From Gemmatimonadaceae bacterium (GTDB taxonomy: Bacteria > Gemmatimonadota > Gemmatimonadetes > Gemmatimonadales > Gemmatimonadaceae), in NCBI GenBank assembly GCA_020852815.1, contig JADZAN010000046.1, forward strand, positions 62,001 to 126,000: a stretch of 64,000 bases of DNA. The letters run 5' to 3'. The position numbers and the translations under genes are program-made. Positions within the stretch are counted from its first letter, which is position 1. Each line of letters starts with the position of its first letter. Below are positions 1-64,000 of the stretch, one piece after another. Under the pieces are notes generated by a model. It ran no database searches. It had not been told where the DNA came from and saw only the letters and a program-made list of their open reading frames with translations.

Positions 1-16
1 CCAACGCGTCCAGCAT
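1..16 (-). CDS. rplS: possible first codons of ribosomal protein L19 (runs off left edge)
   Basis: Only five codons are visible: an ATG on the minus strand reading Met-Leu-Asp-Ala-Leu into the window edge. It starts 30 nt downstream of the trmD stop. In most bacteria the operon rpsP-rimM-trmD is followed by rplS, and L19 proteins often begin with a short sequence containing a similar Ala-Leu element. The call rests on position more than sequence and could be wrong. Confidence 0.35.
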
Positions 17-46
17 GAAAAACGCTCTGCGATCTACCGAGATTCC

Positions 47-808
47 CTACGGCGAGTTTCGCTCGCCTCCCGGCAGTTGGAGTCCCGAGGCCTGCGCCTC
101 GCCTTTCTCCCGCTCCGCGCACGCGCCCCGCGCACGCGCCAATGCCTCGTCACGCGCCGCGGTGAGTCGCTCTCCCTCGGCCCGGCGCCAACGCGCGATC
201 TCGCCGTGATTGCCCGAGAGGAGGACCTCGGGGACCGTGAGTCCGCGGAAGTCCGGCGGGCGTGTGTAACTCGGCGCACTGATCATCCGTGTCTCGTGGA
301 ACGAATCGGTGCGCGCGCTCTCGTGATCCGACATCGCCCCGGGGAGGAGCCGCACCACGGCATCGACGATCGCGAGCGCCGCCGGCTCCCCGCCGCTCAG
401 GACGAAGTCGCCGAGCGAGAGTTCTTCGGTAGCCAGGTGCTCGGCCACGCGCTGGTCCACGTCCTTGTAGTGCCCACAGAGGAGCGTTAGCTCGTCACCC
501 GCGGCGAAGCGCGCCGCGTCCTGCTGAGCGAACGTTCGCCCGCGCGGCGAGAGGAGGACGATCGGCGCCCGGCAGCCTAACGACTCCACCGCCTCGAAGA
601 ACGGCCCCGGCTTCATCACCATCCCGGCGCCACCGCCGTACGGATAGTCGTCCACCGTGCGGTGGCGGTCGTGCGTGTAGTCGCGCAGGTCCACCAGGCG
701 ATACTCGACGCTCCCCGCGGCCGCCGCCTTGGCCGGGATGGACAGTTCGAGCGGGATGCGGAAGAAGTCGGGGAAGATCGTGACGATCGTTATGCGGAGC
801 GGGCTCAC
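47..808 (-). CDS. trmD: tRNA (guanine-N1-)-methyltransferase TrmD
   Basis: TrmD methylates G37 next to the anticodon of tRNAs that read CNN and GG-ending codons, using S-adenosylmethionine, and prevents +1 frameshifting. The 253-residue product has the family signature DDYPYGGGAGMVM near residue 55, the knot-forming segments LLSPRGRTF and GDFVLSGGEPAA, and the usual length. I chose the GTG start because it gives an N-terminus (SPLRITIVTIFPDFF) typical of TrmD and forms a GTGA overlap with the rimM stop, implying translational coupling. Upstream in-frame sequence overlaps rimM and does not resemble TrmD. It sits third in the ffh-rpsP-rimM-trmD operon. Confidence 0.96.
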   Translation of the reverse strand: MSPLRITIVTIFPDFFRIPLELSIPAKAAAAGSVEYRLVDLRDYTHDRHRTVDDYPYGGGAGMVMKPGPFFEAVESLGCRAPIVLLSPRGRTFAQQDAARFAAGDELTLLCGHYKDVDQRVAEHLATEELSLGDFVLSGGEPAALAIVDAVVRLLPGAMSDHESARTDSFHETRMISAPSYTRPPDFRGLTVPEVLLSGNHGEIARWRRAEGERLTAARDEALARARGACAEREKGEAQASGLQLPGGERNSP

Positions 809-1356
809 TCGAACAGCCCCTCCGGCGCGTCGACGACGAGCACGCCGCGCTCCACGTCCACGCCGGCGATGAACTCCTCGCGATACGGCATCAGGACGGT
901 GTCGGTCGCGCCGGTGCGCCGGATCTCCAGCAGGAGCCCATGCGCCAACTCGAAAAAGCCGGAGACCGTGCCGATCGTGCTGCCGTCCGTGCGCTGCACC
1001 TCCAGTCCAACGAGCTGGTGCAGGTAGACCTCGTCGTCCTGGAGCGGCTCGAGTTCCTCCATGGGGACCAGGAGGTAGCGCTCGCGCCACAGCTCCGCCT
1101 CGGTCCGGTCGGTGATCTCCTCGAAGGTGACGAGGAGGCCGTCCTTGAAGGGGCGCGCGTCGTCCACGTGCAACGCCTTCCCGTTCGGCGCCAGGTCGCC
1201 GGCGGTCGTGCCGGCTAAAAGACGTGCGCCGGGCGCGAAGATCGCGTCCGGCGCATCCGTCATCACTTCGACCACCAGCTCCCCGCGCACCCCGTGGGCG
1301 CGGCGCACACGTCCAACGATGGCGTGCGTGGCGCTCCCGCGGGACGACGAGGACAT
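805..1356 (-). CDS. rimM: 16S rRNA processing/ribosome maturation factor RimM
   Basis: RimM assists maturation of the 30S head and binds ribosomal protein S19. The 183-residue protein has the N-terminal RimM barrel signature GRVRRAHGVRGELVV near residue 15. This is followed by a PRC-barrel-like C-terminal half containing the conserved VYLHQLVGLEV and GTVSGFFELAHG segments, at normal family length. It begins 6 nt after the rpsP stop and its stop overlaps the trmD start by 4 nt, so rpsP-rimM-trmD is almost certainly one transcript. Confidence 0.95.
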   Translation of the reverse strand: MSSSSRGSATHAIVGRVRRAHGVRGELVVEVMTDAPDAIFAPGARLLAGTTAGDLAPNGKALHVDDARPFKDGLLVTFEEITDRTEAELWRERYLLVPMEELEPLQDDEVYLHQLVGLEVQRTDGSTIGTVSGFFELAHGLLLEIRRTGATDTVLMPYREEFIAGVDVERGVLVVDAPEGLFE

Positions 1357-1362
1357 GGCCCC

Positions 1363-1683
1363 TTACTCGGCGCCCTTCTCGCCCTCGGCCAGCGGGACGG
1401 CGGCGGCCTGCAGCTTCGTGGCCAGGCGCGCCTCGTGGCGAGCCTTCAGGATCCCTGCACGACGGAGGATCGAGCGCACCGTGTCGCTCGGCTGCGCGCC
1501 GACGTCGAGCCAGTAGTTGGCGCGATCCTGCTTGAGCTCCACCGCCCCCTCGGACTTGCGGGGCTGGTAGGTCCCGATGATCTCGATGAAGCGCCCTTCG
1601 CGCGGGGAGCGCGAGTCGGCGACGACGATGCGGTACATCGGGCTCTTCTTGCGTCCTTCGCGGCGGAGTCGAATGCGAACCAT
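1363..1683 (-). CDS. rpsP: 30S ribosomal protein S16
   Basis: The 106-residue product starts [20 protein letters not shown], the diagnostic S16 N-terminus, and contains EIIGTYQP and [10 protein letters not shown] as in the family. The C-terminal 20 or so residues (Ala/Glu rich) extend slightly beyond the shortest homologues. The ATG at 1683 is chosen because the family N-terminus starts there; in-frame sequence upstream is repeat DNA. It lies 158 nt after the ffh stop, behind a purine/pyrimidine inverted-repeat element, and 6 nt before rimM. Confidence 0.96.
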
Positions 1684-1768
1684 GTCAAACCTCGGTTGGT
1701 GCGTGGATCCTGCTACCCTGAGCTCCTCGCGACTCGCGGCATTTCCGGAGCGCGCCCAGGCCAATCTT

Positions 1769-1848
1769 GAGAAGACGAGAGGACGAGAAGACGAGAAGAC
1801 GAGGAGGGGCTCGTTGTGGATCTCGTCTTCTCGTCTTCTCGTCATCTC
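1769..1848. repeat. polypurine/polypyrimidine inverted repeat behind ffh
   Basis: On the plus strand, tandem copies of GAGAAGAC and GAGGACGA (1769-1804) are followed, after about 17 nt, by the inverted complement CTCGTCTTCTCGTCTTCTC (1821-1848). The outer edge of the right arm contains the ffh stop codon (1842-1844). In the ffh mRNA the purine-rich arm therefore starts at the stop codon and the pyrimidine arm follows. Related elements occur at 6056-6316, 57738-57907 and 59943-60103. No coding potential or mobile-element ORF is present. Confidence 0.8.
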
Positions 1849-3170
1849 CCCATAAGTCCCGGTGGCATACCCATCCGGCCGCCACTCGCGGCCTTCTTCA
1901 TCATCTTCTGCATGTCGCGGAACTGCTCCAGCAGGCGATTGACCTCGTTGATCGGGCGCCCGCTCCCCTTGGCGATGCGGGCGCGGCGCGAACCGTTGAT
2001 CAGGTTGGGAGTCTTGCGCTCTTCCCTGGTCATCGAGAGGACGATTGCCTCGACATGCTTCAGGCGTTTGGGGTCCATGTTGGCCCCCTTCAGCATCTTG
2101 CTGCTGACCCCTGGCAACATCTTGAGGATGCTCTCCATGGGGCCGAGCTTCTGCATCTGCTTCATGGCGGTGAGAAAGTCCTCGAGATCGAGACCTTCCT
2201 TGCGGACCTTCTTCTCCAGCTTCCTGGCCTCGGAGGCATCGAACGCTTCCTGTGCCTTCTCGACGAGCGAGACCACGTCGCCCATCTGCAGGATGCGGCC
2301 GGCCATGCGCTCGGGGTGGAACTCCTCGAGCGCGTCCGGCTTCTCGCCCACGCCGATGTACTTGATGGGCTTCTTGAGGACGCCGTAGATCGAGAGCGCC
2401 GCACCGCCACGGGCGTCGCCGTCCATCTTGGTGAGGATGACGCCGGTGACGCCTAACGCCTTGTTGAACCCCTCGGCGATGCGCACGGCGTCCTGGCCGG
2501 TCATGCCGTCGGCGACGAAGAGGATCTCTTCGGGGCGGACCGCCTCCTTGAGGCGCACCAGCTCCTGCATCATCTCGTCGTCGATCTGCAGGCGGCCGGC
2601 GGTGTCGAGGATCACGACGCGGTCGCGGGCGCGTTTCCCCTCGTCGATGCCGGCGCGGGCGATCCTCACCACATCCTTCGTGGAGCGATCGGCGTAGACC
2701 GGGACCTCGAGCGACGCGCCTAACGTCTCCAGCTGGTCGATGGCGGCGGGGCGATAGACGTCGGCCGCCACCAGGCGGGTCGGGCGCCCTTCGCCCTTGA
2801 GCTTGCGGGCGAGCTTGGCGGCCGACGTCGTCTTCCCGGAGCCCTGCAGCCCGACCATCATGACGACCGTGGGCGGGACCGAGGAGAGCTTGAGCGGCTC
2901 GCGGCGCTCGCCGAGCATCGCCGTGAGTTCGTCGTAGACGATCTTCACGAGCTGCTGCGCCGGCTGCACCGTCTTGAGCTGCGTGACGCCGACCGCCTTC
3001 TTCTCCACGCGCTCCAGGAACTCGCGCGTGAGCTGGAAGTTCACGTCGGCCTCGAGGAGCACGCGACGCACTTCCCGCAGCCCTTCCTTGATGTCCGACT
3101 CGGTCAGGACACCGCGGCCGCGGAGCTTGGCGAAGACGCCAGAAATCTTGTCTGAAAGCTCGTCAAACAT
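1842..3170 (-). CDS. ffh: signal recognition particle GTPase Ffh
   Basis: Ffh binds 4.5S RNA and signal sequences emerging from the ribosome and delivers them to FtsY/SecYEG. The 442-residue protein starts with the four-helix N domain ([20 protein letters not shown]). The G domain follows, with P-loop [15 protein letters not shown] near residue 107, DTAGR and [10 protein letters not shown]. The methionine-rich M domain ends in [18 protein letters not shown]. The ATG at 3170 gives the canonical N-terminus. The last codon and stop lie in the arm of an intergenic inverted repeat. It heads the rpsP-rimM-trmD operon and is divergent from lon. Confidence 0.97.
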
Positions 3171-3604
3171 AGAGCCAAGAACGCTAGCTAAGTGGCCGAG
3201 GAAACACAACCTAGGGGGTGTGTCTCCCGGCGCTCGGCGGGGGCCGCACGCGTTCATCGCGGCACCGAGCGTCTCGAGCTCCCCTGCGCCCCCGCCCACA
3301 GGGGCCGCACGCCGCCCCCAGGGGCGCGGCTCCCCCCTCCGACGAGCGCGGCGAGCGCCACTGGCGGTCCGCCCGGGGACGCTTACCCGGCACGCCCCGC
3401 GCACCAGGACGCCGCAATCGCCTTGGAGCGAGCCCGGCGTCTCGTTAGGTGGAGCCCGCCGCGGCGACTCGGTTGTATCGCGATTCGCCCCGTGGCGTCA
3501 TACCTTTGGAACCGTCGCCGGAACGTGGACGGGAGAGGAACAACTCCCGCCCCCGCTCCCGTCCCAGCTTTCGCTGGCACAGGCTTTTCCCGTCTGCCTT
3601 TCTC
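3171..3604. other. divergent intergenic region between ffh and lon
   Basis: This 434-nt gap must hold promoters for both genes. I see no gene, no CIRCE-type heat-shock operator and no convincing minus 35/minus 10 pair; a weak candidate for lon is TTGTAT (3472) with TCATAC 19 nt downstream. The SRP RNA hallmark tetraloop region was looked for and not found. Around 3566-3595 the sequence CCCAGCTTTCGCTGG followed by ACAGGC matches the 30-nt repeat at 6244-6303. Confidence 0.6.
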
Positions 3605-6052
3605 ATGTCCCGTCCCCAGCGTCGCGACGAAATTCTCGGCCAGGAACTTCCGCCAACGCTCCCGCTCATGGCGTTGCGGTCCACGATCGTCTATCCGCTC
3701 GGCACGATCGCGGTGCAGATGGGGGCCCCGGAGAACCTCGCCCTGCTGCGCGCCAACGAGGACCCCGGCCTCATCGTCGCCCTCGTCGTTGCAACTGGCG
3801 ACGTGGACGATGCCATCGACAACCGGAAGTTCATTGGGCGCGTGGGGGTCGCGGCGCGCGTGCACGAACGCATCAACCTCCCGGGCGACACCGTCCAGAT
3901 CACGCTGCAGGGGCTTCGCCGCATCACCATCGAGTCGGTGGAACAGGAGGAGCCGTTCGTCATCTCGGGGGTGCGCGCGGCCAAGGAACTCCCCGCCGAT
4001 CCGGACGAACTCGACGATCTCGTGGCGCGCATCGTCAGCGCCGCCGAGACGCTGGCCGATCTCGTGGACCGCATCCCGGACGAGGTCCCGCAGATTCTCA
4101 AGATGAATGTCTCCGACCCGGGGCGCTTTGCCGACCTCGCGGCGACGAACATGAACTTCCGGATCAGCGACAAGGACGAAGTGCTGCAGCGGCTTGATGT
4201 GGGGCAGCGACTGCGCTTCATCCTTTCGCGTTTGGAGCGCGAGGTGGCGCGCGCCCGCGTGATGGAGGACGTGAAGAAGCAGACCGAGGTCAAGATCGAG
4301 CAGCACCAGCGCGAGTTCTATCTCCGTCAGCAGCTACGCGCGATCCAGGCCGAGCTGGGCGAGACCGACCCCGGCGAGAAGGAGGCGATCGAGCTCCTCA
4401 AGAAGATCGACGACGCCAGGCTCCCCGAGCGCGTGGGGCAGGAGGCGCGGCGCGAGACCGAGCGGCTGCGCATGCTCTCGCCGGCGTCGAGCGAGTACCA
4501 GGTGATCCGCACCTATCTCGACTGGATCCTGTCGCTGCCGTGGCACAAGCAATCGGGGGACGCCGAGATCGCGCTCACCAAGGTCGAGGAGGCGCTCGAC
4601 GGGCGGCACTACGGGCTGCACGAGGCCAAGGAGCGGATCGTGGAGTTCCTCGCCGTGCGCAAGCTGCGCGGCGGCGACTCGCACGGGCCGATCCTCTGCT
4701 TCGTGGGGCCGCCGGGGACGGGGAAGACGTCGTTAGGCGAGGCGATCGCCAAGGCCATCGGGCGCGAGTTCTACCGCATCTCCGTGGGCGGGGTGCGCGA
4801 CGAAGCCGAGGTGCGCGGCCACCGGCGCACCTACGTGGGGGCCATGCCCGGGCTCCTGTTGCAGGCGCTGCGGCGCGTTGGGGTGAGCGACCCGGTCCTG
4901 ATGATCGACGAGATCGACAAGATGTCGGGGGGCGGCGCCTCGGGCGACCCGACGGCGGCCATGCTCGAAGTGCTGGACCCGGCGCAGAATCACGACTTCG
5001 TCGACCACTACCTGAACCTCCCGTACGACCTCTCGCGCTCGCTCTTCATCTGCACGGCCAACAACCTCTTCGACATCCCCGCCCCGTTGCGCGACCGCAT
5101 GGAGGTCATCCGCATCGCCGGCTACACGGTGGAGGAGAAGGTGGAGATTGCGTGGCGCTATCTCCTGCCGCGCCTCCTCGAGGAGCACGGGATCACCGAC
5201 AAGGACATCCAGTTCACCGACGAGGTGCTGGGCTTCATCTCGTCGCGCTACTCGCGTGAGGCGGGGCTGCGCAACTTCGAGCGCAACATCGCCACCATCA
5301 TGCGCAAGCGCGCGCGCAAGAAGGCCGAGGGGGAGGAAGGGGCGTGGGTGGTGGACAGTGCCCTCGTCGAACAGCACCTGGGCGCCCCCAAGTACGCGGC
5401 GGAGGAGGCCGAGAAGGAGCCCGAGATCGGCGCGGTGACGGGGCTGGCGTGGACCTCGAATGGCGGTGACATCATGACCATCGAGGCGCTGCGCATGCCG
5501 GGGACCGGAAAGCTGACCGTGACCGGGCAACTGGGCGACGTGATGCGCGAGTCGGTGGACGCGGCGATGTCGTTCGTGCGCTCGCGCGCCGATTCGTTAG
5601 GCGTGACGCCGCAGGACCTCAAGGAGAGCGACCTGCACATCCACTTCCCCGCTGGCGCCGTCCCCAAGGATGGTCCCAGCGCCGGCGTGGCGGTGACGCT
5701 CGCCATTGGCTCCGTCCTGAGCCGCCGCCCCGTGCGCCGCGACGTGGCGATGACCGGCGAAGTGACGCTGCGCGGCAAGGTGCTGGAGATCGGCGGGGTG
5801 AAGGAGAAGACGCTCGCCGCCTATCGCGCGGGGTTACGCGAGGTGATCCTCCCCGCCGGCAACTCGAAGGACCTGCGCGACGTGCCGGACGAGGTGCGGG
5901 GGAACATGGCGTTCACCTTCGTGAGCGGGATGGACGAAGTGTTTCGGTTGGCGCTGATGGAGCACGCGACGACGACGCTGGCCGATGCCCCGCCGGATGA
6001 GCCGACGAGGAGCATGGGGGCGGCGCAGCCGGGGGCGGCGACGAAGACGTGA
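3605..6052 (+). CDS. lon: ATP-dependent protease La (first of two Lon proteins)
   Basis: Lon is a soluble hexameric AAA+ protease that degrades misfolded and regulatory proteins. The 815-residue product has the N-terminal substrate-binding domain (LMALRSTIVYPLG onward), a coiled helical linker (about 210-310) and Walker A GPPGTGKTS near 368. Walker B VLMIDEIDK is near 432. The C-terminal Ser-Lys protease has the catalytic serine in PKDGPSAG near 690 and the lysine in GGVKEKT near 731. The ATG at 3605 gives a standard length; upstream in-frame sequence is low-complexity. The stop is followed after 3 nt by a polypurine repeat arm. A paralogue with a long tail lies at 60107. Confidence 0.96.
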   Translation: MSRPQRRDEILGQELPPTLPLMALRSTIVYPLGTIAVQMGAPENLALLRANEDPGLIVALVVATGDVDDAIDNRKFIGRVGVAARVHERINLPGDTVQITLQGLRRITIESVEQEEPFVISGVRAAKELPADPDELDDLVARIVSAAETLADLVDRIPDEVPQILKMNVSDPGRFADLAATNMNFRISDKDEVLQRLDVGQRLRFILSRLEREVARARVMEDVKKQTEVKIEQHQREFYLRQQLRAIQAELGETDPGEKEAIELLKKIDDARLPERVGQEARRETERLRMLSPASSEYQVIRTYLDWILSLPWHKQSGDAEIALTKVEEALDGRHYGLHEAKERIVEFLAVRKLRGGDSHGPILCFVGPPGTGKTSLGEAIAKAIGREFYRISVGGVRDEAEVRGHRRTYVGAMPGLLLQALRRVGVSDPVLMIDEIDKMSGGGASGDPTAAMLEVLDPAQNHDFVDHYLNLPYDLSRSLFICTANNLFDIPAPLRDRMEVIRIAGYTVEEKVEIAWRYLLPRLLEEHGITDKDIQFTDEVLGFISSRYSREAGLRNFERNIATIMRKRARKKAEGEEGAWVVDSALVEQHLGAPKYAAEEAEKEPEIGAVTGLAWTSNGGDIMTIEALRMPGTGKLTVTGQLGDVMRESVDAAMSFVRSRADSLGVTPQDLKESDLHIHFPAGAVPKDGPSAGVAVTLAIGSVLSRRPVRRDVAMTGEVTLRGKVLEIGGVKEKTLAAYRAGLREVILPAGNSKDLRDVPDEVRGNMAFTFVSGMDEVFRLALMEHATTTLADAPPDEPTRSMGAAQPGAATKT

Positions 6053-6055
6053 TGC

Positions 6056-6316
6056 GAGAAGACGAGAAGACGAGAAGACGAGAGGACGAGAAGACGAGAA
6101 ACGGCAAAGGACTACTACAAGGGCGTCAACACGGAGGGGAACTGAGACACGGAGGGCACGGGGGAGGTCGCACACGCGACGCCAACCCGTGCCCTCCGTG
6201 TCTCCGTGAATCCCCCGTGGTGTTTCTGTTGCTCGTCTTCGTCTTCTCGTCCCCAGCTTTCGCTAGGGCAGGCTTCTCGTCCCCAGCCTTCGCTGGGGCA
6301 GGCTTCTCGTCTTCTC
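6056..6316. repeat. nested inverted-repeat element filling the lon/DUF445 gap
   Basis: The gap between two convergent genes is entirely repeat DNA. An outer purine arm of GAGAAGAC units (6056-6100) pairs loosely with a pyrimidine-rich arm (6232-6316). Inside is a perfect 19-bp inverted repeat, GAGACACGGAGGGCACGGG (6144-6162) and its complement (6186-6204), separated by 23 nt. The outer arms abut the stop codons of both neighbours (lon stop at 6052, DUF445 stop at 6316-6318). It may act as a bidirectional terminator or 3'-end stabiliser; no T-tract is seen. Confidence 0.8.
6244..6303. repeat. two tandem copies of a 30-nt hairpin-containing repeat
   Basis: Two adjacent 30-nt units (6244-6273 and 6274-6303) differ at only two positions. 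Each contains CCCCAGC-tttc/cttc-GCTGGGG-like palindromic halves followed by CAGGC. A related single copy is in the lon promoter region (about 3566-3595) and a degenerate one before degP (about 44499-44512). This resembles a REP-type dispersed intergenic palindrome. Confidence 0.75.
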
Positions 6317-7620
6317 TAGAATGCCCGTTGCAGCAGATACAGCACCATCCCCGCCAGCCCCCCCACCAACGTCCCATTGATTCGGATAAACTGCAGATCG
6401 CGCCCGATCGCCAGTTCGATCCGGTGCGACGTCGCCACGGGATCCCACCGCCTAACGGTCCCCGCGATCAGCTCCCCCACCTCGTCCTGGTAGCGCTCTA
6501 CTATCGCCACCACGGCCTCGATCAGCCAAGCGTCGACCTTTTCCATCAGCACGGGGTCGGAGAGAATCGCATTGCCGAAAGCGGTGAGCCCGCGCTCGAT
6601 GGTCTCCGGCGAGAACCCTTCCGGATTCTCGGCGTGGCGCGCGATGCTCGCCTTGGCGTCAGCCCAGAGCGAGGCGCTGAAGCCGCGCACGGCGTCGGCG
6701 TGCAGCACGTCCTCCTTGATCTGCTCGGCCTTGAGGATGACCTCGGGCGACGCCTGCAGCTTGACGATGAACTCGTCGATGGCCTCGTCGAAGCGCTGGC
6801 GCAGCGGATGGTTGGGGTCGGCGTGCACCGCCTGCATGGTGTTCTCCAGCGCCCGCACGATGCGCCCGGCGATCTTGTCGTCGATCGCCCCCGGAATCCA
6901 CCACGGGCTCTCCTTCTCCACCCGCTCGCGAATCAGGTCCTGGTTCTCGCTGATCCCCTTGGCAAGCAGGCGAATGGCGTCGTCGAGCAGCGCCTGGTGA
7001 CGGTTCCCCGCCGTCAGGATCGAGAGCGCCTTGCCGATGAGCGGCGCCACCTGCGTCTTCTGCGCGCGATTGATCACCGCCTTGCTGATGAACTCCTGCA
7101 CGTCGTCGTCCTTGAGGACGTTGGCGGCGGCGGCGGCGGAGCGGGCAAGCTGGCGGGCGATGCGCCGCGAGTTCTCCGGCTCCACCATCCACGTGGCCAT
7201 GCGCTGCGCGGCATTCAGCGTGTGGAGCTTGACCACGATCACGTCGCGGTGCAGGAAGTTCTTCTGCACGAAGGCGCCCAGCGTCTGCCCAACCCGGTCC
7301 TTGCGCGCGGGGATGATCGCCGTGTGCGGGATCGGGATGCCTAACGGGTGACGGAAGAGCGCCGTGACGGCGAACCAGTCGGCCAACCCGCCAATCATCG
7401 ACGCCTCGGCGGTGGCGCGCACGATCCCCAACCACGGGTATTGTCCCTCGAAGTAGCGGGCGACGATGAAGGTCACCGTCGCCACGACGAGCAGCGCCAG
7501 CGCCCACCGCTTCATCGCCCGCAGGCGGGCGATCCGCTGCGCCTCGTCCTCCGGGCGCAGCGGCTGCGGAACGGCGAGCGCGGCCTGGTCGGGAGCCGGT
7601 CGTCGCGGCGCCTCGGACAT
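6316..7620 (-). CDS. DUF445 family membrane protein (YjiN-like)
   Basis: A 434-residue protein of the DUF445 family, whose biochemical role is unknown. A transmembrane helix is visible near residues 38-56 (WALALLVVATVTFIVARYF), followed by the family hallmark ASMIGGLADWFAVTALFRHPLG. A long alpha-helical body rich in charged residues follows, with a second hydrophobic segment at the extreme C-terminus (GTLVGGLAGMVLYLLQ). The start lies 1 nt after the stop of the HEXXH lipoprotein gene, making this the last gene of a five-gene operon. The stop codon touches the repeat element downstream. Confidence 0.85.
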   Translation of the reverse strand: MSEAPRRPAPDQAALAVPQPLRPEDEAQRIARLRAMKRWALALLVVATVTFIVARYFEGQYPWLGIVRATAEASMIGGLADWFAVTALFRHPLGIPIPHTAIIPARKDRVGQTLGAFVQKNFLHRDVIVVKLHTLNAAQRMATWMVEPENSRRIARQLARSAAAAANVLKDDDVQEFISKAVINRAQKTQVAPLIGKALSILTAGNRHQALLDDAIRLLAKGISENQDLIRERVEKESPWWIPGAIDDKIAGRIVRALENTMQAVHADPNHPLRQRFDEAIDEFIVKLQASPEVILKAEQIKEDVLHADAVRGFSASLWADAKASIARHAENPEGFSPETIERGLTAFGNAILSDPVLMEKVDAWLIEAVVAIVERYQDEVGELIAGTVRRWDPVATSHRIELAIGRDLQFIRINGTLVGGLAGMVLYLLQRAF

Positions 7621-7621
7621 C

Positions 7622-8947
7622 CTACTCCTCGAGCTTGACCTTGCCGAGGTCGAGCACGTTGATGCTCGCCCCCGCCGGCACGTCGACGTACAACACCACG
7701 GGGCGCCCGTCGATGTCGCCCGCCGTGACGGCGATGGTGCGCCCGCGCGCCGAGTAGACGCGCGTGCTCTGCGACGCCTGCGACGGCTTCACGTTGCCGA
7801 AACGCTTGAGGATGGACGTATCGAGCAGGTCGAAGAACTCGGCGCCATCCACCGACGTGTCCCACACGCTGAGCCACGCCAGTCCTTCGCCCTTCCCGGT
7901 CTCGAAGAGCTGGAAGCGGTCACCATCCCAACCTGCTCCCCCTCGGTAGGCCGCATCGCGATCCTTGAGGTGCTCATAGAGGAAGAGGCGCGTCTCGAAC
8001 TCGCCGAGGTTGTTCTCGTAGAGGAGCTTGCCGGGAGGTGCGGGGAGCGTGACAAACGTGGGATCGTCGCGCGACCCGAAGAATCGGTCCTCGTGCATCA
8101 CCTGCTCGGTCGACACGGGCATTTCGCTGAAGACCTGCTTGCCGGCACGCTTCTCCTTGAAGAGGCGCATGAACTCCGCCCCCGAGAGATACGGGAAGAG
8201 GAGCGTCTCCTGGATGAGCGTTGGCGCAGACGAGAAGACCGGCATCGACGAGTTGCTCTCGCGGATGATCTGTCGCACGCGCTCCCATCCACCGGGGAGG
8301 TTGGCGACCATCGTCCCGCCGCCGAGCATGCTGGCCAGTTGTTCGAAGGTGGCCTGCCCCTCGACGACGGCCTGCGCGGCGACGGTGCGATCGTTGTGCC
8401 CCCTCACCTTCTGCAGCGAGTCGAGGTTGAGGTACTGGTCCTGCAGCGCGTGCACCAGCTCGTGCGACACGGTGACCGACAGCATTTCGTCGTTGGCCCC
8501 CTGCACGATGTAGAGGACCTTGGTCGACGGGTCGTAGTAGCCGGCGATCTGCTCGGTGAGGAGCGCCAGCATGAACTTCCTGAGGTCGAGGGTGTCGGGG
8601 ATGAGGCCGAGGAGCTTGTAGGAATGCTCGCTCCCCCTCAGCTCTGCCTCGGGCATGTCCTCGGTGAAGCGCTTCTCAAGGAACGCGCGCACCTCGTCCT
8701 TGGTGCGCGCCTCGAACCTGGGGGGAGACTTGAACTTGAGGCCGATCGCTTCCTCGAGTTTGGGGATGGCGTCGGCGACCTTGGCCGCGACGGGGTCCTT
8801 GGCCTTCTGCTTGCCGCAGGCGGCGGCCGTCAGCAGCAACGCGGCGCCGGCGAGCCGCGCCAGCGCGCGGGACCACCTGCGCGCGCGAACCGAGTCGCGG
8901 TGGCGTGCCCCGCGGTGACTGCCGAGCCATCCCCCAGGTCGTGCCAT
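7622..8947 (-). CDS. lipoprotein with HEXXH metallopeptidase-like motif
   Basis: About 441 residues. A long, arginine-rich N-terminus leads into a hydrophobic segment ending in a lipobox (LLTAAAC, Cys near 44), so it is probably membrane-anchored outside the cytoplasm. The mature part contains VSHELVHALQDQ, a zincin-type HEXXH motif. A possible third ligand Glu lies in VVEGQATFEQL about 30 residues later, an arrangement seen in gluzincins. I do not recognise the family precisely. The ATG at 8947 overlaps the preceding stop by 1 nt; an ATG at 8959 is an alternative. Its tight coupling to an AAA+ ATPase and a prepilin peptidase suggests a shared envelope role, which is inference. Confidence 0.75.
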   Translation of the reverse strand: MARPGGWLGSHRGARHRDSVRARRWSRALARLAGAALLLTAAACGKQKAKDPVAAKVADAIPKLEEAIGLKFKSPPRFEARTKDEVRAFLEKRFTEDMPEAELRGSEHSYKLLGLIPDTLDLRKFMLALLTEQIAGYYDPSTKVLYIVQGANDEMLSVTVSHELVHALQDQYLNLDSLQKVRGHNDRTVAAQAVVEGQATFEQLASMLGGGTMVANLPGGWERVRQIIRESNSSMPVFSSAPTLIQETLLFPYLSGAEFMRLFKEKRAGKQVFSEMPVSTEQVMHEDRFFGSRDDPTFVTLPAPPGKLLYENNLGEFETRLFLYEHLKDRDAAYRGGAGWDGDRFQLFETGKGEGLAWLSVWDTSVDGAEFFDLLDTSILKRFGNVKPSQASQSTRVYSARGRTIAVTAGDIDGRPVVLYVDVPAGASINVLDLGKVKLEE

Positions 8948-10413
8948 CACTCGCTCCATCGTACCGTGTGTCCCGTCGCCAGGGCGACTACCCGGGCGAC
9001 ATCGAGCCCCCGCACCACCACACCATCCTCGATCAGCAACGACCGCAACTCCACTTCGAGAACCGCGAGGCTGGACGCGCGCGGGGGCGCCGCGGGTGTC
9101 GCGCCAGCAGTCGCACTTGCAGCCGCGCTTGCGGTCGCGGCAGCAGTCGCGCCAGCGGTTGAGCCGCTGGTTGCCGCCGGGATCGCATCGGCCGCCCCCT
9201 CCGCGATGGAAGTCGCGATGGCCTGATTGGCGTTCGCACGCCCGCTCTCGCCGCTCCCGCCTTCCGCGCCGCTCTCGCTCGCCTCACGCATCTCACGCGC
9301 CTCACGCGCCTCACGCGCATCCTGCTCGCCGCGCGCCTCACGAGCGACCGATGCGGGCGAGGCGGTGAAGATCGATTCCAACTCCGCCCCGAAGCGTTGC
9401 AGCGCCTCGAGGCCGCCGCGTGCAAGGCTCTCGAAGTCGTCTCCTGATCCTAACGAGGAGTCACTGGCACTGCCACCGGGGGCGGCGCCGCGACTCTCCC
9501 ACGCCGCGCCGGGCGAGGGATCGCGCCGGTCGGCACGCGCACGACGCTCCGCCGACGCGTGGCCAGCACGGCGATCGCGCCGCTCGCGCAGCAGCTCGCG
9601 CCGGCGCAGGACCATGGCCTCCGCGCGCGGCGAATAGCGCGTCACCGCCTGCGCATGCGCACACGCCTCGTCCAGCACGTCGATGGCGCGATCTGGGCGG
9701 CGGCGGTCGAGCATGTGGACGTCGGTCAGCTCCACCGACGCGCGAATGGCATCGTCGGCGATGACCACGTTATGATGCCGCTCCAGGCGCTCCAGGCGCG
9801 CACGCAGGACCTCGAACGTCTCCTCGGTGGTCAGCTCGCGCACGAGGACGCGCTGGAAGCGACGCTCCAGCGCCGGGTCGCCGCGGATCCAGCGATCGTA
9901 CTCCTCGTCGGTCGTTGCGCCAATCACGCGAAAGTCGCCGCGCACCAGCGACGGCTTGAGCATGTTGGCCGCATCCATCGCCACGCCAATCGCCGTTCCC
10001 TGTCCAATCAGGTTGTGCAGCTCGTCGACGAAGAGGACGACGTCGGGGTCTGACGACGTCTCGTTCACCAGGGCGCGAATGCGCTCCTCGTACTGCCCGC
10101 GATACGTGGAGCCGGCGAGGAGCGAGACGTGGTCGAGGGCGAGGAGGCGCGTCGAGCGCAACGCCAGCGGGACATCACCCCCAACGAGACGCTGCGCGAG
10201 CGCTTCGGCAATTGCCGTCTTCCCCACGCCGGCGGGGCCCACGAGCGCCGGGTTGTTCTTCCCCTGGCGCAGCAGGATGTCGATGACACGCGCCACCTCC
10301 TCGTCGCGGCAGCGCACCGACTCCAGCCGCCCGTCGCGCGCGTCGCGCGTGAGGTCGCGCGTGTATCGCCCCAGCGCCCCGGTGATGGGGCGGTCGAGTT
10401 CCCCCTCGTCCAT
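8947..10413 (-). CDS. ClpA/ClpB-type AAA+ ATPase with a single ATPase module
   Basis: The 488-residue product resembles the first ATPase module (D1) of ClpA/B/C: Walker A GPAGVGKTAIAEALAQRL near 59, STYRGQYEERIRALV, Walker B VVLFVDELHNL near 124, sensor IGATTDEEYDRWI, and arginine finger ALERRFQRVLV. It lacks the Clp N-domain, the second AAA+ module and any ClpP-binding loop. From about residue 290 it continues as a low-complexity Arg/Glu/Ala-rich tail (ARE repeats from 9-nt DNA repeats), then a short folded-looking end (VLEVELRSLLIEDGVVVRGLD). Both ends overlap neighbours by 1 nt (TGATG). It may remodel a partner encoded in this operon; the partner is unknown. Confidence 0.82.
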   Translation of the reverse strand: MDEGELDRPITGALGRYTRDLTRDARDGRLESVRCRDEEVARVIDILLRQGKNNPALVGPAGVGKTAIAEALAQRLVGGDVPLALRSTRLLALDHVSLLAGSTYRGQYEERIRALVNETSSDPDVVLFVDELHNLIGQGTAIGVAMDAANMLKPSLVRGDFRVIGATTDEEYDRWIRGDPALERRFQRVLVRELTTEETFEVLRARLERLERHHNVVIADDAIRASVELTDVHMLDRRRPDRAIDVLDEACAHAQAVTRYSPRAEAMVLRRRELLRERRDRRAGHASAERRARADRRDPSPGAAWESRGAAPGGSASDSSLGSGDDFESLARGGLEALQRFGAELESIFTASPASVAREARGEQDAREAREAREMREASESGAEGGSGESGRANANQAIATSIAEGAADAIPAATSGSTAGATAAATASAAASATAGATPAAPPRASSLAVLEVELRSLLIEDGVVVRGLDVARVVALATGHTVRWSE

Positions 10414-11270
10414 CAGACCCCCAGGAAGCGGGAGAGGTACCAGGAGACAAGCGATTCGCCCCAGACGAGGACGACGACCGCGGCCGGGGCCAGGAAGACG
10501 CCGAAGGGGACCAGGGGAAGTTCGGCCGCCGGCGCCTCGATTCCCATCTCGAGCTGCTCGCCGCGTGGCGCGCCGCGCAGCTTCATGACGGGATAGACGA
10601 CGCCGACAAAGGCCAGCGCGCCTAACGCCGCGCCGATGAAGATGACGAGGAGGGCGCGCGATGGTCCCACCGCCGCCCCCACGACCGTCATCAACGTCAC
10701 GTCGCCAAAGCCCATCGCTTCCTTCTTGAGGACCACTTCGCCCAGCCACCCCACGATGGCGACGGCGCCGGCGCCGGCGCACGCCCCGATGAGCGCATCG
10801 TACGGAAGGGCGAAGGGAGAAGGTTCAGCGCGGAAGGCGGCGACGATGGACGTGGCCATCACGAAGACCAGCCCGCTCACCGTGAAACCGTCGGGGATGA
10901 GATAGTGCAGGGCGTCGGTGACGGCGATCCCCAGCATGATGGTCGCGAAGACGGCGACGCGCAGCGCAGTGAAGGTGGGGCCGAAGTGGAAGGCGGCGAG
11001 GAGCCAGATGAGTCCGACGACCACCTCGACGACCGGGTACTGCACGGAAATGGGGAGCGCGCACCCGCGGCACTTCCCGCGCAACAGGATGAGCCAACTG
11101 ACGATGGGGATGTTGTCGTACCACGCGATCTGGTGCGCACAGCGCGGGCAGCGCGAGCGCGGCGCGACGACCGACTGGTCGTGCGGCCACCGCCCGATGC
11201 AGACGTTGAGGAACGATCCGACGCACGCGCCGAGGGCGAAAGCGAAGGTGCCGAGGAAGGCGTCGATCAC
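10413..11270 (-). CDS. pilD: prepilin peptidase / N-methyltransferase (PilD family)
   Basis: This membrane aspartyl protease cleaves the leader of type IV pilins or type II secretion pseudopilins and methylates the new N-terminus. The 285-residue protein has ACVGSFLNVCIGRWP at the start and the zinc-binding CPRC...CRGC pair of the methyltransferase domain. Catalytic aspartates lie in VTDALHYLIPD and in the GFGD motif (EAMGFGDVTLM), with about seven membrane helices. I chose the GTG at 11270, which overlaps the upstream stop as GTGA. No pilin genes lie in the window, so its substrates are elsewhere. Confidence 0.9.
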   Translation of the reverse strand: MIDAFLGTFAFALGACVGSFLNVCIGRWPHDQSVVAPRSRCPRCAHQIAWYDNIPIVSWLILLRGKCRGCALPISVQYPVVEVVVGLIWLLAAFHFGPTFTALRVAVFATIMLGIAVTDALHYLIPDGFTVSGLVFVMATSIVAAFRAEPSPFALPYDALIGACAGAGAVAIVGWLGEVVLKKEAMGFGDVTLMTVVGAAVGPSRALLVIFIGAALGALAFVGVVYPVMKLRGAPRGEQLEMGIEAPAAELPLVPFGVFLAPAAVVVLVWGESLVSWYLSRFLGV

Positions 11271-12034
11271 GAGTGGCGGTGACGAAGTTCGTACAGCAGG
11301 ATGCCGGCGGCGACGGCGACGTTGAGCGATTCCACCAGCGGCGTGACGGGGAGCGAGACCACCTGCGCGAGCGCCGAGCGCACGTGTGGCGAGAGCCCGC
11401 TCCCCTCGTTCCCTACAACCAGCGCGCACCGGCGCGGCGGTGCGAGCGTGGCGATGTCGGCCCCACCCATATCGGCCCCCCACAACGGCGTACGCGTGGA
11501 ACGCAGGAGCTCCTGCAGCGCCTCCCACTCCATCCCGGTGGCGAGAAAATGAAAGTGCGCCCCCATCGCGCTTCGGACGACTTTCGCGTTCCACACGTCA
11601 ACGGTTCCGGGGAGGGCGAGGACGGCGCTGGCGCCCAAAGCGGCCGCCGTCCGGATGATCGTCCCCACGTTGCCGGGGTCCTGCACGGCGTCGAGGACCA
11701 GGGGGCGGAACGTGCCGTCGGAGGGGAGGTTTATCCCGTTCTCCTTGGGAATCGCCGCCACCGCGAGGAATCCCTGTGGCGAGTCGGTCTCGGCGGCGCT
11801 CTGGAATTCGCGATCGGTGACGTGCGTCACCGGTACCCCCTTCTCCACGAAGCGGGCGAGTAGTGCGGCGCCGCGCGGATTGTCGGGGAGCTGCGGGGCG
11901 GCGAGGACGCCGACCACGTTGAACGGCGACCTGGCCAGCTCCTCGCCGGTGCGGATCCCTTCCACGACGAAGAGCCCGTCACGTTCGCGCGCCTTTCGGC
12001 GCGTGAGGTCGCGAGCCAGGGTCAGGAGTCGCAT
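11267..12034 (-). CDS. TrmH/SpoU-family RNA 2'-O-methyltransferase (RlmB-like)
   Basis: A 255-residue SPOUT methyltransferase with an N-terminal substrate-binding half (RRKARERDGLFVVEGIRTGEEL) and a knotted C-terminal half. The latter carries the family motifs LDAVQDPGNVGTIIRTAAALG, VGNEGSGLS and PVESLNVAVAAGILLYE-type sequence. Members 2'-O-methylate ribose in 23S rRNA or tRNA; this one is closer to the RlmB/TsnR type than TrmH, but the exact target cannot be read from sequence. It heads the five-gene operon ending in DUF445. A 119-nt gap separates it from the divergent M48 peptidase. Confidence 0.88.
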   Translation of the reverse strand: MRLLTLARDLTRRKARERDGLFVVEGIRTGEELARSPFNVVGVLAAPQLPDNPRGAALLARFVEKGVPVTHVTDREFQSAAETDSPQGFLAVAAIPKENGINLPSDGTFRPLVLDAVQDPGNVGTIIRTAAALGASAVLALPGTVDVWNAKVVRSAMGAHFHFLATGMEWEALQELLRSTRTPLWGADMGGADIATLAPPRRCALVVGNEGSGLSPHVRSALAQVVSLPVTPLVESLNVAVAAGILLYELRHRHS

Positions 12035-12153
12035 CTGTTTCTCGGTTCGCGGTGTATCTGAAGAATCGACCAGTTCATCGACCAGCGTCGTGGTGGGCGC
12101 GCGATGCCCCGGTTCGGTTCGGGCGCAACGCGCCTAGGTCCAGCTTCTGTCCC

Positions 12154-12978
12154 ATGGCATACTCTCGTTCCCCTCGTCGACCCGGAAGCTACGCTGCCGT
12201 CGCGATCCTCGCGGCGCTCGCCGGCTGCGCCATCAGCACGCAGCAGGAAATCCAGCTCGGCGCCGACTACTCGCAGCAGGTCAACGCGCAGCTCCCGATC
12301 ATCAACGATCCGGAAGTCGTGCGCTACATCAATGTGCTGGGCGACTCGATTGCCCGCGTGGCCGACGACCGGAATCTCGACTGGCATTTCTACATCGTCG
12401 ATAGCCCCGACGTGAACGCCTTCGCCATCCCCGGGGGCTTCGTGTACGTGAACCGCGGGCTGATCCAGCGCACCACGGCGATGAATCAACTCGCGGGGGT
12501 GCTGGGGCACGAGATCGGGCACGTGGTACGGCGGCACAGCGTGAAGCAGATGCAGAAGGGGCAAGGGCTGAGCATGGGGATGATGCTGGGGTGCATCCTG
12601 ACGCCGATCTGCACCAACGGGGGCGACGTCGCGGTGGGGATGGCGGGGAACCTGGCAATGGCGTCGTTCTCGCGATCCGACGAGGCGGAGTCGGACCAGG
12701 AGGGGATCAAGTACACCATGCGCGCCGGGATCGACCCGCGCGGGATCCCGGAGATGTTCCGCATCCTGATCAAGGAGCGCAACGAGCGTCCGTCGGGGGG
12801 GATCGACTCGTGGTTCCGGACGCACCCGCTGGAGGAGAGCCGGGTGAGGGCGACCGAACGCACACTCGCGCAGTATCCCAAGGCGCAACTCGACCGGCTC
12901 ACGCGCGACACGCCGCGCTTCGAGCAGTTCAAGGCGCGGCTGCAATCGCTCCCCGTCGCGCAGGGGCGCGCTCGCTAG
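12154..12978 (+). CDS. M48-family metallopeptidase lipoprotein
   Basis: The 274-residue product has a signal sequence ending in lipobox LAALAGC (Cys near 25). An M48 peptidase domain follows: NAFAIPGGFVYVNRGL, zinc site LAGVLGHEIGHVVRRHS and the third ligand Glu in SRSDEAESDQEG. M48 lipoproteins such as LoiP and BepA-type enzymes act in periplasmic quality control of outer-membrane proteins. The ATG at 12154 is chosen because it gives a clean lipoprotein signal; an in-frame upstream extension from 12052 would hide it. It is monocistronic or leads the barrel gene 200 nt downstream. Confidence 0.9.
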   Translation: MAYSRSPRRPGSYAAVAILAALAGCAISTQQEIQLGADYSQQVNAQLPIINDPEVVRYINVLGDSIARVADDRNLDWHFYIVDSPDVNAFAIPGGFVYVNRGLIQRTTAMNQLAGVLGHEIGHVVRRHSVKQMQKGQGLSMGMMLGCILTPICTNGGDVAVGMAGNLAMASFSRSDEAESDQEGIKYTMRAGIDPRGIPEMFRILIKERNERPSGGIDSWFRTHPLEESRVRATERTLAQYPKAQLDRLTRDTPRFEQFKARLQSLPVAQGRAR

Positions 12979-13178
12979 CGTCGCGGGGCGCGCGCTCGCG
13001 ACCATGTGCGCCGCGACGTGCGCGGGGTCACGGCGCGGTGAGGGAGGGCGGCTCATCTGTGAGGGGTAGTCGCGGATTGCGCCCGCCGGACGGGGCGCAC
13101 AACGTGCGGCGCGTTGGAAGATCCGACTCGCGCTGCGCCGTCCAGTCACTTGCCCATTCCACCCCCGCACCCGTTCGC

Positions 13179-13811
13179 ATGCGCACCGCTACGATGCGTC
13201 CTTCCTCGATCTTGCGCACCGGGCTTGTCCTGGTGGCCTGTGCATTCCCTGCCCTGGCCGGGGCGCAGCAGCGCTCCACGGCGGGGCCGCGCGCGTTGAG
13301 CGCGGGGCTCGGCGGGGGGGGCGTGGTCCCCGTGGGCGACTTTGCCAACGACGTGAAGACCGGGTGGCAGGTGAACGGCCACGTGCAGTACCAGCCCGCC
13401 GCCGAAGGGCCGTGGGCGGTGCGCGCCGAGGCGCTGTACACGCGCTCCAACCTGACCGATGACGCGATCAATGCCGGCGGGGGGCTTCCCGACCAGAAGT
13501 GGACGAGCAGCATCCTCTACGCCGGCGTTGCCGCACCCTACTTCATTTCGGGGCGTGCGGGGACGGTGCGGCCGTATGTGATTGGCGGGCTGGGGCTCTA
13601 CTCGCAGACGGTGAAGTTCGAGGACACGTCTGGGGTGACGCAGAGCACGACCGAGTCGGGGTTCGGCTTCAGCGGGGGCGCGGGGATTCGCTTCGGGCGG
13701 GCGACGGCCTTCTTTGTCGAGGCGCGCTTCCACCAGTTCTCCATCACGCCCGAGGGGGGCGAGAAGTCGACCGGTCAGTTCATTCCGGTGTCGTTCGGCT
13801 TCACGTTCTAG
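13179..13811 (+). CDS. small outer-membrane beta-barrel protein (OmpX/OprF-like fold)
   Basis: The 210-residue product has a signal peptide (hydrophobic TGLVLVACAFPALAGAQ) and a glycine-rich start. Alternating hydrophobic/polar strands typical of an eight-stranded barrel follow, ending SFGFTF with the terminal aromatic residue recognised by the BAM machinery. No ligand or function can be assigned. The 200-nt gap upstream (12979-13178) holds only GC-rich sequence without an evident gene or promoter. It is convergent with pnp. Confidence 0.8.
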   Translation: MRTATMRPSSILRTGLVLVACAFPALAGAQQRSTAGPRALSAGLGGGGVVPVGDFANDVKTGWQVNGHVQYQPAAEGPWAVRAEALYTRSNLTDDAINAGGGLPDQKWTSSILYAGVAAPYFISGRAGTVRPYVIGGLGLYSQTVKFEDTSGVTQSTTESGFGFSGGAGIRFGRATAFFVEARFHQFSITPEGGEKSTGQFIPVSFGFTF

Positions 13812-13837
13812 CGGGGGGCGGCGGTCGGGTCGGGGGT

Positions 13838-13853
13838 GGGCCGGGGACGGCCC
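13838..13853. terminator. short hairpin between convergent genes
   Basis: GGGCCG-ggga-CGGCCC forms a perfect 6-bp stem between the ends of the barrel gene and pnp. There is no T-tract, so it is at best a weak bidirectional terminator. Confidence 0.35.
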
Positions 13854-13874
13854 GTCATCATTCGTATCCGCACC

Positions 13875-14705
13875 TCACAACCCCCGCACCACCGCCTCCA
13901 CCAGCCGCTCGAAGTCGTGCGCGGCAACCTTCGTCACCTCGATCACCTCGGCATGGTTGATGGGGTGCGGGCTCGTCCCCGCCGCGGGGTTCGTGATGCA
14001 GCTGACGGCGGCGCAGCGCATCCCCATCGCTCGCGCCACCATCACCTCGTGCACCGTCGACATCCCCACGGCGTCCGCCCCCAGGCGCTCGAGCATCCGC
14101 ACCTCGGCCGGTGTCTCGTACGTCGGCCCCAGCAAGCCGCAGTACACCCCCTCCTCAAGCCGGATGCCGAGCGAGCGCGCGCACTCGTGCAGCTGGCGGA
14201 TGAGCGCCGGGTCGTACGGGTTCGACATGTCGGGAAAGCGCGCATCGCCCGGCACCACGCCGCCAATGAGCGGGTTGCGGAACATCAGGTTGATGTGGTC
14301 GGCGACGATCATCAACTGTCCCGGCCTGAACGTGCGGCGGATGCCGCCGGCCGCATTGGAGAGGATGAGCGTCGGCGCGCCGAGCGCGTGCACGACGCGC
14401 ACGGGAAACGCCGAGTGATCGCCCTCGTGCCCCTCGTACATGTGGAAGCGGCCGGCGAGGGCGAGCACCTCGCGCCCTCCAAGCGTCCCGTGCAGGAGTT
14501 GGCCGGCATGCCCTTCCACGCTGGGCTCGGCAAAACCGGGAATGTCGCGATACGAGACGCGCGTGGCTCCCTCGATGCGCGCCGCCAACCCTCCCAATCC
14601 GGAGCCCAGGACGATGGCCGCCACCGGCGAGCGCACAGGGAGCCGCCCACGCAGGAAGGTGGTCGCCTGGTCGAGACGGTCGTGTGCAGCGGAACGGTCA
14701 GGCAT
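13875..14705 (-). CDS. purine nucleoside phosphorylase (trimeric type)
   Basis: PNP splits inosine, guanosine and deoxy forms with phosphate into free base and (deoxy)ribose 1-phosphate. The 276-residue protein has AIVLGSGLGGLA, the phosphate-binding GRFHMYEGH, LILSNAAGGI, YCGLLGPTYETPAEVRML and VGMSTVHEVMVARAMGM, all family I PNP motifs. The start ATG overlaps the end of add by 8 nt. It closes an operon that begins with an extracytoplasmic 5'-nucleotidase, consistent with salvage of external purine nucleotides. Released deoxyribose phosphate could feed the DeoC aldolase encoded at 39691, after phosphopentomutase, which is not in this window. Confidence 0.93.
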   Translation of the reverse strand: MPDRSAAHDRLDQATTFLRGRLPVRSPVAAIVLGSGLGGLAARIEGATRVSYRDIPGFAEPSVEGHAGQLLHGTLGGREVLALAGRFHMYEGHEGDHSAFPVRVVHALGAPTLILSNAAGGIRRTFRPGQLMIVADHINLMFRNPLIGGVVPGDARFPDMSNPYDPALIRQLHECARSLGIRLEEGVYCGLLGPTYETPAEVRMLERLGADAVGMSTVHEVMVARAMGMRCAAVSCITNPAAGTSPHPINHAEVIEVTKVAAHDFERLVEAVVRGL

Positions 14706-15738
14706 CACGCAACGCCTCGATCTCGGTGCGGGCACGCTGGAGGAGCGCCTCACGTTCGCGCTCGGGGAGGAAGGCGCTGGCGAAGCCGTTGAGCGCAATC
14801 GCCGACAGTTCATCGAAGTCGAAACCCAGCGAGCCGGCGGCGTGCTGATACTCGTCCACGAGGTTGGTCCCGCTCATGAGGCGGTTGTCGGTGTTGAGGA
14901 CGACGTTGAGCCCCTGGTCGTAGTACTGTCGCAGCGGGTGCGTCTCGTACGAGCGCGCGGCGTGCGTCTGCACGTTACTCGTCAGGCAGATCTCGAGCGC
15001 GATGCGCGCGTCGTTCACTTCCTGCACCAGCGAGGGATCCTCGAACAGTCGCGTTGCATGCCCGATGCGACAGGCACCACAGGCATGCACCGCCTGCCAG
15101 ACCGACGCAGCGCCGTCGCCCTCACCGGCATGGCAGGTGCACGCCAGGCCGTGGGACTGTGCGTATTTGAACGCCTCGGCGTGGGCCGACGCGGGGTGCC
15201 CCACCTCGCCACCCGCGAGGTCGAAGCCGACGACTCCCTGGTCCTTGTAGTCGACGGCGAGGCGCGCCAGGTCCATCGAGGTGGCGGGGGGGAGGTGGCG
15301 CAGCGAGCAGACCAGCACGCGGGCCACGATGTCGTGGTCGCGCTGCGCCCTGGCCAGGCCGCGCAGCGGCGCCTCGACCGCCTGGCCTAACGACAGGCCG
15401 CCGGCGACGTTGAGGATCGGCGCGTAGCGCACCTCGAGGTAGCGTACGCCTTCCGCGGCGGCATCCTCGGCCAGTTCGTAGGCGATGCGCTCCAGCGACT
15501 CGGCCGTCTGCATCACCGAGAGCGTCGTCTCGAAGCGCGTGAGGTAGTCCTCCAGCGTGCGCGCGTCGGTGACGAGCATGTAGTCGGCGAGCGCCTCGGC
15601 GTCGTCGCGCGGCATGGCCACGCGTGCCTCGCGCGCGAGGTCGAGCATCGTCTCCGGGCGCAGCGACCCGTCGAGATGGCAATGCAGTTCGGCTTTGGGG
15701 AGTCGCTCGAGCAGCGTGCGGGTGATGACGCGTGCCAT
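14698..15738 (-). CDS. add: adenosine deaminase
   Basis: The 346-residue enzyme deaminates (deoxy)adenosine to (deoxy)inosine. Zinc ligands and active-site residues are visible: AELHCHLDGSL near 17-27, CHAGEGDG near 200, IGHATRL and NTDNRLMSGT near 290. The residue after the zinc-binding Asp is Asn rather than the common second Asp (NTDD in the Escherichia coli and mammalian enzymes). I recall the NTDNRLMS form from actinobacterial and related deaminases, so it is probably a subfamily trait. It lies 5 nt after the 85-residue ORF and overlaps pnp. Confidence 0.93.
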   Translation of the reverse strand: MARVITRTLLERLPKAELHCHLDGSLRPETMLDLAREARVAMPRDDAEALADYMLVTDARTLEDYLTRFETTLSVMQTAESLERIAYELAEDAAAEGVRYLEVRYAPILNVAGGLSLGQAVEAPLRGLARAQRDHDIVARVLVCSLRHLPPATSMDLARLAVDYKDQGVVGFDLAGGEVGHPASAHAEAFKYAQSHGLACTCHAGEGDGAASVWQAVHACGACRIGHATRLFEDPSLVQEVNDARIALEICLTSNVQTHAARSYETHPLRQYYDQGLNVVLNTDNRLMSGTNLVDEYQHAAGSLGFDFDELSAIALNGFASAFLPEREREALLQRARTEIEALRDA

Positions 15739-15743
15739 GCTCG

Positions 15744-16001
15744 TCAGGCGTCCTCGCCAGCTGCACCGTTGGCGCCTGCGGACCCGCGTTGCCGGTTGGC
15801 GACCACGCGGAAGATCGCGCCAGCGAAGACGGGGGCATTCGACTCGAGCGGGAGCCCGCGCGAATCGGTCACCAGCCGCTCGCCGGCAACGATCGCCTCG
15901 GCGAGCGCGGCGTCGACCAGGCGCACCGCATCGACCGGGGTTCCATTGGCCGGGGCATCGACGCCGCGGCCATTCACGTACACGCGCACCGTGGCGCTCA
16001 T
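15744..16001 (-). CDS. conserved-looking 85-residue protein in the purine-salvage operon
   Basis: I do not recognise this protein. It is 85 residues, starts MSATVRVYVNGRGVDAPANG, has no signal peptide or membrane helix, and alternates short hydrophobic strands and Gly/Pro turns (FAGAIFRVVANRQRG) before an Ala/Gly/Glu tail. A beta-grasp (ThiS/MoaD-like) fold is conceivable from the start, but there is no terminal Gly-Gly. Its ATG overlaps the 5'-nucleotidase stop by 4 nt and it ends 5 nt before add, so it is co-translated with purine-salvage enzymes. It could be a regulator or small-molecule-binding partner. Confidence 0.65.
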   Translation of the reverse strand: MSATVRVYVNGRGVDAPANGTPVDAVRLVDAALAEAIVAGERLVTDSRGLPLESNAPVFAGAIFRVVANRQRGSAGANGAAGEDA

Positions 16002-19000
16002 GGCTTGGAGAGGGGGATGAGGCGCGCGTCGCTGGGGGCGCGCACCGGTTGCGGGCGCGTGCGCAGGTACTGCGCGAGCGCGTCCAGGTCGGACATCCGG
16101 AGGTCGACGACTTTCGCTGCGCGCTTGGCGAGCGAGAGGCCGTCGCCGCCCATCAGGATGAAGTCGAGCGTGACGAGGGTGTACAACTGCCGGGCGTTGA
16201 CCGGGCGTCCATCGCTGAAGGTGAGCGAGGTGACGCGCTGCCCTGCCGGCCGTGCCGGATCGTAGGTGACCTTCACGCCGCTCAGGTGCATTCGCACGTT
16301 GGAGGTATCGACGATCTCTTCCAACAGGCGTCGCAGGTCGCGCCCGAGCACGTGCACGCGCATGAGCGAGTTGCCGAACGGTTCCACCTCGAACAGCTTC
16401 CCCAGCGTGACCCAACCGGCATACAGCGGGGCGCGCACGCCGCCGCTGTTCATCAATCCCACGTCACCCTTCCCCACCGTGCGAAACGCATCGGCAATGA
16501 GGTTGCCCAGCGTCCCCGATGCCCCCGCGTTCATCCGCTCGGCGATCTCGGCGACCGGCTTGTCGTAAATGGCGTTGGCGCGGGCGAGGACAGAGTCGGT
16601 GTAGGCAGCTGACGGCCGGTCGGCGGCGACCGAGTCACGCCAGACGTTGCGTACGATGACCGGCGGTGCCTCCGCGCTCGAGAGCGGGATGTCGATGACC
16701 CCCACCGCGGAGCCGCGCGAGTACGCCTGCACGATCGGGATTCCCTTCACGCGCGTGGCCACGCCGGAATGCGTGTGTCCACTGACGATCGCGTCGATCT
16801 TCTCGGTGACGGCGTTGGCCAGGTCGACGATCTCGCCGTTGCAGCCGTCGAGGCTCCGGCGGTCGCAGAAGGCGCCGGCGTGAGCGATGACGACCACCAC
16901 GTGGGCCCCGCGTGCGCGCAGCGCGCGCGCGCGTTCGTCCACGACGCGCGCCGGGTTGGTAAAGCGCAGCCCCACGACGTTGGTCGCCTTGGTGGTGGTC
17001 GGGGTCTCCACAGTGGCCACACCGATCACGCCGACCCTGACGCCCTGCACATCGACGAGCGTGTCGTTGCGAATCCACGGGACGTCGCGGCCGGCGCTGT
17101 CGGTCACGTTGGCGCCGAGGATGGCGTACGGCGCCTGGCGCATGCGCGCCTTGAGCGAATCGACTCCCCAGTCGAACTCGTGGTTGCCTAACGCCGAGGC
17201 CACCAGCCCGTGCCGCGCGAAGAGCGAGACGACGCTGGCGCCGTAGGTGATGTTGGACGCCGGCGTCCCCTGGAACTCGTCGCCGCCATCGAGCCAGAGG
17301 GAGGCGCAGGTGGGCGCCTGACATTCACGGCGCGCCTGCTCGATGGCCCCGATGAACCACGGCGCGCCCCCCCGCAGCACGCCGTTGTTGTCGGCGCGCG
17401 CCTCGAAAGCGCCATGGAAGTCGTTGGTGGCTATGACGCGGAGCCAGCGCCCACTCGTCAGGCGGTTGGCGGCAGCTGACGGCCGGCGCGTGGTTCCGCT
17501 GGCGTCGAATGCGCTCGCGTGCATGCCCCGGTACGCCGCGTCGGCCGCACCCGACGGCTCCAGCGCCCAGTTGCGCACGGCGAAGTCGTCCGGGCGCAAC
17601 GTCCCGCGGCGGCGCACTTCCGCAATGAGGAGGTCGCGGATCTCCTCCTGCTTGTCGTAGATGAGCGGCGCATCGCGCAGCATCGCGTAGCCGCCCCCGC
17701 CCGTCTGCCGGTAGTTGTTCAGCGCCAGCGTGAACGAGTCGGTGTCGGCCACGTCGCGCCCCTTCACCTGCAGGCGCGTGACGCGGCTCCCGATGGGGCG
17801 AGAGATGTCGATGGTGTAGTCCGCGCCGGCCACGATGTCGAAGTTGTAACCGGGCACCGTGGGATCGGTGGGCGACTGCGCCGCCTCCGGTGTCCCCGCG
17901 GTGCGATAGTAGCGCGATGAGTACTCGAGATACTCGCGCAGCTGCTTCCCGGTGATGCGCACCGCGCGCAGCGTGTTGTCGTACGGATACAAGCGCGCCA
18001 CCTCGGCCACCGTTACCGGACCGGCGTCGAGCGAGGCGCCGATGTCGAAAGCGGCGGTCGAGGCCAGGTCGGTCCCCGCCGCCTGGCGCTGCGTTTCCAG
18101 GATGAAGTCGATGAGTGGCGTGTCGCGCACGCGCGCCGAGTCGGCGCGCCAGGGCACCGGCGTGGTGCCTAACGTCTGGTTCACCCAGCGCACCGTCTGC
18201 TCATGGGCGCGCTGCGTGACGGCGAGGACGGCCGGATGCTCGGCGTGACCAGCGTCGCGCACGATCTGGCCGCGCGTGCGCGCCACCGTCCACGCCGCTC
18301 CATCGTGCGTGAGCGTCATCGTCGCCAGCGCCACCGACGTTGCCCAGTTGCGCGCCTGCACGATCGTCACGCCGTTGATGGCGGTGTCGGCGACTTCCTT
18401 GTGCGAGTGCCCGATGACGATGAGGTGCACCCCGGGGACTTCACGCGCGATGCGCGCCCCGACGTTCTCGCTGGGGAGCCCCGTGGACACCGTGTCGTAG
18501 CTGGCCGGCTCGCCGAGCCCCGAGTGGACGACGACGACGACCGCGTCGGAGCGCCGGCGCACCGCCTGCACCTCGCGCCCGACTTCCGTCACGATGTCCT
18601 TCAGCTGCAACCTGCCGGCGACGTTGTCGCGGTCCCACACCAGCACCCCGGGGGTCGTGGCCCCCACGATCCCGATGCGCACGCCGCCGCGCTGCACCAC
18701 CGTCGACGCCGGATACGCGCGCTGGCCGTTGGTGCGGAAGGTGTTGGCAGAGAGGAAGGGGAACGTTGCCTGCGCGACGGCCTTGTCGAGCGTCGGCAGG
18801 CCGTAGTTGAACTCGTGGTTGCCCAGCGCCGCGGCGTCGTACTGCATCGCGTTCATCGCCGCGATGACCGGGTGCGGCGCCGCCGTGTCGATGCGCGCCG
18901 CGACATAGGTCAGCGGATTGCCCTGCAGCAGGTCGCCGGCGTCGACGAGGACGACATGCCCAGGGCGGGCCTTGCGCACCGAGTCGACGATGGTGGCGGA

Positions 19001-19291
19001 GCGCGTCAGGCCGCGCAGTGTGTCGGCGGCATCGGCGTAGTAGTCCCACCCGCGCAGGCGCCCGTGGACGTCGGTGGTGGCGGCGACGATGATGACTGTC
19101 GAGTCGCCGGCCTTGGCGGTTGGGGCGGCGGCGGATGCCGAAGCTGACGCGGGGCGCGCCGTGGACGAGGCACAGCCACACAGCGCGACCGCCGCCAGCG
19201 CGGCGAGCAGGGAAAGGCGGGGGGCGACAATCGCTCGGCGGCGCCCTTCCCGACGCACGACGCGCGGGAGGGCCATAACGGGGTGACGCAT
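15998..19291 (-). CDS. two-module 5'-nucleotidase / 2',3'-cyclic phosphodiesterase lipoprotein (YfkN-like)
   Basis: A 1097-residue lipoprotein (signal then lipobox LCGC near 40) holding two complete calcineurin-type nucleotidase units. Unit 1 (about 65-600) has TTDVHGRL, DAGDLLQG, GNHEFNYG, GHSHKEV and a C-terminal part resembling CpdB (NNYRQTGGGGY). Unit 2 (about 645-1090) has TNDFHGAF, DGGDEFQG, GNHEFDWG, SGHTHSG and a UshA-like C-terminal domain. Bacillus YfkN has the same cyclic-phosphodiesterase plus nucleotidase layout. It probably dephosphorylates external nucleotides so that add and pnp can process the nucleosides. Metal ligands look intact in both units. An in-frame ATG at 19276 is an alternative start. 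Confidence 0.9.
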   Translation of the reverse strand: MRHPVMALPRVVRREGRRRAIVAPRLSLLAALAAVALCGCASSTARPASASASAAAPTAKAGDSTVIIVAATTDVHGRLRGWDYYADAADTLRGLTRSATIVDSVRKARPGHVVLVDAGDLLQGNPLTYVAARIDTAAPHPVIAAMNAMQYDAAALGNHEFNYGLPTLDKAVAQATFPFLSANTFRTNGQRAYPASTVVQRGGVRIGIVGATTPGVLVWDRDNVAGRLQLKDIVTEVGREVQAVRRRSDAVVVVVHSGLGEPASYDTVSTGLPSENVGARIAREVPGVHLIVIGHSHKEVADTAINGVTIVQARNWATSVALATMTLTHDGAAWTVARTRGQIVRDAGHAEHPAVLAVTQRAHEQTVRWVNQTLGTTPVPWRADSARVRDTPLIDFILETQRQAAGTDLASTAAFDIGASLDAGPVTVAEVARLYPYDNTLRAVRITGKQLREYLEYSSRYYRTAGTPEAAQSPTDPTVPGYNFDIVAGADYTIDISRPIGSRVTRLQVKGRDVADTDSFTLALNNYRQTGGGGYAMLRDAPLIYDKQEEIRDLLIAEVRRRGTLRPDDFAVRNWALEPSGAADAAYRGMHASAFDASGTTRRPSAAANRLTSGRWLRVIATNDFHGAFEARADNNGVLRGGAPWFIGAIEQARRECQAPTCASLWLDGGDEFQGTPASNITYGASVVSLFARHGLVASALGNHEFDWGVDSLKARMRQAPYAILGANVTDSAGRDVPWIRNDTLVDVQGVRVGVIGVATVETPTTTKATNVVGLRFTNPARVVDERARALRARGAHVVVVIAHAGAFCDRRSLDGCNGEIVDLANAVTEKIDAIVSGHTHSGVATRVKGIPIVQAYSRGSAVGVIDIPLSSAEAPPVIVRNVWRDSVAADRPSAAYTDSVLARANAIYDKPVAEIAERMNAGASGTLGNLIADAFRTVGKGDVGLMNSGGVRAPLYAGWVTLGKLFEVEPFGNSLMRVHVLGRDLRRLLEEIVDTSNVRMHLSGVKVTYDPARPAGQRVTSLTFSDGRPVNARQLYTLVTLDFILMGGDGLSLAKRAAKVVDLRMSDLDALAQYLRTRPQPVRAPSDARLIPLSKP

Positions 19292-19553
19292 GGGGAGAAG
19301 CTAGCGGCCCCCCTCGTCGAAGGGGAGCGCCGGGCAATGCGGCAGAGCCGTGATTGACCGGGGCGAAGGCGTTCGCAAGCTTCCAGATACTGCCCGCCGC
19401 CGGCACCTGGTGCCCGTCGCGGACGGGGCCATGTCTCGTGCGCCGCAGCCCGCCCTTTCGTGATCGATACCAAACCGTGACGCCTTTCCAGCTTCTCCCC
19501 AGGCCGTTGATCCACGAACGTTCTCCGCACGAATACACGGCGGGGTTAGTCTC

Positions 19554-20240
19554 GTGAAGCCGCTCATCATCGGCATCGCGGGAGGGACGGGGTCGGGGAA
19601 GTCGACGGTGGCGCGGCGCGTCGCGGAGCAGTTGTCCCACGCGTCGGTGGCCTTCATCGACATGGATGCGTACTACCGCAACTTCGTGCACCTGCCGATC
19701 GAGGAACGGCGCCAGGTCAACTGGGACCATCCCGATGCCTTCGACCTCGACCTGCTGGTGGAGCAGCTGCAACAGCTGGTGTCGGGGACGGGGATCGAGA
19801 AACCGATCTACGACTTCGTGACGCATACGAGACGTGCGGAGACGCGACGGGTTCCCCCCGCCGACGTGATCGTGGTCGACGGAATCCTCCTGTTCGTGGA
19901 TGAACGGGTGCGCGATCTCTGCGACGTGAAGGTCTTCGTCGACGCCGAGGCCGACATTCGCCTCGCGCGCCGCATCAAGCGCGACATGGCCAAGCGGGGG
20001 CGCCCGCTGGAGGACATCCTGCAGCAATACATGACGACCGTGCGCCCCATGCACGAGCAGTTCGTGGAACCCAGCAAGCGCTACGCGGACGTGATCGTCC
20101 CGCGCGGCGGCCACAACGCCGTGGCCATCGAGATGATCACGGCCAAGATCCAACGCCGCTTCGACGCGGCTGGCGCTGAGTCGCGCGACAGCGTTCGCGA
20201 CAGCGTCCGCGAAGGCGCGCGCGAAGGCGCGCGGGCATGA
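19554..20240 (+). CDS. udk: uridine kinase
   Basis: The 228-residue enzyme phosphorylates uridine/cytidine using ATP or GTP. It shows P-loop GIAGGTGSGKSTVARRV at 7-23, DMDAYYRNF, NWDHPDAFD, IYDFVTHTR, and the lid segment IRLARRIKRDMAKRGR. The start is GTG (19554), giving the family N-terminus KPLIIGIAGG. The last 20 residues (SRDSVRDSVREGAREGARA) come from 9- to 12-nt DNA repeats and are not part of the enzyme fold. The ATGA overlap couples it to phoB, an unexpected partner. The 262-nt upstream gap (19292-19553) shows no clear promoter or gene. Confidence 0.93.
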   Translation: MKPLIIGIAGGTGSGKSTVARRVAEQLSHASVAFIDMDAYYRNFVHLPIEERRQVNWDHPDAFDLDLLVEQLQQLVSGTGIEKPIYDFVTHTRRAETRRVPPADVIVVDGILLFVDERVRDLCDVKVFVDAEADIRLARRIKRDMAKRGRPLEDILQQYMTTVRPMHEQFVEPSKRYADVIVPRGGHNAVAIEMITAKIQRRFDAAGAESRDSVRDSVREGAREGARA

Positions 20241-20959
20241 CGGCGCGCCCGGCCGCAGGGAGCGAGCGCGTGCTCGTCGTCGACGACGAACCGGATATCG
20301 TCGCCCTCGTCGCCTATCACCTGGTGAAGGCAGGCTACCGCGTCTCCACCGCCGCCTCGGGCCCCGACGCGGTGGCCGAGGCGCGACGGGAGCGCCCCGC
20401 CCTGGTCGTCCTCGACCTCATGCTCCCCGGGATGTCGGGCTTCGAGGTTCTGGAGCAGCTCCGCGCCGATGAGGTCACGCGCGACGTGGCGGTCCTCATG
20501 CTCACGGCGCGCAAGGACGAACCGGATCGCATCAAGGGGCTGTCGTTAGGTGCGGACGACTACCTCACCAAGCCATTCTCGCCGCAGGAACTCATCCTGC
20601 GCGTGGGTGCCATCCTGCGCCGGCTGCAGGCGGGGCAACAGCCGCCGGGGGAGACGCTGCGCGTGGGTCCCATCGCGATCGACCGCGCCGCGCACCGCGT
20701 GCACGTGGACGGGCGCGAGATCGAGCTCACGCCGACCGAATACAAGCTCCTCCTCACGCTGGCCGAGCGTCGCGGGCGCGTGCAGGCCCGCGCGCACCTG
20801 CTGGAAACGGTGTGGGACGCGGCCCCCGACATCCAGACGCGCACCGTGGACATGCACGTGCAGCGCCTTCGCACCAAGTTGGAGTCGGCCGGCGAGTTGA
20901 TCGAGACCGTGCGGGGATTCGGCTATCGCCTCAAGGCGGCCCAACCACGCAGTGCGTGA
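20237..20959 (+). CDS. phoB: OmpR/PhoB-type response regulator
   Basis: The 240-residue regulator has a receiver domain with acidic pair D16/D17, phosphoacceptor D60 (VVLDLMLPGMSG), T90 and K112 (LTKPF). A winged-helix DNA-binding domain follows (IELTPTEYKLLLTLAERRG...TVDMHVQRLRTKL...VRGFGYRL). It overlaps udk (ATGA) and phoR (GTGA). Given pst, phoU, ppx and ppk downstream, it is very likely PhoB, activating phosphate-starvation genes through the 11-nt-period sites at 22726, 28327, 37810 and 39591. That link is inferred from position and motif. Confidence 0.92.
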   Translation: MTARPAAGSERVLVVDDEPDIVALVAYHLVKAGYRVSTAASGPDAVAEARRERPALVVLDLMLPGMSGFEVLEQLRADEVTRDVAVLMLTARKDEPDRIKGLSLGADDYLTKPFSPQELILRVGAILRRLQAGQQPPGETLRVGPIAIDRAAHRVHVDGREIELTPTEYKLLLTLAERRGRVQARAHLLETVWDAAPDIQTRTVDMHVQRLRTKLESAGELIETVRGFGYRLKAAQPRSA

Positions 20960-22710
20960 GGCTCTCCCGTCGGCTGCTCGCCGGTTCGCTCCTGCTCATC
21001 GGCGTGCTCGTGCTGCTGGTGGTGGTGGCGCTCGACTGGCGGCTGGGGCTCAGGCTGCACGACGAGACCGAGGCGGAACTGTGGCGTGAGGCGAGATTCA
21101 TCGCCGCCGCGTGGCACCCCGGCGTCGACGCCGACTCGCTCGCCAACGCCGCCGGCGAGGCGCTGGGACATCGCGTCACGCTCATCGACTCGTCAGGCAA
21201 GGTCATCGGCGATTCCGAGTTCGACGCGCCGGCGCTGGGGCGGCTCGAGAACCATCGCACGCGCCCCGAAGTCATCCAGGCGCTGCAGGCGGGGCAGGGA
21301 TCGTCGGTGCGTCGTTCCCCGTCCGCTGGCGACGAGGAGCTGTATGCGGCGCTGCGCACGCCGTTTGGCGTAGCGCGCGTCTCCATCTCCACGTCGTTGC
21401 AGACGGCGATCGTCCGCCGGGTGCAAGGCGACGTCCTCTCCGTCGCCATCGTCGCCACGCTGGTGGCGCTCCTGCTCGCCGTCCTCTTCGCGCGCTCGGT
21501 CACGCGCCCCATCCTTGAGCTGCGCGACGACGCGCAGGCCATTGCCGGCGGCGACCTCGCGCGCCGCCCCTCGCTCGTTGCGCCTGGCGAAGTGGGCGAG
21601 CTGGCCTCGGCGTTCCATCGCCTGGCCGAGCAGCTCTCGGCGCGCGTGGCCGCACTCGAGGCCGACGACGCGTTGCTGCGCGCCCTCACCGAGGCACTCA
21701 ACGAAGGAATAGTCGCCCTCGACGGACGGCAGCAGGTGCAGCACATGAATGCCGGCGCGCGCCGCCTGCTGGGGGCGCGCGATCCGCTCCCCTTCCCCGC
21801 CGACCGCCTCCCCCGCGATCGCGTGTTGCGCGAGGCACTCGCCGCGGCCTTCGCCGGCTTCGCCACCGACGCAATCGAGACCACGCTCAACGACCGCGCC
21901 GTCACGCTCACCGCCCGAGCGCTGGATGGTGGAGGCGCCGTCCTCGCGCTGCTCGATGTCACCACCATACGCCGCCTCGAGAAGGTGCGCCGCGACTTCG
22001 TTGCCAACGTCTCGCACGAACTGCGCACCCCGCTCACGGTGGTGAACGGCTTCGCCGAGACGCTGCAGGACCCCTCGCTGACCCCGGAGGATCGCACGCG
22101 CTTCAGCGCCACCATCCTCTCCAACACAAACCGGATGCAGCGCATCGTCGACGACCTTCTCGACCTGTCGCGCATCGAGTCCGGCGGGTGGCGCCCAGCG
22201 CCCGACGACGTGGACATCCGCGCCGTCGCGCAAGAGACCTTTGCCGGCGCGCGCGCCATTGCCGACCGCAAGCGCGTTGCCCTGCAATCGGAGATTGGCG
22301 ACGACCTCCACGTCGTGCACGCCGACCCCACCGCGCTGCGTCAGGTCCTTGGAAACCTCGTGGACAACGCGCTGCGCCACACCACTGCCGGCCACGTGAC
22401 CATCGCCGCCATTCGCGAGGACAACGGTGTGCGCCTCACGGTGCGCGACACCGGATCAGGAATCCCGGCCGAGCACCTCCCGCGCATCTTCGAGCGCTTC
22501 TACCGCGTCGATGCCGCCCGCTCGCGTCAGGAAGGGGGGACGGGGCTCGGCCTGGCGATCGTGAAGCACATGGTCGAGGCGCACGGCGGACGTGTCACGG
22601 CGGAGAGCACCGCCGGGGTGGGGACGAGCGTCAGCGCCTGGTTCCCCGACCGTGCGCGACCATACGCCGGCGACACGGCGACCGGGGCGAGCGGGGCGGG
22701 CGACACCTAA
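20956..22710 (+). CDS. phoR: phosphate-regulon sensor histidine kinase PhoR
   Basis: The 584-residue kinase starts at a GTG overlapping the phoB stop. It has a first membrane helix (LLAGSLLLIGVLVLLVVVAL), a periplasmic sensor region (about 30-150), a second helix and HAMP (RSVTRPILELRDDA). A PAS-like region and HisKA with phosphoacceptor H354 (FVANVSHELRTPLTV) follow. The ATPase domain shows NLVDNALRH, DTGSGIP, FYRVD and GGTGLGLAIVKHM. PhoR in well-studied species senses Pst/PhoU state; this one also has a sizeable extracytoplasmic domain, which is more like Gram-positive or cyanobacterial sensors. It ends 124 nt before the TonB receptor. Confidence 0.92.
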   Translation: MRLSRRLLAGSLLLIGVLVLLVVVALDWRLGLRLHDETEAELWREARFIAAAWHPGVDADSLANAAGEALGHRVTLIDSSGKVIGDSEFDAPALGRLENHRTRPEVIQALQAGQGSSVRRSPSAGDEELYAALRTPFGVARVSISTSLQTAIVRRVQGDVLSVAIVATLVALLLAVLFARSVTRPILELRDDAQAIAGGDLARRPSLVAPGEVGELASAFHRLAEQLSARVAALEADDALLRALTEALNEGIVALDGRQQVQHMNAGARRLLGARDPLPFPADRLPRDRVLREALAAAFAGFATDAIETTLNDRAVTLTARALDGGGAVLALLDVTTIRRLEKVRRDFVANVSHELRTPLTVVNGFAETLQDPSLTPEDRTRFSATILSNTNRMQRIVDDLLDLSRIESGGWRPAPDDVDIRAVAQETFAGARAIADRKRVALQSEIGDDLHVVHADPTALRQVLGNLVDNALRHTTAGHVTIAAIREDNGVRLTVRDTGSGIPAEHLPRIFERFYRVDAARSRQEGGTGLGLAIVKHMVEAHGGRVTAESTAGVGTSVSAWFPDRARPYAGDTATGASGAGDT

Positions 22711-22725
22711 CGAAGGCGCCCTCCC

Positions 22726-22742
22726 GTGACGGCTCTGTTGCA
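22726..22742 (-). promoter_or_regulatory. candidate Pho box before the TonB receptor
   Basis: On the minus strand the site reads TGCAACAGAGCCGTCAC: two half-sites TGCAAC and CGTCAC with an 11-nt period. It matches the pstS site TGTAACGGCGCCGTCAC at 13 of 17 positions. It lies 15 nt after the phoR stop and 93 nt before the receptor ATG. PhoB boxes in other bacteria are direct repeats with the same 11-nt period. Confidence 0.55.
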
Positions 22743-22834
22743 CTGCCGTCGCCAAGCCGTGTCGAAGGATGAGCAATGTAACGGAGCGCCGCGCGCCAGC
22801 CGCGCCGCGCAGCTCCCTTACGTGCGAGACACAC

Positions 22835-25654
22835 ATGCCCCGTCGCATCCTCGACTCCCTCGCGCGAGCGCGCCATGTCGCGCTCGCGCTGGCGGGATCG
22901 GTCTGCCTCCTGAACGGTATCGGCGCACCGCGCCCCCTGCACGCCCAGTCGACAGCGCCTGCCGGACGCATTGTCGGGCGCGTGATCGACGTCGCCAGCG
23001 GCCTCGGACTCTCCGACGTCGGCATCCAGGTGGTCGGCACCACGTTAGGCGCCATGTCGGGCGTGGACGGCCGCTACACGATCGCCAGCATCCCGGCCGG
23101 CACGGTCACCCTCCAGTTCCGCCGCATTGGCTACACGCCGAAAACAGTCACCGGCATCATGCTGGGCGCCGACAGGACACTGGCGCAGGACGTGACGCTT
23201 TCGACGGCGGCCATCACCCTCGCCGCCCAGACGGTCACCGCCAGCGCCGAGCGTGGCTCGGTGGCCGACGCGCTCGACGCGCAGCGCACCGCCACCGGCA
23301 TCGTCAACGCCATCACCGCCGAGCAGATCGCGAAGAGCCCGGACTCCGACGCCGCGCAGGCCGTGCAGCGCGTGAGCGGCGTGACGGTGCAGGACGGACG
23401 CTACGTCTTCGTGCGCGGACTGGGCGAGCGCTACACCGTGACGCAGCTCAACGGCGCGCGCATGCCAAGCCCCGAGCCCGAACGCCGCGTCGTCCCGCTC
23501 GATCTCTTCCCTACCGGCATGCTGCAGTCGGTGACGACGGCCAAGACCTTCACTCCCGACCAGCAGGGAGACTTCTCCGGGGCGCAGGTCGACATCAGGA
23601 CGCGCGAGTTTCCGGCGCGCCGCACCTTCACCTGGCAGAGCAGCGCGGGGTACAACGGCGGCGTCACCGGACAGTCGATCCTGGGGAGCGTGAATGCCGG
23701 CGGCGAACCGTTTGCCATGGGACGCTCCAACCGCGCGCTGCCGGCGCTGGTGCGCTCGGCGGGCAACTTCCAGCACATCGAGCTGACGCAGGGCGACAAG
23801 AACCGTCTGGTGGGAACCTTTCGCGACGCCTGGACGCCGGGGCAGCGCAACGCCCTCCCCAACGGCTCGATGGCGATGTCGGTCGGCGGCAATGATCCGA
23901 TCCTCGCTCAGCGCATCGGCTACCTCCTCTCAGGAACGTACAGCTACTCGGAGGAGCTGCGCACCGGCCAGCGCCGCGCCCTTGCCCAGCGCGGCTCGAC
24001 GCCAGGCACCACCAACGAGATCGATCGCTTCGAGGGATCGACGGCCAACCAGGGGACGCTGTGGGGTGGGCTGCTCAACCTCAGCACGCTGCTGGGAGGG
24101 GCGACGCGCGTCTCGCTCAACAACACCTACAATCGCACCAGCGATAACGACGCGCGCGTCGAGCGCGGATCGTTCGAGAACGAAGGGATCGCGGCGCGCA
24201 TCGATCGCATGCAGTACGTGGAGCGCTCGGTGCGCTCGTCGCAGCTCGCCGTCGAGCACCAGCTCGGCGAGCGGCACCGCATCGACTGGCAGGTCACGAC
24301 GTCGGGCGTGCGCCGCGACGAACCCGACCGTTCGGAGTTTGTCTCGGAGATCGTGAACCCCGGCGCCGCCAACGAGCAACAGTTGTGGCTGTCGACCGGC
24401 AACGGCGGCGCGGTGCGCACCTTCTCCACCCTCACCGAGGACGCCAACGAGGGGCGGGCGAACTACCTCCTTACCTTCAGCGGCTTCGGGCGTCCGCAGA
24501 TGCTCAAGGTCGGCGGGCTGTGGCGCGGCACCGATCGCGACGCCGACTCACGTTCGTACTCCATCAGCGCGCCACGCATATCGCTGGCCGACCGCGCGCT
24601 CCCCGCCTCGCAGCTCTTCGACGGGCGCTTCACCACCCCGACCTCATCGGTCTTCGAAATCGCCCCGCTGTCGCAGGGCGGCGCGTATTCGGCGAGCGAC
24701 CGCCTAACGGCCGGCTACCTCATGGCCGACCTCGCCCTCTCCGACCGCCTGCGCCTCATCACCGGCGCCCGCTACGAGCGCGACGACCTCACCGTCAACG
24801 CGCAGTCGACGTTAGGCCAGCCGGTGGTGACGCAGAAGCTGTGGAACGACCTCCTCCCCTCGGCGGCGCTCAACGTCAAGCTGGGCGAGTACCAGTCCGT
24901 ACGCGTTTCAGTGTCGCGTACGCTGGCGCGCCCCGAGTACCGCGAACTCTCGCCCATCAAGAGCCGCGACGTCCTCAACGGCGACGACCTCGAGGGGAAC
25001 CCGAACCTCGTGCGCACGCGCATCGACAACGCCGACATCCGCTGGGAGTGGTACCCCGACGCCGCGGAGATCGTGAGCGTGTCGCTCTTCGCCAAGGCGT
25101 TCTCCGACCCCATCGAGCGCGTGTACAAGAGCGCCGGCGCGCAACGCTTCCTGGCCTACGTGAACGCCGAGCGGGCGACTAACTACGGCGTGGAGTTCGA
25201 GCTGCGGAAGGGGCTCGGGATGTTCGCGCAGGCGCTGCGAGCGCTGACGGCCTTCACCAACCTCACCGTGATGTCCTCGACGATCACGCTCGGCGACTCC
25301 GCACGCCAGGCGTCGACCAACCCGTCGCGCGCCATGGTGGGACAGGCGCCGTACGTGCTGAACGCGGGGCTCACCTACGCGAGCGCGAACGGTGCCACGA
25401 GCGCCACGCTCCTCTTCAACCGCGTGGGCGATCGCATCGATGCCGCGGGCGACCAGCCGCTGCCTGACGTGAAGGAACTCGCGCGCAATGTCCTCGACCT
25501 CTCGCTGCGATTCCCGCTTGCCGGTGCGCTCAGCGCCAGGTTCGACGCCCGCAACCTGCTCGACGCCCCCTACCAGACCGTGCAGGGGACGGTCGTGCGC
25601 GAGTACTGGCGCACCGGACGCACCATCCAGCTCGGCTTCCAGTTCCGACCCTGA
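22835..25654 (+). CDS. TonB-dependent outer-membrane receptor, probably phosphate-starvation induced
   Basis: The 939-residue product has a signal peptide and an N-terminal carboxypeptidase-regulatory-like domain (GRIVGRVIDVASGLGLSDV to about 125). The plug follows (SDAAQAVQRVSGVTVQDG, VFVRGLGERYTVTQLNGARM, PLDLFPTGMLQSV), then a 22-strand-type barrel ending RTIQLGFQFRP. Such receptors import large or scarce ligands using TonB energy. The ligand is unknown. Its place between phoR and pstS and the Pho-box-like site 93 nt upstream suggest a phosphorus-containing substrate. The ATG at 22835 gives a normal signal peptide; an in-frame ATG at 22769 would bury it. It is followed after 25 nt by a surface lipoprotein. 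Confidence 0.9.
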   Translation: MPRRILDSLARARHVALALAGSVCLLNGIGAPRPLHAQSTAPAGRIVGRVIDVASGLGLSDVGIQVVGTTLGAMSGVDGRYTIASIPAGTVTLQFRRIGYTPKTVTGIMLGADRTLAQDVTLSTAAITLAAQTVTASAERGSVADALDAQRTATGIVNAITAEQIAKSPDSDAAQAVQRVSGVTVQDGRYVFVRGLGERYTVTQLNGARMPSPEPERRVVPLDLFPTGMLQSVTTAKTFTPDQQGDFSGAQVDIRTREFPARRTFTWQSSAGYNGGVTGQSILGSVNAGGEPFAMGRSNRALPALVRSAGNFQHIELTQGDKNRLVGTFRDAWTPGQRNALPNGSMAMSVGGNDPILAQRIGYLLSGTYSYSEELRTGQRRALAQRGSTPGTTNEIDRFEGSTANQGTLWGGLLNLSTLLGGATRVSLNNTYNRTSDNDARVERGSFENEGIAARIDRMQYVERSVRSSQLAVEHQLGERHRIDWQVTTSGVRRDEPDRSEFVSEIVNPGAANEQQLWLSTGNGGAVRTFSTLTEDANEGRANYLLTFSGFGRPQMLKVGGLWRGTDRDADSRSYSISAPRISLADRALPASQLFDGRFTTPTSSVFEIAPLSQGGAYSASDRLTAGYLMADLALSDRLRLITGARYERDDLTVNAQSTLGQPVVTQKLWNDLLPSAALNVKLGEYQSVRVSVSRTLARPEYRELSPIKSRDVLNGDDLEGNPNLVRTRIDNADIRWEWYPDAAEIVSVSLFAKAFSDPIERVYKSAGAQRFLAYVNAERATNYGVEFELRKGLGMFAQALRALTAFTNLTVMSSTITLGDSARQASTNPSRAMVGQAPYVLNAGLTYASANGATSATLLFNRVGDRIDAAGDQPLPDVKELARNVLDLSLRFPLAGALSARFDARNLLDAPYQTVQGTVVREYWRTGRTIQLGFQFRP

Positions 25655-25679
25655 CAACTCCAGCCCTTCAGGACTCCGC

Positions 25680-27431
25680 ATGATACCGTTCTCCCAGCAG
25701 CTCCTCCGCAGCGCCGTGGCAACCGGCGTGTTGTGCACGCTCGCCGCCTGTGGCGACAGCGACAGTCCCGGCGCGCCGGACCGTCCGTCGCCACCACTGG
25801 GCCTCTCCGCAACCGCGCTCTCGTCGTCGAGCATTCGCGTCTCCTTCAACAGTGCGGCTGGCGACAACAGCTACGTCGTCGAGCGCGCCGAGGGGGCCGG
25901 CACCTTCGCGATGGCCGGTTCAGTCACCGCCCCCGCCACCGCGGGCGCCGTCACCTTCGCCGACGCCAACCTCAAGCGCGAAACGCTCTATCGCTATCGC
26001 GTGAAGGCGCAGCGCGGCACGCAGGAAAGCGACTACACGAACGAAACAGCAGCCACCACGCTCGCCTTCGGCAGCGCCGCCAAGGACATCACCGCCGACA
26101 TCACGAGCAACACGACCTTCAACGCCGACACCGCGTACACGCTCAAGGGCTTCATCCACGTCACCAACGGCGCCACGCTCACCATCCAGCCGGGGACGAC
26201 GATCAAGGGCGACTACGCCACCCTCGGGTCGTCGCTCTTCGTCATGCGCGGCGCGAAAATCCAGGCGGTCGGCACCGTCGATGCGCCCATCGTCTTCACG
26301 TCGTCGCGCGGCGTTGGCCAGCGATCGCCCGGCGACTGGGGCGGGGTGATCATCATCGGCAACGCGCGCTCCTCCCGCGACGGCGATGTGGAGGTGGAAG
26401 GGAGCGGCACCGACGGGACAACGGTCGCCTCGGGGAAGAACTATCGCGTTCTCTACAGCGGCGGCACGAGCGATACCGACTCGAGCGGTGAGCTCAAGTA
26501 CGTGCGCGTCGAGTTCGCGGGCTTTGCGCCGTCGGTTAACAACGAGCTCAACTCGTTCACCTTCGCCGCCGTCGGCAGCGGGACCAGGCTCTCGTACCTC
26601 GAATCGCTCTCCGGCCTCGATGACTCCTTCGAGTTCTTTGGCGGTACCGTCGATGGTTCGTACCTCGTCTCCTACGAATCGGGCGACGATCACTTCGACA
26701 TGTCGGAGGGATACCGCGGCCGCCTGCAGTACCTCGTTGCCTACCAGAGCACCGTCCTCACGCCGCGCACCGGCGCCGGTTCGGTCTCGACCGATCCGCA
26801 GGGGATCGAGAACGACGGCTGCAACGGCACGGGATGCACCAACGGCTTCGACCAGGCCCCCTTCACCACGCCCGTGGTGGCCAACTACTCGCTCGTCGGC
26901 ACGGGCGACGCCTCCACCTCGGGGGCGAGCGGCGGCGTCGGCGTCATGCTGCGTCGCGGAACCGGCGGCTACTATGTGAACGGGGTGCTGGCCCGCTGGC
27001 CGCGCAGCGCGATCGCCGTGCGAGACGCCGAGACGTACAAGCGCGCCGGCAACGCGCCGATTCCCGACATCGCCACCAGCGACCTGGCAGTGCGCAACAT
27101 CCTCATCGCCTCGTCAGGCACCACGTTCGAGACGGGATCGGCACGATACGCCTTCGACATCGCCGGCAACGCCATCACGGTGAACCCCACGCTCGCCATC
27201 ACCGACCTCTTCACCGCGATCCCCGACGTCGCCTCGCCCAACACCACGGCCGCCAGCTTCGACTGGACGCCTAAGGCGGGGAGCGCTGCCGCGGCCGGTG
27301 GTCTCGCCGCCTTCACCGGCAAACTGGCCACGGCCGCCGGGGCGGCCGTCACGGGCACACCCTACCTCGGCGCTGCCGCACCGGGAGGGAGCAAGTGGTG
27401 GCAGGGGTGGACATACTACGCGCGCCAGTAG
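25680..27431 (+). CDS. beta-helix lipoprotein paired with the TonB receptor
   Basis: The 583-residue lipoprotein (lipobox LCTLAAC, Cys near 24) has a fibronectin-type-III-like region (about 35-125: GLSATALSSSSIRVSFNSAA ... YRYRVKAQ). A long right-handed beta-helix-like part follows, with repeating GATLTIQPGTTIKGDY, APIVFTSSR and GDWGGVIIIGNA. It closes with an aromatic end (KWWQGWTYYARQ). I cannot assign a catalytic activity. Being 25 nt after the receptor gene, it is probably its surface partner, perhaps capturing substrate as SusD does for SusC. That role is inference; no SusD similarity is visible. Confidence 0.8.
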   Translation: MIPFSQQLLRSAVATGVLCTLAACGDSDSPGAPDRPSPPLGLSATALSSSSIRVSFNSAAGDNSYVVERAEGAGTFAMAGSVTAPATAGAVTFADANLKRETLYRYRVKAQRGTQESDYTNETAATTLAFGSAAKDITADITSNTTFNADTAYTLKGFIHVTNGATLTIQPGTTIKGDYATLGSSLFVMRGAKIQAVGTVDAPIVFTSSRGVGQRSPGDWGGVIIIGNARSSRDGDVEVEGSGTDGTTVASGKNYRVLYSGGTSDTDSSGELKYVRVEFAGFAPSVNNELNSFTFAAVGSGTRLSYLESLSGLDDSFEFFGGTVDGSYLVSYESGDDHFDMSEGYRGRLQYLVAYQSTVLTPRTGAGSVSTDPQGIENDGCNGTGCTNGFDQAPFTTPVVANYSLVGTGDASTSGASGGVGVMLRRGTGGYYVNGVLARWPRSAIAVRDAETYKRAGNAPIPDIATSDLAVRNILIASSGTTFETGSARYAFDIAGNAITVNPTLAITDLFTAIPDVASPNTTAASFDWTPKAGSAAAAGGLAAFTGKLATAAGAAVTGTPYLGAAAPGGSKWWQGWTYYARQ

Positions 27432-27513
27432 GCGCCGCACCGTCCGCTCCACGTTGCGCGGAACCGACCAGCGTCATGGGCCGGTCCCGCGCCTCACTCC
27501 ACGAAGCCCGAGT

Positions 27514-28272
27514 GTGCGCCCACTCACCTTGTCCCGAAGGACACGTACTCTGTCGCTCGCGGGCAGCGTCCTGATCGCCGGACTCGCCGCCTGCGGGGAA
27601 GGCGGCGCGGCGCCTTCGCGTGTATCTGGCGCGCCGACGCGCGACACCGTGGTGCTACAGCTGCAACCGCCCGACTCCGTACACCGTGCGCGCGCGGACT
27701 CGCTGGCATCGCTGCATCGAGATTCCGTCGCCCGTGCACTCGCCGACTCGATGCATCGCGCCACACCGGGCTACGTCGTCGACTCGGCGCGTTCGCCATT
27801 GGCGCAGTTGCAACGCTTCCGCGCCTCCCTTCCCACGGTGCGCAACCTGGCCGGCGGCGCGCCATCGCGTGATTCGCTGGTGGCACTCGTCATCGCCGCC
27901 GTCACGCGGCACGACGCGCACGCATTGGCCGCGCTCGCCGTGTCGCGCGCCGAGTACGCCTGGCTCGTCTATCCCGAACTCCCGATCGCGCGCGCTCCCT
28001 ACAATCACCCGCCCGACGCCGCGTGGATGCTCCTGGCCGCCGAGAGCCGCGCCGGTCGCTCGCGGCTGCTGGAGCGCTTTCGCGCGACGCCGCTCGTGGC
28101 GCGCGCCCTCGCCTGCGACGAGCGCGAGACGTACGGCAGCCTGACGCTCTGGCCTAACTGTCGCGTGACGGTGCCGGGGCGCGACGGGGAGGCACGGGCG
28201 CAGCGCCTGTTTGGCGCGGTGGTCGCGGTCAACGGCCGCTTCAAGCTGCTCTCGTTCGGCAACGACTTCTGA
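27514..28272 (+). CDS. uncharacterised lipoprotein upstream of pstS
   Basis: I do not recognise this protein. About 252 residues from the GTG at 27514, with a hydrophobic signal and lipobox (IAGLAAC). An Asp/Ser/Arg-rich helical linker of repeated DSxHRARADSLASLHRDS style follows, then a compact domain from about residue 125 (VALVIAAVTRHDAHALAALAVSR ... ERETYGSLTLWPNCRV ... FKLLSFGNDF). Cysteines in ACDERE and PNCRV may pair. The start is uncertain (TTG at 27529 is also possible). It lies between the beta-helix protein and the pstS regulatory palindrome. Confidence 0.65.
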   Translation: MRPLTLSRRTRTLSLAGSVLIAGLAACGEGGAAPSRVSGAPTRDTVVLQLQPPDSVHRARADSLASLHRDSVARALADSMHRATPGYVVDSARSPLAQLQRFRASLPTVRNLAGGAPSRDSLVALVIAAVTRHDAHALAALAVSRAEYAWLVYPELPIARAPYNHPPDAAWMLLAAESRAGRSRLLERFRATPLVARALACDERETYGSLTLWPNCRVTVPGRDGEARAQRLFGAVVAVNGRFKLLSFGNDF

Positions 28273-28326
28273 CAGCGCTCGCGACCGGGCGCTCGGGCTC
28301 TCGTCCGCCCCCTCGCTCGCCGCGTT

Positions 28327-28373
28327 TGTAACGGCGCGGTCACAGCCGCATGAGGTGTGACGGCGCCGTTACA
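28327..28373. promoter_or_regulatory. 47-bp palindrome with two Pho-box-like sites before pstS
   Basis: Arm 1, TGTAACGGCGCGGTCACA (28327-28344), and arm 2, TGTGACGGCGCCGTTACA (28356-28373), are inverted copies matching at 17 of 18 positions, separated by 11 nt. Each arm alone is a direct-repeat pair (TGTAAC and [GC]GTCAC, 11-nt period), so two boxes face each other. The palindrome ends 71 nt before the pstS start. The next strongest feature downstream is the GGAG ribosome-binding site at 28433. It is the best candidate PhoB operator in the window. Confidence 0.7.
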
Positions 28374-28444
28374 CATTCGCCGCTCAGTTGCATCGAGGGG
28401 CGTGCGATCTTCCCGTCACTACTCGACTTACTGGAGATCGTCAC

Positions 28445-29524
28445 GTGCACGCACGCGCCCTGACCGCGCTCGCCATTGCAACAATCGCCGCCTGCGGTGG
28501 CGGTGACCCGAGATCCGGTGACACGGCGGCCGCCAGCGCCGCCGCCTCGTCATCCGTCGACCTCAACGGCGCCGGCGCCACCTTCCCGTATCCGATCTAC
28601 TCCAAGTGGTTCTCGGACTACGCAACCGCAACGGGCGTCAAGATCAACTACCAGTCGATTGGCTCCGGCGGCGGCATCAAGCAGCTCTCCGAGCAGACGG
28701 TCGACTTCGGCGCCACCGACGGCCCCATGTCGGATGCAGAGCTGGCCAACGCAAAGGGGGGCATGGTCCTGCACTTCCCCACCGTCCTCGGCGCCGACGT
28801 GGTGACCTACAACCTCCCCGAGGTCACGACCCCATTGCGCCTGACGGGCGCCCTCGTGGCCGACATCTTCCTCGGCAAGATCACGCGGTGGAACGACCCG
28901 CGCATCGCCGCCGAGAATGCCGGCGCCGCGCTCCCCGCCAAGGACATCCTCGTCGTGCATCGCTCCGATGGCAGCGGGACCACCTACATCTTCACCGACT
29001 ACCTCACCACGGTGAGCAAGGCGTGGGGCGCGGGCCCCGGGAAGGGGAAGTCGGTGCAGTGGCCGGTTGGGCTGGGCGGCAAGGGGAACGAGGGGGTCGC
29101 CGGCGCCGTGAAGCAGACACCGGGCGCCATTGGCTACGTCGAGTTGGCCTACGCCAACCAGAACAAGCTCCCCAGCGCGCTGATCCAGAACGCCGCCGGG
29201 ACATTCGTACCTCCAACGATCGCCAGCATCACCGCCGCCGCCGAGGGCGCGGTCGCCGGCCTCGCCTCCGACTCCGACTATCGTGTCTCCATCGTGAACG
29301 CGCCGGGTGCCGGGGCGTATCCGATTGCCTCGTTCACCTGGCTCCTCGTGTACGAGCAGCAGGGCGACGCGGCCAAGCGCGAGAAGCTCGTCGACTTCAT
29401 GAAGTGGATGTACGACTCGGGGCAGCAGAGCGCCTCGGCGCTCGACTATGCCCCGCTCCCCAAGGCGCTCGCGACGCAGCTCACGGCGCGCCTCGACCGC
29501 GTGAAGGCGGGCGCGCCCCGGTGA
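28445..29524 (+). CDS. pstS: phosphate ABC transporter substrate-binding lipoprotein PstS
   Basis: PstS captures inorganic phosphate and passes it to PstC/PstA. The 359-residue product starts at a GTG 9 nt after GGAG, has a lipobox (TIAAC) and the family segments DLNGAGATFPYPIYSKWF, YQSIGSGGGIKQL and DFGATDGPMSDAEL. The phosphate-binding loop VHRSDGSGTTYIF and GAIGYVELAYA follow. The lipobox predicts an outer- or inner-membrane-attached form rather than a free periplasmic protein. The stop overlaps pstC as GTGA. A strong palindromic operator lies upstream. Confidence 0.96.
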   Translation: MHARALTALAIATIAACGGGDPRSGDTAAASAAASSSVDLNGAGATFPYPIYSKWFSDYATATGVKINYQSIGSGGGIKQLSEQTVDFGATDGPMSDAELANAKGGMVLHFPTVLGADVVTYNLPEVTTPLRLTGALVADIFLGKITRWNDPRIAAENAGAALPAKDILVVHRSDGSGTTYIFTDYLTTVSKAWGAGPGKGKSVQWPVGLGGKGNEGVAGAVKQTPGAIGYVELAYANQNKLPSALIQNAAGTFVPPTIASITAAAEGAVAGLASDSDYRVSIVNAPGAGAYPIASFTWLLVYEQQGDAAKREKLVDFMKWMYDSGQQSASALDYAPLPKALATQLTARLDRVKAGAPR

Positions 29525-30522
29525 CGTCGCCGTCGCAGCTCCCCGCGCTGGGGGCGGCGGCGCCGCCGGTGCCATCGCCCATTTTGGGTGCAGGGGGGGC
29601 GCTGGTGGGCTCGACACCCGGCGACCGGATCTATCGCCTGGTGACGACGGCGTTCGCGTGGGCCGTCCCGCTACTGCTGGGACTCATCGCGCTCGAGGTC
29701 GTCGTGGCCGCGTGGCCGGCGTTTCGCACCTTTGGCCTCGACTTCCTCACGTCGAGCCAGTGGGACGAGGTGCGGGGCAACTTCGGCGCCGCCCCGATGA
29801 TCTACGGCACCGTCGTCTCCTCGGTGCTCGCCCTCGCGCTGGCCACCCCGCTGGCGTTAGGCGTGGCGGTCTTCCTGAGCGAGTTCGCGCCGACGTGGCT
29901 GCGCCAGCCGGTCGCCTTCCTCGTCGATCTCCTGGCCGCCATTCCATCGGTTGTCTACGGGTTGTGGGGGATCTTCGTCCTCCTCCCCGTGCTGCGCGAG
30001 CAGGTCATGCCCTTCCTCGCCGACACGCTCGGGCTCCGGCACACCCCGTTCTTCAGCGGAGCGGCGTACGGTCCGTCGATGCTGGCCGCCGCGGTGATCC
30101 TGGGGATCATGGTCCTCCCCTACATCTCGGCGGTGTCGCGCGAGGTCCTGATGGCCGTGCCGCGCTCGCAGCGCGAGGCCGCGCTCGCCCTCGGCGCCAC
30201 CAAGTGGGAGATGATCCGGGATGCCGTGGTCCCCTACGCGCGCTCGGGGATCGTTGGCGGGATCATCCTCGGGCTGGGGCGCGCGTTAGGCGAGACGATG
30301 GCGGTCACGATGCTCATCGGCAACCGGCACGAGATCTCCTCGTCGCTCTTCGCGCCCGGCTACACGCTGGCCTCGGTCATCGCCAACGAGTTCGCCGAGG
30401 CAACGAGTGCGCTGCACACGTCCACACTGATGGCGTGCGGCGCCGTGCTGCTGGCGGTGACGCTGGTGGTGAACGTGGTGGCACGCTGGCTGGTATGGCG
30501 CGTGTCGCGGGAGGGGCGATGA
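29521..30522 (+). CDS. pstC: phosphate ABC transporter permease PstC
   Basis: The 333-residue inner-membrane permease begins at a GTG overlapping pstS. After a Pro/Ala-rich cytoplasmic start it shows six membrane helices, FLSEFAPTWLRQPVAFLVDLLAAIPSVVYGLWG, and the coupling motif [21 protein letters not shown] that contacts the ATPase. GLGRALGETMAVTMLIGN completes the family pattern. It pairs with PstA and ends in an ATGA overlap with it. Confidence 0.95.
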   Translation: MTSPSQLPALGAAAPPVPSPILGAGGALVGSTPGDRIYRLVTTAFAWAVPLLLGLIALEVVVAAWPAFRTFGLDFLTSSQWDEVRGNFGAAPMIYGTVVSSVLALALATPLALGVAVFLSEFAPTWLRQPVAFLVDLLAAIPSVVYGLWGIFVLLPVLREQVMPFLADTLGLRHTPFFSGAAYGPSMLAAAVILGIMVLPYISAVSREVLMAVPRSQREAALALGATKWEMIRDAVVPYARSGIVGGIILGLGRALGETMAVTMLIGNRHEISSSLFAPGYTLASVIANEFAEATSALHTSTLMACGAVLLAVTLVVNVVARWLVWRVSREGR

Positions 30523-31440
30523 ACGTGAACGCGGCCGCGCCGTCGCCGTCTCCCGCGCGCCGCCCCAGCGGTGTGCAGCGCGCGGCGATGCAGCGCACCG
30601 CCCGCTCGCTGGGGCTGCGGCGCGCCACGAACGCCGTCATGCTCGGCGTGATGAACGTTGCGGCCCTCGTCGCCGTCCTCCCGCTCGTCTTCATCCTCTG
30701 GCACCTGGCGCGCGAGGGGGCCTCGTCGCTCTCGGCCGACTTCTTCACCAGGATGCCCAAGCCGGTGGGGGAAGCCGGGGGCGGGATGGCCAACGCCATC
30801 GCCGGGACGCTCGTCCTGCTGGGCATTGCGTCGCTCATCGGCCTCCCGGTCGGGGTCGGCGCGGGATTGTACCTGGCGGAGCAGCGCACCACCCGCCTTG
30901 CCGTCGCCGTGCGCTTCCTGGCCGACGTCCTCAACGGGCTCCCGTCGATCGTGATGGGGATCTTTGCCTGGCAGTTCCTCGTGCGGCCGGTGGGGCACTT
31001 CTCGGCCGCCGCGGGGGGGATCGCGTTAGGCGCGATGATGATCCCGCTCGTCACGCGCACCACCGAGGAGATGATCCGCCTCGTTCCCGTGTCGCTGCGC
31101 GAGGCGGCGCTGGCGTTGGGTTACACCCGGTGGCGGACATCGTTGGCCATCGTGCTCCGCACCGCCCTTCCCGGGATCGTGACCGGCGCGCTCGTTGCGG
31201 TCGCGCGCATTGCGGGTGAGACGGCGCCACTCCTCTTCACCGCCTTCGGCAACCAGTTCTGGTCACTCGCGCTCGACCAGCCGGTTTCGGCGCTCCCGCT
31301 CCAGATCTTCGCGTACGCCATCAGCCCGTACGACGAGTGGCACCGCCTGGCCTGGGCCGGCGCACTCGTCCTCATCGCGCTCGTGCTCGTCATATCGCTT
31401 CTCTCGCGCCTCGTCACCCGTTCACGATTCGGAGGGAGTG

Positions 31441-31448
<8 letters not shown>
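30519..31448 (+). CDS. pstA: phosphate ABC transporter permease PstA
   Basis: The 309-residue permease overlaps pstC by 4 nt. It has a basic, Pro-rich N-terminus of about 35 residues and six helices. [32 protein letters not shown] and the coupling loop [30 protein letters not shown] are present, as is [20 protein letters not shown]. It forms the channel with PstC, powered by a PstB dimer. The last codons overlap the start of pstB1. Confidence 0.95.
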
Positions 31449-32321
<873 letters not shown>

Positions 32322-32325
<4 letters not shown>

Positions 32326-33086
32326 CCGTCGCAACCGGCGTCATCGAGGCGCGCGACTACTCGTTCTGGTACGGCGAGACGCAGGCGTTGCACGACATCA
32401 CCCTCACGATGCCGGCGCGTTCGGTGACGGCGCTCATCGGCCCCTCCGGCTGTGGAAAGTCGACCTTCCTGCGCTCCATCAACCGGATGAACGCCCTCAT
32501 TCCCGGCGCACGGCACTCGGGGGAACTCCTCCTCGACGGTGACTCGTTGCACGCGCGCACGATGGACGTGGTGGAGCTGCGCCAGCGCGTGGGAATGGTC
32601 TTCCAGCGCTGGAACCCGTTCCCCAAGTCGATCTACGACAACGTGGCGTACGGCCCGCGCATCAACGGCACGTCGTCGCGCGCCGAGCTGGATGAGATCG
32701 TGGAGGCGTCGTTGCAGCGCGCGGCGCTGTGGGACGAGGTCAAGGAACGCCTCAAGCAGAGCGCGTTAGGCCTGTCCGGGGGACAGCAACAACGCCTCTG
32801 CATCGCGCGCGCCCTCGCCAACCAACCCGAGGTCCTCCTCCTCGACGAACCCTGCTCCGCCCTCGACCCCATCGCCACGCAGAAGGTCGAGGCGCTCCTC
32901 TACGAGCTCAAGGCCGACCTCACCATCGTCATCGTCACGCACAACTTGCAGCAGGCGGCGCGCGTCGCCGACCAGACCGCCTTCTTCTACCTCGGACGCC
33001 TTGTCGAGGTGGACGCGACCGAGCGCCTCTTCACGAGCCCGCGCGAGGAGCGCACCGAGGCCTACATCACCGGGAGGTTCGGGTGA
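32322..33086 (+). CDS. pstB: phosphate ABC transporter ATPase PstB (second copy)
   Basis: The 254-residue ATPase has Walker [20 protein letters not shown]-loop [20 protein letters not shown], signature [19 protein letters not shown] and Walker [14 protein letters not shown]. It is of standard PstB length and more canonical than the first copy. Both copies end AYITGRFG, and the overlap of each with the next gene is ATGA or GTGA. Two intact pstB genes in one pst operon could form homo- or heterodimers. Confidence 0.93.
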
Positions 33087-33796
33087 GCCCAGCGACCGAG
33101 TCCATCGGCTTTCGCCACTTCCACGATCAGTTGGCCATGCTCAAGCAGCGCCTGCTGGACATGTCGGCGCGCGCCGAGGAGCTCGTCGACCTCGCCGTGG
33201 ACGCTCTGCTCACGCGCGACAAGGAAACGGCCGACGCGGTCATCCTCGGCGATCGCGAAATCGACGTCCTCGAGATAGAGGTCGAGTCGCTCGCCGTCGA
33301 GCTGCTCGCCACGCAACAGCCCATGGCGCGCGACCTGCGCTTCATCATCAGCGCCATCAAGGTCTCGAGCGACCTGGAACGCGTGGGCGACCACGCGGTC
33401 AACATCGCGCAGTCGGCGCTGCGCCTCATCGCGCTCCGCGGCACGATCACCCCCGATCCCGAGATCGAGGACATGGCGCGCCGCGCGCGTCGCATGCTCT
33501 CCGATGCGCTCGACGCTTTCATTCGCGCCGATGGCACGCTGGGGCGCGAGGTGTGCAGGGCCGACGACGCCGTCGATGCGCTGCACGACTCGCTCTTCCG
33601 CATCCTCCTCACGCACATGATGGCCGATGCGCGCACGATCAATCCGTCGCTCGAACTCCTCCTCGTAAGCCGGAACCTGGAGCGCGTCGCCGACCTCGCC
33701 ACCAACATCGGCGAGGACGCGGTCTATCTGGCGGAGGGGAAGCAGATCAAGCATCGTTTCGAGGTCGACGAGCGCTCGGCGGCCGACACCGCGTAG
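33083..33796 (+). CDS. phoU: phosphate transport regulator PhoU
   Basis: The 237-residue protein has the two three-helix bundle repeats of PhoU, each with a metal-site motif: [21 protein letters not shown] and [22 protein letters not shown]. PhoU links Pst transporter activity to PhoR and keeps the regulon off when phosphate is plentiful. The GTG start overlaps the second pstB by 4 nt, and the gene ends 28 nt before ppx. Confidence 0.95.
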
Positions 33797-33824
33797 GCTG
33801 CCTGCGCTCGCCCCTTCACCCGCG

Positions 33825-35465
33825 ATGGCCTCTCCCGTTCGACCGCGCGTCATTCCGCTGCGCGCCAGCGCCCCACGCCCCGAGCACGGGACGCGGCTCG
33901 CCGCCATCGACATCGGCTCCAACTCCATCCGGCAGATCATCGCCGATGTCTCGCTCGAAGGGCGCATCCGCGTCCTCGACGAGATGAAGGCCGCGCCGCG
34001 CTTGGGGACCGGTCTCGATCGCACCGGGCACCTCGACGAGGATGCCATGCAGCACGCGCTCGAGGTGCTGCAACGAATGGCCACGCTCGCCGCGCAATAC
34101 GCCCCGGCCAAGGTCGAGGCGGTGGCCACGAGCGCGGTGCGCGACGCCACCAACGGAAAGCAGTTCGTCGATCTCGTCAGGCGGCACACGGGGCTCCGCG
34201 TTCGCGTCCTCCACGGCGAGGACGAGGCACGGCTCGCCTTTCGCTCCGCCGTGGCCCACTTCGACCTCGCCCGCGGTCGTTCCGTGGTGATGGACATCGG
34301 CGGCGGATCGTTGGAGTTGGCCATGAGCGCCGACGGCGTGCTGGACCGACTCGTCTCGCTCCCCTACGGTGCCATCCGGATGACGGAACAGTTCCTCGGC
34401 CTGACGCCGCGCCGCAAGGATGTCCGCGCGCTCCGCGCGCACGTGCGCGACGCCATCCGCAAGGCGCTCCCGCTGCGCGACTGGCGCGGCTCGCAACTCA
34501 TCTGCTCTGGCGGGACCTTCACCAACCTGGCCGGGATCTATCTCTATCGGCAGGGAACGACGAGCGCCGCCGGGCGCGTGCAGGGAACGCGCGTCCCGCG
34601 CGAGGAGCTCGAGCACATCATCGACCTGGTGCACGAATGCTCCCCCGACGAGCGCGCGCACATTCGCGGGCTCAACGTGGGACGGTCGGACATCATCCTT
34701 GCCGGCCTCGTCGTCGCCTCCGAAGTGATGGCGCGCACCGAGTCGCGCGACCTGGTGGTCTCGGCGTACGGAATCCGCGAGGGGCTCCTGCTGGAGTGCG
34801 CCGACGTGACGCCGCTCCCCGCCGACCCTGGCGAGGCGCGCGGGCGCTCGGTGCGCACGCTGGCCGAGCGTTGTCACTACGAGGCCCCGCACGCCCAGCA
34901 CGTGCAACGCCTCGCGTTGCAGCTGTTCGACGCGGTGGGGGCACGCATCGGCTGCACCGCCGACGACCGCCAGGCGCTCGCCGACGCCGCGCTGCTGCAC
35001 GACATCGGCTACCACATCAACTACGACCAGCATCACAAGCACTCGTACCACCTCATCCTGCACGCCGACCTGCTGGGGATGTCGCCGGTGGAGCAGGTGA
35101 TCGTGGCCAACGTGGCGCGCTACCATCGCGGTGCCCCCCCCAGGCGCAAGCACCAGAACTTCGGGCGGCTCGATCGCGCCTCGCGCGAGCGCATCGTGCG
35201 CCTGGCCGCGCTGCTCCGCATCGCTGACGGCTTCGACCGCGGACACGTGGGCGGCGTGCAGCGCGTGAAGGTGCGCTGGACCGATCGCGCCATTCGCATC
35301 ACCGCCGTCCCCGACCCGCGCGCCCGCGTGCTGCGCCTCGAACTGTGGGGGGCGTCGCGCAAAGCGGCGCTGCTCGAGTCGCTGGTGGGAGTGCCGGTGG
35401 AGATCGTTGCCCCCGACGGGACCGTGGTCGAGGGGCGCGACGACGAGGACGGCGACGGCGAGTAG
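33825..35465 (+). CDS. ppx: exopolyphosphatase / GppA family with C-terminal HD-like domain
   Basis: Ppx removes terminal phosphate from polyphosphate and GppA converts pppGpp to ppGpp. The 546-residue protein has the ASKHA fold: IDIGSNSIRQIIADVS near 28, SAVRDATNG, VLHGEDEARLAF, VVMDIGGGSLEL and ICSGGTFTNLAG. A C-terminal HD-type helical domain follows (HDIGYHINYDQHHKHSYHLI, RYHRGAPPRRKH). It ends 16 nt from the stop of convergent ppk. Which of the two reactions dominates cannot be told from sequence. Confidence 0.92.
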   Translation: MASPVRPRVIPLRASAPRPEHGTRLAAIDIGSNSIRQIIADVSLEGRIRVLDEMKAAPRLGTGLDRTGHLDEDAMQHALEVLQRMATLAAQYAPAKVEAVATSAVRDATNGKQFVDLVRRHTGLRVRVLHGEDEARLAFRSAVAHFDLARGRSVVMDIGGGSLELAMSADGVLDRLVSLPYGAIRMTEQFLGLTPRRKDVRALRAHVRDAIRKALPLRDWRGSQLICSGGTFTNLAGIYLYRQGTTSAAGRVQGTRVPREELEHIIDLVHECSPDERAHIRGLNVGRSDIILAGLVVASEVMARTESRDLVVSAYGIREGLLLECADVTPLPADPGEARGRSVRTLAERCHYEAPHAQHVQRLALQLFDAVGARIGCTADDRQALADAALLHDIGYHINYDQHHKHSYHLILHADLLGMSPVEQVIVANVARYHRGAPPRRKHQNFGRLDRASRERIVRLAALLRIADGFDRGHVGGVQRVKVRWTDRAIRITAVPDPRARVLRLELWGASRKAALLESLVGVPVEIVAPDGTVVEGRDDEDGDGE

Positions 35466-35481
35466 CGCCCGCGGGCCGAGC

Positions 35482-37701
35482 CTAACGCAGCTTGGTGCGC
35501 TTCCCCTTGCCGCGCGACGTTGGCGGCGCGGCCGGCGCATCGCCGTTTGCGGCTGCCGGCGCGGCCGCCGCCAGCGCCGTCACCGCGCGCACCTCCGCCG
35601 TGGTGTAGCGCGAATCGGCGCGCTCCAGCCCCCAGGGGTCGCGCAGTAGCTTGCGATGCGTGGCCAGCTCGGCGTCATCGCCCGGTGACACCTGCGTGTA
35701 GGTGCCGTCAGCCGCAAGGACCCACGCCTGGCGATTGTCGGCCAGGCACGTCTCGAGCAGCGAGTACATCCGGTGCCGCAGCGCCGCGTCCTCGACCGGG
35801 ACAATGACCTCCACGCGCCGCTCCAGGTTGCGCGGCATCCAGTCGGCCGAACCGATGTAGAACTCCTCCTCGGCGCCGTTGGCGAAGTAGAAAAGGCGCG
35901 AATGCTCCAGGAAGCGCCCAATGATCGAGCGCACGCGAATGCGCTCCGACACCTCGGGGAGCCCGGGGCGCAGGCAGCAGATCCCGCGCACGATGAGGTC
36001 GATGTCCACCCCGGCTTGCGACGCCTCGTACAGCGCGGCAATCACGTCGGGCGAGACAACCGCGTTCATCTTGGCGACGATCTTTGCCATGCGACCGGCG
36101 CGCGCGTGCTCGGCCTCGCGGCGGATCAGCTCGATGAAGCGCGCCTTCATGTTGGCCGGGGCAACCAGCACCTTGCGGTACTCGCGCTGCCGCGAGAAGC
36201 CGGTGAGGAGGTTGAAGACGTCGGTGCAGTCGGCGCCTATCTCGGGCTGGCAGGTGAACAACCCGATGTCGGTGTACAGGCGGGCTGTTTTGGAGTTGTA
36301 GTTCCCCGTCCCGATGTGCACATAGCGGCGAATGCCGTCGGGGTCGCGGCGCACCACGAGGGCGATCTTGGCGTGCGTCTTGAGCCCCGACAGCCCGTAG
36401 GCCACGTGCACGCCGAAGTCCTCCAGCGTGCGCGCCCAGGTGATGTTGTTCGATTCGTCACCGCGCGCCTGCAGCTCCACCAGCACCGCCACCTGCTTCC
36501 CTCGCTGCGCCGCGTTGGTCAACTGCCGCACGATCGCGCTGTCGCCCGACGTGCGATACAGCGTCGTCTTGATCGTCAGCACGTGCTCGTCCTCGGCCGC
36601 CGCCTCGAAGAAGCGCTCCACCGACGTCGCGAACGACTCGAACGGATGGTGGACCAGGATGTCGCGCTCGCGGATGGCGTCGAAGATCGAGCGCGTCGTG
36701 TCGCGCAGTTCCGGCGGCGTGAGCGGCGCGAACGGAGCGTCGCGCAGCGCCGGCACGTCGAGCAGCGCCAGCGCCATCAGGTCGCCGAGTTCGAGGAGCG
36801 TCCCCGTCTCGTGCACGTCGCGCGACGTGAGCGGGAGGACGTCGGGCTCCGTCACCTCGCGCAACTCGTCCAGGAGCAGCTGGCGGATGTGCGGCGGCGT
36901 CCCCTGCTGCACCTCCACGCGCACCACCTCGCCAAAGCGCCGCTGGAAGACCTGCTCCTCGATGGTGGCCAGGAGATCTTCCGGCTCGTCGGCCGCGGGG
37001 ACGTCGAGGTCCGAGTAGCGCGTGAGCTTGAAGGTGTGGCACCCCAGGATCTCCATCCCGGGAAAGAGCGTGTCGAGGTGCGCGGCAATCAGCCGCTCCA
37101 GCGGAACGAAGCGGTGCCCGCCCCCCACCGGGATCCAGCGCGGCAGCGAGCGCGGCACCTTTACACGCGCAAAGTGCTCCCCGCCGCGCGACGGGTCGCG
37201 CAGCTCCACCGCCAGCGAGATGGAAAGGTTCGAGATGTACGGGAACGGATGACCGGGGTCGACGGCGAGCGGCGTGAGGACGGGAAAGACCTCGTGCTCG
37301 AAGAAGGCGTTCATCGCCGCCGACTCGTCAGGCGCAAGCGCCTCCATCCCGACGAGCATGATGCCGTGCGACTCCAGCGCCGGGATCAGCCGCGCATGCA
37401 GGCACTGCAGCGCGTCGCCCACCAGTTCGCGCACGCGACGGTCGATCGCCTCGAGCTGTGCCGCTGGCGACATCCCGTCGGCCGGCACCTGCTGCACCCC
37501 CGCCGCCACCTGGCGCCGCAACCCGGCCACGCGCACCTGGTAGAACTCGTCCAGGTTGGTGCTGAAGATCGAGAGGAACTTGAGCCGCTCCAGAAGCGGC
37601 GTGCGCTCGTCCAGCGCCTCGTGCAGGACGCGCGCATTGAACGCCAGCCACGACAGTTCGCGGTTGATGTAGAGCGAGGGCGCGACGGCGTGTTCGATCA
37701 T
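35482..37701 (-). CDS. ppk: polyphosphate kinase 1
   Basis: Ppk1 makes polyphosphate from ATP. The 739-residue protein shows the N domain (INRELSWLAFNARVLHEA), the head domain and the two phospholipase-D-like catalytic domains. These include the autophosphorylated histidine in YGLSGLKTHAKIALVVRR, HIGTGNYNSKTARLYTD, and RSIIGRFLEHSRLFYF with GSADWMPRNLERRVE. A short Ala/Pro- and Lys-rich tail follows. The ATG at 37701 gives the usual N-terminus. Upstream are a perfect 10-bp hairpin and a Pho-box-like direct repeat. Confidence 0.95.
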   Translation of the reverse strand: MIEHAVAPSLYINRELSWLAFNARVLHEALDERTPLLERLKFLSIFSTNLDEFYQVRVAGLRRQVAAGVQQVPADGMSPAAQLEAIDRRVRELVGDALQCLHARLIPALESHGIMLVGMEALAPDESAAMNAFFEHEVFPVLTPLAVDPGHPFPYISNLSISLAVELRDPSRGGEHFARVKVPRSLPRWIPVGGGHRFVPLERLIAAHLDTLFPGMEILGCHTFKLTRYSDLDVPAADEPEDLLATIEEQVFQRRFGEVVRVEVQQGTPPHIRQLLLDELREVTEPDVLPLTSRDVHETGTLLELGDLMALALLDVPALRDAPFAPLTPPELRDTTRSIFDAIRERDILVHHPFESFATSVERFFEAAAEDEHVLTIKTTLYRTSGDSAIVRQLTNAAQRGKQVAVLVELQARGDESNNITWARTLEDFGVHVAYGLSGLKTHAKIALVVRRDPDGIRRYVHIGTGNYNSKTARLYTDIGLFTCQPEIGADCTDVFNLLTGFSRQREYRKVLVAPANMKARFIELIRREAEHARAGRMAKIVAKMNAVVSPDVIAALYEASQAGVDIDLIVRGICCLRPGLPEVSERIRVRSIIGRFLEHSRLFYFANGAEEEFYIGSADWMPRNLERRVEVIVPVEDAALRHRMYSLLETCLADNRQAWVLAADGTYTQVSPGDDAELATHRKLLRDPWGLERADSRYTTAEVRAVTALAAAAPAAANGDAPAAPPTSRGKGKRTKLR

Positions 37702-37738
37702 GGAGGCGGCGCGGGGAGTGAGGTGCGGGCGATCGCGT

Positions 37739-37762
37739 CGGGCATGGTGATGACCATGCCCG
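37739..37762. promoter_or_regulatory. perfect hairpin in the ppk leader
   Basis: CGGGCATGGT-gatg-ACCATGCCCG is a perfect 10-bp inverted repeat with a 4-nt loop, 37 nt upstream of the ppk start and 108 nt beyond the pit stop. It could be an RNA hairpin in the ppk leader, a protein-binding palindrome, or the terminator of pit (no T-tract on the minus strand). Confidence 0.5.
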
Positions 37763-37809
37763 CGCACGCCTCGTCACGGAAGGCTCGTCTCCCAAGCTAA
37801 CGCCGGAAT

Positions 37810-37826
37810 GGTCACCGGCGTGTCAC
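37810..37826 (+). promoter_or_regulatory. candidate Pho box between pit and ppk
   Basis: GGTCACCGGCGTGTCAC contains half-sites GGTCAC and TGTCAC with an 11-nt period. The second half-site is the classical TGTCA core. It is oriented opposite to ppk and lies 109 nt upstream of its start. It is the least similar of the candidate sites to the pstS pair (10 of 17 to arm 1). Confidence 0.45.
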
Positions 37827-37870
37827 GGTACGGCGATGCGCGAGCGCTCGCTCCCGCCGCCCGCGCGCCG

Positions 37871-38905
37871 TCAGACCGTGATCAGCCGCTCCAGCACCAC
37901 GAGGCACAGCGCCGAGATGGCCGCCGCGGCCGGGATCGTCATGATCCACGCCCAGACGATGCGGCCGGCGATCCCCCACCGGACGGCGCTCACGCGGTTG
38001 GTCGCCCCGACCCCCATGATCGCCCCGGTGATGGTGTGCGTGGTGCTCACCGGGATCCCGAAGCGCGTCGCCAGCAGGATCGCAAAGGCCCCGGCCGTCT
38101 CGGCCGCGCTCCCCCCCACCGGGCGCAGCTTGGTGATGCGGCTCCCCATGGTGTGCACGATGCGCCACCCGCCAAAGAGCGTCCCCGAGGCAATTGCCGT
38201 GTAGGCCCCCATCTCCACCCACAACGGGATGTGGTCGCTGTTGGGGACGTAGAGGAAGTGCGCCCACCCCGTCTCCCCCGCCAGCGACATGTTCACCGAT
38301 GCCAGGAGCCCGACGATGATCCCCATCGTCTTCTGCGCATCGTTGGCCCCGTGCGACAGCGAGAACAGCGCCGCGCTCCCCAACTGCACCTTGCGGAAGA
38401 TCGAGTCCACGCGGCGCGGCGAGACGTGGCGGAATGTCCAGTAGATCGCCGTCATCAGGAGGAAGCCCGACGCCATGCCGATGAGCGGCGACAGGAAGAT
38501 GAAGATGATCGTCTTGGTCCACCCGGCCACGATGATCGCCCCCGACCCCGCCTTGGCCACCGCTGCCCCTGCGTAGCCGCCTAACAAGGCGTGCGACGAG
38601 GAACTCGGCAGTCCCCAGTACCAGGTGATCAGGTTCCAGATGATCGCGCCCAGGAGCCCCGAGAGGATGATGTTGGGCGTCACGATCGCCGGATCGATCA
38701 TCCCCTTGTGGATCGTCTTCGCCACCGCCGTCCCCACCGTGAACGCCGCCACGAAGTTGAAGAAGGCGGCCCACACCACCGCCGTCAGCGGGCTCAGGAC
38801 GCGCGTCCCGACGATCGTGGCAATGGAGTTGGCGGAATCGTGGAAGCCGTTGATGAAGTCGAACACGAACGCGATCAGCACGATCGCGAGTACGTAGGTG
38901 ACCAC
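37871..38905 (-). CDS. pit: low-affinity inorganic phosphate transporter (PiT family)
   Basis: The 344-residue membrane protein has the duplicated PiT signature: FDFINGFHDSANSIATIVGTRV near the start and FSLSHGANDAQKTMGIIVG in the second half. GLPSSSSHALLGGYAG and GIPVSTTHTITGAIMGVG are also present, with about ten helices. It symports metal-phosphate with protons or sodium. The GTG start lies 3 nt after the DUF47 stop. A Pho-box-like site before DUF47 suggests the pair is phosphate-regulated, unlike the constitutive Pit of Escherichia coli. Confidence 0.94.
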   Translation of the reverse strand: MVTYVLAIVLIAFVFDFINGFHDSANSIATIVGTRVLSPLTAVVWAAFFNFVAAFTVGTAVAKTIHKGMIDPAIVTPNIILSGLLGAIIWNLITWYWGLPSSSSHALLGGYAGAAVAKAGSGAIIVAGWTKTIIFIFLSPLIGMASGFLLMTAIYWTFRHVSPRRVDSIFRKVQLGSAALFSLSHGANDAQKTMGIIVGLLASVNMSLAGETGWAHFLYVPNSDHIPLWVEMGAYTAIASGTLFGGWRIVHTMGSRITKLRPVGGSAAETAGAFAILLATRFGIPVSTTHTITGAIMGVGATNRVSAVRWGIAGRIVWAWIMTIPAAAAISALCLVVLERLITV

Positions 38906-38908
38906 GGC

Positions 38909-39526
38909 TTACGAGTTCTTGAGGGAGATGCTCTCGAGGACGATGGCCACCGTCTGGCAGCGGTCCAGCGTCTCCTCGATCGTGTCATAGATCTCCTTCC
39001 ACTTCATCACGTCGAGCGGGTCGGGACGCCCGGAGAAGAGCTGCCCCATCGCGTTGTGGTACACGGTGTCGCCCTCGGCCTCCAGGCGCTTCACCTCGCG
39101 CGTGGCGATGGCGACCGCGCGCGGGTCGCGAATCGCGTTCACCGCCTTTTCCAGCTGACGGACCGACTGCGTGAGGATCTCGCACAGCTTCTTGGCCGGC
39201 TCGCGCGTTTCGTTCAGGTGGAACATCTGCGCGCGGCGCGCCGTCCCGTCGATCAGGTCGACGACGTTGTCCAGCTCCTGCGTGAGGTTGTGGATGTCCT
39301 CGCGATCGAGCGGCGTGATGAAGCTCTTGTCGAGGCGCGTGCTGACTTCGTGCGTGATGTGATCGGCTTCGTGTTCCACTTCCTTGATCTGGGCCGCGAT
39401 CTCGTCCAGCCGCTCGGGCTGGGTGAACATGTCGCGCAGGAGCGAGGCCGAGGAGATGAGCTTGGTCGACAGCGCGTTGAAGAGGTCGAAGAAGCCTTCG
39501 TCGCGCGGAATGAGGCGAAAAGCCAC
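38909..39526 (-). CDS. DUF47 (PhoU-like) accessory protein of the Pit transporter
   Basis: The 205-residue, all-helical protein begins VAFRLIPRDEGFFDLF (GTG start), the usual DUF47 N-terminus. It has the PhoU-like helical pattern with IKEVEHEADHITHEV and VKRLEAEGDTVYHNAM. DUF47 proteins are routinely encoded immediately before pit genes and are thought to modulate Pit. An in-frame upstream extension to 39619 crosses the Pho-box-like site and lacks homology features, so it was not used. Confidence 0.9.
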   Translation of the reverse strand: MAFRLIPRDEGFFDLFNALSTKLISSASLLRDMFTQPERLDEIAAQIKEVEHEADHITHEVSTRLDKSFITPLDREDIHNLTQELDNVVDLIDGTARRAQMFHLNETREPAKKLCEILTQSVRQLEKAVNAIRDPRAVAIATREVKRLEAEGDTVYHNAMGQLFSGRPDPLDVMKWKEIYDTIEETLDRCQTVAIVLESISLKNS

Positions 39527-39590
39527 GGGAGGTCTCGAGCTGGGGGCGGCGCCTTCGATCCGGAAGCGGTCGCCTCGCGGGTCAAGCGCC

Positions 39591-39607
39591 GTGACGGAAA
39601 CGTTGCC
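39591..39607 (-). promoter_or_regulatory. candidate Pho box before DUF47-pit
   Basis: On the minus strand the site reads GGCAACGTTTCCGTCAC: half-sites GGCAAC and CGTCAC with an 11-nt period, matching the pstS arm 2 site at 12 of 17 positions. It faces the same way as the genes and ends 65 nt from the DUF47 start. Confidence 0.55.
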
Positions 39608-39617
39608 ACGTCGCGAC

Positions 39618-39648
39618 AAAAAAATATGCCGCCGGGGAGCCCGGCGGC
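39618..39648 (-). terminator. rho-independent terminator of the deoC operon
   Basis: A perfect 9-bp stem GCCGCCGGG-3 nt-CCCGGCGGC (39628-39648) is followed in the minus direction by ATATTTTTTT (39627-39618). It lies 42 nt after the deoC stop. It also separates the microcompartment genes from the phosphate island, and is the clearest intrinsic terminator in the window. Confidence 0.9.
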
Positions 39649-39690
39649 AGACGAATCATCACGACCACGTAACGATTCGCATGAGACCGG

Positions 39691-40644
39691 TCAGTACGGT
39701 CCCGCTGCGTGCGACCCGGTGGCGCAGGTCGCACACCCCGTGGAGTGCTGCGACGCCAGCGACAGGAGGTCGTTGAGGGGGAGCGGCCCCTGCCCCAGGC
39801 ACTTGGCCATCGAGACCCCGCTCGACGTCCCGATGCGGGTGGCGCCGTTGGCGATCATCTTGAGCGCCGCCTCGCAGTCGCGCACGCCACCCGACGCCTT
39901 GACCCCCATCGCGTCCCCCACCACGAGGCGCATCAGCGCCACCGCCTCGGCGCTCGCACCGCCGGCGGCGTGGAAGCCGGTCGACGTCTTCACGTACTGC
40001 GCGCGCATCTCCTTGGCGATCGCGCACACCTTGATGATCTCCACCGGCGACAGCGCCGCCGATTCGATGATCACCTTCACCAGGCGCCCCTGCGCCCCCT
40101 CGACCACGGCGGCGATGTCGTCGGCCACGTGAGCCCAGTCGCCGCTCTTGAGGTGCCCCAGCGCGATCACCATGTCGAGCTCCGTCGCACCGTGCTCCAC
40201 GGCCAGCGCCGCCTCGCGTCGCTTGATCTCGGAGGTGTTGGCGCCTAACGGGAAGCCGATCACCGTCGCCACCTGCACCGGGGTGCCGCGCAACCGCTGG
40301 GCGCAGCGGCGCACCCAGACCGGGTTCACGCAGACCGCGGCGAAGCGGTGCTCCTTGGCCTCGTCGCACAGCTTGTCGATCTCGCTGGCGGTCGCCTCGG
40401 CCTTGAGCAGCGTATGATCGATGAAGTCGGCCATGCGCGCGTTCTGGCGCACGAAGGTGACGCCGGGCGGGGCACCGGGTGTACCGCCGGCGCCGCCAGC
40501 GCTGGTGGCCGCGTTGGCCACGTTGGCCGCGTTGGCCGCGTTTGCCGCGTTGGCCGCGCTAGCCGCGTTGGCCGCGGTGGCGCGATCCCCCGCCGCCAAC
40601 TCGCGCGCGATCTCGCGCGCCAACGCCTGCAATCTCTCCGTCAC
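39691..40644 (-). CDS. deoC: deoxyribose-phosphate aldolase with an encapsulation-peptide-like N-terminus
   Basis: DeoC splits 2-deoxyribose 5-phosphate into acetaldehyde and glyceraldehyde 3-phosphate. The catalytic core starts near residue 72 (DFIDHTLLKAEAT) and has D157 (ATELDMVI), Schiff-base K219 (YVKTSTGFH) and K249 (GVKASGGVRD). The 70-residue extension is unusual: residues 3-18 (ERLQALAREIARELAA) form an amphipathic helix, followed by a flexible Ala/Asn/Gly linker. This is the layout of peptides that target enzymes into bacterial microcompartments. The tail has CATCATG. The GTG start overlaps a EutN/CcmL gene. Conserved residues look intact. Confidence 0.92.
   Translation of the reverse strand: MTERLQALAREIARELAAGDRATAANAASAANAANAANAANVANAATSAGGAGGTPGAPPGVTFVRQNARMADFIDHTLLKAEATASEIDKLCDEAKEHRFAAVCVNPVWVRRCAQRLRGTPVQVATVIGFPLGANTSEIKRREAALAVEHGATELDMVIALGHLKSGDWAHVADDIAAVVEGAQGRLVKVIIESAALSPVEIIKVCAIAKEMRAQYVKTSTGFHAAGGASAEAVALMRLVVGDAMGVKASGGVRDCEAALKMIANGATRIGTSSGVSMAKCLGQGPLPLNDLLSLASQHSTGCATCATGSHAAGPY
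40504..40584. repeat. 9-nt tandem repeat encoding the DeoC linker
   Basis: About nine imperfect copies of GTTGGCCGC (plus strand) encode the (Ala-Ala-Asn)n linker of DeoC. The unit length keeps frame, so copy-number change would lengthen or shorten the linker without damage. Confidence 0.75.
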
Positions 40645-40937
40645 CGTCCCTCCTCCGGGACTTCGCCGTCTTCCAGGTCCACGCGATCCACCACCCCCAC
40701 CACCACCGCCTGCGCCGGGATGCGCGCGCTCTTCGACAGCGACCGCGCCGCCCCCCCTTCCTGCACCACAAGGACGCGCTCCCCAACCCCGACGCCAACA
40801 ACGTCCAGCGCCACAATCTCCGCCCCCTCCTCGTCCCCCACCGTCGTCAGGCGACGGATGAGCAGGAGCTTTCGCCCGGCCAGCTCGCCATGCCGGTGCG
40901 TGGCCACCACCTCACCCACGACGCGCGCGATGAACAT
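40641..40937 (-). CDS. EutN/CcmL-family microcompartment vertex protein (copy adjacent to deoC)
   Basis: These proteins form pentamers that cap the vertices of icosahedral bacterial microcompartments. The 98-residue product matches the fold and motifs: MFIARVVGEVVATHRHGELAGRKLL at the start, then VALDVVGVGVGERVLVVQEGGAARSL and AVVVGVVDRVDL. Its stop overlaps the deoC start (GTGA), so vertex protein and aldolase are co-translated. No BMC hexamer gene is visible in the window. Confidence 0.88.
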   Translation of the reverse strand: MFIARVVGEVVATHRHGELAGRKLLLIRRLTTVGDEEGAEIVALDVVGVGVGERVLVVQEGGAARSLSKSARIPAQAVVVGVVDRVDLEDGEVPEEGR

Positions 40938-40979
40938 CGTCAGCGCCCCGCAGGCGTCAGCGGCCCGGACCGGAGGGCG

Positions 40980-41300
40980 CTACGCATCGAGCGTCCGCAC
41001 GGGCACCCCGCCTTCAGCCGCCGCTTCGCCCTTGGGCACCACGTGGCACCAGTCGACCTTGGCCACGATCCCCGCGTCCACCGCCGCCAGCGGCTCCTCC
41101 AGCGTCATGGCCGCCTCGCGCGAGGTGATGTAGACGACCACCTCCCCCGGCCCCACCCCCACGCGATCGATCGCCACGATGGGCTTCCCCGCCGGCTCAC
41201 CAGTGGCGGTGAGCGGCTGGATCCACTGCAGCGGAATCGCCGTCAGCGTCTCCTGCTTCACCGTCGCCACGAGGCGTCCCATCACGCGCGCCAGATGCAT
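40980..41300 (-). CDS. EutN/CcmL-family microcompartment vertex protein (second copy)
   Basis: The 106-residue product starts MHLARVMGRLVATVKQETL and contains WIQPLTATG, IVAIDRVGVGPGEVVVYI and AVDAGIVAKVDWCHV, the EutN/CcmL pattern. It diverges considerably from the 40641-40937 copy, so the two probably fill different positions. It lies 42 nt upstream of that gene and 48 nt after the rhomboid stop, so an operon is likely. Confidence 0.87.
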   Translation of the reverse strand: MHLARVMGRLVATVKQETLTAIPLQWIQPLTATGEPAGKPIVAIDRVGVGPGEVVVYITSREAAMTLEEPLAAVDAGIVAKVDWCHVVPKGEAAAEGGVPVRTLDA

Positions 41301-41348
41301 GCGCCAAAGCTGGAGCCGTCCATCGCCACGGGGTAGTGGCTTACGCCG

Positions 41349-42119
41349 TCAGTCAAAGACGCGCCGAGCATCGGAGACCGCGCGCCGCCGCCGCACGAAC
41401 TCGCGATCCTGGAAGAAGCGGATCAGCACCACGCCGGCCACGAAGCCTCCCACGTGCGCCCAGACCGCGACGCCGCCCGACACCTCGCGCCGCAGCGACA
41501 TCAACTGCGGAAGCCCGCTCAGCACCTGCAGCCCGAACCACCACAGCAAAACGATCCACGCCCGGATGTGCACGATGAGCGGGTAGATGATGATCGGGAT
41601 CAGCATCTTGACCCGCACGTGCGGATAGAGGACGAGGTACGCCCCCATGATCCCCGAAATGGCCCCCGACGCCCCCACTGTCGGCACGGGCGAGGTAGGG
41701 TCGAGCGCCACGTGCGCCCCCGCCGCCGCCAGCCCGCACAAGAGATAGAAGGCGAGGAAGCGCACATGCCCCATGCTGTCCTCGACGTTGTTCCCGAAGA
41801 CCCAGAAGAAGAGGCAGTTCCCCAGCAGGTGCATCCAGCTCCCGTGCAGGAACATCGAGATCAGCGGCGTCAGCACATTGATGGGCTGCGCGTCCACCGA
41901 GCATGCCATCCCCGGGCCGATCGGCACCGCCTCGCCCAGCGGCGCCATCCGTGTCACCTCACCCGGCACCATCCCCAGGTCGCAGACCGTCGCCGCCAGG
42001 CGCGTCGCGTCCATCCCGCCCCCCTGCACCAGGACCCACACCCCCACCGTGACGGCCAGGAGGAGGTACGTCATGTACGGCGTGTCGAGCGTCGGGTTGT
42101 CGTCGCTGAGCGGGATCAT
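41349..42119 (-). CDS. rhomboid-family intramembrane serine protease
   Basis: The 256-residue protein has about six membrane helices with the rhomboid catalytic serine in VGASGAISGIMGAY and the histidine in AVWAHVGGFVAG. The conserved HGSWMHLLGNCLFFWVFGNNVED is in the first half. Rhomboids cleave membrane-anchored substrates. A loop between helix 1 and 2 (about 30-70) is longer than in GlpG and contains two cysteines that could pair outside the cytoplasm. The substrate is unknown. It is divergent from dnaK and may lead the microcompartment genes. Confidence 0.9.
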   Translation of the reverse strand: MIPLSDDNPTLDTPYMTYLLLAVTVGVWVLVQGGGMDATRLAATVCDLGMVPGEVTRMAPLGEAVPIGPGMACSVDAQPINVLTPLISMFLHGSWMHLLGNCLFFWVFGNNVEDSMGHVRFLAFYLLCGLAAAGAHVALDPTSPVPTVGASGAISGIMGAYLVLYPHVRVKMLIPIIIYPLIVHIRAWIVLLWWFGLQVLSGLPQLMSLRREVSGGVAVWAHVGGFVAGVVLIRFFQDREFVRRRRAVSDARRVFD

Positions 42120-42314
42120 GGCCGGGGACGGTCGTGGGGCTGATTCTGCGCGCTGCACCCTCGCGCCACTCCGCCGAAATCGCAAGCACCCGCCAAAATC
42201 CCCGGCGAATCTCCCCTCCACCTGCCATTCTGACGCCTTTCCCCGGTCCCGGACTTGCCCTGAACGCGCGCGAGGCTTCCAGAGCCCGCAACACCTACTC
42301 ATCCAGAATCCATC

Positions 42315-44252
<1,938 letters not shown>

Positions 44253-44273
44253 CGCCGCGTAATCTCCGGTTGA

Positions 44274-44313
44274 GGGTGGGGGGCGTAGCTTCATCTCCAC
44301 GGTCCCCCCACCC
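44274..44313 (+). terminator. hairpin after dnaK
   Basis: A perfect 10-bp stem, GGGTGGGGGG (44274-44283) and CCCCCCACCC (44304-44313), encloses a 20-nt loop and begins 22 nt after the dnaK stop. There is no T-tract, so termination efficiency is uncertain. Confidence 0.5.
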
Positions 44314-44366
44314 TTCGGAGCGGTCACCATCCGTGCTGAGGCGCCCCTGAACGCCTCACCCCCGCC

Positions 44367-44401
44367 GAAGGTCGGTCTCCCGGAACCGGGTACCGACCTT
44401 C
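44367..44401. repeat. strong hairpin in the dnaK-degP gap
   Basis: Arms GAAGGTCGGT (44367-44376) and ACCGACCTTC (44392-44401) pair perfectly, with an inner CCCGG-aa-CCGGG stem. No T-run follows. In the same 302-nt gap (44253-44554) the stretch just before degP is pyrimidine-rich repeat (CTTCTTCTCG, then CTTCTCGTCTTCT up to 44547), related to the elements at 1769 and 6056. No gene is seen in the gap. Confidence 0.6.
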
Positions 44402-44554
44402 GCGACTTCTTCGTAGAGTGAAGAAGCAACGTTTCAGGGAACCAGATGTGACTAGTGTCGTAGGAAAGGAAAGCGCCCGCTTCTTCTCGTTCGATGGGCC
44501 CCAGCCATCGCTGGGCTGCTCGCTTCGCTCGCATCTTCTCGTCTTCTGGTGCTC

Positions 44555-46144
<1,590 letters not shown>

Positions 46145-46174
46145 GGGCAACACCGCGGCAATGGTGGAGCAAGG

Positions 46175-46201
46175 AGCCCGGTGCGTGACGCGCGCCGGGC
46201 T
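46175..46201 (+). terminator. hairpin after degP
   Basis: AGCCCGG (46175-46181) pairs with CCGGGCT (46195-46201), with an additional GCG/CGC inner pairing. It begins 30 nt after the degP stop and is followed by TTCGTCCGTTCC rather than a clean T-tract. Confidence 0.5.
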
Positions 46202-46271
46202 TCGTCCGTTCCGGGGGGTGGTGGCGGCGGTTAGCTTGTCGGGCGTTGTGCTGGGCAGTTGGAAAGAGCAC

Positions 46272-46297
46272 TGTGTTCGAGCATTGTGTTCGAGCAT
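46272..46297. repeat. 13-nt direct repeat next to tRNA-Leu
   Basis: TGTGTTCGAGCAT occurs twice in tandem directly before the tRNA 5' end. Each unit contains GTTCGAG, the sequence of the tRNA T loop. No integrase gene accompanies it. Confidence 0.7.
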
Positions 46298-46298
46298 T

Positions 46299-46380
46299 GC
46301 GGGAGTGGCGGAACTGGCAGACGCGCTGGACTTAGGATCCAGTGCCGCAAGGCGTGTGGGTTCGAGTCCCACCTCTCGCA
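46299..46380 (+). tRNA. tRNA-Leu (anticodon UAG)
   Basis: The 82-nt gene folds as a class II tRNA. The acceptor stem GCGGGAG pairs with CTCTCGC and the discriminator is A. The D arm contains GGCAGACGCGC, and the anticodon stem CTGGA/TCCAG encloses loop CTTAGGA, giving anticodon TAG. A short variable arm (TGCCGCAAGGCGT) and T arm GTGGG-TTCGAGT-CCCAC complete it. The 3' CCA is not encoded. UAG reads CUA/CUG-type leucine codons, not UUA. A 13-nt direct repeat (46272-46297) abuts its 5' end. Confidence 0.95.
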
Positions 46381-46682
46381 TTGACAAGACAGTGGACGTG
46401 TTTCGTCTGTCGGTCGTGGTGGACGACGGTGCATCGTCGAACACCACCGTGGCGGGTTTCGCGTACGGGAACAGCGTCGCCGGCGTGTCCTGTCACTGGG
46501 GCCACTCGCACCACCGCCCGGCGACGGCGCGAATCTCGTGAGTGGGCTCGCCGCCCATCCCGTCCGACTTCTGTCCCCACCCCGCAGACCGTAGATTCCG
46601 GCATCGGACCCGCTGGTCCCGGTCGACGTCACGACGCGCCGAGTCACGCCAGCACTATCTCCGCTCCCTCAGTCACCCCTGC
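46381..46682. other. gap between tRNA-Leu and lipoprotein gene
   Basis: This 302-nt stretch holds no recognisable gene. A TTGACA hexamer directly follows the tRNA (46381) but has no fitting minus 10 sequence. The promoter of the next gene is presumably here but cannot be placed. Confidence 0.5.
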
Positions 46683-47141
46683 ATGCCCCGCCCCGCCCGC
46701 GTCGCAGTGCTCGTCGGCAGCGCCCTCATCGCCAGCGGCTGCTACAGCTATCGCGACGTTGCGCCGACCTCTCCGCTCCCCAACGACGCCATCGTCCGCG
46801 TGGAGCTCACCGACGCGGGGACCGAGCGCCTCTCCCCCGCGATCGGCGCCTCGGTGCTGTACGTGGAGGGAGCGGTCCAGCGAAACGGGAACGACGGCGT
46901 CGCCCTCCGCGTCACCACGCTCCGCCGGCGCGGCGAGCCCGAGGCCCGGTGGACGGGCGACCTGTTGCAGCTGAACCGCGAGGACGTGCGTTTCATGAGT
47001 GAGCGCAAGCTGAGCCGCTCTCGCAGCATCCTGGCCGGTTCGGGCTTTGGCGCCCTCGGCGTCGCCCTCCTCTACTCCATCGCCAAGGCGACCGGCCTCG
47101 TCTCCGGCTCCCCGACGCGCCCCACGCCGCCCGGCACGTAG
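46683..47141 (+). CDS. small uncharacterised lipoprotein
   Basis: I do not recognise this 152-residue protein. It has a signal sequence with lipobox LIASGC (Cys near 20). A beta-rich region follows (IVRVELTDAGTERLSPAIGASVLYVEG ... DGVALRVTTLRRRG), then a C-terminal hydrophobic stretch (ILAGSGFGALGVALLYSIA) that could be a membrane helix, ending in a Pro/Thr tail. A lipidated protein with a C-terminal helix is unusual. It stands alone between the tRNA and a bidirectional terminator. Confidence 0.7.
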   Translation: MPRPARVAVLVGSALIASGCYSYRDVAPTSPLPNDAIVRVELTDAGTERLSPAIGASVLYVEGAVQRNGNDGVALRVTTLRRRGEPEARWTGDLLQLNREDVRFMSERKLSRSRSILAGSGFGALGVALLYSIAKATGLVSGSPTRPTPPGT

Positions 47142-47226
47142 CCCGCCGCCTGGCTGGCACGCTGGCCCGCGCGCGGAGAACGCGCGCTGCATCTCGGTTG
47201 GGAATTGCGACATCCCGGAAACGTCA

Positions 47227-47252
47227 CGAGGGGAGCCTTTCGGCTCCCCTCG
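47227..47252. terminator. bidirectional hairpin terminator
   Basis: CGAGGGGAGCC-tttc-GGCTCCCCTCG is a perfect 11-bp stem between the lipoprotein gene and the convergent susD-like gene (ends 47297). T-tracts are weak on both sides. Confidence 0.7.
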
Positions 47253-47296
47253 CGTCGTTCCTGACATCGCTCGGCGGTTTTCCGCCTAACGACTTG

Positions 47297-48655
47297 TTAC
47301 TTGCAGACCGGCGTACCGGTGATCTTCTTGTTCGCGTCGATCTCGATGAGCGGGATCGGGAACAGGCACCCCGGCTTGTTGAACGCCAGCGACGCGGAGA
47401 CCCACTTCGGGTCCTTCACGCCAAAGCGGTACATGTCGTTCAGGCGACGCCCCTGGAAGATGAGCTGGATGCGACGCTCCCACTGCAGGATCGCCGAACG
47501 CGACGGCGTCCCCGCATAGGTGGCCTTGCTATCAATCGCACGGAGCGCGTTGATCGCCGTATCGAACGCGGCGTTGTTCCCCGCCGCCAGCGCCGCCTCG
47601 GCGATGATCAGGTGCATCTCGCGCGCCGACGCCTGCGTGAGCGGCGGCGAGTTGATCTGCGCCGAGCTGGCAAACACAATCTCGCCGATCAGCTTCGTCG
47701 CCGAGGCATCGACGGTGCCCGAGACCGGGTCCACGGCGATGACCTTCGTCGGCTTGCTGTTGGGCCCGACGTTCACGAGGTCCTGGTTCGGCGTGTACTC
47801 CACGCGGGAGTTCATCTCGAACCCGAAGCCGCCACCCGAGCCATCGCCCTGGTTCAGGTCGTTGGTCAGGATGGCGAAACGCCAGTCGCCGCTCTTGGCG
47901 GCGAGCGCCGCTTGAGCGTCGGCCACCATTCCGTTCACGTCGCCGATGAGCGGCGACGCTGGGGTGGTGCCGGCGGGATTGAGCTTCTGCCAGATCGCCT
48001 TGCTCTGCTTGGCGCGGGCGCGAAGGGCGAGCACGTAGGCCTTGTTGTCGCCCGTGGCCAGCGAGTTCGCCGCGTCGAGCCACTTGGTCGCCGAATCGTA
48101 CAGCGCGACCATGCCGGCTTCGCCGTAATTGGGCCCAGCGACCGTACGGTCGGAGAAGGCCATGTCGTCGAACTTGTCGGCAATGCTGATGTAGTTGACC
48201 GCCGCGATCATGTACGCCTGCACGAGGAGCTGCTTGTCGAGCAGGTCGCCGTCGGCGTTGAACTTGGAGATCTTCTGCACCGCCTGGTCGGCCATCCAGC
48301 GCGCCGAGGCCACCTTCAAGTAGCCAGACTGCACATACTCGTTGGTGTTGATGCCGAACTCGCCGGAATCGAGCAGGCGATAGTCGTCACGCGAGCCGAC
48401 CCAGTATGCCTCGTCGGTCGCCGGGACGTAGAAATTGAGCATCGACGACAGCCCGTTCCCGGTGAGGTTCATCGCGCCGTTCAGGATTGCAGCGGCAGCC
48501 GCCGGGACTTCGAGCGCGGTCGACGACACGTTGTTCGGGTTGTCCACATCGAGGAGTGACGAGCAGGCCCCAAGGGACAGCGCAGCTGCCCCAAGGGTGA
48601 TCCCGCGTCCGATCCGCGACGCCGTCCCTACGATGAATGTGGGGGTGTGCTTCAC
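47297..48655 (-). CDS. SusD/RagB-family nutrient-binding lipoprotein
   Basis: The 452-residue lipoprotein (lipobox LSLGAC, then SSLLDVDNPNNV typical of SusD starts) has the helical tetratricopeptide-like scaffold. It ends with the family C-terminal region containing WERRIQLIFQGRRLNDMYRFG. SusD proteins lie on the cell surface as a lid over the SusC channel and bind glycans or peptides. It follows susC by 12 nt. The substrate is unknown because no glycoside hydrolase or peptidase gene is adjacent. Confidence 0.9.
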   Translation of the reverse strand: MKHTPTFIVGTASRIGRGITLGAAALSLGACSSLLDVDNPNNVSSTALEVPAAAAAILNGAMNLTGNGLSSMLNFYVPATDEAYWVGSRDDYRLLDSGEFGINTNEYVQSGYLKVASARWMADQAVQKISKFNADGDLLDKQLLVQAYMIAAVNYISIADKFDDMAFSDRTVAGPNYGEAGMVALYDSATKWLDAANSLATGDNKAYVLALRARAKQSKAIWQKLNPAGTTPASPLIGDVNGMVADAQAALAAKSGDWRFAILTNDLNQGDGSGGGFGFEMNSRVEYTPNQDLVNVGPNSKPTKVIAVDPVSGTVDASATKLIGEIVFASSAQINSPPLTQASAREMHLIIAEAALAAGNNAAFDTAINALRAIDSKATYAGTPSRSAILQWERRIQLIFQGRRLNDMYRFGVKDPKWVSASLAFNKPGCLFPIPLIEIDANKKITGTPVCK

Positions 48656-48667
48656 GGTGAGTTCTCC

Positions 48668-51600
48668 TTAGTAGCCGAGGCGGACCGAGATGCCAAACCG
48701 GCGCGGGACCGGGAGGCCGAACGCGTCGATGGAATCCTGGAAGTTGTCGTCAATGCTGCCGTTGCGCGTACGCCCGGTGCTCGTGACTTCCGGATCAACG
48801 CCCTGGTACTTCGTCCACAACATCAGGTTGCGTCCGGTGAGAGACACCGCGAGCTCACGCGCGCGGATCTTGGCCGCCAGCGACTGCGGGGCGGTGTACG
48901 TCAGGCTGAGTTCGCGGAAGCGGACGAACGAACCGTCGGACACTTCGTTGAGCCCCTGGTACGGGGTCAGCGAGGCGAGGTCATAGACCCATTCCTTGGC
49001 CGCGGCGAGGCGCTGCTGCGCCGTCGACGCCGGGTTCTCGAGCGTGGACTGCACGCGAGCCGCTGCTTCGGAGTTGTTGCCGCGCGGCGAGGCGTTGCGG
49101 AAGCCGCAAATGAGGCACCAGTACGTGTAGTTGCCGCCCTTGTACTCGAACAGCGTGTTGACGCGCCAGTTGCGACGGAACGTCATCGACCCGCCAAACG
49201 ATCCGGTGTAGTCCGGAGTCGGCTTGCCGAGGTTGCTCTCGAGGCCGTTCTCGAGCAGGATGACCGACCCGTTGAACAGGTTGAGGTACGTGCGCGGCGA
49301 GGCGAGGTACGCCAGCATCTGCGCTTCGGTCGCGGCAACGCCATTGGCCTTGCCGCCGGTGATGATGCCGGCATCGTACGGGAGCGAGCCCGCCGCGACG
49401 CTCTTGACCTTGGCACCGAACCACTGGCCTGGCGCATAGCCTTCGCGAATGAACGCGCGGATGCGGGCGTAGTTCGGGTTGACCTTGATGTTCGGGGCGC
49501 CGCCCAGCGAGGCGATCTTCTGGCTGAGGTACGCCACGTTGCCGAACACGTCGATCGAGAGCCCCGGCGTCTGGACAAGGAAACCCTTGGCGCCGAGTTC
49601 GAACCCCTTCGCGTCGAGCTGCCCGACGTTCGTCAGCTGCGCATTCACGAAGCCGCCCGACGGCGGATACTGCACGTTGTACAGCAGGTCCTTCACCTTG
49701 CGATCCCAGTACGTCAGCTCGATGCCGAAGCGATCGTTCAGGAAGCCGAGTTCGGTACCGCCCTCGATTTCCGTCGCGACCTCAGGCTTGAGCTCCGGGT
49801 TGCCGAGGTTGTCCGGGCCAAGGCCAGCGCCCGCCGGGCCACCGGCCGCCGAGAACGTGGTGAACTTGGCGAAGGCGCTCGGCTGACGGCCGGACTGCCC
49901 CCAGGCGGCGCGCAGGCGCCACGAGGAGATCGGGCCAAAGCCATGGCCGGCGAAGTCGGTCGGGACGAACGAGACCGAGACCTTCGGGTACACGACGCCT
50001 GCGGCCGACTTGCCGAAGGCCGACGAGTAGTCGTAGCGCGCGCCCGCGGTGAGGTACAGGTAGTTCTTGTAGCCGAGCTGCTCCTGAACGAAGTAGCCGC
50101 CGTTCACCGTCTCCGTCACGCCGTCGTTGGCGTACTGCACGCCAGTCGCCGAGGTGATGGCGACGCCCGGGCCCGGGAAGTCGTAGCCGTTGGAGCCGGG
50201 GAACTTCTGTCGCGAGATGAAGCCCTGCACGCCGGCGATGAACTGCGAGTTCAGCGTCTTGGTGAAGTCGCGCTGCCAGTTGGCCTTGAGGTCGACCGTC
50301 ACTTCGCGGTCGTTCCACTGGTAGATCCCCTTGTAGCCAAGGACGTGGTCGCCGATGATGCCGTCGACGTTGTAGCCGAAGGGGGCGAAGTTCGTCGTCG
50401 TTTCGGACGTGTAGTCCACACCCAGCGTGCCGGAGAACGAGAGTTCCGGGATCGGGGTGTATTGCGCGTCGAGCGCCGAGAGATAGCGGTCGGCGGCGAT
50501 GATCGCCGTGCGACGGCCGGTCTCGAACGGCGTGCCGAAGGCGCCCGGCGAGCCGGTACGGTTGCCGCCGAACTTGCACTTCTGCGGCCCGGCGATCCCG
50601 AAGTCGGGATCGGTGCCCGTGGGGTTCGAGTAGTCGCAGTTCCCCAACTCGGGCTTCGAGAAGCCAAGGAGCGTGATCGGCGAGTAGATGTTGTTGCCGT
50701 ACTCGGGGCGATCGGCGTACTGGTTCACGTACTGCGCGCGCCCGCCGATGCGGAGCTTCGAGGTCGGAAAGCTGGAGACGTTGAGGTTCCCCGAGCTGCG
50801 ACGGATGAAGTCGTTGGCCAGCCCTTCGAGCTTCTGCGACGCAAACGGGCCGTCGTCCTTGTTGTAACGACCGGCGAGGAAGTAGTTCAGGTTCTGCGTC
50901 CCGCCCGTGAGCGAGGCCGAGGCGGTGGTCGCCATCCCCGTCTCGAAGTAGTCGCGCTGGAGCGGCTCGGAGAAGGGCTTGTAGAGCGCCAGGTCCGAAC
51001 GCCCCCACAGCTTCGTCAACCGTGCCAGCTGAGCGGCGCTGGTGGCGTAGCCGTAATTGTCATCCAGGCGGTTCGTCGGGTACGACGACATGTCCTGGTT
51101 GACCTGGAAGTCCCACTTCGGCGTCCCCGCCGTGCCGCGCTTGGTGAAGATCTGGATCACGCCGTTGGACGCCTCGGTGCCGTACAGCGTGGCCGCGGCG
51201 GCGCCCTTGAGGATCTCGACGCGCTCGATGGTCGCGGGGTCGATGTCGTCGATACGGGAGATCGACGAGCCGCCCGTCTGCGAGCCAGCCGAGTTGATGC
51301 GCATTCCGTCGACGAAGACGATCGGCTCGTTGGACTGCGTGAGCGATGCGTTGCCGCGGATGCGGATCTTCATCCCTTCGCCAGCAAGGCCGGAGGTGGA
51401 GAGACCGACGACGCCCGGCTCACGCCCCTGGAGCAGCTCCGAGGGAGTGGCGATCGGGGCGTACTTGGGCGGGTCGATCGTGGCGACCGAGTTGCCGAGC
51501 TTCTTGACCTCCGTCGCGCCGGCGGTGCCGGTGGTGACGACGGCCTGCAGCTGCAACGCCGACTGCGAGATCGCGAAGTCGGCGGTGGCGGTGCCACCGG

Positions 51601-51901
51601 CGGTCACGGTGACGGTCTTGGTGGCGGGGGTGTACCCCACCATGCGAACGCGAAGTTCGATGGAACGGGCCGGCACGTTGGTCAGACGATACTTGCCCAG
51701 CCCATTCGTGACCGCGCCGATGCCCGCCGTGGTCGAGCCGACCTGGGCCCCTTCAATCGGGCGCCCCGTGCCAGCATCGGTCACGGTTCCTTCGATGGTG
51801 CCGACGCCGCCCTGTTGGGCCTGTAGCGTCGTGGAAGCAACACTGAGTGACGCCGCGAGCGCGGCGACCAGCGTTCCTCCCCAGCGAACGAGTCTGTTCA
51901 T
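48668..51901 (-). CDS. SusC/RagA-family TonB-linked outer-membrane protein
   Basis: The 1077-residue receptor has a signal peptide and a carboxypeptidase-regulatory-like domain (GTIEGTVTDAGTGRPIEGAQV). The SusC plug signature includes LLQGREPGVVGLSTSGLAGEG, IRIRGNASLTQSNEPIVFVDG and RVEILKGAAAATLYGTEASNGVIQI. A long barrel ends with RRFGISVRLGY. The ATG at 51901 is preceded by GGGAGGT at ideal spacing. A convincing promoter lies at 52068-52096, giving an untranslated leader of about 160 nt rich in GTGTTCGG-like repeats. It forms a unit with the SusD gene downstream. Confidence 0.93.
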   Translation of the reverse strand: MNRLVRWGGTLVAALAASLSVASTTLQAQQGGVGTIEGTVTDAGTGRPIEGAQVGSTTAGIGAVTNGLGKYRLTNVPARSIELRVRMVGYTPATKTVTVTAGGTATADFAISQSALQLQAVVTTGTAGATEVKKLGNSVATIDPPKYAPIATPSELLQGREPGVVGLSTSGLAGEGMKIRIRGNASLTQSNEPIVFVDGMRINSAGSQTGGSSISRIDDIDPATIERVEILKGAAAATLYGTEASNGVIQIFTKRGTAGTPKWDFQVNQDMSSYPTNRLDDNYGYATSAAQLARLTKLWGRSDLALYKPFSEPLQRDYFETGMATTASASLTGGTQNLNYFLAGRYNKDDGPFASQKLEGLANDFIRRSSGNLNVSSFPTSKLRIGGRAQYVNQYADRPEYGNNIYSPITLLGFSKPELGNCDYSNPTGTDPDFGIAGPQKCKFGGNRTGSPGAFGTPFETGRRTAIIAADRYLSALDAQYTPIPELSFSGTLGVDYTSETTTNFAPFGYNVDGIIGDHVLGYKGIYQWNDREVTVDLKANWQRDFTKTLNSQFIAGVQGFISRQKFPGSNGYDFPGPGVAITSATGVQYANDGVTETVNGGYFVQEQLGYKNYLYLTAGARYDYSSAFGKSAAGVVYPKVSVSFVPTDFAGHGFGPISSWRLRAAWGQSGRQPSAFAKFTTFSAAGGPAGAGLGPDNLGNPELKPEVATEIEGGTELGFLNDRFGIELTYWDRKVKDLLYNVQYPPSGGFVNAQLTNVGQLDAKGFELGAKGFLVQTPGLSIDVFGNVAYLSQKIASLGGAPNIKVNPNYARIRAFIREGYAPGQWFGAKVKSVAAGSLPYDAGIITGGKANGVAATEAQMLAYLASPRTYLNLFNGSVILLENGLESNLGKPTPDYTGSFGGSMTFRRNWRVNTLFEYKGGNYTYWCLICGFRNASPRGNNSEAAARVQSTLENPASTAQQRLAAAKEWVYDLASLTPYQGLNEVSDGSFVRFRELSLTYTAPQSLAAKIRARELAVSLTGRNLMLWTKYQGVDPEVTSTGRTRNGSIDDNFQDSIDAFGLPVPRRFGISVRLGY

Positions 51902-52067
51902 GCGACCTCCCGCATGAGGTGGATGAGAAACACAACACCGAACACAACACTCCGAACACGACAACTCCCGCGACACACGTCGAAAACGCACCTACTCCCG
52001 AACACACGTCGCCCGCGAGCGTGGTTGAGGGGGGAGGTGCGCCAGACGAGGCGCGCGAGAAGACACC

Positions 52068-52096
52068 TTTTTACGGGCGTTCGTCCACTCTGTCAA
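52068..52096 (-). promoter_or_regulatory. sigma-70-type promoter of susC
   Basis: TTGACA (complement of 52091-52096), a 17-nt spacer and TAAAAA (complement of 52068-52073) match the housekeeping consensus at 6/6 and 4/6 positions with ideal spacing, about 165 nt upstream of the susC ATG. Confidence 0.6.
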
Positions 52097-52283
52097 TGAA
52101 CGAGATGCACCGAAGTGAACGATTCGCGGTTCAGCGGCTCTTCAAAGCGCCGAAACCCACCCGAACGGGTAGGAAAATGGGGCCACGTGAAGTTGTTGCT
52201 AATTGGAGTTCTCCGCCGCGCTCGGCCGTTCTCGAGCGTTCGGGCGCGAGAGCGCCACGACCTGTCCCAACCCCCTGATCCAT

Positions 52284-52312
52284 TGGACAGGAGTTGTGAC
52301 GAGGAATACAAT
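52284..52312 (+). promoter_or_regulatory. sigma-70-type promoter of crtB with operator-like repeat
   Basis: TGGACA (52284-52289), a 17-nt spacer and TACAAT (52307-52312) match consensus at 5/6 and 5/6 positions, 75 nt before the crtB ATG. The minus 35 box overlaps one arm of the inverted repeat CCTGTCC...GGACAGG, a natural place for a repressor. Confidence 0.65.
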
Positions 52313-52387
52313 AGCAGTGGACGGAGGGGCTCGTCGGGGTCTCACGTTATCCTTGGGTTTGGCCCGTCGTCCCGCACCTGGTCTCGC

Positions 52388-53314
52388 ATGCCCGCCGCTG
52401 ACGCTCAACGCTGCGAAAGGATCCTTCGAACGCACTCGCGCACCTTCTACCTCGCGAGTCTCTTCCTTCCGCCGGAGAAGCGTCGCGGTGCCCTGGCCCT
52501 GTACGCCTTTTGCCGGCTCGCCGACGACATCGTCGACGACGCCACGATGCGCGGCACCCCGCCCGACGAGATCCGGCGCCGACTGAGCGCCCACACGCGC
52601 GGGCTGGACTGCGTCTACAACGGAAAGACCGATTCCCCGGTCTTTCGCGAGATCGCCTGGACGGTGCAGCGCTTTGGCGTTCCGCGCGAACCGCTCGACG
52701 AACTCCTGGAAGGGGTCGCGCTCGACCTGGGGGGGTGCCGCTATCGCACGTGGAGCGACCTGGAACGGTATTGCCAGGGGGTTGCCTCGTCGGTCGGCGA
52801 GATGTGCACCTACGTGTGGGGGGTGCGCGGCGACGCCTCGCTCAAGGCGGCGGTGGGCTACGCCCGCACGCTGGGCACCGCGATGCAGCTGACGAACATC
52901 CTCCGCGACGTGGGCGAGGACGCGCACCGCCGGCGCTGCTACCTTCCGGAGGAAGACCTCGACGCCTACGGCTTCTCCCCCGACGACGTCCTCGAGGGGC
53001 GGGTGCTGCAACGCCGCGACGCGTGGACCGCGTTCACGCGCGGGCAGATTGACCGCGCCGTCTCGCTCTACGCCGCCGCTGCGCCAGGCATCGCGCTCCT
53101 CTCCTTCGACGCGCAGCGCTGCGCCAGCGCCTGCGCCGCGGGCTACGCCTCGATCCTCGACGCGATCGAGGGGCAGGACTACGACAACGTCACGCGGCGC
53201 GCCAGCGTCGGCTGGCTGGGCCGGGCGGGCGTGCTGGCGCGCGCCTGGCTCGGCCCGCTCGCACCGTTCCCCACGTCGGGGAGCGGACGCGCCGCCGCGG
53301 CCACGCTGGCCTAA
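52388..53314 (+). CDS. crtB: phytoene synthase
   Basis: The 308-residue enzyme condenses two geranylgeranyl diphosphates to phytoene. It shows RTFYLASLFLPPEKRRGALALYAFCR, the first aspartate-rich motif DDIVDD near 49, RYCQGVASSVGEMC, and the second motif NILRDVGEDA near 176. Squalene-synthase-like paralogues share these motifs. The carotenoid neighbours cruF and crtI support CrtB. The ATG at 52388 fits the promoter 75 nt upstream. It ends in TAA inside a GCCTAACG octamer. Confidence 0.93.
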   Translation: MPAADAQRCERILRTHSRTFYLASLFLPPEKRRGALALYAFCRLADDIVDDATMRGTPPDEIRRRLSAHTRGLDCVYNGKTDSPVFREIAWTVQRFGVPREPLDELLEGVALDLGGCRYRTWSDLERYCQGVASSVGEMCTYVWGVRGDASLKAAVGYARTLGTAMQLTNILRDVGEDAHRRRCYLPEEDLDAYGFSPDDVLEGRVLQRRDAWTAFTRGQIDRAVSLYAAAAPGIALLSFDAQRCASACAAGYASILDAIEGQDYDNVTRRASVGWLGRAGVLARAWLGPLAPFPTSGSGRAAAATLA

Positions 53315-53385
53315 CGACTCGCGCCCGCCGGCGCTGGCCATCCACCAGTGGTCGCGGCGCGCCGCACATCGTGCCAAACTCCCAA

Positions 53386-54309
53386 ATGCCTGACGCACAC
53401 CGACCGTCCTGGGAACAGCGGGCGGCCCCGTGGCTGCTCGTGGCGCACTGCGCGCTCATCGCCTTCTCCACGATCTCGCTGACGACCTTCCTCAAGGGCG
53501 CGCCGCCCCCCTGGCTGGCCGAGGAACCGCACGCGACGGTCCTCAAATGGGGGTGGAAGCTCTCCGGGCCCACCTACGTCGTGCTGGGGGCGATCGCCAT
53601 GCTCCTGCACGTCGCCGCTCGCATCGGCTGGCGCCGCGCCTTCCCGATGTTCCTCGTCACCTCCGGCATCGCACTCGGCTCCGAACTTTTAGGTACCAGC
53701 ACGCAACTCCCCTTTGGCGAGTATCACTACACCACGCTGCTGGGGCATCGCATCTTCGGCCTCGTCCCCTTCCCCATCCCCATCTCGTGGTACTACATGA
53801 TCGTCGGGTCGCTGGCCATCGTTGGGCGGCTGATGGTGGCGCGCGACGACAACGCGACGAAGTGGAAGTGGGCCTTGGTGGGAGCGCTCATCCTCGTGGC
53901 GTGGGACGTGTCGATGGATCCGGCGATGGTGAAGACGGCGCACTGGGTCTGGGGCGACGGTGACCGCTTTGCCAGCGCCGCCCTCCCCGCACCGGTGATT
54001 GCGTTCTTCACGAAGGACTTCTTCTACGGCATGCCGCTGAGCAACTGGTTCGGGTGGTACCTGACGGGAGTGATCGTGGCGCGGCTCACGCTCGCCTTCG
54101 CGCCGCCGACCATGTTCGCCGCGCGCCTGAGCCCCACCCTGCTCCCCATCGTGTTGTACGCCGTGAACGGGATCATGCCCGTCGCCATCTGCCTGCGCGA
54201 CGACATGATCTGGGGCGCCGTACTCGGCGCCATCGCCATGCTCCTCCCCGTAACCCTCGCCCTCTCGTCCTCTCGTCCTCTCGTCCTCTCGTCTTCTGCC
54301 CTGGAATGA
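53386..54309 (+). CDS. cruF: carotenoid 1,2-hydratase CruF-like (DUF422) membrane protein
   Basis: The 307-residue polytopic protein matches the CruF/DUF422 family: FLVTSGIALGSELLGTSTQLPFGEYHYTTLLG, PFPIPISWYYMIVGSLAI, and VAWDVSMDPAMVKTAHWVWGD, with about seven helices. CruF adds water to the psi end of gamma-carotene or lycopene, consistent with hydroxylated acyclic carotenoids. The last 17 or so residues (SSSRPLVLSSSALE) are encoded by CTCGTCCT repeat DNA and probably replace the original end. Its stop overlaps crtI (ATGA). Confidence 0.87.
   Translation: MPDAHRPSWEQRAAPWLLVAHCALIAFSTISLTTFLKGAPPPWLAEEPHATVLKWGWKLSGPTYVVLGAIAMLLHVAARIGWRRAFPMFLVTSGIALGSELLGTSTQLPFGEYHYTTLLGHRIFGLVPFPIPISWYYMIVGSLAIVGRLMVARDDNATKWKWALVGALILVAWDVSMDPAMVKTAHWVWGDGDRFASAALPAPVIAFFTKDFFYGMPLSNWFGWYLTGVIVARLTLAFAPPTMFAARLSPTLLPIVLYAVNGIMPVAICLRDDMIWGAVLGAIAMLLPVTLALSSSRPLVLSSSALE
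54258..54298. repeat. pyrimidine repeat inside the 3' end of cruF
   Basis: Four CTCGTCCT/CTCGTCTT units in tandem, the same repeat as the pyrimidine arms at 1821 and 6304, lie in the reading frame of cruF and end 8 nt before the crtI ATG. No matching purine arm is seen nearby. Confidence 0.75.
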
Positions 54310-55844
54310 GGATCGTCATCATCGGCGCCGGCTTCGGCGGCCTTGCCGCCGCCATTCGCCTGCGCGCACAGGGACACGACGTCACCGTCGTCGAGCAACG
54401 CGACAAGCCGGGAGGGCGCGCCTACGTCTTCGAGCAGGACGGCTTCACCTTCGACGCGGGGCCCACGATCGTCACCGCCCCCTGGCTCATCGACGACCTC
54501 TTCGCCCTCTGCGGTCGCGCCACCGCCGACTACGTGCAGCTGGTCCCCCTCGACCCGTACTACAACGTGCGCTTCGAGGACGGCTCCGTCTTCCACTACA
54601 ACGGCGACATGGACGCGCTCACCCGTCAGGTGCGCGCCTTCAACCCCGCCGACGTCGAGGGCTTTCTCCGCTTCAGCGCCTCCACCGAGGCGATCTTCGA
54701 CAAGGGGTTCGCCCTCATCGACCAGCCGTTCCACAATTTCGGCTCGATGCTCAAGGTGGCCCCCGACCTGGTGCGCCTGCAGTCGCACCGCTCGGTGGCC
54801 GCCTACGTCAACCGGTACCTCACGGACGAGCGGCTGCGGCAGGTCTTCTCCTTCCATCCGCTGCTCATAGGCGGCAACCCGTTCACCAGCACCTCCATCT
54901 ACGCCCTCATCCACCACCTCGAGAAGAAGTGGGGGGTCTGGTTCGCCATGGGCGGCACGGGGGCGTTGGTGCGGGCGCTGGCAGCGCTCCTTGCCGACAT
55001 CGGCGGCGAGTTGCGGCTGTCGGCGGAGGTGCGCGTCATCGAGGTCAGCGACACCACGGGGCGCGCCACCGGGGTGCGGCTGGCGGGCGGCGAGTTGCTC
55101 CTGGCGGATGCCGTGGTGAGCAACGGCGACCTCGCGCACACCTACATGAAGCTGATCCACCCACGCCACCGCCCCTACAACACCGATCGGCGCCTGGCGC
55201 GGAAGCAGTACTCGATGTCGCTCTTCGTCTCGTACTTCGGGACCGACCGGCAGTACCCCCAGATGGCGCACCACGAGATCCTCATGGGACCACGCTACCG
55301 GGGACTCCTGCACGACATCTTCGATCGCCGAGTCCTGAGCGACGACTTCTCGCTCTACCTCCACCGCCCCACCGCGACCGACCCCTCGCTCGCCTCCCCG
55401 GGGTGCGACTGCTGGTACGTCCTCGCCCCCGTCCCCAACCTTGGCGGCGCCACCGACTGGAACGACGCCGCCGATCAATACCGCGATCGCATCTTCACGT
55501 ACCTGGAGCGTCACTACCTCCCCGGATTGCGGCAGCACATCGTGACCGAGCGCCGCGTGGATCCGCGCTACTTCCGCGACACGCTCGACGCCTACCTCGG
55601 CAATGCCTTCTCCGTGCAGCCCACGCTGCAACAGTCGGCCTGGATGCGCCCGCACAACATCAGCGAAGACATCCCCAACCTCTACCTCGTGGGCGCCGGT
55701 ACGCACCCGGGAGCTGGGCTCCCGGGGGTCATATCGTCAGGGAAGATCGTGGCCGACCTGATTGGCGCGAGCGGGGACGGTCGGCGTGCGCGCGGCACGA
55801 CCGATCAGAAGATCATCCCGACCTGGAAGCGGAACGTCGGGTAG
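54306..55844 (+). CDS. crtI: phytoene desaturase CrtI
   Basis: The 512-residue FAD enzyme has the dinucleotide-binding start IVIIGAGFGGLAAAIRLRAQG, then EQRDKPGGRAYVFEQDGFTFDAGPT. The CrtI signature end is NLYLVGAGTHPGAGLPGVISSGKIVADLI. It introduces double bonds into phytoene on the way to lycopene. The start overlaps the cruF stop. The final 13 residues lie in DNA shared with the convergent barrel gene (55805-55844), beyond the normal family end. Confidence 0.94.
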   Translation: MRIVIIGAGFGGLAAAIRLRAQGHDVTVVEQRDKPGGRAYVFEQDGFTFDAGPTIVTAPWLIDDLFALCGRATADYVQLVPLDPYYNVRFEDGSVFHYNGDMDALTRQVRAFNPADVEGFLRFSASTEAIFDKGFALIDQPFHNFGSMLKVAPDLVRLQSHRSVAAYVNRYLTDERLRQVFSFHPLLIGGNPFTSTSIYALIHHLEKKWGVWFAMGGTGALVRALAALLADIGGELRLSAEVRVIEVSDTTGRATGVRLAGGELLLADAVVSNGDLAHTYMKLIHPRHRPYNTDRRLARKQYSMSLFVSYFGTDRQYPQMAHHEILMGPRYRGLLHDIFDRRVLSDDFSLYLHRPTATDPSLASPGCDCWYVLAPVPNLGGATDWNDAADQYRDRIFTYLERHYLPGLRQHIVTERRVDPRYFRDTLDAYLGNAFSVQPTLQQSAWMRPHNISEDIPNLYLVGAGTHPGAGLPGVISSGKIVADLIGASGDGRRARGTTDQKIIPTWKRNVG

Positions 55845-56347
55845 GCAAAGTTGGCGTTCTGGTAGTCGTCGTCGTTGGCGAAGATGCGCTTGGCGCCGAC
55901 CCCCGTGCCGACCAGGACGCGCTTGCTCTTTCCCAGGATCCAGTTGTAGTCGGCGATGACGCCCACGGCGGGCGCCGTGTCGCTATGGTCCGTGCCATCG
56001 GTGAAATCCTCTCCCACGCGCGCGATGCCCGCCGAGACGCCAATGGCGAACCCCTTGAACGCCTCCTCGTTAGGGTAGATGCGCAGCTTGGCGTCGAAAC
56101 TCGTGTACGACGCGTCGTCGAAGGCGCTGATGTACGAGAATGCACCACCAAGGGTGACGATGTTGCTCACCTTCTGCTCGGCCTCGACGGCGACGAGCTT
56201 GAACGGAAGACCGAGCGGGTTGATGGAGAGGAGCGTCCGGTTGGCGCGCGGCGCCTGCGCCAGGGCGGGAGCCGCCGCGCCAGCCAGGGCGGCGAGAGAC
56301 AAGCACGCGGCAGCGGCGGCGAGCCGTGTCCGACGAAAGGTGAGCAT
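55805..56347 (-). CDS. outer-membrane beta-barrel protein
   Basis: The 180-residue product has a signal peptide (AAAAACLSLAALAGAAAPALA) and alternating strands typical of a small barrel (IVTLGGAFSYISAF, FDAKLRIYPNEEAFKGFAIGV, AVGVIADYNWILG). It ends TFRFQVGMIF with a terminal Phe. The ligand or role is unknown. It overlaps the 3' end of crtI tail-to-tail by 40 nt and is divergent from tig (145-nt gap, no firm promoter). Confidence 0.8.
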   Translation of the reverse strand: MLTFRRTRLAAAAACLSLAALAGAAAPALAQAPRANRTLLSINPLGLPFKLVAVEAEQKVSNIVTLGGAFSYISAFDDASYTSFDAKLRIYPNEEAFKGFAIGVSAGIARVGEDFTDGTDHSDTAPAVGVIADYNWILGKSKRVLVGTGVGAKRIFANDDDYQNANFAYPTFRFQVGMIF

Positions 56348-56492
56348 GGCGTTGTAGTCGAGGTGGGGGTGATCGACGGGCGCTTTGACCCGTCCTGAGC
56401 GGAGATTACCTTTCACGACTCCGATTCCACTTTGTACTCCGCGGCCGGTCGACCGATCCCGAGCGATCGTCCCGGCCGTTACGCACTCCACG

Positions 56493-57731
56493 ATGAACAT
56501 CACCGTCGAAGCCAAGAAGTCAGAAGGGGCCGAACGCCTGCTGCAGGTGACCGTCCCCGCCAACGTCGTCAACGAAGCGAAGGAAAAGGCCGCGCGCAAG
56601 ATCGCCACCTCGGTCACCCTCCCCGGCTTCCGCGCGGGTAAGGCGCCGTTGGGGATGGTGATGAAGCGCTTCAGCGATGCCATTCGCAGCGAAGCGATCG
56701 AGCTCGTCGTGCAGGACGCTTACAAGGAAGTCCTCGAGCGCGAGAAGCTCAACCCGGCCGCGCAGCCGCACATCCATGACCTCAAGTACGAGGAAGGGAG
56801 CGACCTCTCCTTCGACTTGCACCTGGAAGTGCGCCCAGACGTCACCCTCGCCAAGACGCAGGGCTTCAAGGTCACGCGCCCACAGCGCACCGTGGGCGAC
56901 GAGGACGTGCAGCAGCAGCTCGAGCAGTTGCGCGACCAGCGCGCCAACTGGTCGCCGGTGGAGGACAAGCCGATGGAAGGCGACATGGTGACCGTCCTCC
57001 TCGCCACGGCGGAGGAGGGGGGGGAGATCCCCGAGGGGCGCGAGTACCAACTCGTCCTCGGCGGCGGGCAGGCGATCCCGGGGATCGAGGAAGTGATCAT
57101 GGAACTCAAGGCGTCGCAGTCAACCGAACGCCCCGTGCGCTGGCCCGATGACTTCCCCGACGAGGCACAGCGCGGCACGACCAAGACGGTGCGCGTGCAG
57201 CTCACCGACGTGAAGCGCAAGTCGCTCCCCGAGCTGGACGACGCCTTTGCCCGCGAGTTGGGGGACTTCGATTCGGTCGACGCCCTGCGCAAGGCGGTGC
57301 GCGAGGACATGGAGGAATCGGCAAAGCGCGAGTCGGACGCCGAGGTGCGCCAGAAGCTCCTGGATGAGCTCATCGGCGCCAATCCGTTCGACGTGCCCCC
57401 GAGCTGGGTGGCCCAGCTCGTGCACGGCTACGCCGAGGCGTACAAGATCCCCGAGGAGGAGCACGACCGCTTCGCGCAGGGCTTCCGCCCCACGGCGGAG
57501 CGCCAGGTACGGCGCGACATGGTGATCGACTCGCTGGCCGAGTCCGAGGGGCTCAAGGCCACCGAAGCCGACATCGACGACAAGGTCACCGAAATGGCCG
57601 GCAAGCGTGGCGTGAATCCGGGGCAGCTCTACGCGCAGCTCCAGAAGGCGCAGCGCCTATCCGAACTCGAGCGGGGTATCACGGAAGACAAGGTCTTCGC
57701 GTGGCTGTTCGAGCGGAATACCGTGGAGTAG
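56493..57731 (+). CDS. tig: trigger factor
   Basis: Trigger factor is the ribosome-associated chaperone and prolyl isomerase. The 412-residue product starts MNITVEAKKSEGAERLLQV. The ribosome-docking loop TLPGFRAGKAP is near 45-55, a PPIase-type middle domain is present (EGDMVTVLLATAEEGGEIPEG), and a long helical C-terminal domain follows. The PPIase domain looks shortened compared with the Escherichia coli protein. A TTGACC/TACCTT pair at 56385-56412 is a weak promoter candidate. It begins the tig-clpP-clpX-lon protein-quality cluster, and its stop is 6 nt from a large inverted repeat. Confidence 0.95.
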   Translation: MNITVEAKKSEGAERLLQVTVPANVVNEAKEKAARKIATSVTLPGFRAGKAPLGMVMKRFSDAIRSEAIELVVQDAYKEVLEREKLNPAAQPHIHDLKYEEGSDLSFDLHLEVRPDVTLAKTQGFKVTRPQRTVGDEDVQQQLEQLRDQRANWSPVEDKPMEGDMVTVLLATAEEGGEIPEGREYQLVLGGGQAIPGIEEVIMELKASQSTERPVRWPDDFPDEAQRGTTKTVRVQLTDVKRKSLPELDDAFARELGDFDSVDALRKAVREDMEESAKRESDAEVRQKLLDELIGANPFDVPPSWVAQLVHGYAEAYKIPEEEHDRFAQGFRPTAERQVRRDMVIDSLAESEGLKATEADIDDKVTEMAGKRGVNPGQLYAQLQKAQRLSELERGITEDKVFAWLFERNTVE

Positions 57732-57737
57732 GATAAG

Positions 57738-57907
57738 GCGGACGGGAGACGGGGGACGGGAGACGGGAGTGGGACGCGCCGGGGCGCGTCCCGGTCGCCT
57801 GATCGACCGATACTTTCGCTACCGTTCGCGCAAGCACCTTGCATCGAAATGGGACCAGCGCGCGGCACAACGCGCACTCCCGTCCCCCGTCCCCGTCCCC
57901 CGTCCGC
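57738..57907. repeat. inverted-repeat element spanning the tig-clpP gap
   Basis: A purine-rich left arm (57738-57770, starting GCGGACGGGAGACGG) and a pyrimidine-rich right arm (57876-57907, ending CCCCCGTCCGC) are near-perfect complements of about 32 nt. They enclose 105 nt that include a perfect 10-bp hairpin GGGACGCGCC-gg-GGCGCGTCCC (57771-57792). The left arm starts 6 nt after the tig stop and the right arm ends 3 nt before the clpP ATG, so clpP has no purine-rich ribosome-binding site. A twin lies at 59943-60103. Confidence 0.88.
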
Positions 57908-57910
57908 TTT

Positions 57911-58546
57911 ATGAGCATTTATCCGCCGTACGTCATCGAGCGCTCCAGCCGCGGCGAGCGCTCGTACGACATCTTCAGCCGATTGCTGATGGACCGCATC
58001 GTCTTCCTGGGAACCCCGGTGAACGACGATGTGGCCAACATCATCATCGCGCAGCTCCTCTTTCTCGATGCGGACAACCCGGGGCGCGACATCAACCTGT
58101 ACATCAACTCACCTGGCGGGAGCGTGTCGGCGGGGCTGGCCATCTACGACACGATGCAGTTCCTCAAGTCGCCGGTGAGCACGATCTGCATGGGGATGGC
58201 GGCATCGATGGGGGCGTTCCTCCTGGCGGCCGGTGCTCCGGGGAAGCGCTCCGTGCTCCCGCACTCGCGCGTCATGATCCACCAGCCTTCCCAGTCGGGG
58301 GGGGGTGGTTCGGCCTCGGACATCGAGATCCAGGCGAAGGAGATCCTCTACCTCCGCCAGAAGCTCAACGGGCTCATGGCCAAGCACACGGGGCAGCCCA
58401 TCGAGCAGATCGAGAAGGACACAGACCGCGACCGCTGGATGTCGGCCGAGGATGCCAAGGCATACGGGCTGGTGGACAACATCGTCGCGCACCGGGCCGA
58501 AGTCGCCGACGGGAGCACGGTGAAGATTCCGTCGGTAACGGGTTAG
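57911..58546 (+). CDS. clpP: ATP-dependent Clp protease proteolytic subunit
   Basis: The 211-residue serine peptidase forms the double heptamer that receives substrates from ClpX. The active site shows S99 ([10 protein letters not shown]), H124 (HSRVMIHQP) and an Asp in [23 protein letters not shown] is the conserved substrate-groove region. The ATG at 57911 gives the standard N-terminus ([21 protein letters not shown]), so the start is firm despite the lack of a Shine-Dalgarno sequence. It is followed by a hairpin and clpX. Confidence 0.97.
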
Positions 58547-58560
58547 GGCGACTCAAGACC

Positions 58561-58604
58561 GGGTCCCGAGGGTGACGTCACTCACCTCTGGACCCCCGTT
58601 TCTT
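58561..58604 (+). terminator. terminator-like hairpin between clpP and clpX
   Basis: GGGTCC (58561-58566) pairs with GGACCC (58590-58595), with an inner GAGGGTGA...TCACTCACCTC stem, followed by CCCGTTTCTTTT. It may attenuate transcription so that clpP is made in excess of clpX. Confidence 0.55.
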
Positions 58605-58689
58605 TTGCTTGACCAGCCGGAAACACGTCTATTACGTATCGGTGGCCCGGTAGGGAGGGCCCCCCTGTTTCGTCCCCAACGCGAGCGTC

Positions 58690-59942
<1,253 letters not shown>

Positions 59943-59943
<1 letters not shown>

Positions 59944-60103
59944 GGCGGACGGGGGTCGGGAGACGGGAGACGGGAGTGCGCGGCTTTGCCGCGCGCTCCT
60001 TATCTTCTTCGAGGGAATGTGCGCGAATAGCGCGGCACGCGACCCGCCGGCGCGCAGGGCGCGCCGGCACTCCCGTCCCCCCTCCCCCGTCCCCCGTCCG
60101 CCC
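59943..60103. repeat. inverted-repeat element spanning the clpX-lon gap
   Basis: The left arm (59943-59979, starting GGGCGGACGGGGGTCGG at the last base of the clpX stop) and the right arm (60067-60103) complement each other at 33 of 37 positions. Inside are two perfect hairpins, GCGCGGC-ttt-GCCGCGC (59978-59994) and CCGGCGCG-5 nt-CGCGCCGG (60047-60067). The right arm ends 3 nt before the lon ATG, replacing the ribosome-binding site. The sequence of the arms is shared with the element at 57738, but the interior is different. Confidence 0.9.
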
Positions 60104-60106
60104 TTC

Positions 60107-62928
<2,822 letters not shown>

Positions 62929-62929
<1 letters not shown>

Positions 62930-63591
62930 TGGTGCAGCCCGGGAAGGACCCCAGCGACCCGCTCGTCATCCGCGACCTGGAGTTCCTGGGGGGGATGGCG
63001 GTGCACGGGGGGTGGCGCCCCCCCGAGGAGCTTCCCGAGGTCGCCTTCATCGGACGATCGAACGTGGGGAAGTCGTCGCTGCTCAACCTCCTCGTCAGGC
63101 GCAAGGCGTTCGCCCGCGTGAGCCGCACCCCAGGACGCACCCAGGAGGTGAACTTCTTCCGGGTGAACCGGGACCTGGTCCTCGTCGACCTCCCGGGCTA
63201 CGGCTACGCCCGCGTCTCGAAGTCCAAGCGCCATTCGTGGCAGCCGCTCATCGACGGCTACCTGCGCATGACGTCGCAACTGCGCGGGATCGTCCTCCTC
63301 CTCGACATCCGGCGCGACCCGAACGAGGAGGACCTGGCGATGCTCGACTACCTGGCCGACCTCGAGATCCCGACGCTCATCGTGATCACGAAGGTGGACA
63401 AACTGGGAACAGCGGCTCGCCGCGAGCGGATGCACGCCGTGATGTCGGCGATCGGCGTCGATGCGTCGCAGGTGATCGCCTCCAGCGCCCACTCGGGTGA
63501 AGGGCGCACCGAGCTGGCCGAGGCGGTCGCCTCCCTCGTGGCGCAGCCCGCGTGGCGCCGCGACGCGGTCGCCGAGGGAGAGCGCGCGTGA
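62929..63591 (+). CDS. engB: ribosome-biogenesis GTPase EngB/YsxC
   Basis: EngB assists late 50S subunit assembly and cell division. The 220-residue GTPase shows G1 GRSNVGKSSLLNLL near 42, RTPGRTQEVNFF, G3 DLPGYGYARVSK, G4 TKVDKLG and G5 SSAHSGEG. It overlaps lon by one base, a common lon-engB arrangement. Its stop overlaps a GTG that opens the next reading frame. Confidence 0.95.
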
Positions 63592-63650
63592 CCGACGTGC
63601 GCGACGTGCGCGACGTGCGCGACGTGCGCGACGTCGGCGTCGTGCGCGCC

Positions 63651-64000
63651 ATGCGCCGCCGGCTCGCGCTGGCCGGCGCCGCGTTGCTCCTGGCGGGGTG
63701 CGCCAATGCCCCCCCCGCCGCCCCCCCCGCCGCGCCGGTGCGCACCCCACCACCGTCGGCTGCAAACGCCGCCGCCGACCCGGCACGCGACAGCAGCGCA
63801 CAGTTGGTCCCGCCCGGCTTTGGCTCGCTGCGCCAGGACGACATCGCCCTCCGCGTCTCGCAGTTCGGGCTCCAGGTCCGCGCCCTCCCGCTCGACGAGA
63901 CGGTGATCCGCGTCCTCTCCCCCGACTCCTACCACGCCCTGCGCGACCTGATCGCCAGCCAGCTCGAGCGCCTGCGCGCGCTCCAACGGCGCACCGCCCT
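63651..64000 (+). CDS. lipoprotein, truncated by the window edge
   Basis: From the ATG at 63651 the frame stays open to the edge. It encodes a signal sequence with lipobox (LALAGAALLLAGC, Cys near 17), a Pro/Ala-rich linker, and then a soluble domain starting about residue 55 (GFGSLRQDDIALRVSQFGLQVRALPLDE). I do not recognise the family. An upstream GTG at 63588 in the same frame overlaps the engB stop, but it would place a 9-nt GTGCGCGAC repeat (VRD units) before the signal peptide, so the ATG is preferred. Confidence 0.7.
   Translation, partial: MRRRLALAGAALLLAGCANAPPAAPPAAPVRTPPPSAANAAADPARDSSAQLVPPGFGSLRQDDIALRVSQFGLQVRALPLDETVIRVLSPDSYHALRDLIASQLERLRALQRRTA

Follow-up and report, generated by a model that had tools for sequence, protein, structure and literature searches.

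A TonB-dependent receptor, a beta-helix lipoprotein and a third lipoprotein embedded in the pho-pst cluster of a Gemmatimonadaceae bacterium

Two described systems pair a TonB receptor with a lipoprotein of the ElpS kind. The elpS-cc0171 genes of Caulobacter crescentus encode a lipoprotein and a TonB receptor and adjoin type II secretion genes; ElpS is induced by low Pi, is cleaved and released from cells, and when overproduced is associated with higher alkaline phosphatase activity in supernatants, and cc0171 expression was detected by RT-PCR in rich and poor media, reported as data not shown (PMC2996285). The PUSIV locus of Flavobacterium johnsoniae, as described in PMC8115612, contains phoR, phoB, a receptor gene (Tbdt, Fjoh_0545) and the lipoprotein gene FII (Fjoh_0546), the last two being induced under low Pi; the same paper describes FI, FII and FIII as ElpS homologues and reports tight repression of the P-responsive loci when N and Fe are limiting. 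Among the exoproteins of F. johnsoniae, FI is the most abundant.

We analysed a 64,000-nucleotide stretch of DNA (the window) from a Gemmatimonadaceae bacterium in which open reading frames and family searches give the gene order phoB-phoR, TonB-dependent receptor (TBDT), beta-helix lipoprotein (BHL), small lipoprotein (LP3) and pstSCAB-phoU (Table 1). The preliminary description had placed three envelope genes between phoR and pstS, with the beta-helix lipoprotein close behind the receptor; the open reading frames confirm this, and 25 nt separate the TBDT stop from the BHL start.

Table 1. Features of the pho-pst cluster and the envelope genes within it (window coordinates).
Feature	Position	Strand	Evidence
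phoB, response regulator	20237..20959	+	TIGR02154 PhoB 246.6 bits, E 1.8e-73; under equivalog cut-off 296
phoR, sensor kinase	20956..22710	+	TIGR02966 phoR_proteo 299 bits, E 3.1e-89; under cut-off 334
Pho-box-like tandem site, 5' of TBDT	22726..22743	-	18.8 bits; among three top sites in 64 kb
TonB-dependent receptor (TBDT), 939 aa, SusC-like N-terminal CarboxypepD_reg	22835..25654	+	PF00593, PF07715, PF13620 over cut-off
BHL, lipoprotein, fn3 and right-handed parallel beta-helix, ElpS/FII-like	25680..27431	+	Lipobox, fold model, relatives in Bacteroidota/Proteobacteria
LP3, small lipoprotein, NTF2/cystatin-like C-terminal domain	27529..28272	+	HMM presence in Gemmatimonadota loci; fold
Pho-box-like site 5' of pstS	28326..28343	+	19.0 bits
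Second Pho-box-like site 5' of pstS	28357..28374	-	18.7 bits
pstS, periplasmic phosphate-binding protein	28445..29524	+	TIGR00975 391 bits vs cut-off 205
pstC, pstA, two pstB copies, phoU	29590..33796 (outer limits approximate)	+	Translations read and order; markers in the comparison of loci
ppx, exopolyphosphatase	33825..35465	+	PF02541 and PF21447 over cut-off

The window shares with ElpS/CC0171 a gene pair for a lipoprotein and a TonB receptor, ElpS being a phosphate-starvation lipoprotein, but in the window the receptor is encoded ahead of the lipoprotein, both genes lie inside the pho-pst cluster, a third lipoprotein is added, and we saw no type II genes beside the pair. ElpS and FII themselves were compared by description; the window BHL matches the BHLs of elpS-type loci (TBDT with gsp genes) at E 1.9e-49 in Indioceanicola and 4.2e-37 in Sphingomonas, and a search of genome contigs gave no Caulobacter and no F. 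johnsoniae-labelled locus among the 80 loci kept. The window TBDT likewise matches its counterpart in these two genera, where the BHL/TBDT pair adjoins type II secretion genes. With PUSIV the window shares phoBR neighbours and a TBDT with a lipoprotein, which in PUSIV belongs to the pectate-lyase-type superfamily IPR011050; it differs in having pstSCAB, whereas plant-associated Bacteroidetes are said to lack PstSABC, and in LP3, which has no match to any Pfam family, whereas a further PUSIV lipoprotein, Fjoh_0549, is listed with pf07705 (PMC8115612).

The receptor has CarboxypepD_reg, Plug and barrel domains in Pfam, and a CarboxypepD_reg-bearing TBDT with a surface lipoprotein gene is also the arrangement of the SusCD/PusCD systems of Bacteroidota. 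The window lipoprotein is, however, a beta-helix and not SusD: the SusD families PF07980 and PF14322 are absent from the Pfam matches of BHL and LP3 up to an E-value of 1, and the receptor scores only 30.3 bits against the SusC/RagA model TIGR04056, far under its cut-off of 368; on these grounds we do not place the module in SusCD. Against the TIGR01782 TonB-Xanth-Caul receptors it scores 258.4 bits, under the curated cut-off of 310. It is most closely related to BHL-paired receptors of other phyla (E 1e-58 to 1e-89), and the eight best-scoring TBDTs of its own genome match it at E 1e-10 at best; phmmer searches of PDB sequences with TBDT and BHL gave weak partial matches only. The pair is not a new kind and probably belongs to a little-studied type of scavenging system of which Caulobacter and Flavobacterium have given first glimpses, and the preliminary description's statement that the trio is not a recognised one holds for only part of it: a TBDT with a beta-helix lipoprotein is on record (PMC2996285, PMC8115612), and the third gene seems unrecorded in the collection searched, where we found no paper on LP3 or on the trio in Gemmatimonadota. 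What is new is LP3 with its predicted NTF2-like fold, the placing of the genes within the pst cluster, and the evidence from promoters of two phyla.

The arrangement is kept in other genomes far beyond chance. Among 298 genomes, the BHL core and the TBDT subfamily co-occur in 118 (119 with BHL at E<1e-20, counted by reading, and 123 with TBDT at E<=1e-80, from tables read). Besides the window's own genome, loci were taken from 98 of the 118 other genomes with a BHL match, giving 100 loci with two genomes represented twice; the 20 genomes left out mostly had short contigs or stood low in the list. A same-strand TBDT lies within 5 kb of BHL at 97 of these 100 Gemmatimonadota loci, and pho/pst genes lie within about 9 kb at 83, compared with 0 of 20 other TBDT loci of the window's genome used as a control; the remaining 17 have no pho/pst genes within the fetched stretch, which in 6 cases is short (10–14 kb). 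The phosphate reading had been staked on the trio not lying mostly away from pho genes in other genomes, and in Gemmatimonadota it does not; by the markers used, the pair is mostly away from them outside the phylum, where 12 of 69 loci have pho/pst genes near and 63 have a TBDT match. Clustering of neighbours by longest open reading frame was marred by numerous antisense artefacts, the DNA being GC-rich, and served only as a pointer to genes that were then checked.

For the 53 of 100 loci having all five proteins, the distance correlation between BHL and TBDT is 0.94, with a partial correlation of 0.87 given PhoB and PhoR that none of 999 permutations equalled; for LP3 the partial correlation is 0.76–0.80. 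By these distances TBDT, BHL and LP3 co-evolve, and the strength of the BHL-TBDT signal fits either contact or strict functional coupling.

The preliminary description also reported a Pho-box-like site for the receptor, and we recover a tandem site about 92 bp 5' of the TBDT start whose motif is shared with the pstS upstream region. The motif matrix was trained on 93 TBDT upstream regions excluding the window's genus (the window and loci L046 and L047 left out; a usable upstream region was available for 95 of the 100 loci and for the window). Scanned over 64 kb, it scores above 13 bits only at the TBDT site and the two pstS sites, and no score in 20 shuffled 64-kb windows exceeded 16.9. Because a tandem seed was used to start the matrix, its tandem form is in part an assumption; independently of that seed, pairs of TG[TC]NAC 11 bp apart, a half-site picked after viewing enriched 6-mers, number 26 against 0.05 in shuffles and occur in 26 of 96 TBDT upstream regions against 70 of 2513 control ORF upstreams. 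In other phyla, repeats of TGTTA at 11 or 22 bp, picked after six half-site patterns were tried, precede TBDT in 24 of 52 loci (those of the 69 with a usable upstream) against 12 of 915 control ORFs; these include 19 of the 42 loci where no pho genes were found nearby, and the 11-bp-spaced form precedes the pst operons of loci L230 and L195. A genome-wide Pho-box pattern proved too loose (19 sites against 18 for the reversed pattern). Two further high-scoring motif sites were seen elsewhere, at L265 (20.7 bits) and L267 (17.6 bits). Judged from sequence, the set is conserved and probably phosphate-controlled.

LP3 was found by HMM in 93 of the 100 Gemmatimonadota loci and in none of 69 and none of 8 loci of other phyla, and seems to be an extra lipoprotein special to the Gemmatimonadota. 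In its predicted structure, residues 112–247 form helices followed by a curved antiparallel sheet, an NTF2/cystatin-like fold; the best structural match is the cystatin-like 4qan (Z 9.2), the other matches listed are mostly NTF2/cystatin-like (Z 5.2–7.0), and the best Foldseek E-value is only 5.8e-3.

With moderate confidence, we interpret the trio as a single outer-membrane module under Pho control, of the ElpS/CC0171 and FII/Tbdt kind, that imports a phosphorus compound. As motif and layout suggest, PhoB~P would bind the tandem site 5' of TBDT at low phosphate, and TBDT, BHL and LP3 would be switched on together with pst. BHL would sit as a lipoprotein on the cell surface, where it may bind or partly process a compound containing phosphorus along the groove of its beta-helix and pass it to its partner TBDT for TonB-energised import; Pi would then be taken up through periplasmic phosphatases and PstSCAB, with LP3 a putative phylum-specific accessory. 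Of the phosphate-starvation uptake system proposed in the preliminary description, the link to phosphate stands on synteny, co-evolution and promoter motif, and the phosphorus ligand is what we infer. Against this interpretation are the scarcity of pho/pst genes near the pair outside the Gemmatimonadota and their absence at 17 loci within it, the expression of cc0171 in both rich and poor media (PMC2996285), the shedding of ElpS and FI, a shed protein being no obvious lid, and a motif above 12 bits in only 13 of 31 pstS upstream regions of other loci.

BHL has a lipobox, LAAC, read by eye close to the N-terminus, as expected of a lipoprotein. An fn3 domain scores 24.5 bits, marginally under the Pfam cut-off of 25, and the rest of the protein has no family; no enzyme family of Pfam or NCBIfam is matched. 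The AlphaFold2 model (pLDDT 90.3, pTM 0.93) is a right-handed beta-helix, and relatives are present in Bacteroidota and Proteobacteria. The SusD-like capture role suggested for it is possible, but the sequence of BHL is not that of a SusD, and the relatives on report are exoproteins that leave the cell. Since cells release ElpS and FI, a live rival to such capture is that BHL acts as an enzyme or as a binder that shuttles. BHL could work chiefly as an enzyme, either an esterase or a beta-helix that cuts polysaccharides, first anchored and later shed, freeing phosphate or exposing phosphorylated polymer, with TBDT importing the products without stable BHL contact. Among the 50 fold-search matches listed (Z 18.6–23.0), for the most part beta-helix proteins, carbohydrate lyases, hydrolases, epimerases and phage tailspikes predominate, and acid residues invariant in 41 sequences (D185 D186 E189, D207 D208 D211, E248 D250) align on adjacent coils; the release of ElpS and the supernatant phosphatase activity point the same way (PMC2996285). 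The Foldseek E-values are nevertheless weak, and only a few Z units separate tailspikes, alginate epimerases, PL6, PL9, GH28 and NosD, none of these unrelated families standing out, so that fold assigns no enzyme. Given also the lack of an enzyme family and the strong BHL-TBDT co-evolution, we regard a mainly enzymatic BHL as the less likely alternative.

TonB-dependent receptors classically carry iron complexes, and what the module imports might be no phosphorus compound but a metal, free or complexed, that cells need when phosphate is short. The acid ladder of BHL could bind metal, and in an Alteromonas locus (L153) a 2OG-Fe(II) oxygenase gene adjoins the pair; the pho/pst linkage, the Pho-type promoter sites in two phyla and the tight repression of F. 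johnsoniae P-responsive loci under N and Fe limitation (PMC8115612) make metal import quite improbable. That unrelated envelope genes merely neighbour one another by chance inside the pho-pst cluster has little in its favour beyond the 17 loci that lack pho/pst genes nearby, and is ruled out by the 97 of 100 adjacency, the 0 of 20 control and the co-evolution, together with the shared promoter motif.

How scarce or bulky phosphorus compounds cross the outer membrane of Gram-negatives is poorly known outside phosphate porins. The module described here is widespread, and in two phyla it carries promoter sites of the Pho type even away from pho genes. It is conceivable, though we hold it to be speculative, that in at least three phyla a beta-helix lipoprotein, shed or kept at the surface, serves as a carrier of phosphorus compounds, a 'phosphophore' comparable to haemophores, which docks on its own TonB receptor; this would be a SusD-independent form of TonB-driven phosphorus uptake, extended in Gemmatimonadota by an NTF2-like lipoprotein. 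Because the Gemmatimonadota, which are common in soil, carry mostly a single-copy version tied to pho/pst, the question of the substrate is directly testable there, as it is in Flavobacterium or Caulobacter.

The window, part of a 5.38 Mb draft genome, carries in order phoB, phoR, a TonB-dependent receptor gene (TBDT), the genes for a beta-helix lipoprotein (BHL) and a small third lipoprotein (LP3), pstS, pstC, pstA, two pstB genes, phoU and ppx; pstC, pstA, pstB and phoU were named from reading translations, and the same genes served as markers at other loci. No Pfam or NCBIfam family was found for LP3 or for the long part of BHL beyond the elements listed below. A uridine kinase gene separates phoB from the double-domain nucleotidase gene ~1 kb upstream, whose product is a candidate partner if the phosphorus source is nucleotides.

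Features of the phosphate region (window positions)
Feature	Position	Strand	Description
Nucleotidase	15998-19291	-	Double-domain 5'-nucleotidase/metallophosphoesterase, apparently a lipoprotein
TBDT	22835-25654		CarboxypepD_reg at N-terminus, plug and barrel (Pfam)
BHL	25680-27431		N-terminal lipobox; fn3 domain just below Pfam cut-off
LP3	27529-28272		Lipoprotein
pstB pair	about 31.4-33.1 kb		Back to back in one pst operon; likewise in many relatives
Island extension	35482-39619	-	Polyphosphate kinase, PHO4-type phosphate permease, DUF47 PhoU-like gene

The trio of TBDT, BHL and LP3 is a real, conserved outer-membrane module. Among 298 genomes of the phylum sample (tables counted by reading), 119 contain the BHL core at E<1e-20, 123 the TBDT subfamily at E<=1e-80, and 118 both. 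The 100 BHL loci studied come from 98 of the 118 other genomes; a same-strand TBDT lies within 5 kb in 97/100, and LP3 was detected in 86 by tblastn and 93 by HMM. The preliminary description had placed the trio in a pho-pst cluster, and this linkage holds across genomes: pho/pst markers occur inside 83 of the 100 stretches, against 0/20 around other TBDTs of the same genome at the same thresholds. The position of the trio varies: it can precede pstS or follow phoU, stand ahead of a lone pstS-like gene and ppx, or adjoin phoB. Such variation argues that what is maintained is the trio itself and not merely a gene order that has frozen. In L058, L068, L074, L088 and other loci the stretch between LP3 and ppx encodes a PstS-like protein that has diverged to about 39-47% identity (matching PBP_like_2 in L088). 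With no pstCAB adjacent, this phosphate-binding protein stands alone and is tied to the trio. Three loci (L080, L117, L134) have doubled BHL genes, in tandem or fused, beside a single TBDT.

We compared distance matrices for the 53 loci having BHL, TBDT, LP3, PhoB and PhoR. BHL and TBDT distances correlate at 0.94, and at 0.87 with PhoB and PhoR distances removed, a value reached in 0/999 permutations; partial correlations of LP3 with either are 0.76-0.80. PhoB and PhoR correlate at 0.92, and the partial correlation of the trio with PhoR given PhoB is about zero. The trio behaves as a single inherited unit, partly separate from phoBR.

The trio is very likely Pho-controlled. Pairs of TG[TC]NAC half-sites at 11 bp spacing number 26 in 96 TBDT upstream regions, compared with 0.05 in shuffles; counted by region, they are present in 26/96 TBDT upstreams and in 70/2513 upstreams of ORFs from the same stretches. 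With a Pho-box-type motif trained leaving out the window's genus and locus L046, only three sites in the 64 kb exceed 13 bits (the best score in 20 shuffled windows being 16.9 bits): 28326 and 28357 before pstS, and 22726 before TBDT, where a Pho-box-like site had been proposed. A point against is that, at other loci, only 13/31 pstS upstreams score >12. At 39591 the window has a weaker Pho-box-like site of 12.5 bits, which overlaps the DUF47 frame at its start as listed; the real start of that frame may lie further inside. Elsewhere in the same genome, sites of 20.7 bits (L265, about 1500) and 17.6 bits (L267, about 1501) accompany genes with no obvious tie to phosphate.

TGTTA repeats spaced by 11 or 22 bp precede the TBDT in 24 of 52 loci from other groups (mostly Bacteroidota), compared with 12/915 control ORFs; these include 19 of the 42 loci at which no pho gene was found nearby. 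The 11-bp form also occurs ahead of pst genes, some 160 bp from pstS in L230 and upstream of a porin-pstSCAB-phoU cluster in L195. We infer that the TGTTA repeat is the Bacteroidota Pho box. Porin-like frames, identified by eye, lie beside or within the pst clusters near these repeats (L195 11907-12923, L230 5412-6671).

Structure prediction for the BHL core, based on 41 sequences, gives a right-handed parallel beta-helix (pLDDT 90). It matches tailspikes, alginate epimerases, lyases, GH28 and NosD (Z 18.6-23.0), so many families that the fold names no single activity. Invariant acids D185/D186/E189 and D207/D208/D211, spaced 22 residues, with E248/D250 next, adjoin predicted strands 188-191, 210-213 and 247-250; this would fit a ladder of acids running across adjacent coils, which might serve in metal binding or catalysis. 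In LP3, the fold of residues 112-247 resembles NTF2/cystatin-like domains (best Z 9.2). None of 69 + 8 loci from other groups yielded LP3, which is apparently phylum-specific.

In Indioceanicola and Sphingomonas the BHL-TBDT pair adjoins type II secretion genes; in Alteromonas its neighbours are phoB-phoR, TonB/ExbBD genes and a gene resembling pstS. The window TBDT matches these partner receptors at E 1e-58 to 1e-89, and is more distant from the eight top-scoring further TBDTs encoded in its own genome (best E 1e-10). In gene layout, the alphaproteobacterial loci correspond to Caulobacter elpS-cc0171-gsp; PMC2996285 describes ElpS as a phosphate-starvation lipoprotein that is cleaved, released and linked to extracellular alkaline phosphatase activity, and reports cc0171 expression in both rich and poor media. 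TonB receptors are among the members that PMC11208175 lists for the PhoB regulon of Caulobacter. Flavobacterium johnsoniae has a phoR-phoB-Tbdt-FII cluster whose Tbdt and FII are strongly induced on Pi depletion, and FI, FII and FIII are reported to be related to ElpS (31-36% identity over 50-54%; PMC8115612). The module belongs to a known, little-studied kind, to which the variant here adds a third lipoprotein. Two options for BHL are live, a SusD-like role, as initially proposed, or a secreted enzyme or shuttle; the module as a whole is best read as taking up a phosphorus compound.

What the first reader, a model, noticed from the sequence alone, without database searches (positions are those of the whole stretch)
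39691..41300. Microcompartment satellite locus: two vertex proteins and a DeoC with a targeting-peptide-like tail
EutN/CcmL genes are specific to bacterial microcompartments. Here two are co-transcribed with a DeoC whose first 18 residues form an amphipathic helix joined by a flexible linker, the typical encapsulation signal. Its products acetaldehyde and glyceraldehyde 3-phosphate include a volatile aldehyde of the kind such shells contain. DeoC-bearing (sugar-phosphate type) microcompartments have been noted in surveys. A locus with vertex proteins but no shell hexamer, aldehyde dehydrogenase or kinase within this window is odd. Link to the nucleoside operon at 13875-19291 is an inference.
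Basis: partly seen in the sequence, partly recalled or inferred. Interest (0 to 1): 0.7.

Follow-up and report, generated by a model that had tools for sequence, protein, structure and literature searches.

The report
Scattered-gene organelle for deoxyribose breakdown
This locus makes two corner proteins and one tagged enzyme of a protein-shelled bacterial organelle that very probably breaks down the sugar of DNA; its other genes sit at three distant places in the genome, so the usual search for one gene cluster would not show what it does.

Summary
Two BMC-P vertex genes and deoC lie on the minus strand and end at a strong terminator-like hairpin. The rest of the genome supplies the missing parts: two BMC-H hexamers, acetylating aldehyde dehydrogenase and PduL in one unit; a third BMC-P overlapping cdd behind deoB; and a shell-type RpiB elsewhere. 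All three units recur in 13 of 395 genomes of the phylum (Gemmatimonadota), one or two of them in 8 more, often at contig breaks. PduL (18 genomes) and shell-type RpiB (28) occur only in shell-positive genomes. DeoC carries the N-terminal helix in every fragmented-type genome where its N-terminus could be read; in shell-free relatives it is absent or degenerate. PduL shares the helix motif, AldDh has a C-terminal one, and RpiB and PduL carry a roughly 40-residue domain homologous to the EutQ segment reported to bind the shell. Best reading: a dispersed SPU-like metabolosome for deoxyribonucleosides, supplying the signature enzyme the literature lacked for 'FRAG' BMCs of this phylum. Corrections: amphipathicity alone is weak evidence, the genome has no acetate kinase, and nothing has been seen in cells.

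The parts
39691..40644 (-). deoC, 2-deoxyribose-5-phosphate aldolase with N-terminal encapsulation-peptide-like helix (GTG start)
   Evidence: TIGR00126 255 bits; only DeoC in genome; catalytic Lys219/Lys249 present
40585..40644 (-). DeoC residues 1-20: targeting helix MTERLQALAREIARELAAGD
   Evidence: conserved in 16 fragmented-type orthologues, weak or absent in shell-free relatives, shared motif with PduL N-terminus; helix in AF2 model
40438..40584 (-). DeoC residues 21-69: Ala/Asn-rich flexible linker, partly a 9-nt tandem repeat
   Evidence: hypervariable (identity 0.15) and low pLDDT
40641..40937 (-). BMC-P vertex protein a (EutN/CcmL)
   Evidence: PF03319 84 bits; stop overlaps deoC start
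40980..41300 (-). BMC-P vertex protein b (EutN/CcmL)
   Evidence: PF03319 74 bits
39627..39649 (-). intrinsic-terminator-like hairpin just downstream of deoC
   Evidence: 10-bp stem, 9 GC pairs, T-run
41349..42119 (-). rhomboid-family protease gene, conserved upstream neighbour of deoC with or without the BMC-P pair
   Evidence: PF01694 117 bits; synteny; start MIPLSDD
13875..14813 (-). purine-nucleoside phosphorylase (makes deoxyribose 1-phosphate); pathway-linked, not adjacent here
   Evidence: NF006054 347 bits; near deoC in six relatives
14698..15738 (-). adenosine deaminase; pathway-linked
   Evidence: TIGR01430 316 bits
15998..19291 (-). two-module 2',3'-cyclic-nucleotide phosphodiesterase/nucleotidase with lipoprotein-like N-terminus; pathway-linked
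   Evidence: NF006934-type match 525 bits, below its cut-off

Best explanation
The locus is one of four unlinked parts of a single metabolosome for deoxyribonucleosides. Nucleoside phosphorylase and phosphopentomutase (DeoB) make deoxyribose 5-phosphate in the cytosol. [quoted passage not shown] The co-encapsulated acetylating aldehyde dehydrogenase turns acetaldehyde into acetyl-CoA, and PduL regenerates CoA inside the shell, giving acetyl phosphate. As the genome has no acetate kinase, acetyl phosphate is probably turned back into acetyl-CoA outside by the ordinary Pta. The shell is built from two BMC-H and three BMC-P proteins, with no clear trimer protein. An EutQ-like segment on RpiB and PduL probably anchors cargo to the shell. 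Shown: gene content, conserved layout, co-occurrence, peptide conservation, homology of the EutQ-like segment. Inferred: encapsulation, flux, and the fate of acetyl phosphate.
For: Whole-genome parts: BMC-H x2, BMC-P x3, acetylating AldDh next to PduL, deoB-cdd-BMC-P, shell-type RpiB. All three shell units in 13 genomes of three families, one or two in 8 more. Co-occurrence over 395 genomes: PduL 18/18 in shell-positive genomes, DeoC x shell odds ratio 78; shell-type RpiB 28/28 shell-positive. Helix motif: 11-30 bits in 16 fragmented-type DeoCs (leave-one-out) against at most 8.8 in 15 shell-free ones; PduL N-termini score 5-27 with the DeoC matrix against a background mean of -4.9. AldDh C-terminal helix conserved behind variable linkers. 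RpiB-domain profile finds PduL (1e-9) and E. coli EutQ (1e-5) above all decoys; EutQ helices H1/H2 bind the shell (PMC12487888). No acetate kinase, Pta present.
Against: No experiment. No BMC-T found, which SPU and HO loci normally have. 18 genomes keep a DeoC with no shell, so the enzyme does not need a compartment. Hydrophobic moment of the helix is weak. Other signature enzymes (diol dehydratase, ethanolamine lyase, glycyl-radical enzymes) were not searched for genome-wide. RpiB has no obvious step in deoxyribose breakdown.
Confidence: 0.87

Rival explanations
1. DeoC is an ordinary cytosolic enzyme; the two vertex genes were inserted next to it by chance and the N-terminal tail is a functionless or mis-started extension.
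For: Shell-free relatives keep rhomboid-deoC in the same order without the BMC-P pair, and most of their DeoCs lack the helix.
Against: The BMC-P/BMC-P/DeoC unit is kept across three families, the tail is conserved more than the linker, tracks shell presence, and shares a motif with PduL.
Confidence: 0.04
2. The genome's microcompartment serves another aldehyde (for example from ethanolamine or a deoxysugar) and DeoC is a minor or accidental passenger.
For: AldDh best matches the EutE-type acetaldehyde model but below its cut-off; published FRAG BMCs of this phylum had no assigned substrate (PMC8217296).
Against: All three vertex genes sit with deoxyribose genes (deoC; deoB-cdd), AldDh is of the acetaldehyde type, and no other signature enzyme is at any of the shell loci read.
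Confidence: 0.06
3. A relic: an old SPU-type operon broken up and on its way to loss, no longer forming a shell.
For: Losses nested in the DeoC tree; G225 and G198 keep a degraded helix without a shell.
Against: All genes are intact, tightly packed with start-stop overlaps, and the same three units are conserved in 13 genomes or more; shell-type RpiB and PduL are not found without shells.
Confidence: 0.03

Closest known systems
SPU (sugar phosphate utilisation) microcompartments, Axen 2014 (PMC4207490) and Sutter 2021 (PMC8217296)
   Same: DeoC-type aldolase, RpiB, acetylating AldDh, PduL; predicted DNA-sugar catabolism
   Different: Genes in four unlinked places instead of one main locus, no clear BMC-T, third BMC-P behind deoB-cdd; a compact SPU locus is a separate lineage in other members of the phylum
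FRAG BMCs of Gemmatimonadetes and other phyla (PMC8217296)
   Same: Shell genes at several places, BMC-P triplet, AldDh near BMC-H, same phylum
   Different: Survey reports no obvious signature enzyme for them; here DeoC and shell-type RpiB supply it
Haliangium ochraceum (HO) type I BMC satellite locus (PMC8217296)
   Same: Satellite with two BMC-P and an aldolase; some HO DeoC orthologues have an EP-like N-terminus
   Different: HO has BMC-T proteins; none found here
EutQ of the ethanolamine microcompartment (PMC12487888)
   Same: The H1/H2 segment, shown there to bind the shell, is homologous to the RpiB N-terminal and PduL C-terminal domains
   Different: Here it is attached to RpiB and PduL, not to a cupin acetate kinase

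Membership tests
SPU microcompartment | DeoC-type aldolase (pfam01791) | tested here: met
   window 39691-40644
SPU microcompartment | RpiB-type isomerase (pfam02502) in the BMC set | tested here: met
   G000:C20:2665-3378, shell-type N-terminal domain; such RpiB only in shell-positive genomes; but unlinked to shell genes
SPU microcompartment | Main locus holding both BMC-H and BMC-P | tested here: not met
   BMC-H at C10:317.6 kb, BMC-P at C10:207.4 kb and C46:102.7-103.3 kb
SPU microcompartment | BMC-T shell protein | tested here: not met
   only two single-domain PF00936 hits in the genome; a divergent BMC-T like L106:6296-6934 could be missed
FRAG BMC | Shell genes at several genomic places, BMC-P triplet | tested here: met
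FRAG BMC | Type-specific shell protein HMM profile (FRAG1-7) | not testable with these tools
   the survey's HMMs and supplements are not held
HO type I BMC | Satellite with two BMC-P plus aldolase | tested here: met
HO type I BMC | BMC-T proteins in the shell set | tested here: not met
Metabolosome core | Acylating AldDh and phosphotransacylase | tested here: met
   L007:10356-11969 and L007:11966-13093
Metabolosome core | Alcohol dehydrogenase | not tested
   none noticed beside the shell loci read; genome not searched for it
Encapsulation peptide | 15-20 residue terminal helix behind a flexible linker, on several cargo enzymes | tested here: met
   DeoC, PduL (N), AldDh (C)
Encapsulation peptide | Amphipathic | tested here: inconclusive
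   hydrophobic moment p 0.045 in this DeoC, not significant in several orthologues
Encapsulation peptide | Directs cargo into shells | not testable with these tools
   needs a cell experiment

The most novel reading that the evidence does not exclude
In this organelle the shell-binding half of EutQ has been turned into a portable anchor: a roughly 40-residue EutQ-H1/H2-like domain on RpiB and on PduL ties the enzyme core to the BMC-H sheet, so a metabolosome encoded at four unlinked places assembles without a BMC-T protein or a dedicated scaffold. RpiB would then be kept mainly for its anchoring role.
Probability: 0.35. Interest if true: 0.68.

Novelty: new variant of a known kind. Interest (0 to 1): 0.56.

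Why it matters
Microcompartment types are recognised by gene clusters; scattered ones were left without a function. Here conserved co-occurrence, layout and targeting signals give a FRAG-like microcompartment of a widespread soil and sediment phylum a substrate, a full pathway and testable cargo signals. It also offers a natural experiment: related genomes with and without the shell around the same enzyme at the same chromosomal position, and it points to the EutQ shell-binding segment as a module used by other enzymes.

Tried and rejected
A first RpiB survey failed and was repeated. Amphipathicity by hydrophobic moment was tried as proof of a targeting peptide and rejected as too weak. Pfam and PDB sequence searches of the BMC-H2 C-terminal 50 residues gave nothing significant (a SAP domain at E 0.49 is only a hint); Foldseek matched BMC-domain structures in all rows shown. 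The genome-contig scan returned one close relative, a Gemmatimonadetes MAG with 80% identical DeoC, and distant DeoCs. The PduL-only profile did not reach EutQ significantly (E 0.28); the RpiB profile did. Weak aldolase hits (E about 1e-14 to 1e-25) in most genomes were taken as paralogues and excluded with a cut at E 1e-40; this also leaves out a few diverged DeoCs at about 1e-35.

Full report
What is at the coordinates. On the minus strand lie a rhomboid protease gene (41349-42119), two EutN/CcmL vertex genes (40980-41300 and 40641-40937) and deoC (39691-40644). The GTG of deoC overlaps the TGA of the vertex gene before it, and a strong terminator-like hairpin follows deoC. DeoC is an equivalog-level deoxyribose-phosphate aldolase, the only one in the genome, with its catalytic lysine motifs intact. 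Its 75-residue extension consists of a conserved helix and a hypervariable linker (part of it a 9-nt tandem repeat) ahead of the barrel.

The missing parts are elsewhere in the genome. PF00936 finds two hexamer genes at C10:317.6 kb. They overlap each other and are followed by an acetylating aldehyde dehydrogenase and a PduL phosphotransacylase, again with start-stop overlap. A third vertex gene at C10:207.4 kb starts inside the stop of cytidine deaminase, itself behind phosphopentomutase. A fourth place (C20) holds an RpiB with an extra N-terminal domain. So phosphopentomutase before DeoC, and the two reactions after it, are encoded beside shell genes. The genome lacks acetate kinase but has an ordinary phosphate acetyltransferase, which suggests that acetyl phosphate leaving the shell is converted back to acetyl-CoA; this step is inference.

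The layout is conserved. Over 395 genomes of the phylum, 36 have shell genes. Thirteen show all three units: [rhomboid-]BMC-P-BMC-P-DeoC, alr-deoB-cdd-BMC-P, and BMC-H-BMC-H-AldDh(-PduL). They come from three families, and some are cut by contig ends. Eight more show one or two of the units, mostly in incomplete assemblies or at contig breaks, one of them from a fourth family. PduL occurs in 18 genomes, every one shell-positive. RpiB of the shell type (145 bits or more) occurs in 28 genomes, every one shell-positive (Fisher p 5e-36). DeoC at E below 1e-40 occurs in 47 genomes, 29 of them shell-positive (odds ratio 78). Several shell-positive genomes without a full DeoC are incomplete or break at that place. 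These tests treat genomes as independent, which they are not. Other members of the phylum hold a compact SPU locus (in G020: RpiB-DeoC-divergent BMC-T-BMC-H-BMC-P-AldDh-BMC-T-BMC-P-BMC-P, with TIM on the other strand). In the DeoC tree the compact type groups with Acidobacteriota and other phyla, while the fragmented type follows the host families, with shell-free relatives nested among them. The fragmented system therefore looks vertically inherited with losses, and the compact one looks laterally acquired; the deep forks of the tree are weak.

The targeting signals. Sixteen DeoCs of fragmented-type genomes begin with a helix of the form x-E-L-x-x-L-A-x-x-I-A-x-x-L. A position matrix of this helix, leave-one-out, scores them 11-30 bits; 15 DeoCs of shell-free relatives score at most 8.8 (Mann-Whitney p 1e-6, not corrected for relatedness). 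The same matrix, made from DeoC only, scores the PduL N-termini 5-27 against a mean of -4.9 for 368 other N-termini, several of whose best scorers are themselves BMC cargo enzymes. AldDh instead ends in a conserved V-x-x-I-V-x-D-F-L-A helix behind a variable linker. Two shell-free genomes, G225 and G198, keep a weak version of the DeoC helix, as expected after recent loss. The hydrophobic moment alone is poor evidence.

An EutQ-like segment. The N-terminal domain of the shell-type RpiB and the C-terminal 40 residues of PduL align as LVTERDV...G...LTPAARDRARALGL. A profile made from RpiB sequences only finds PduL at 1e-9, E. coli EutQ at 1e-5 and EutT at 5e-3 (scaled to a proteome of 4300), with all shuffled decoys below. 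In Salmonella the matching EutQ helices H1/H2 bind the shell while H3/H4 bind cargo peptides (PMC12487888), and encapsulation peptides have been placed in grooves between shell tiles (PMC11157265). A role as shell anchor in this organelle is an inference by homology.

What it is and is not. It works like an SPU metabolosome and shares its enzymes. It does not meet the SPU main-locus layout and no BMC-T was found. It fits the description of FRAG BMCs, which a 2021 survey reported in Gemmatimonadetes among types without an obvious signature enzyme (PMC8217296). [quoted passage not shown] What is new here is the assignment of DeoC, RpiB and the deoB-cdd link to the scattered type, with shell-free relatives as controls.

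Limits. The survey samples the phylum evenly but includes incomplete genomes. Nothing was tested in cells.

Noticed in passing
L007:9866-10342: The second BMC-H carries a conserved 50-residue C-terminal helical domain (KVVELR..AR...FP.KGR...A.R.E.L..F) with no Pfam match; weakly SAP-like, which would suggest nucleic-acid or peptide binding on the shell.
   Followed up: partly
L134:4228-4812 and L135:6669-7304: In two genomes of another family (G096, G177) a BMC-H has a different C-terminal extension that looks like a winged-helix tail (EutK-like, from memory); these genomes seem to hold a third BMC arrangement.
   Followed up: no
L162:2320-13088: In G378 about 11 kb separates the two vertex genes that are adjacent elsewhere; possible insertion.
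   Followed up: no
window 40508-40588: The DeoC linker is encoded by a 9-nt tandem repeat (Asn-Ala-Ala units), a likely source of fast linker-length change.
   Followed up: partly
window 39691-39760 (DeoC C-terminus): DeoC orthologues share a C-terminal tail H-x3-C-x(2-5)-C ending in Tyr; traces are seen in shell-free relatives too, so it is not clearly shell-specific. Function unknown.
   Followed up: no
window 41349-42119: A rhomboid protease gene is the conserved upstream neighbour of deoC with or without the vertex genes; the reason is unclear.
   Followed up: no
window 13875-19291: PNP, adenosine deaminase and a large two-module cyclic-nucleotide phosphodiesterase/nucleotidase form a run; PNP lies close to deoC in six relatives.
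   Followed up: partly
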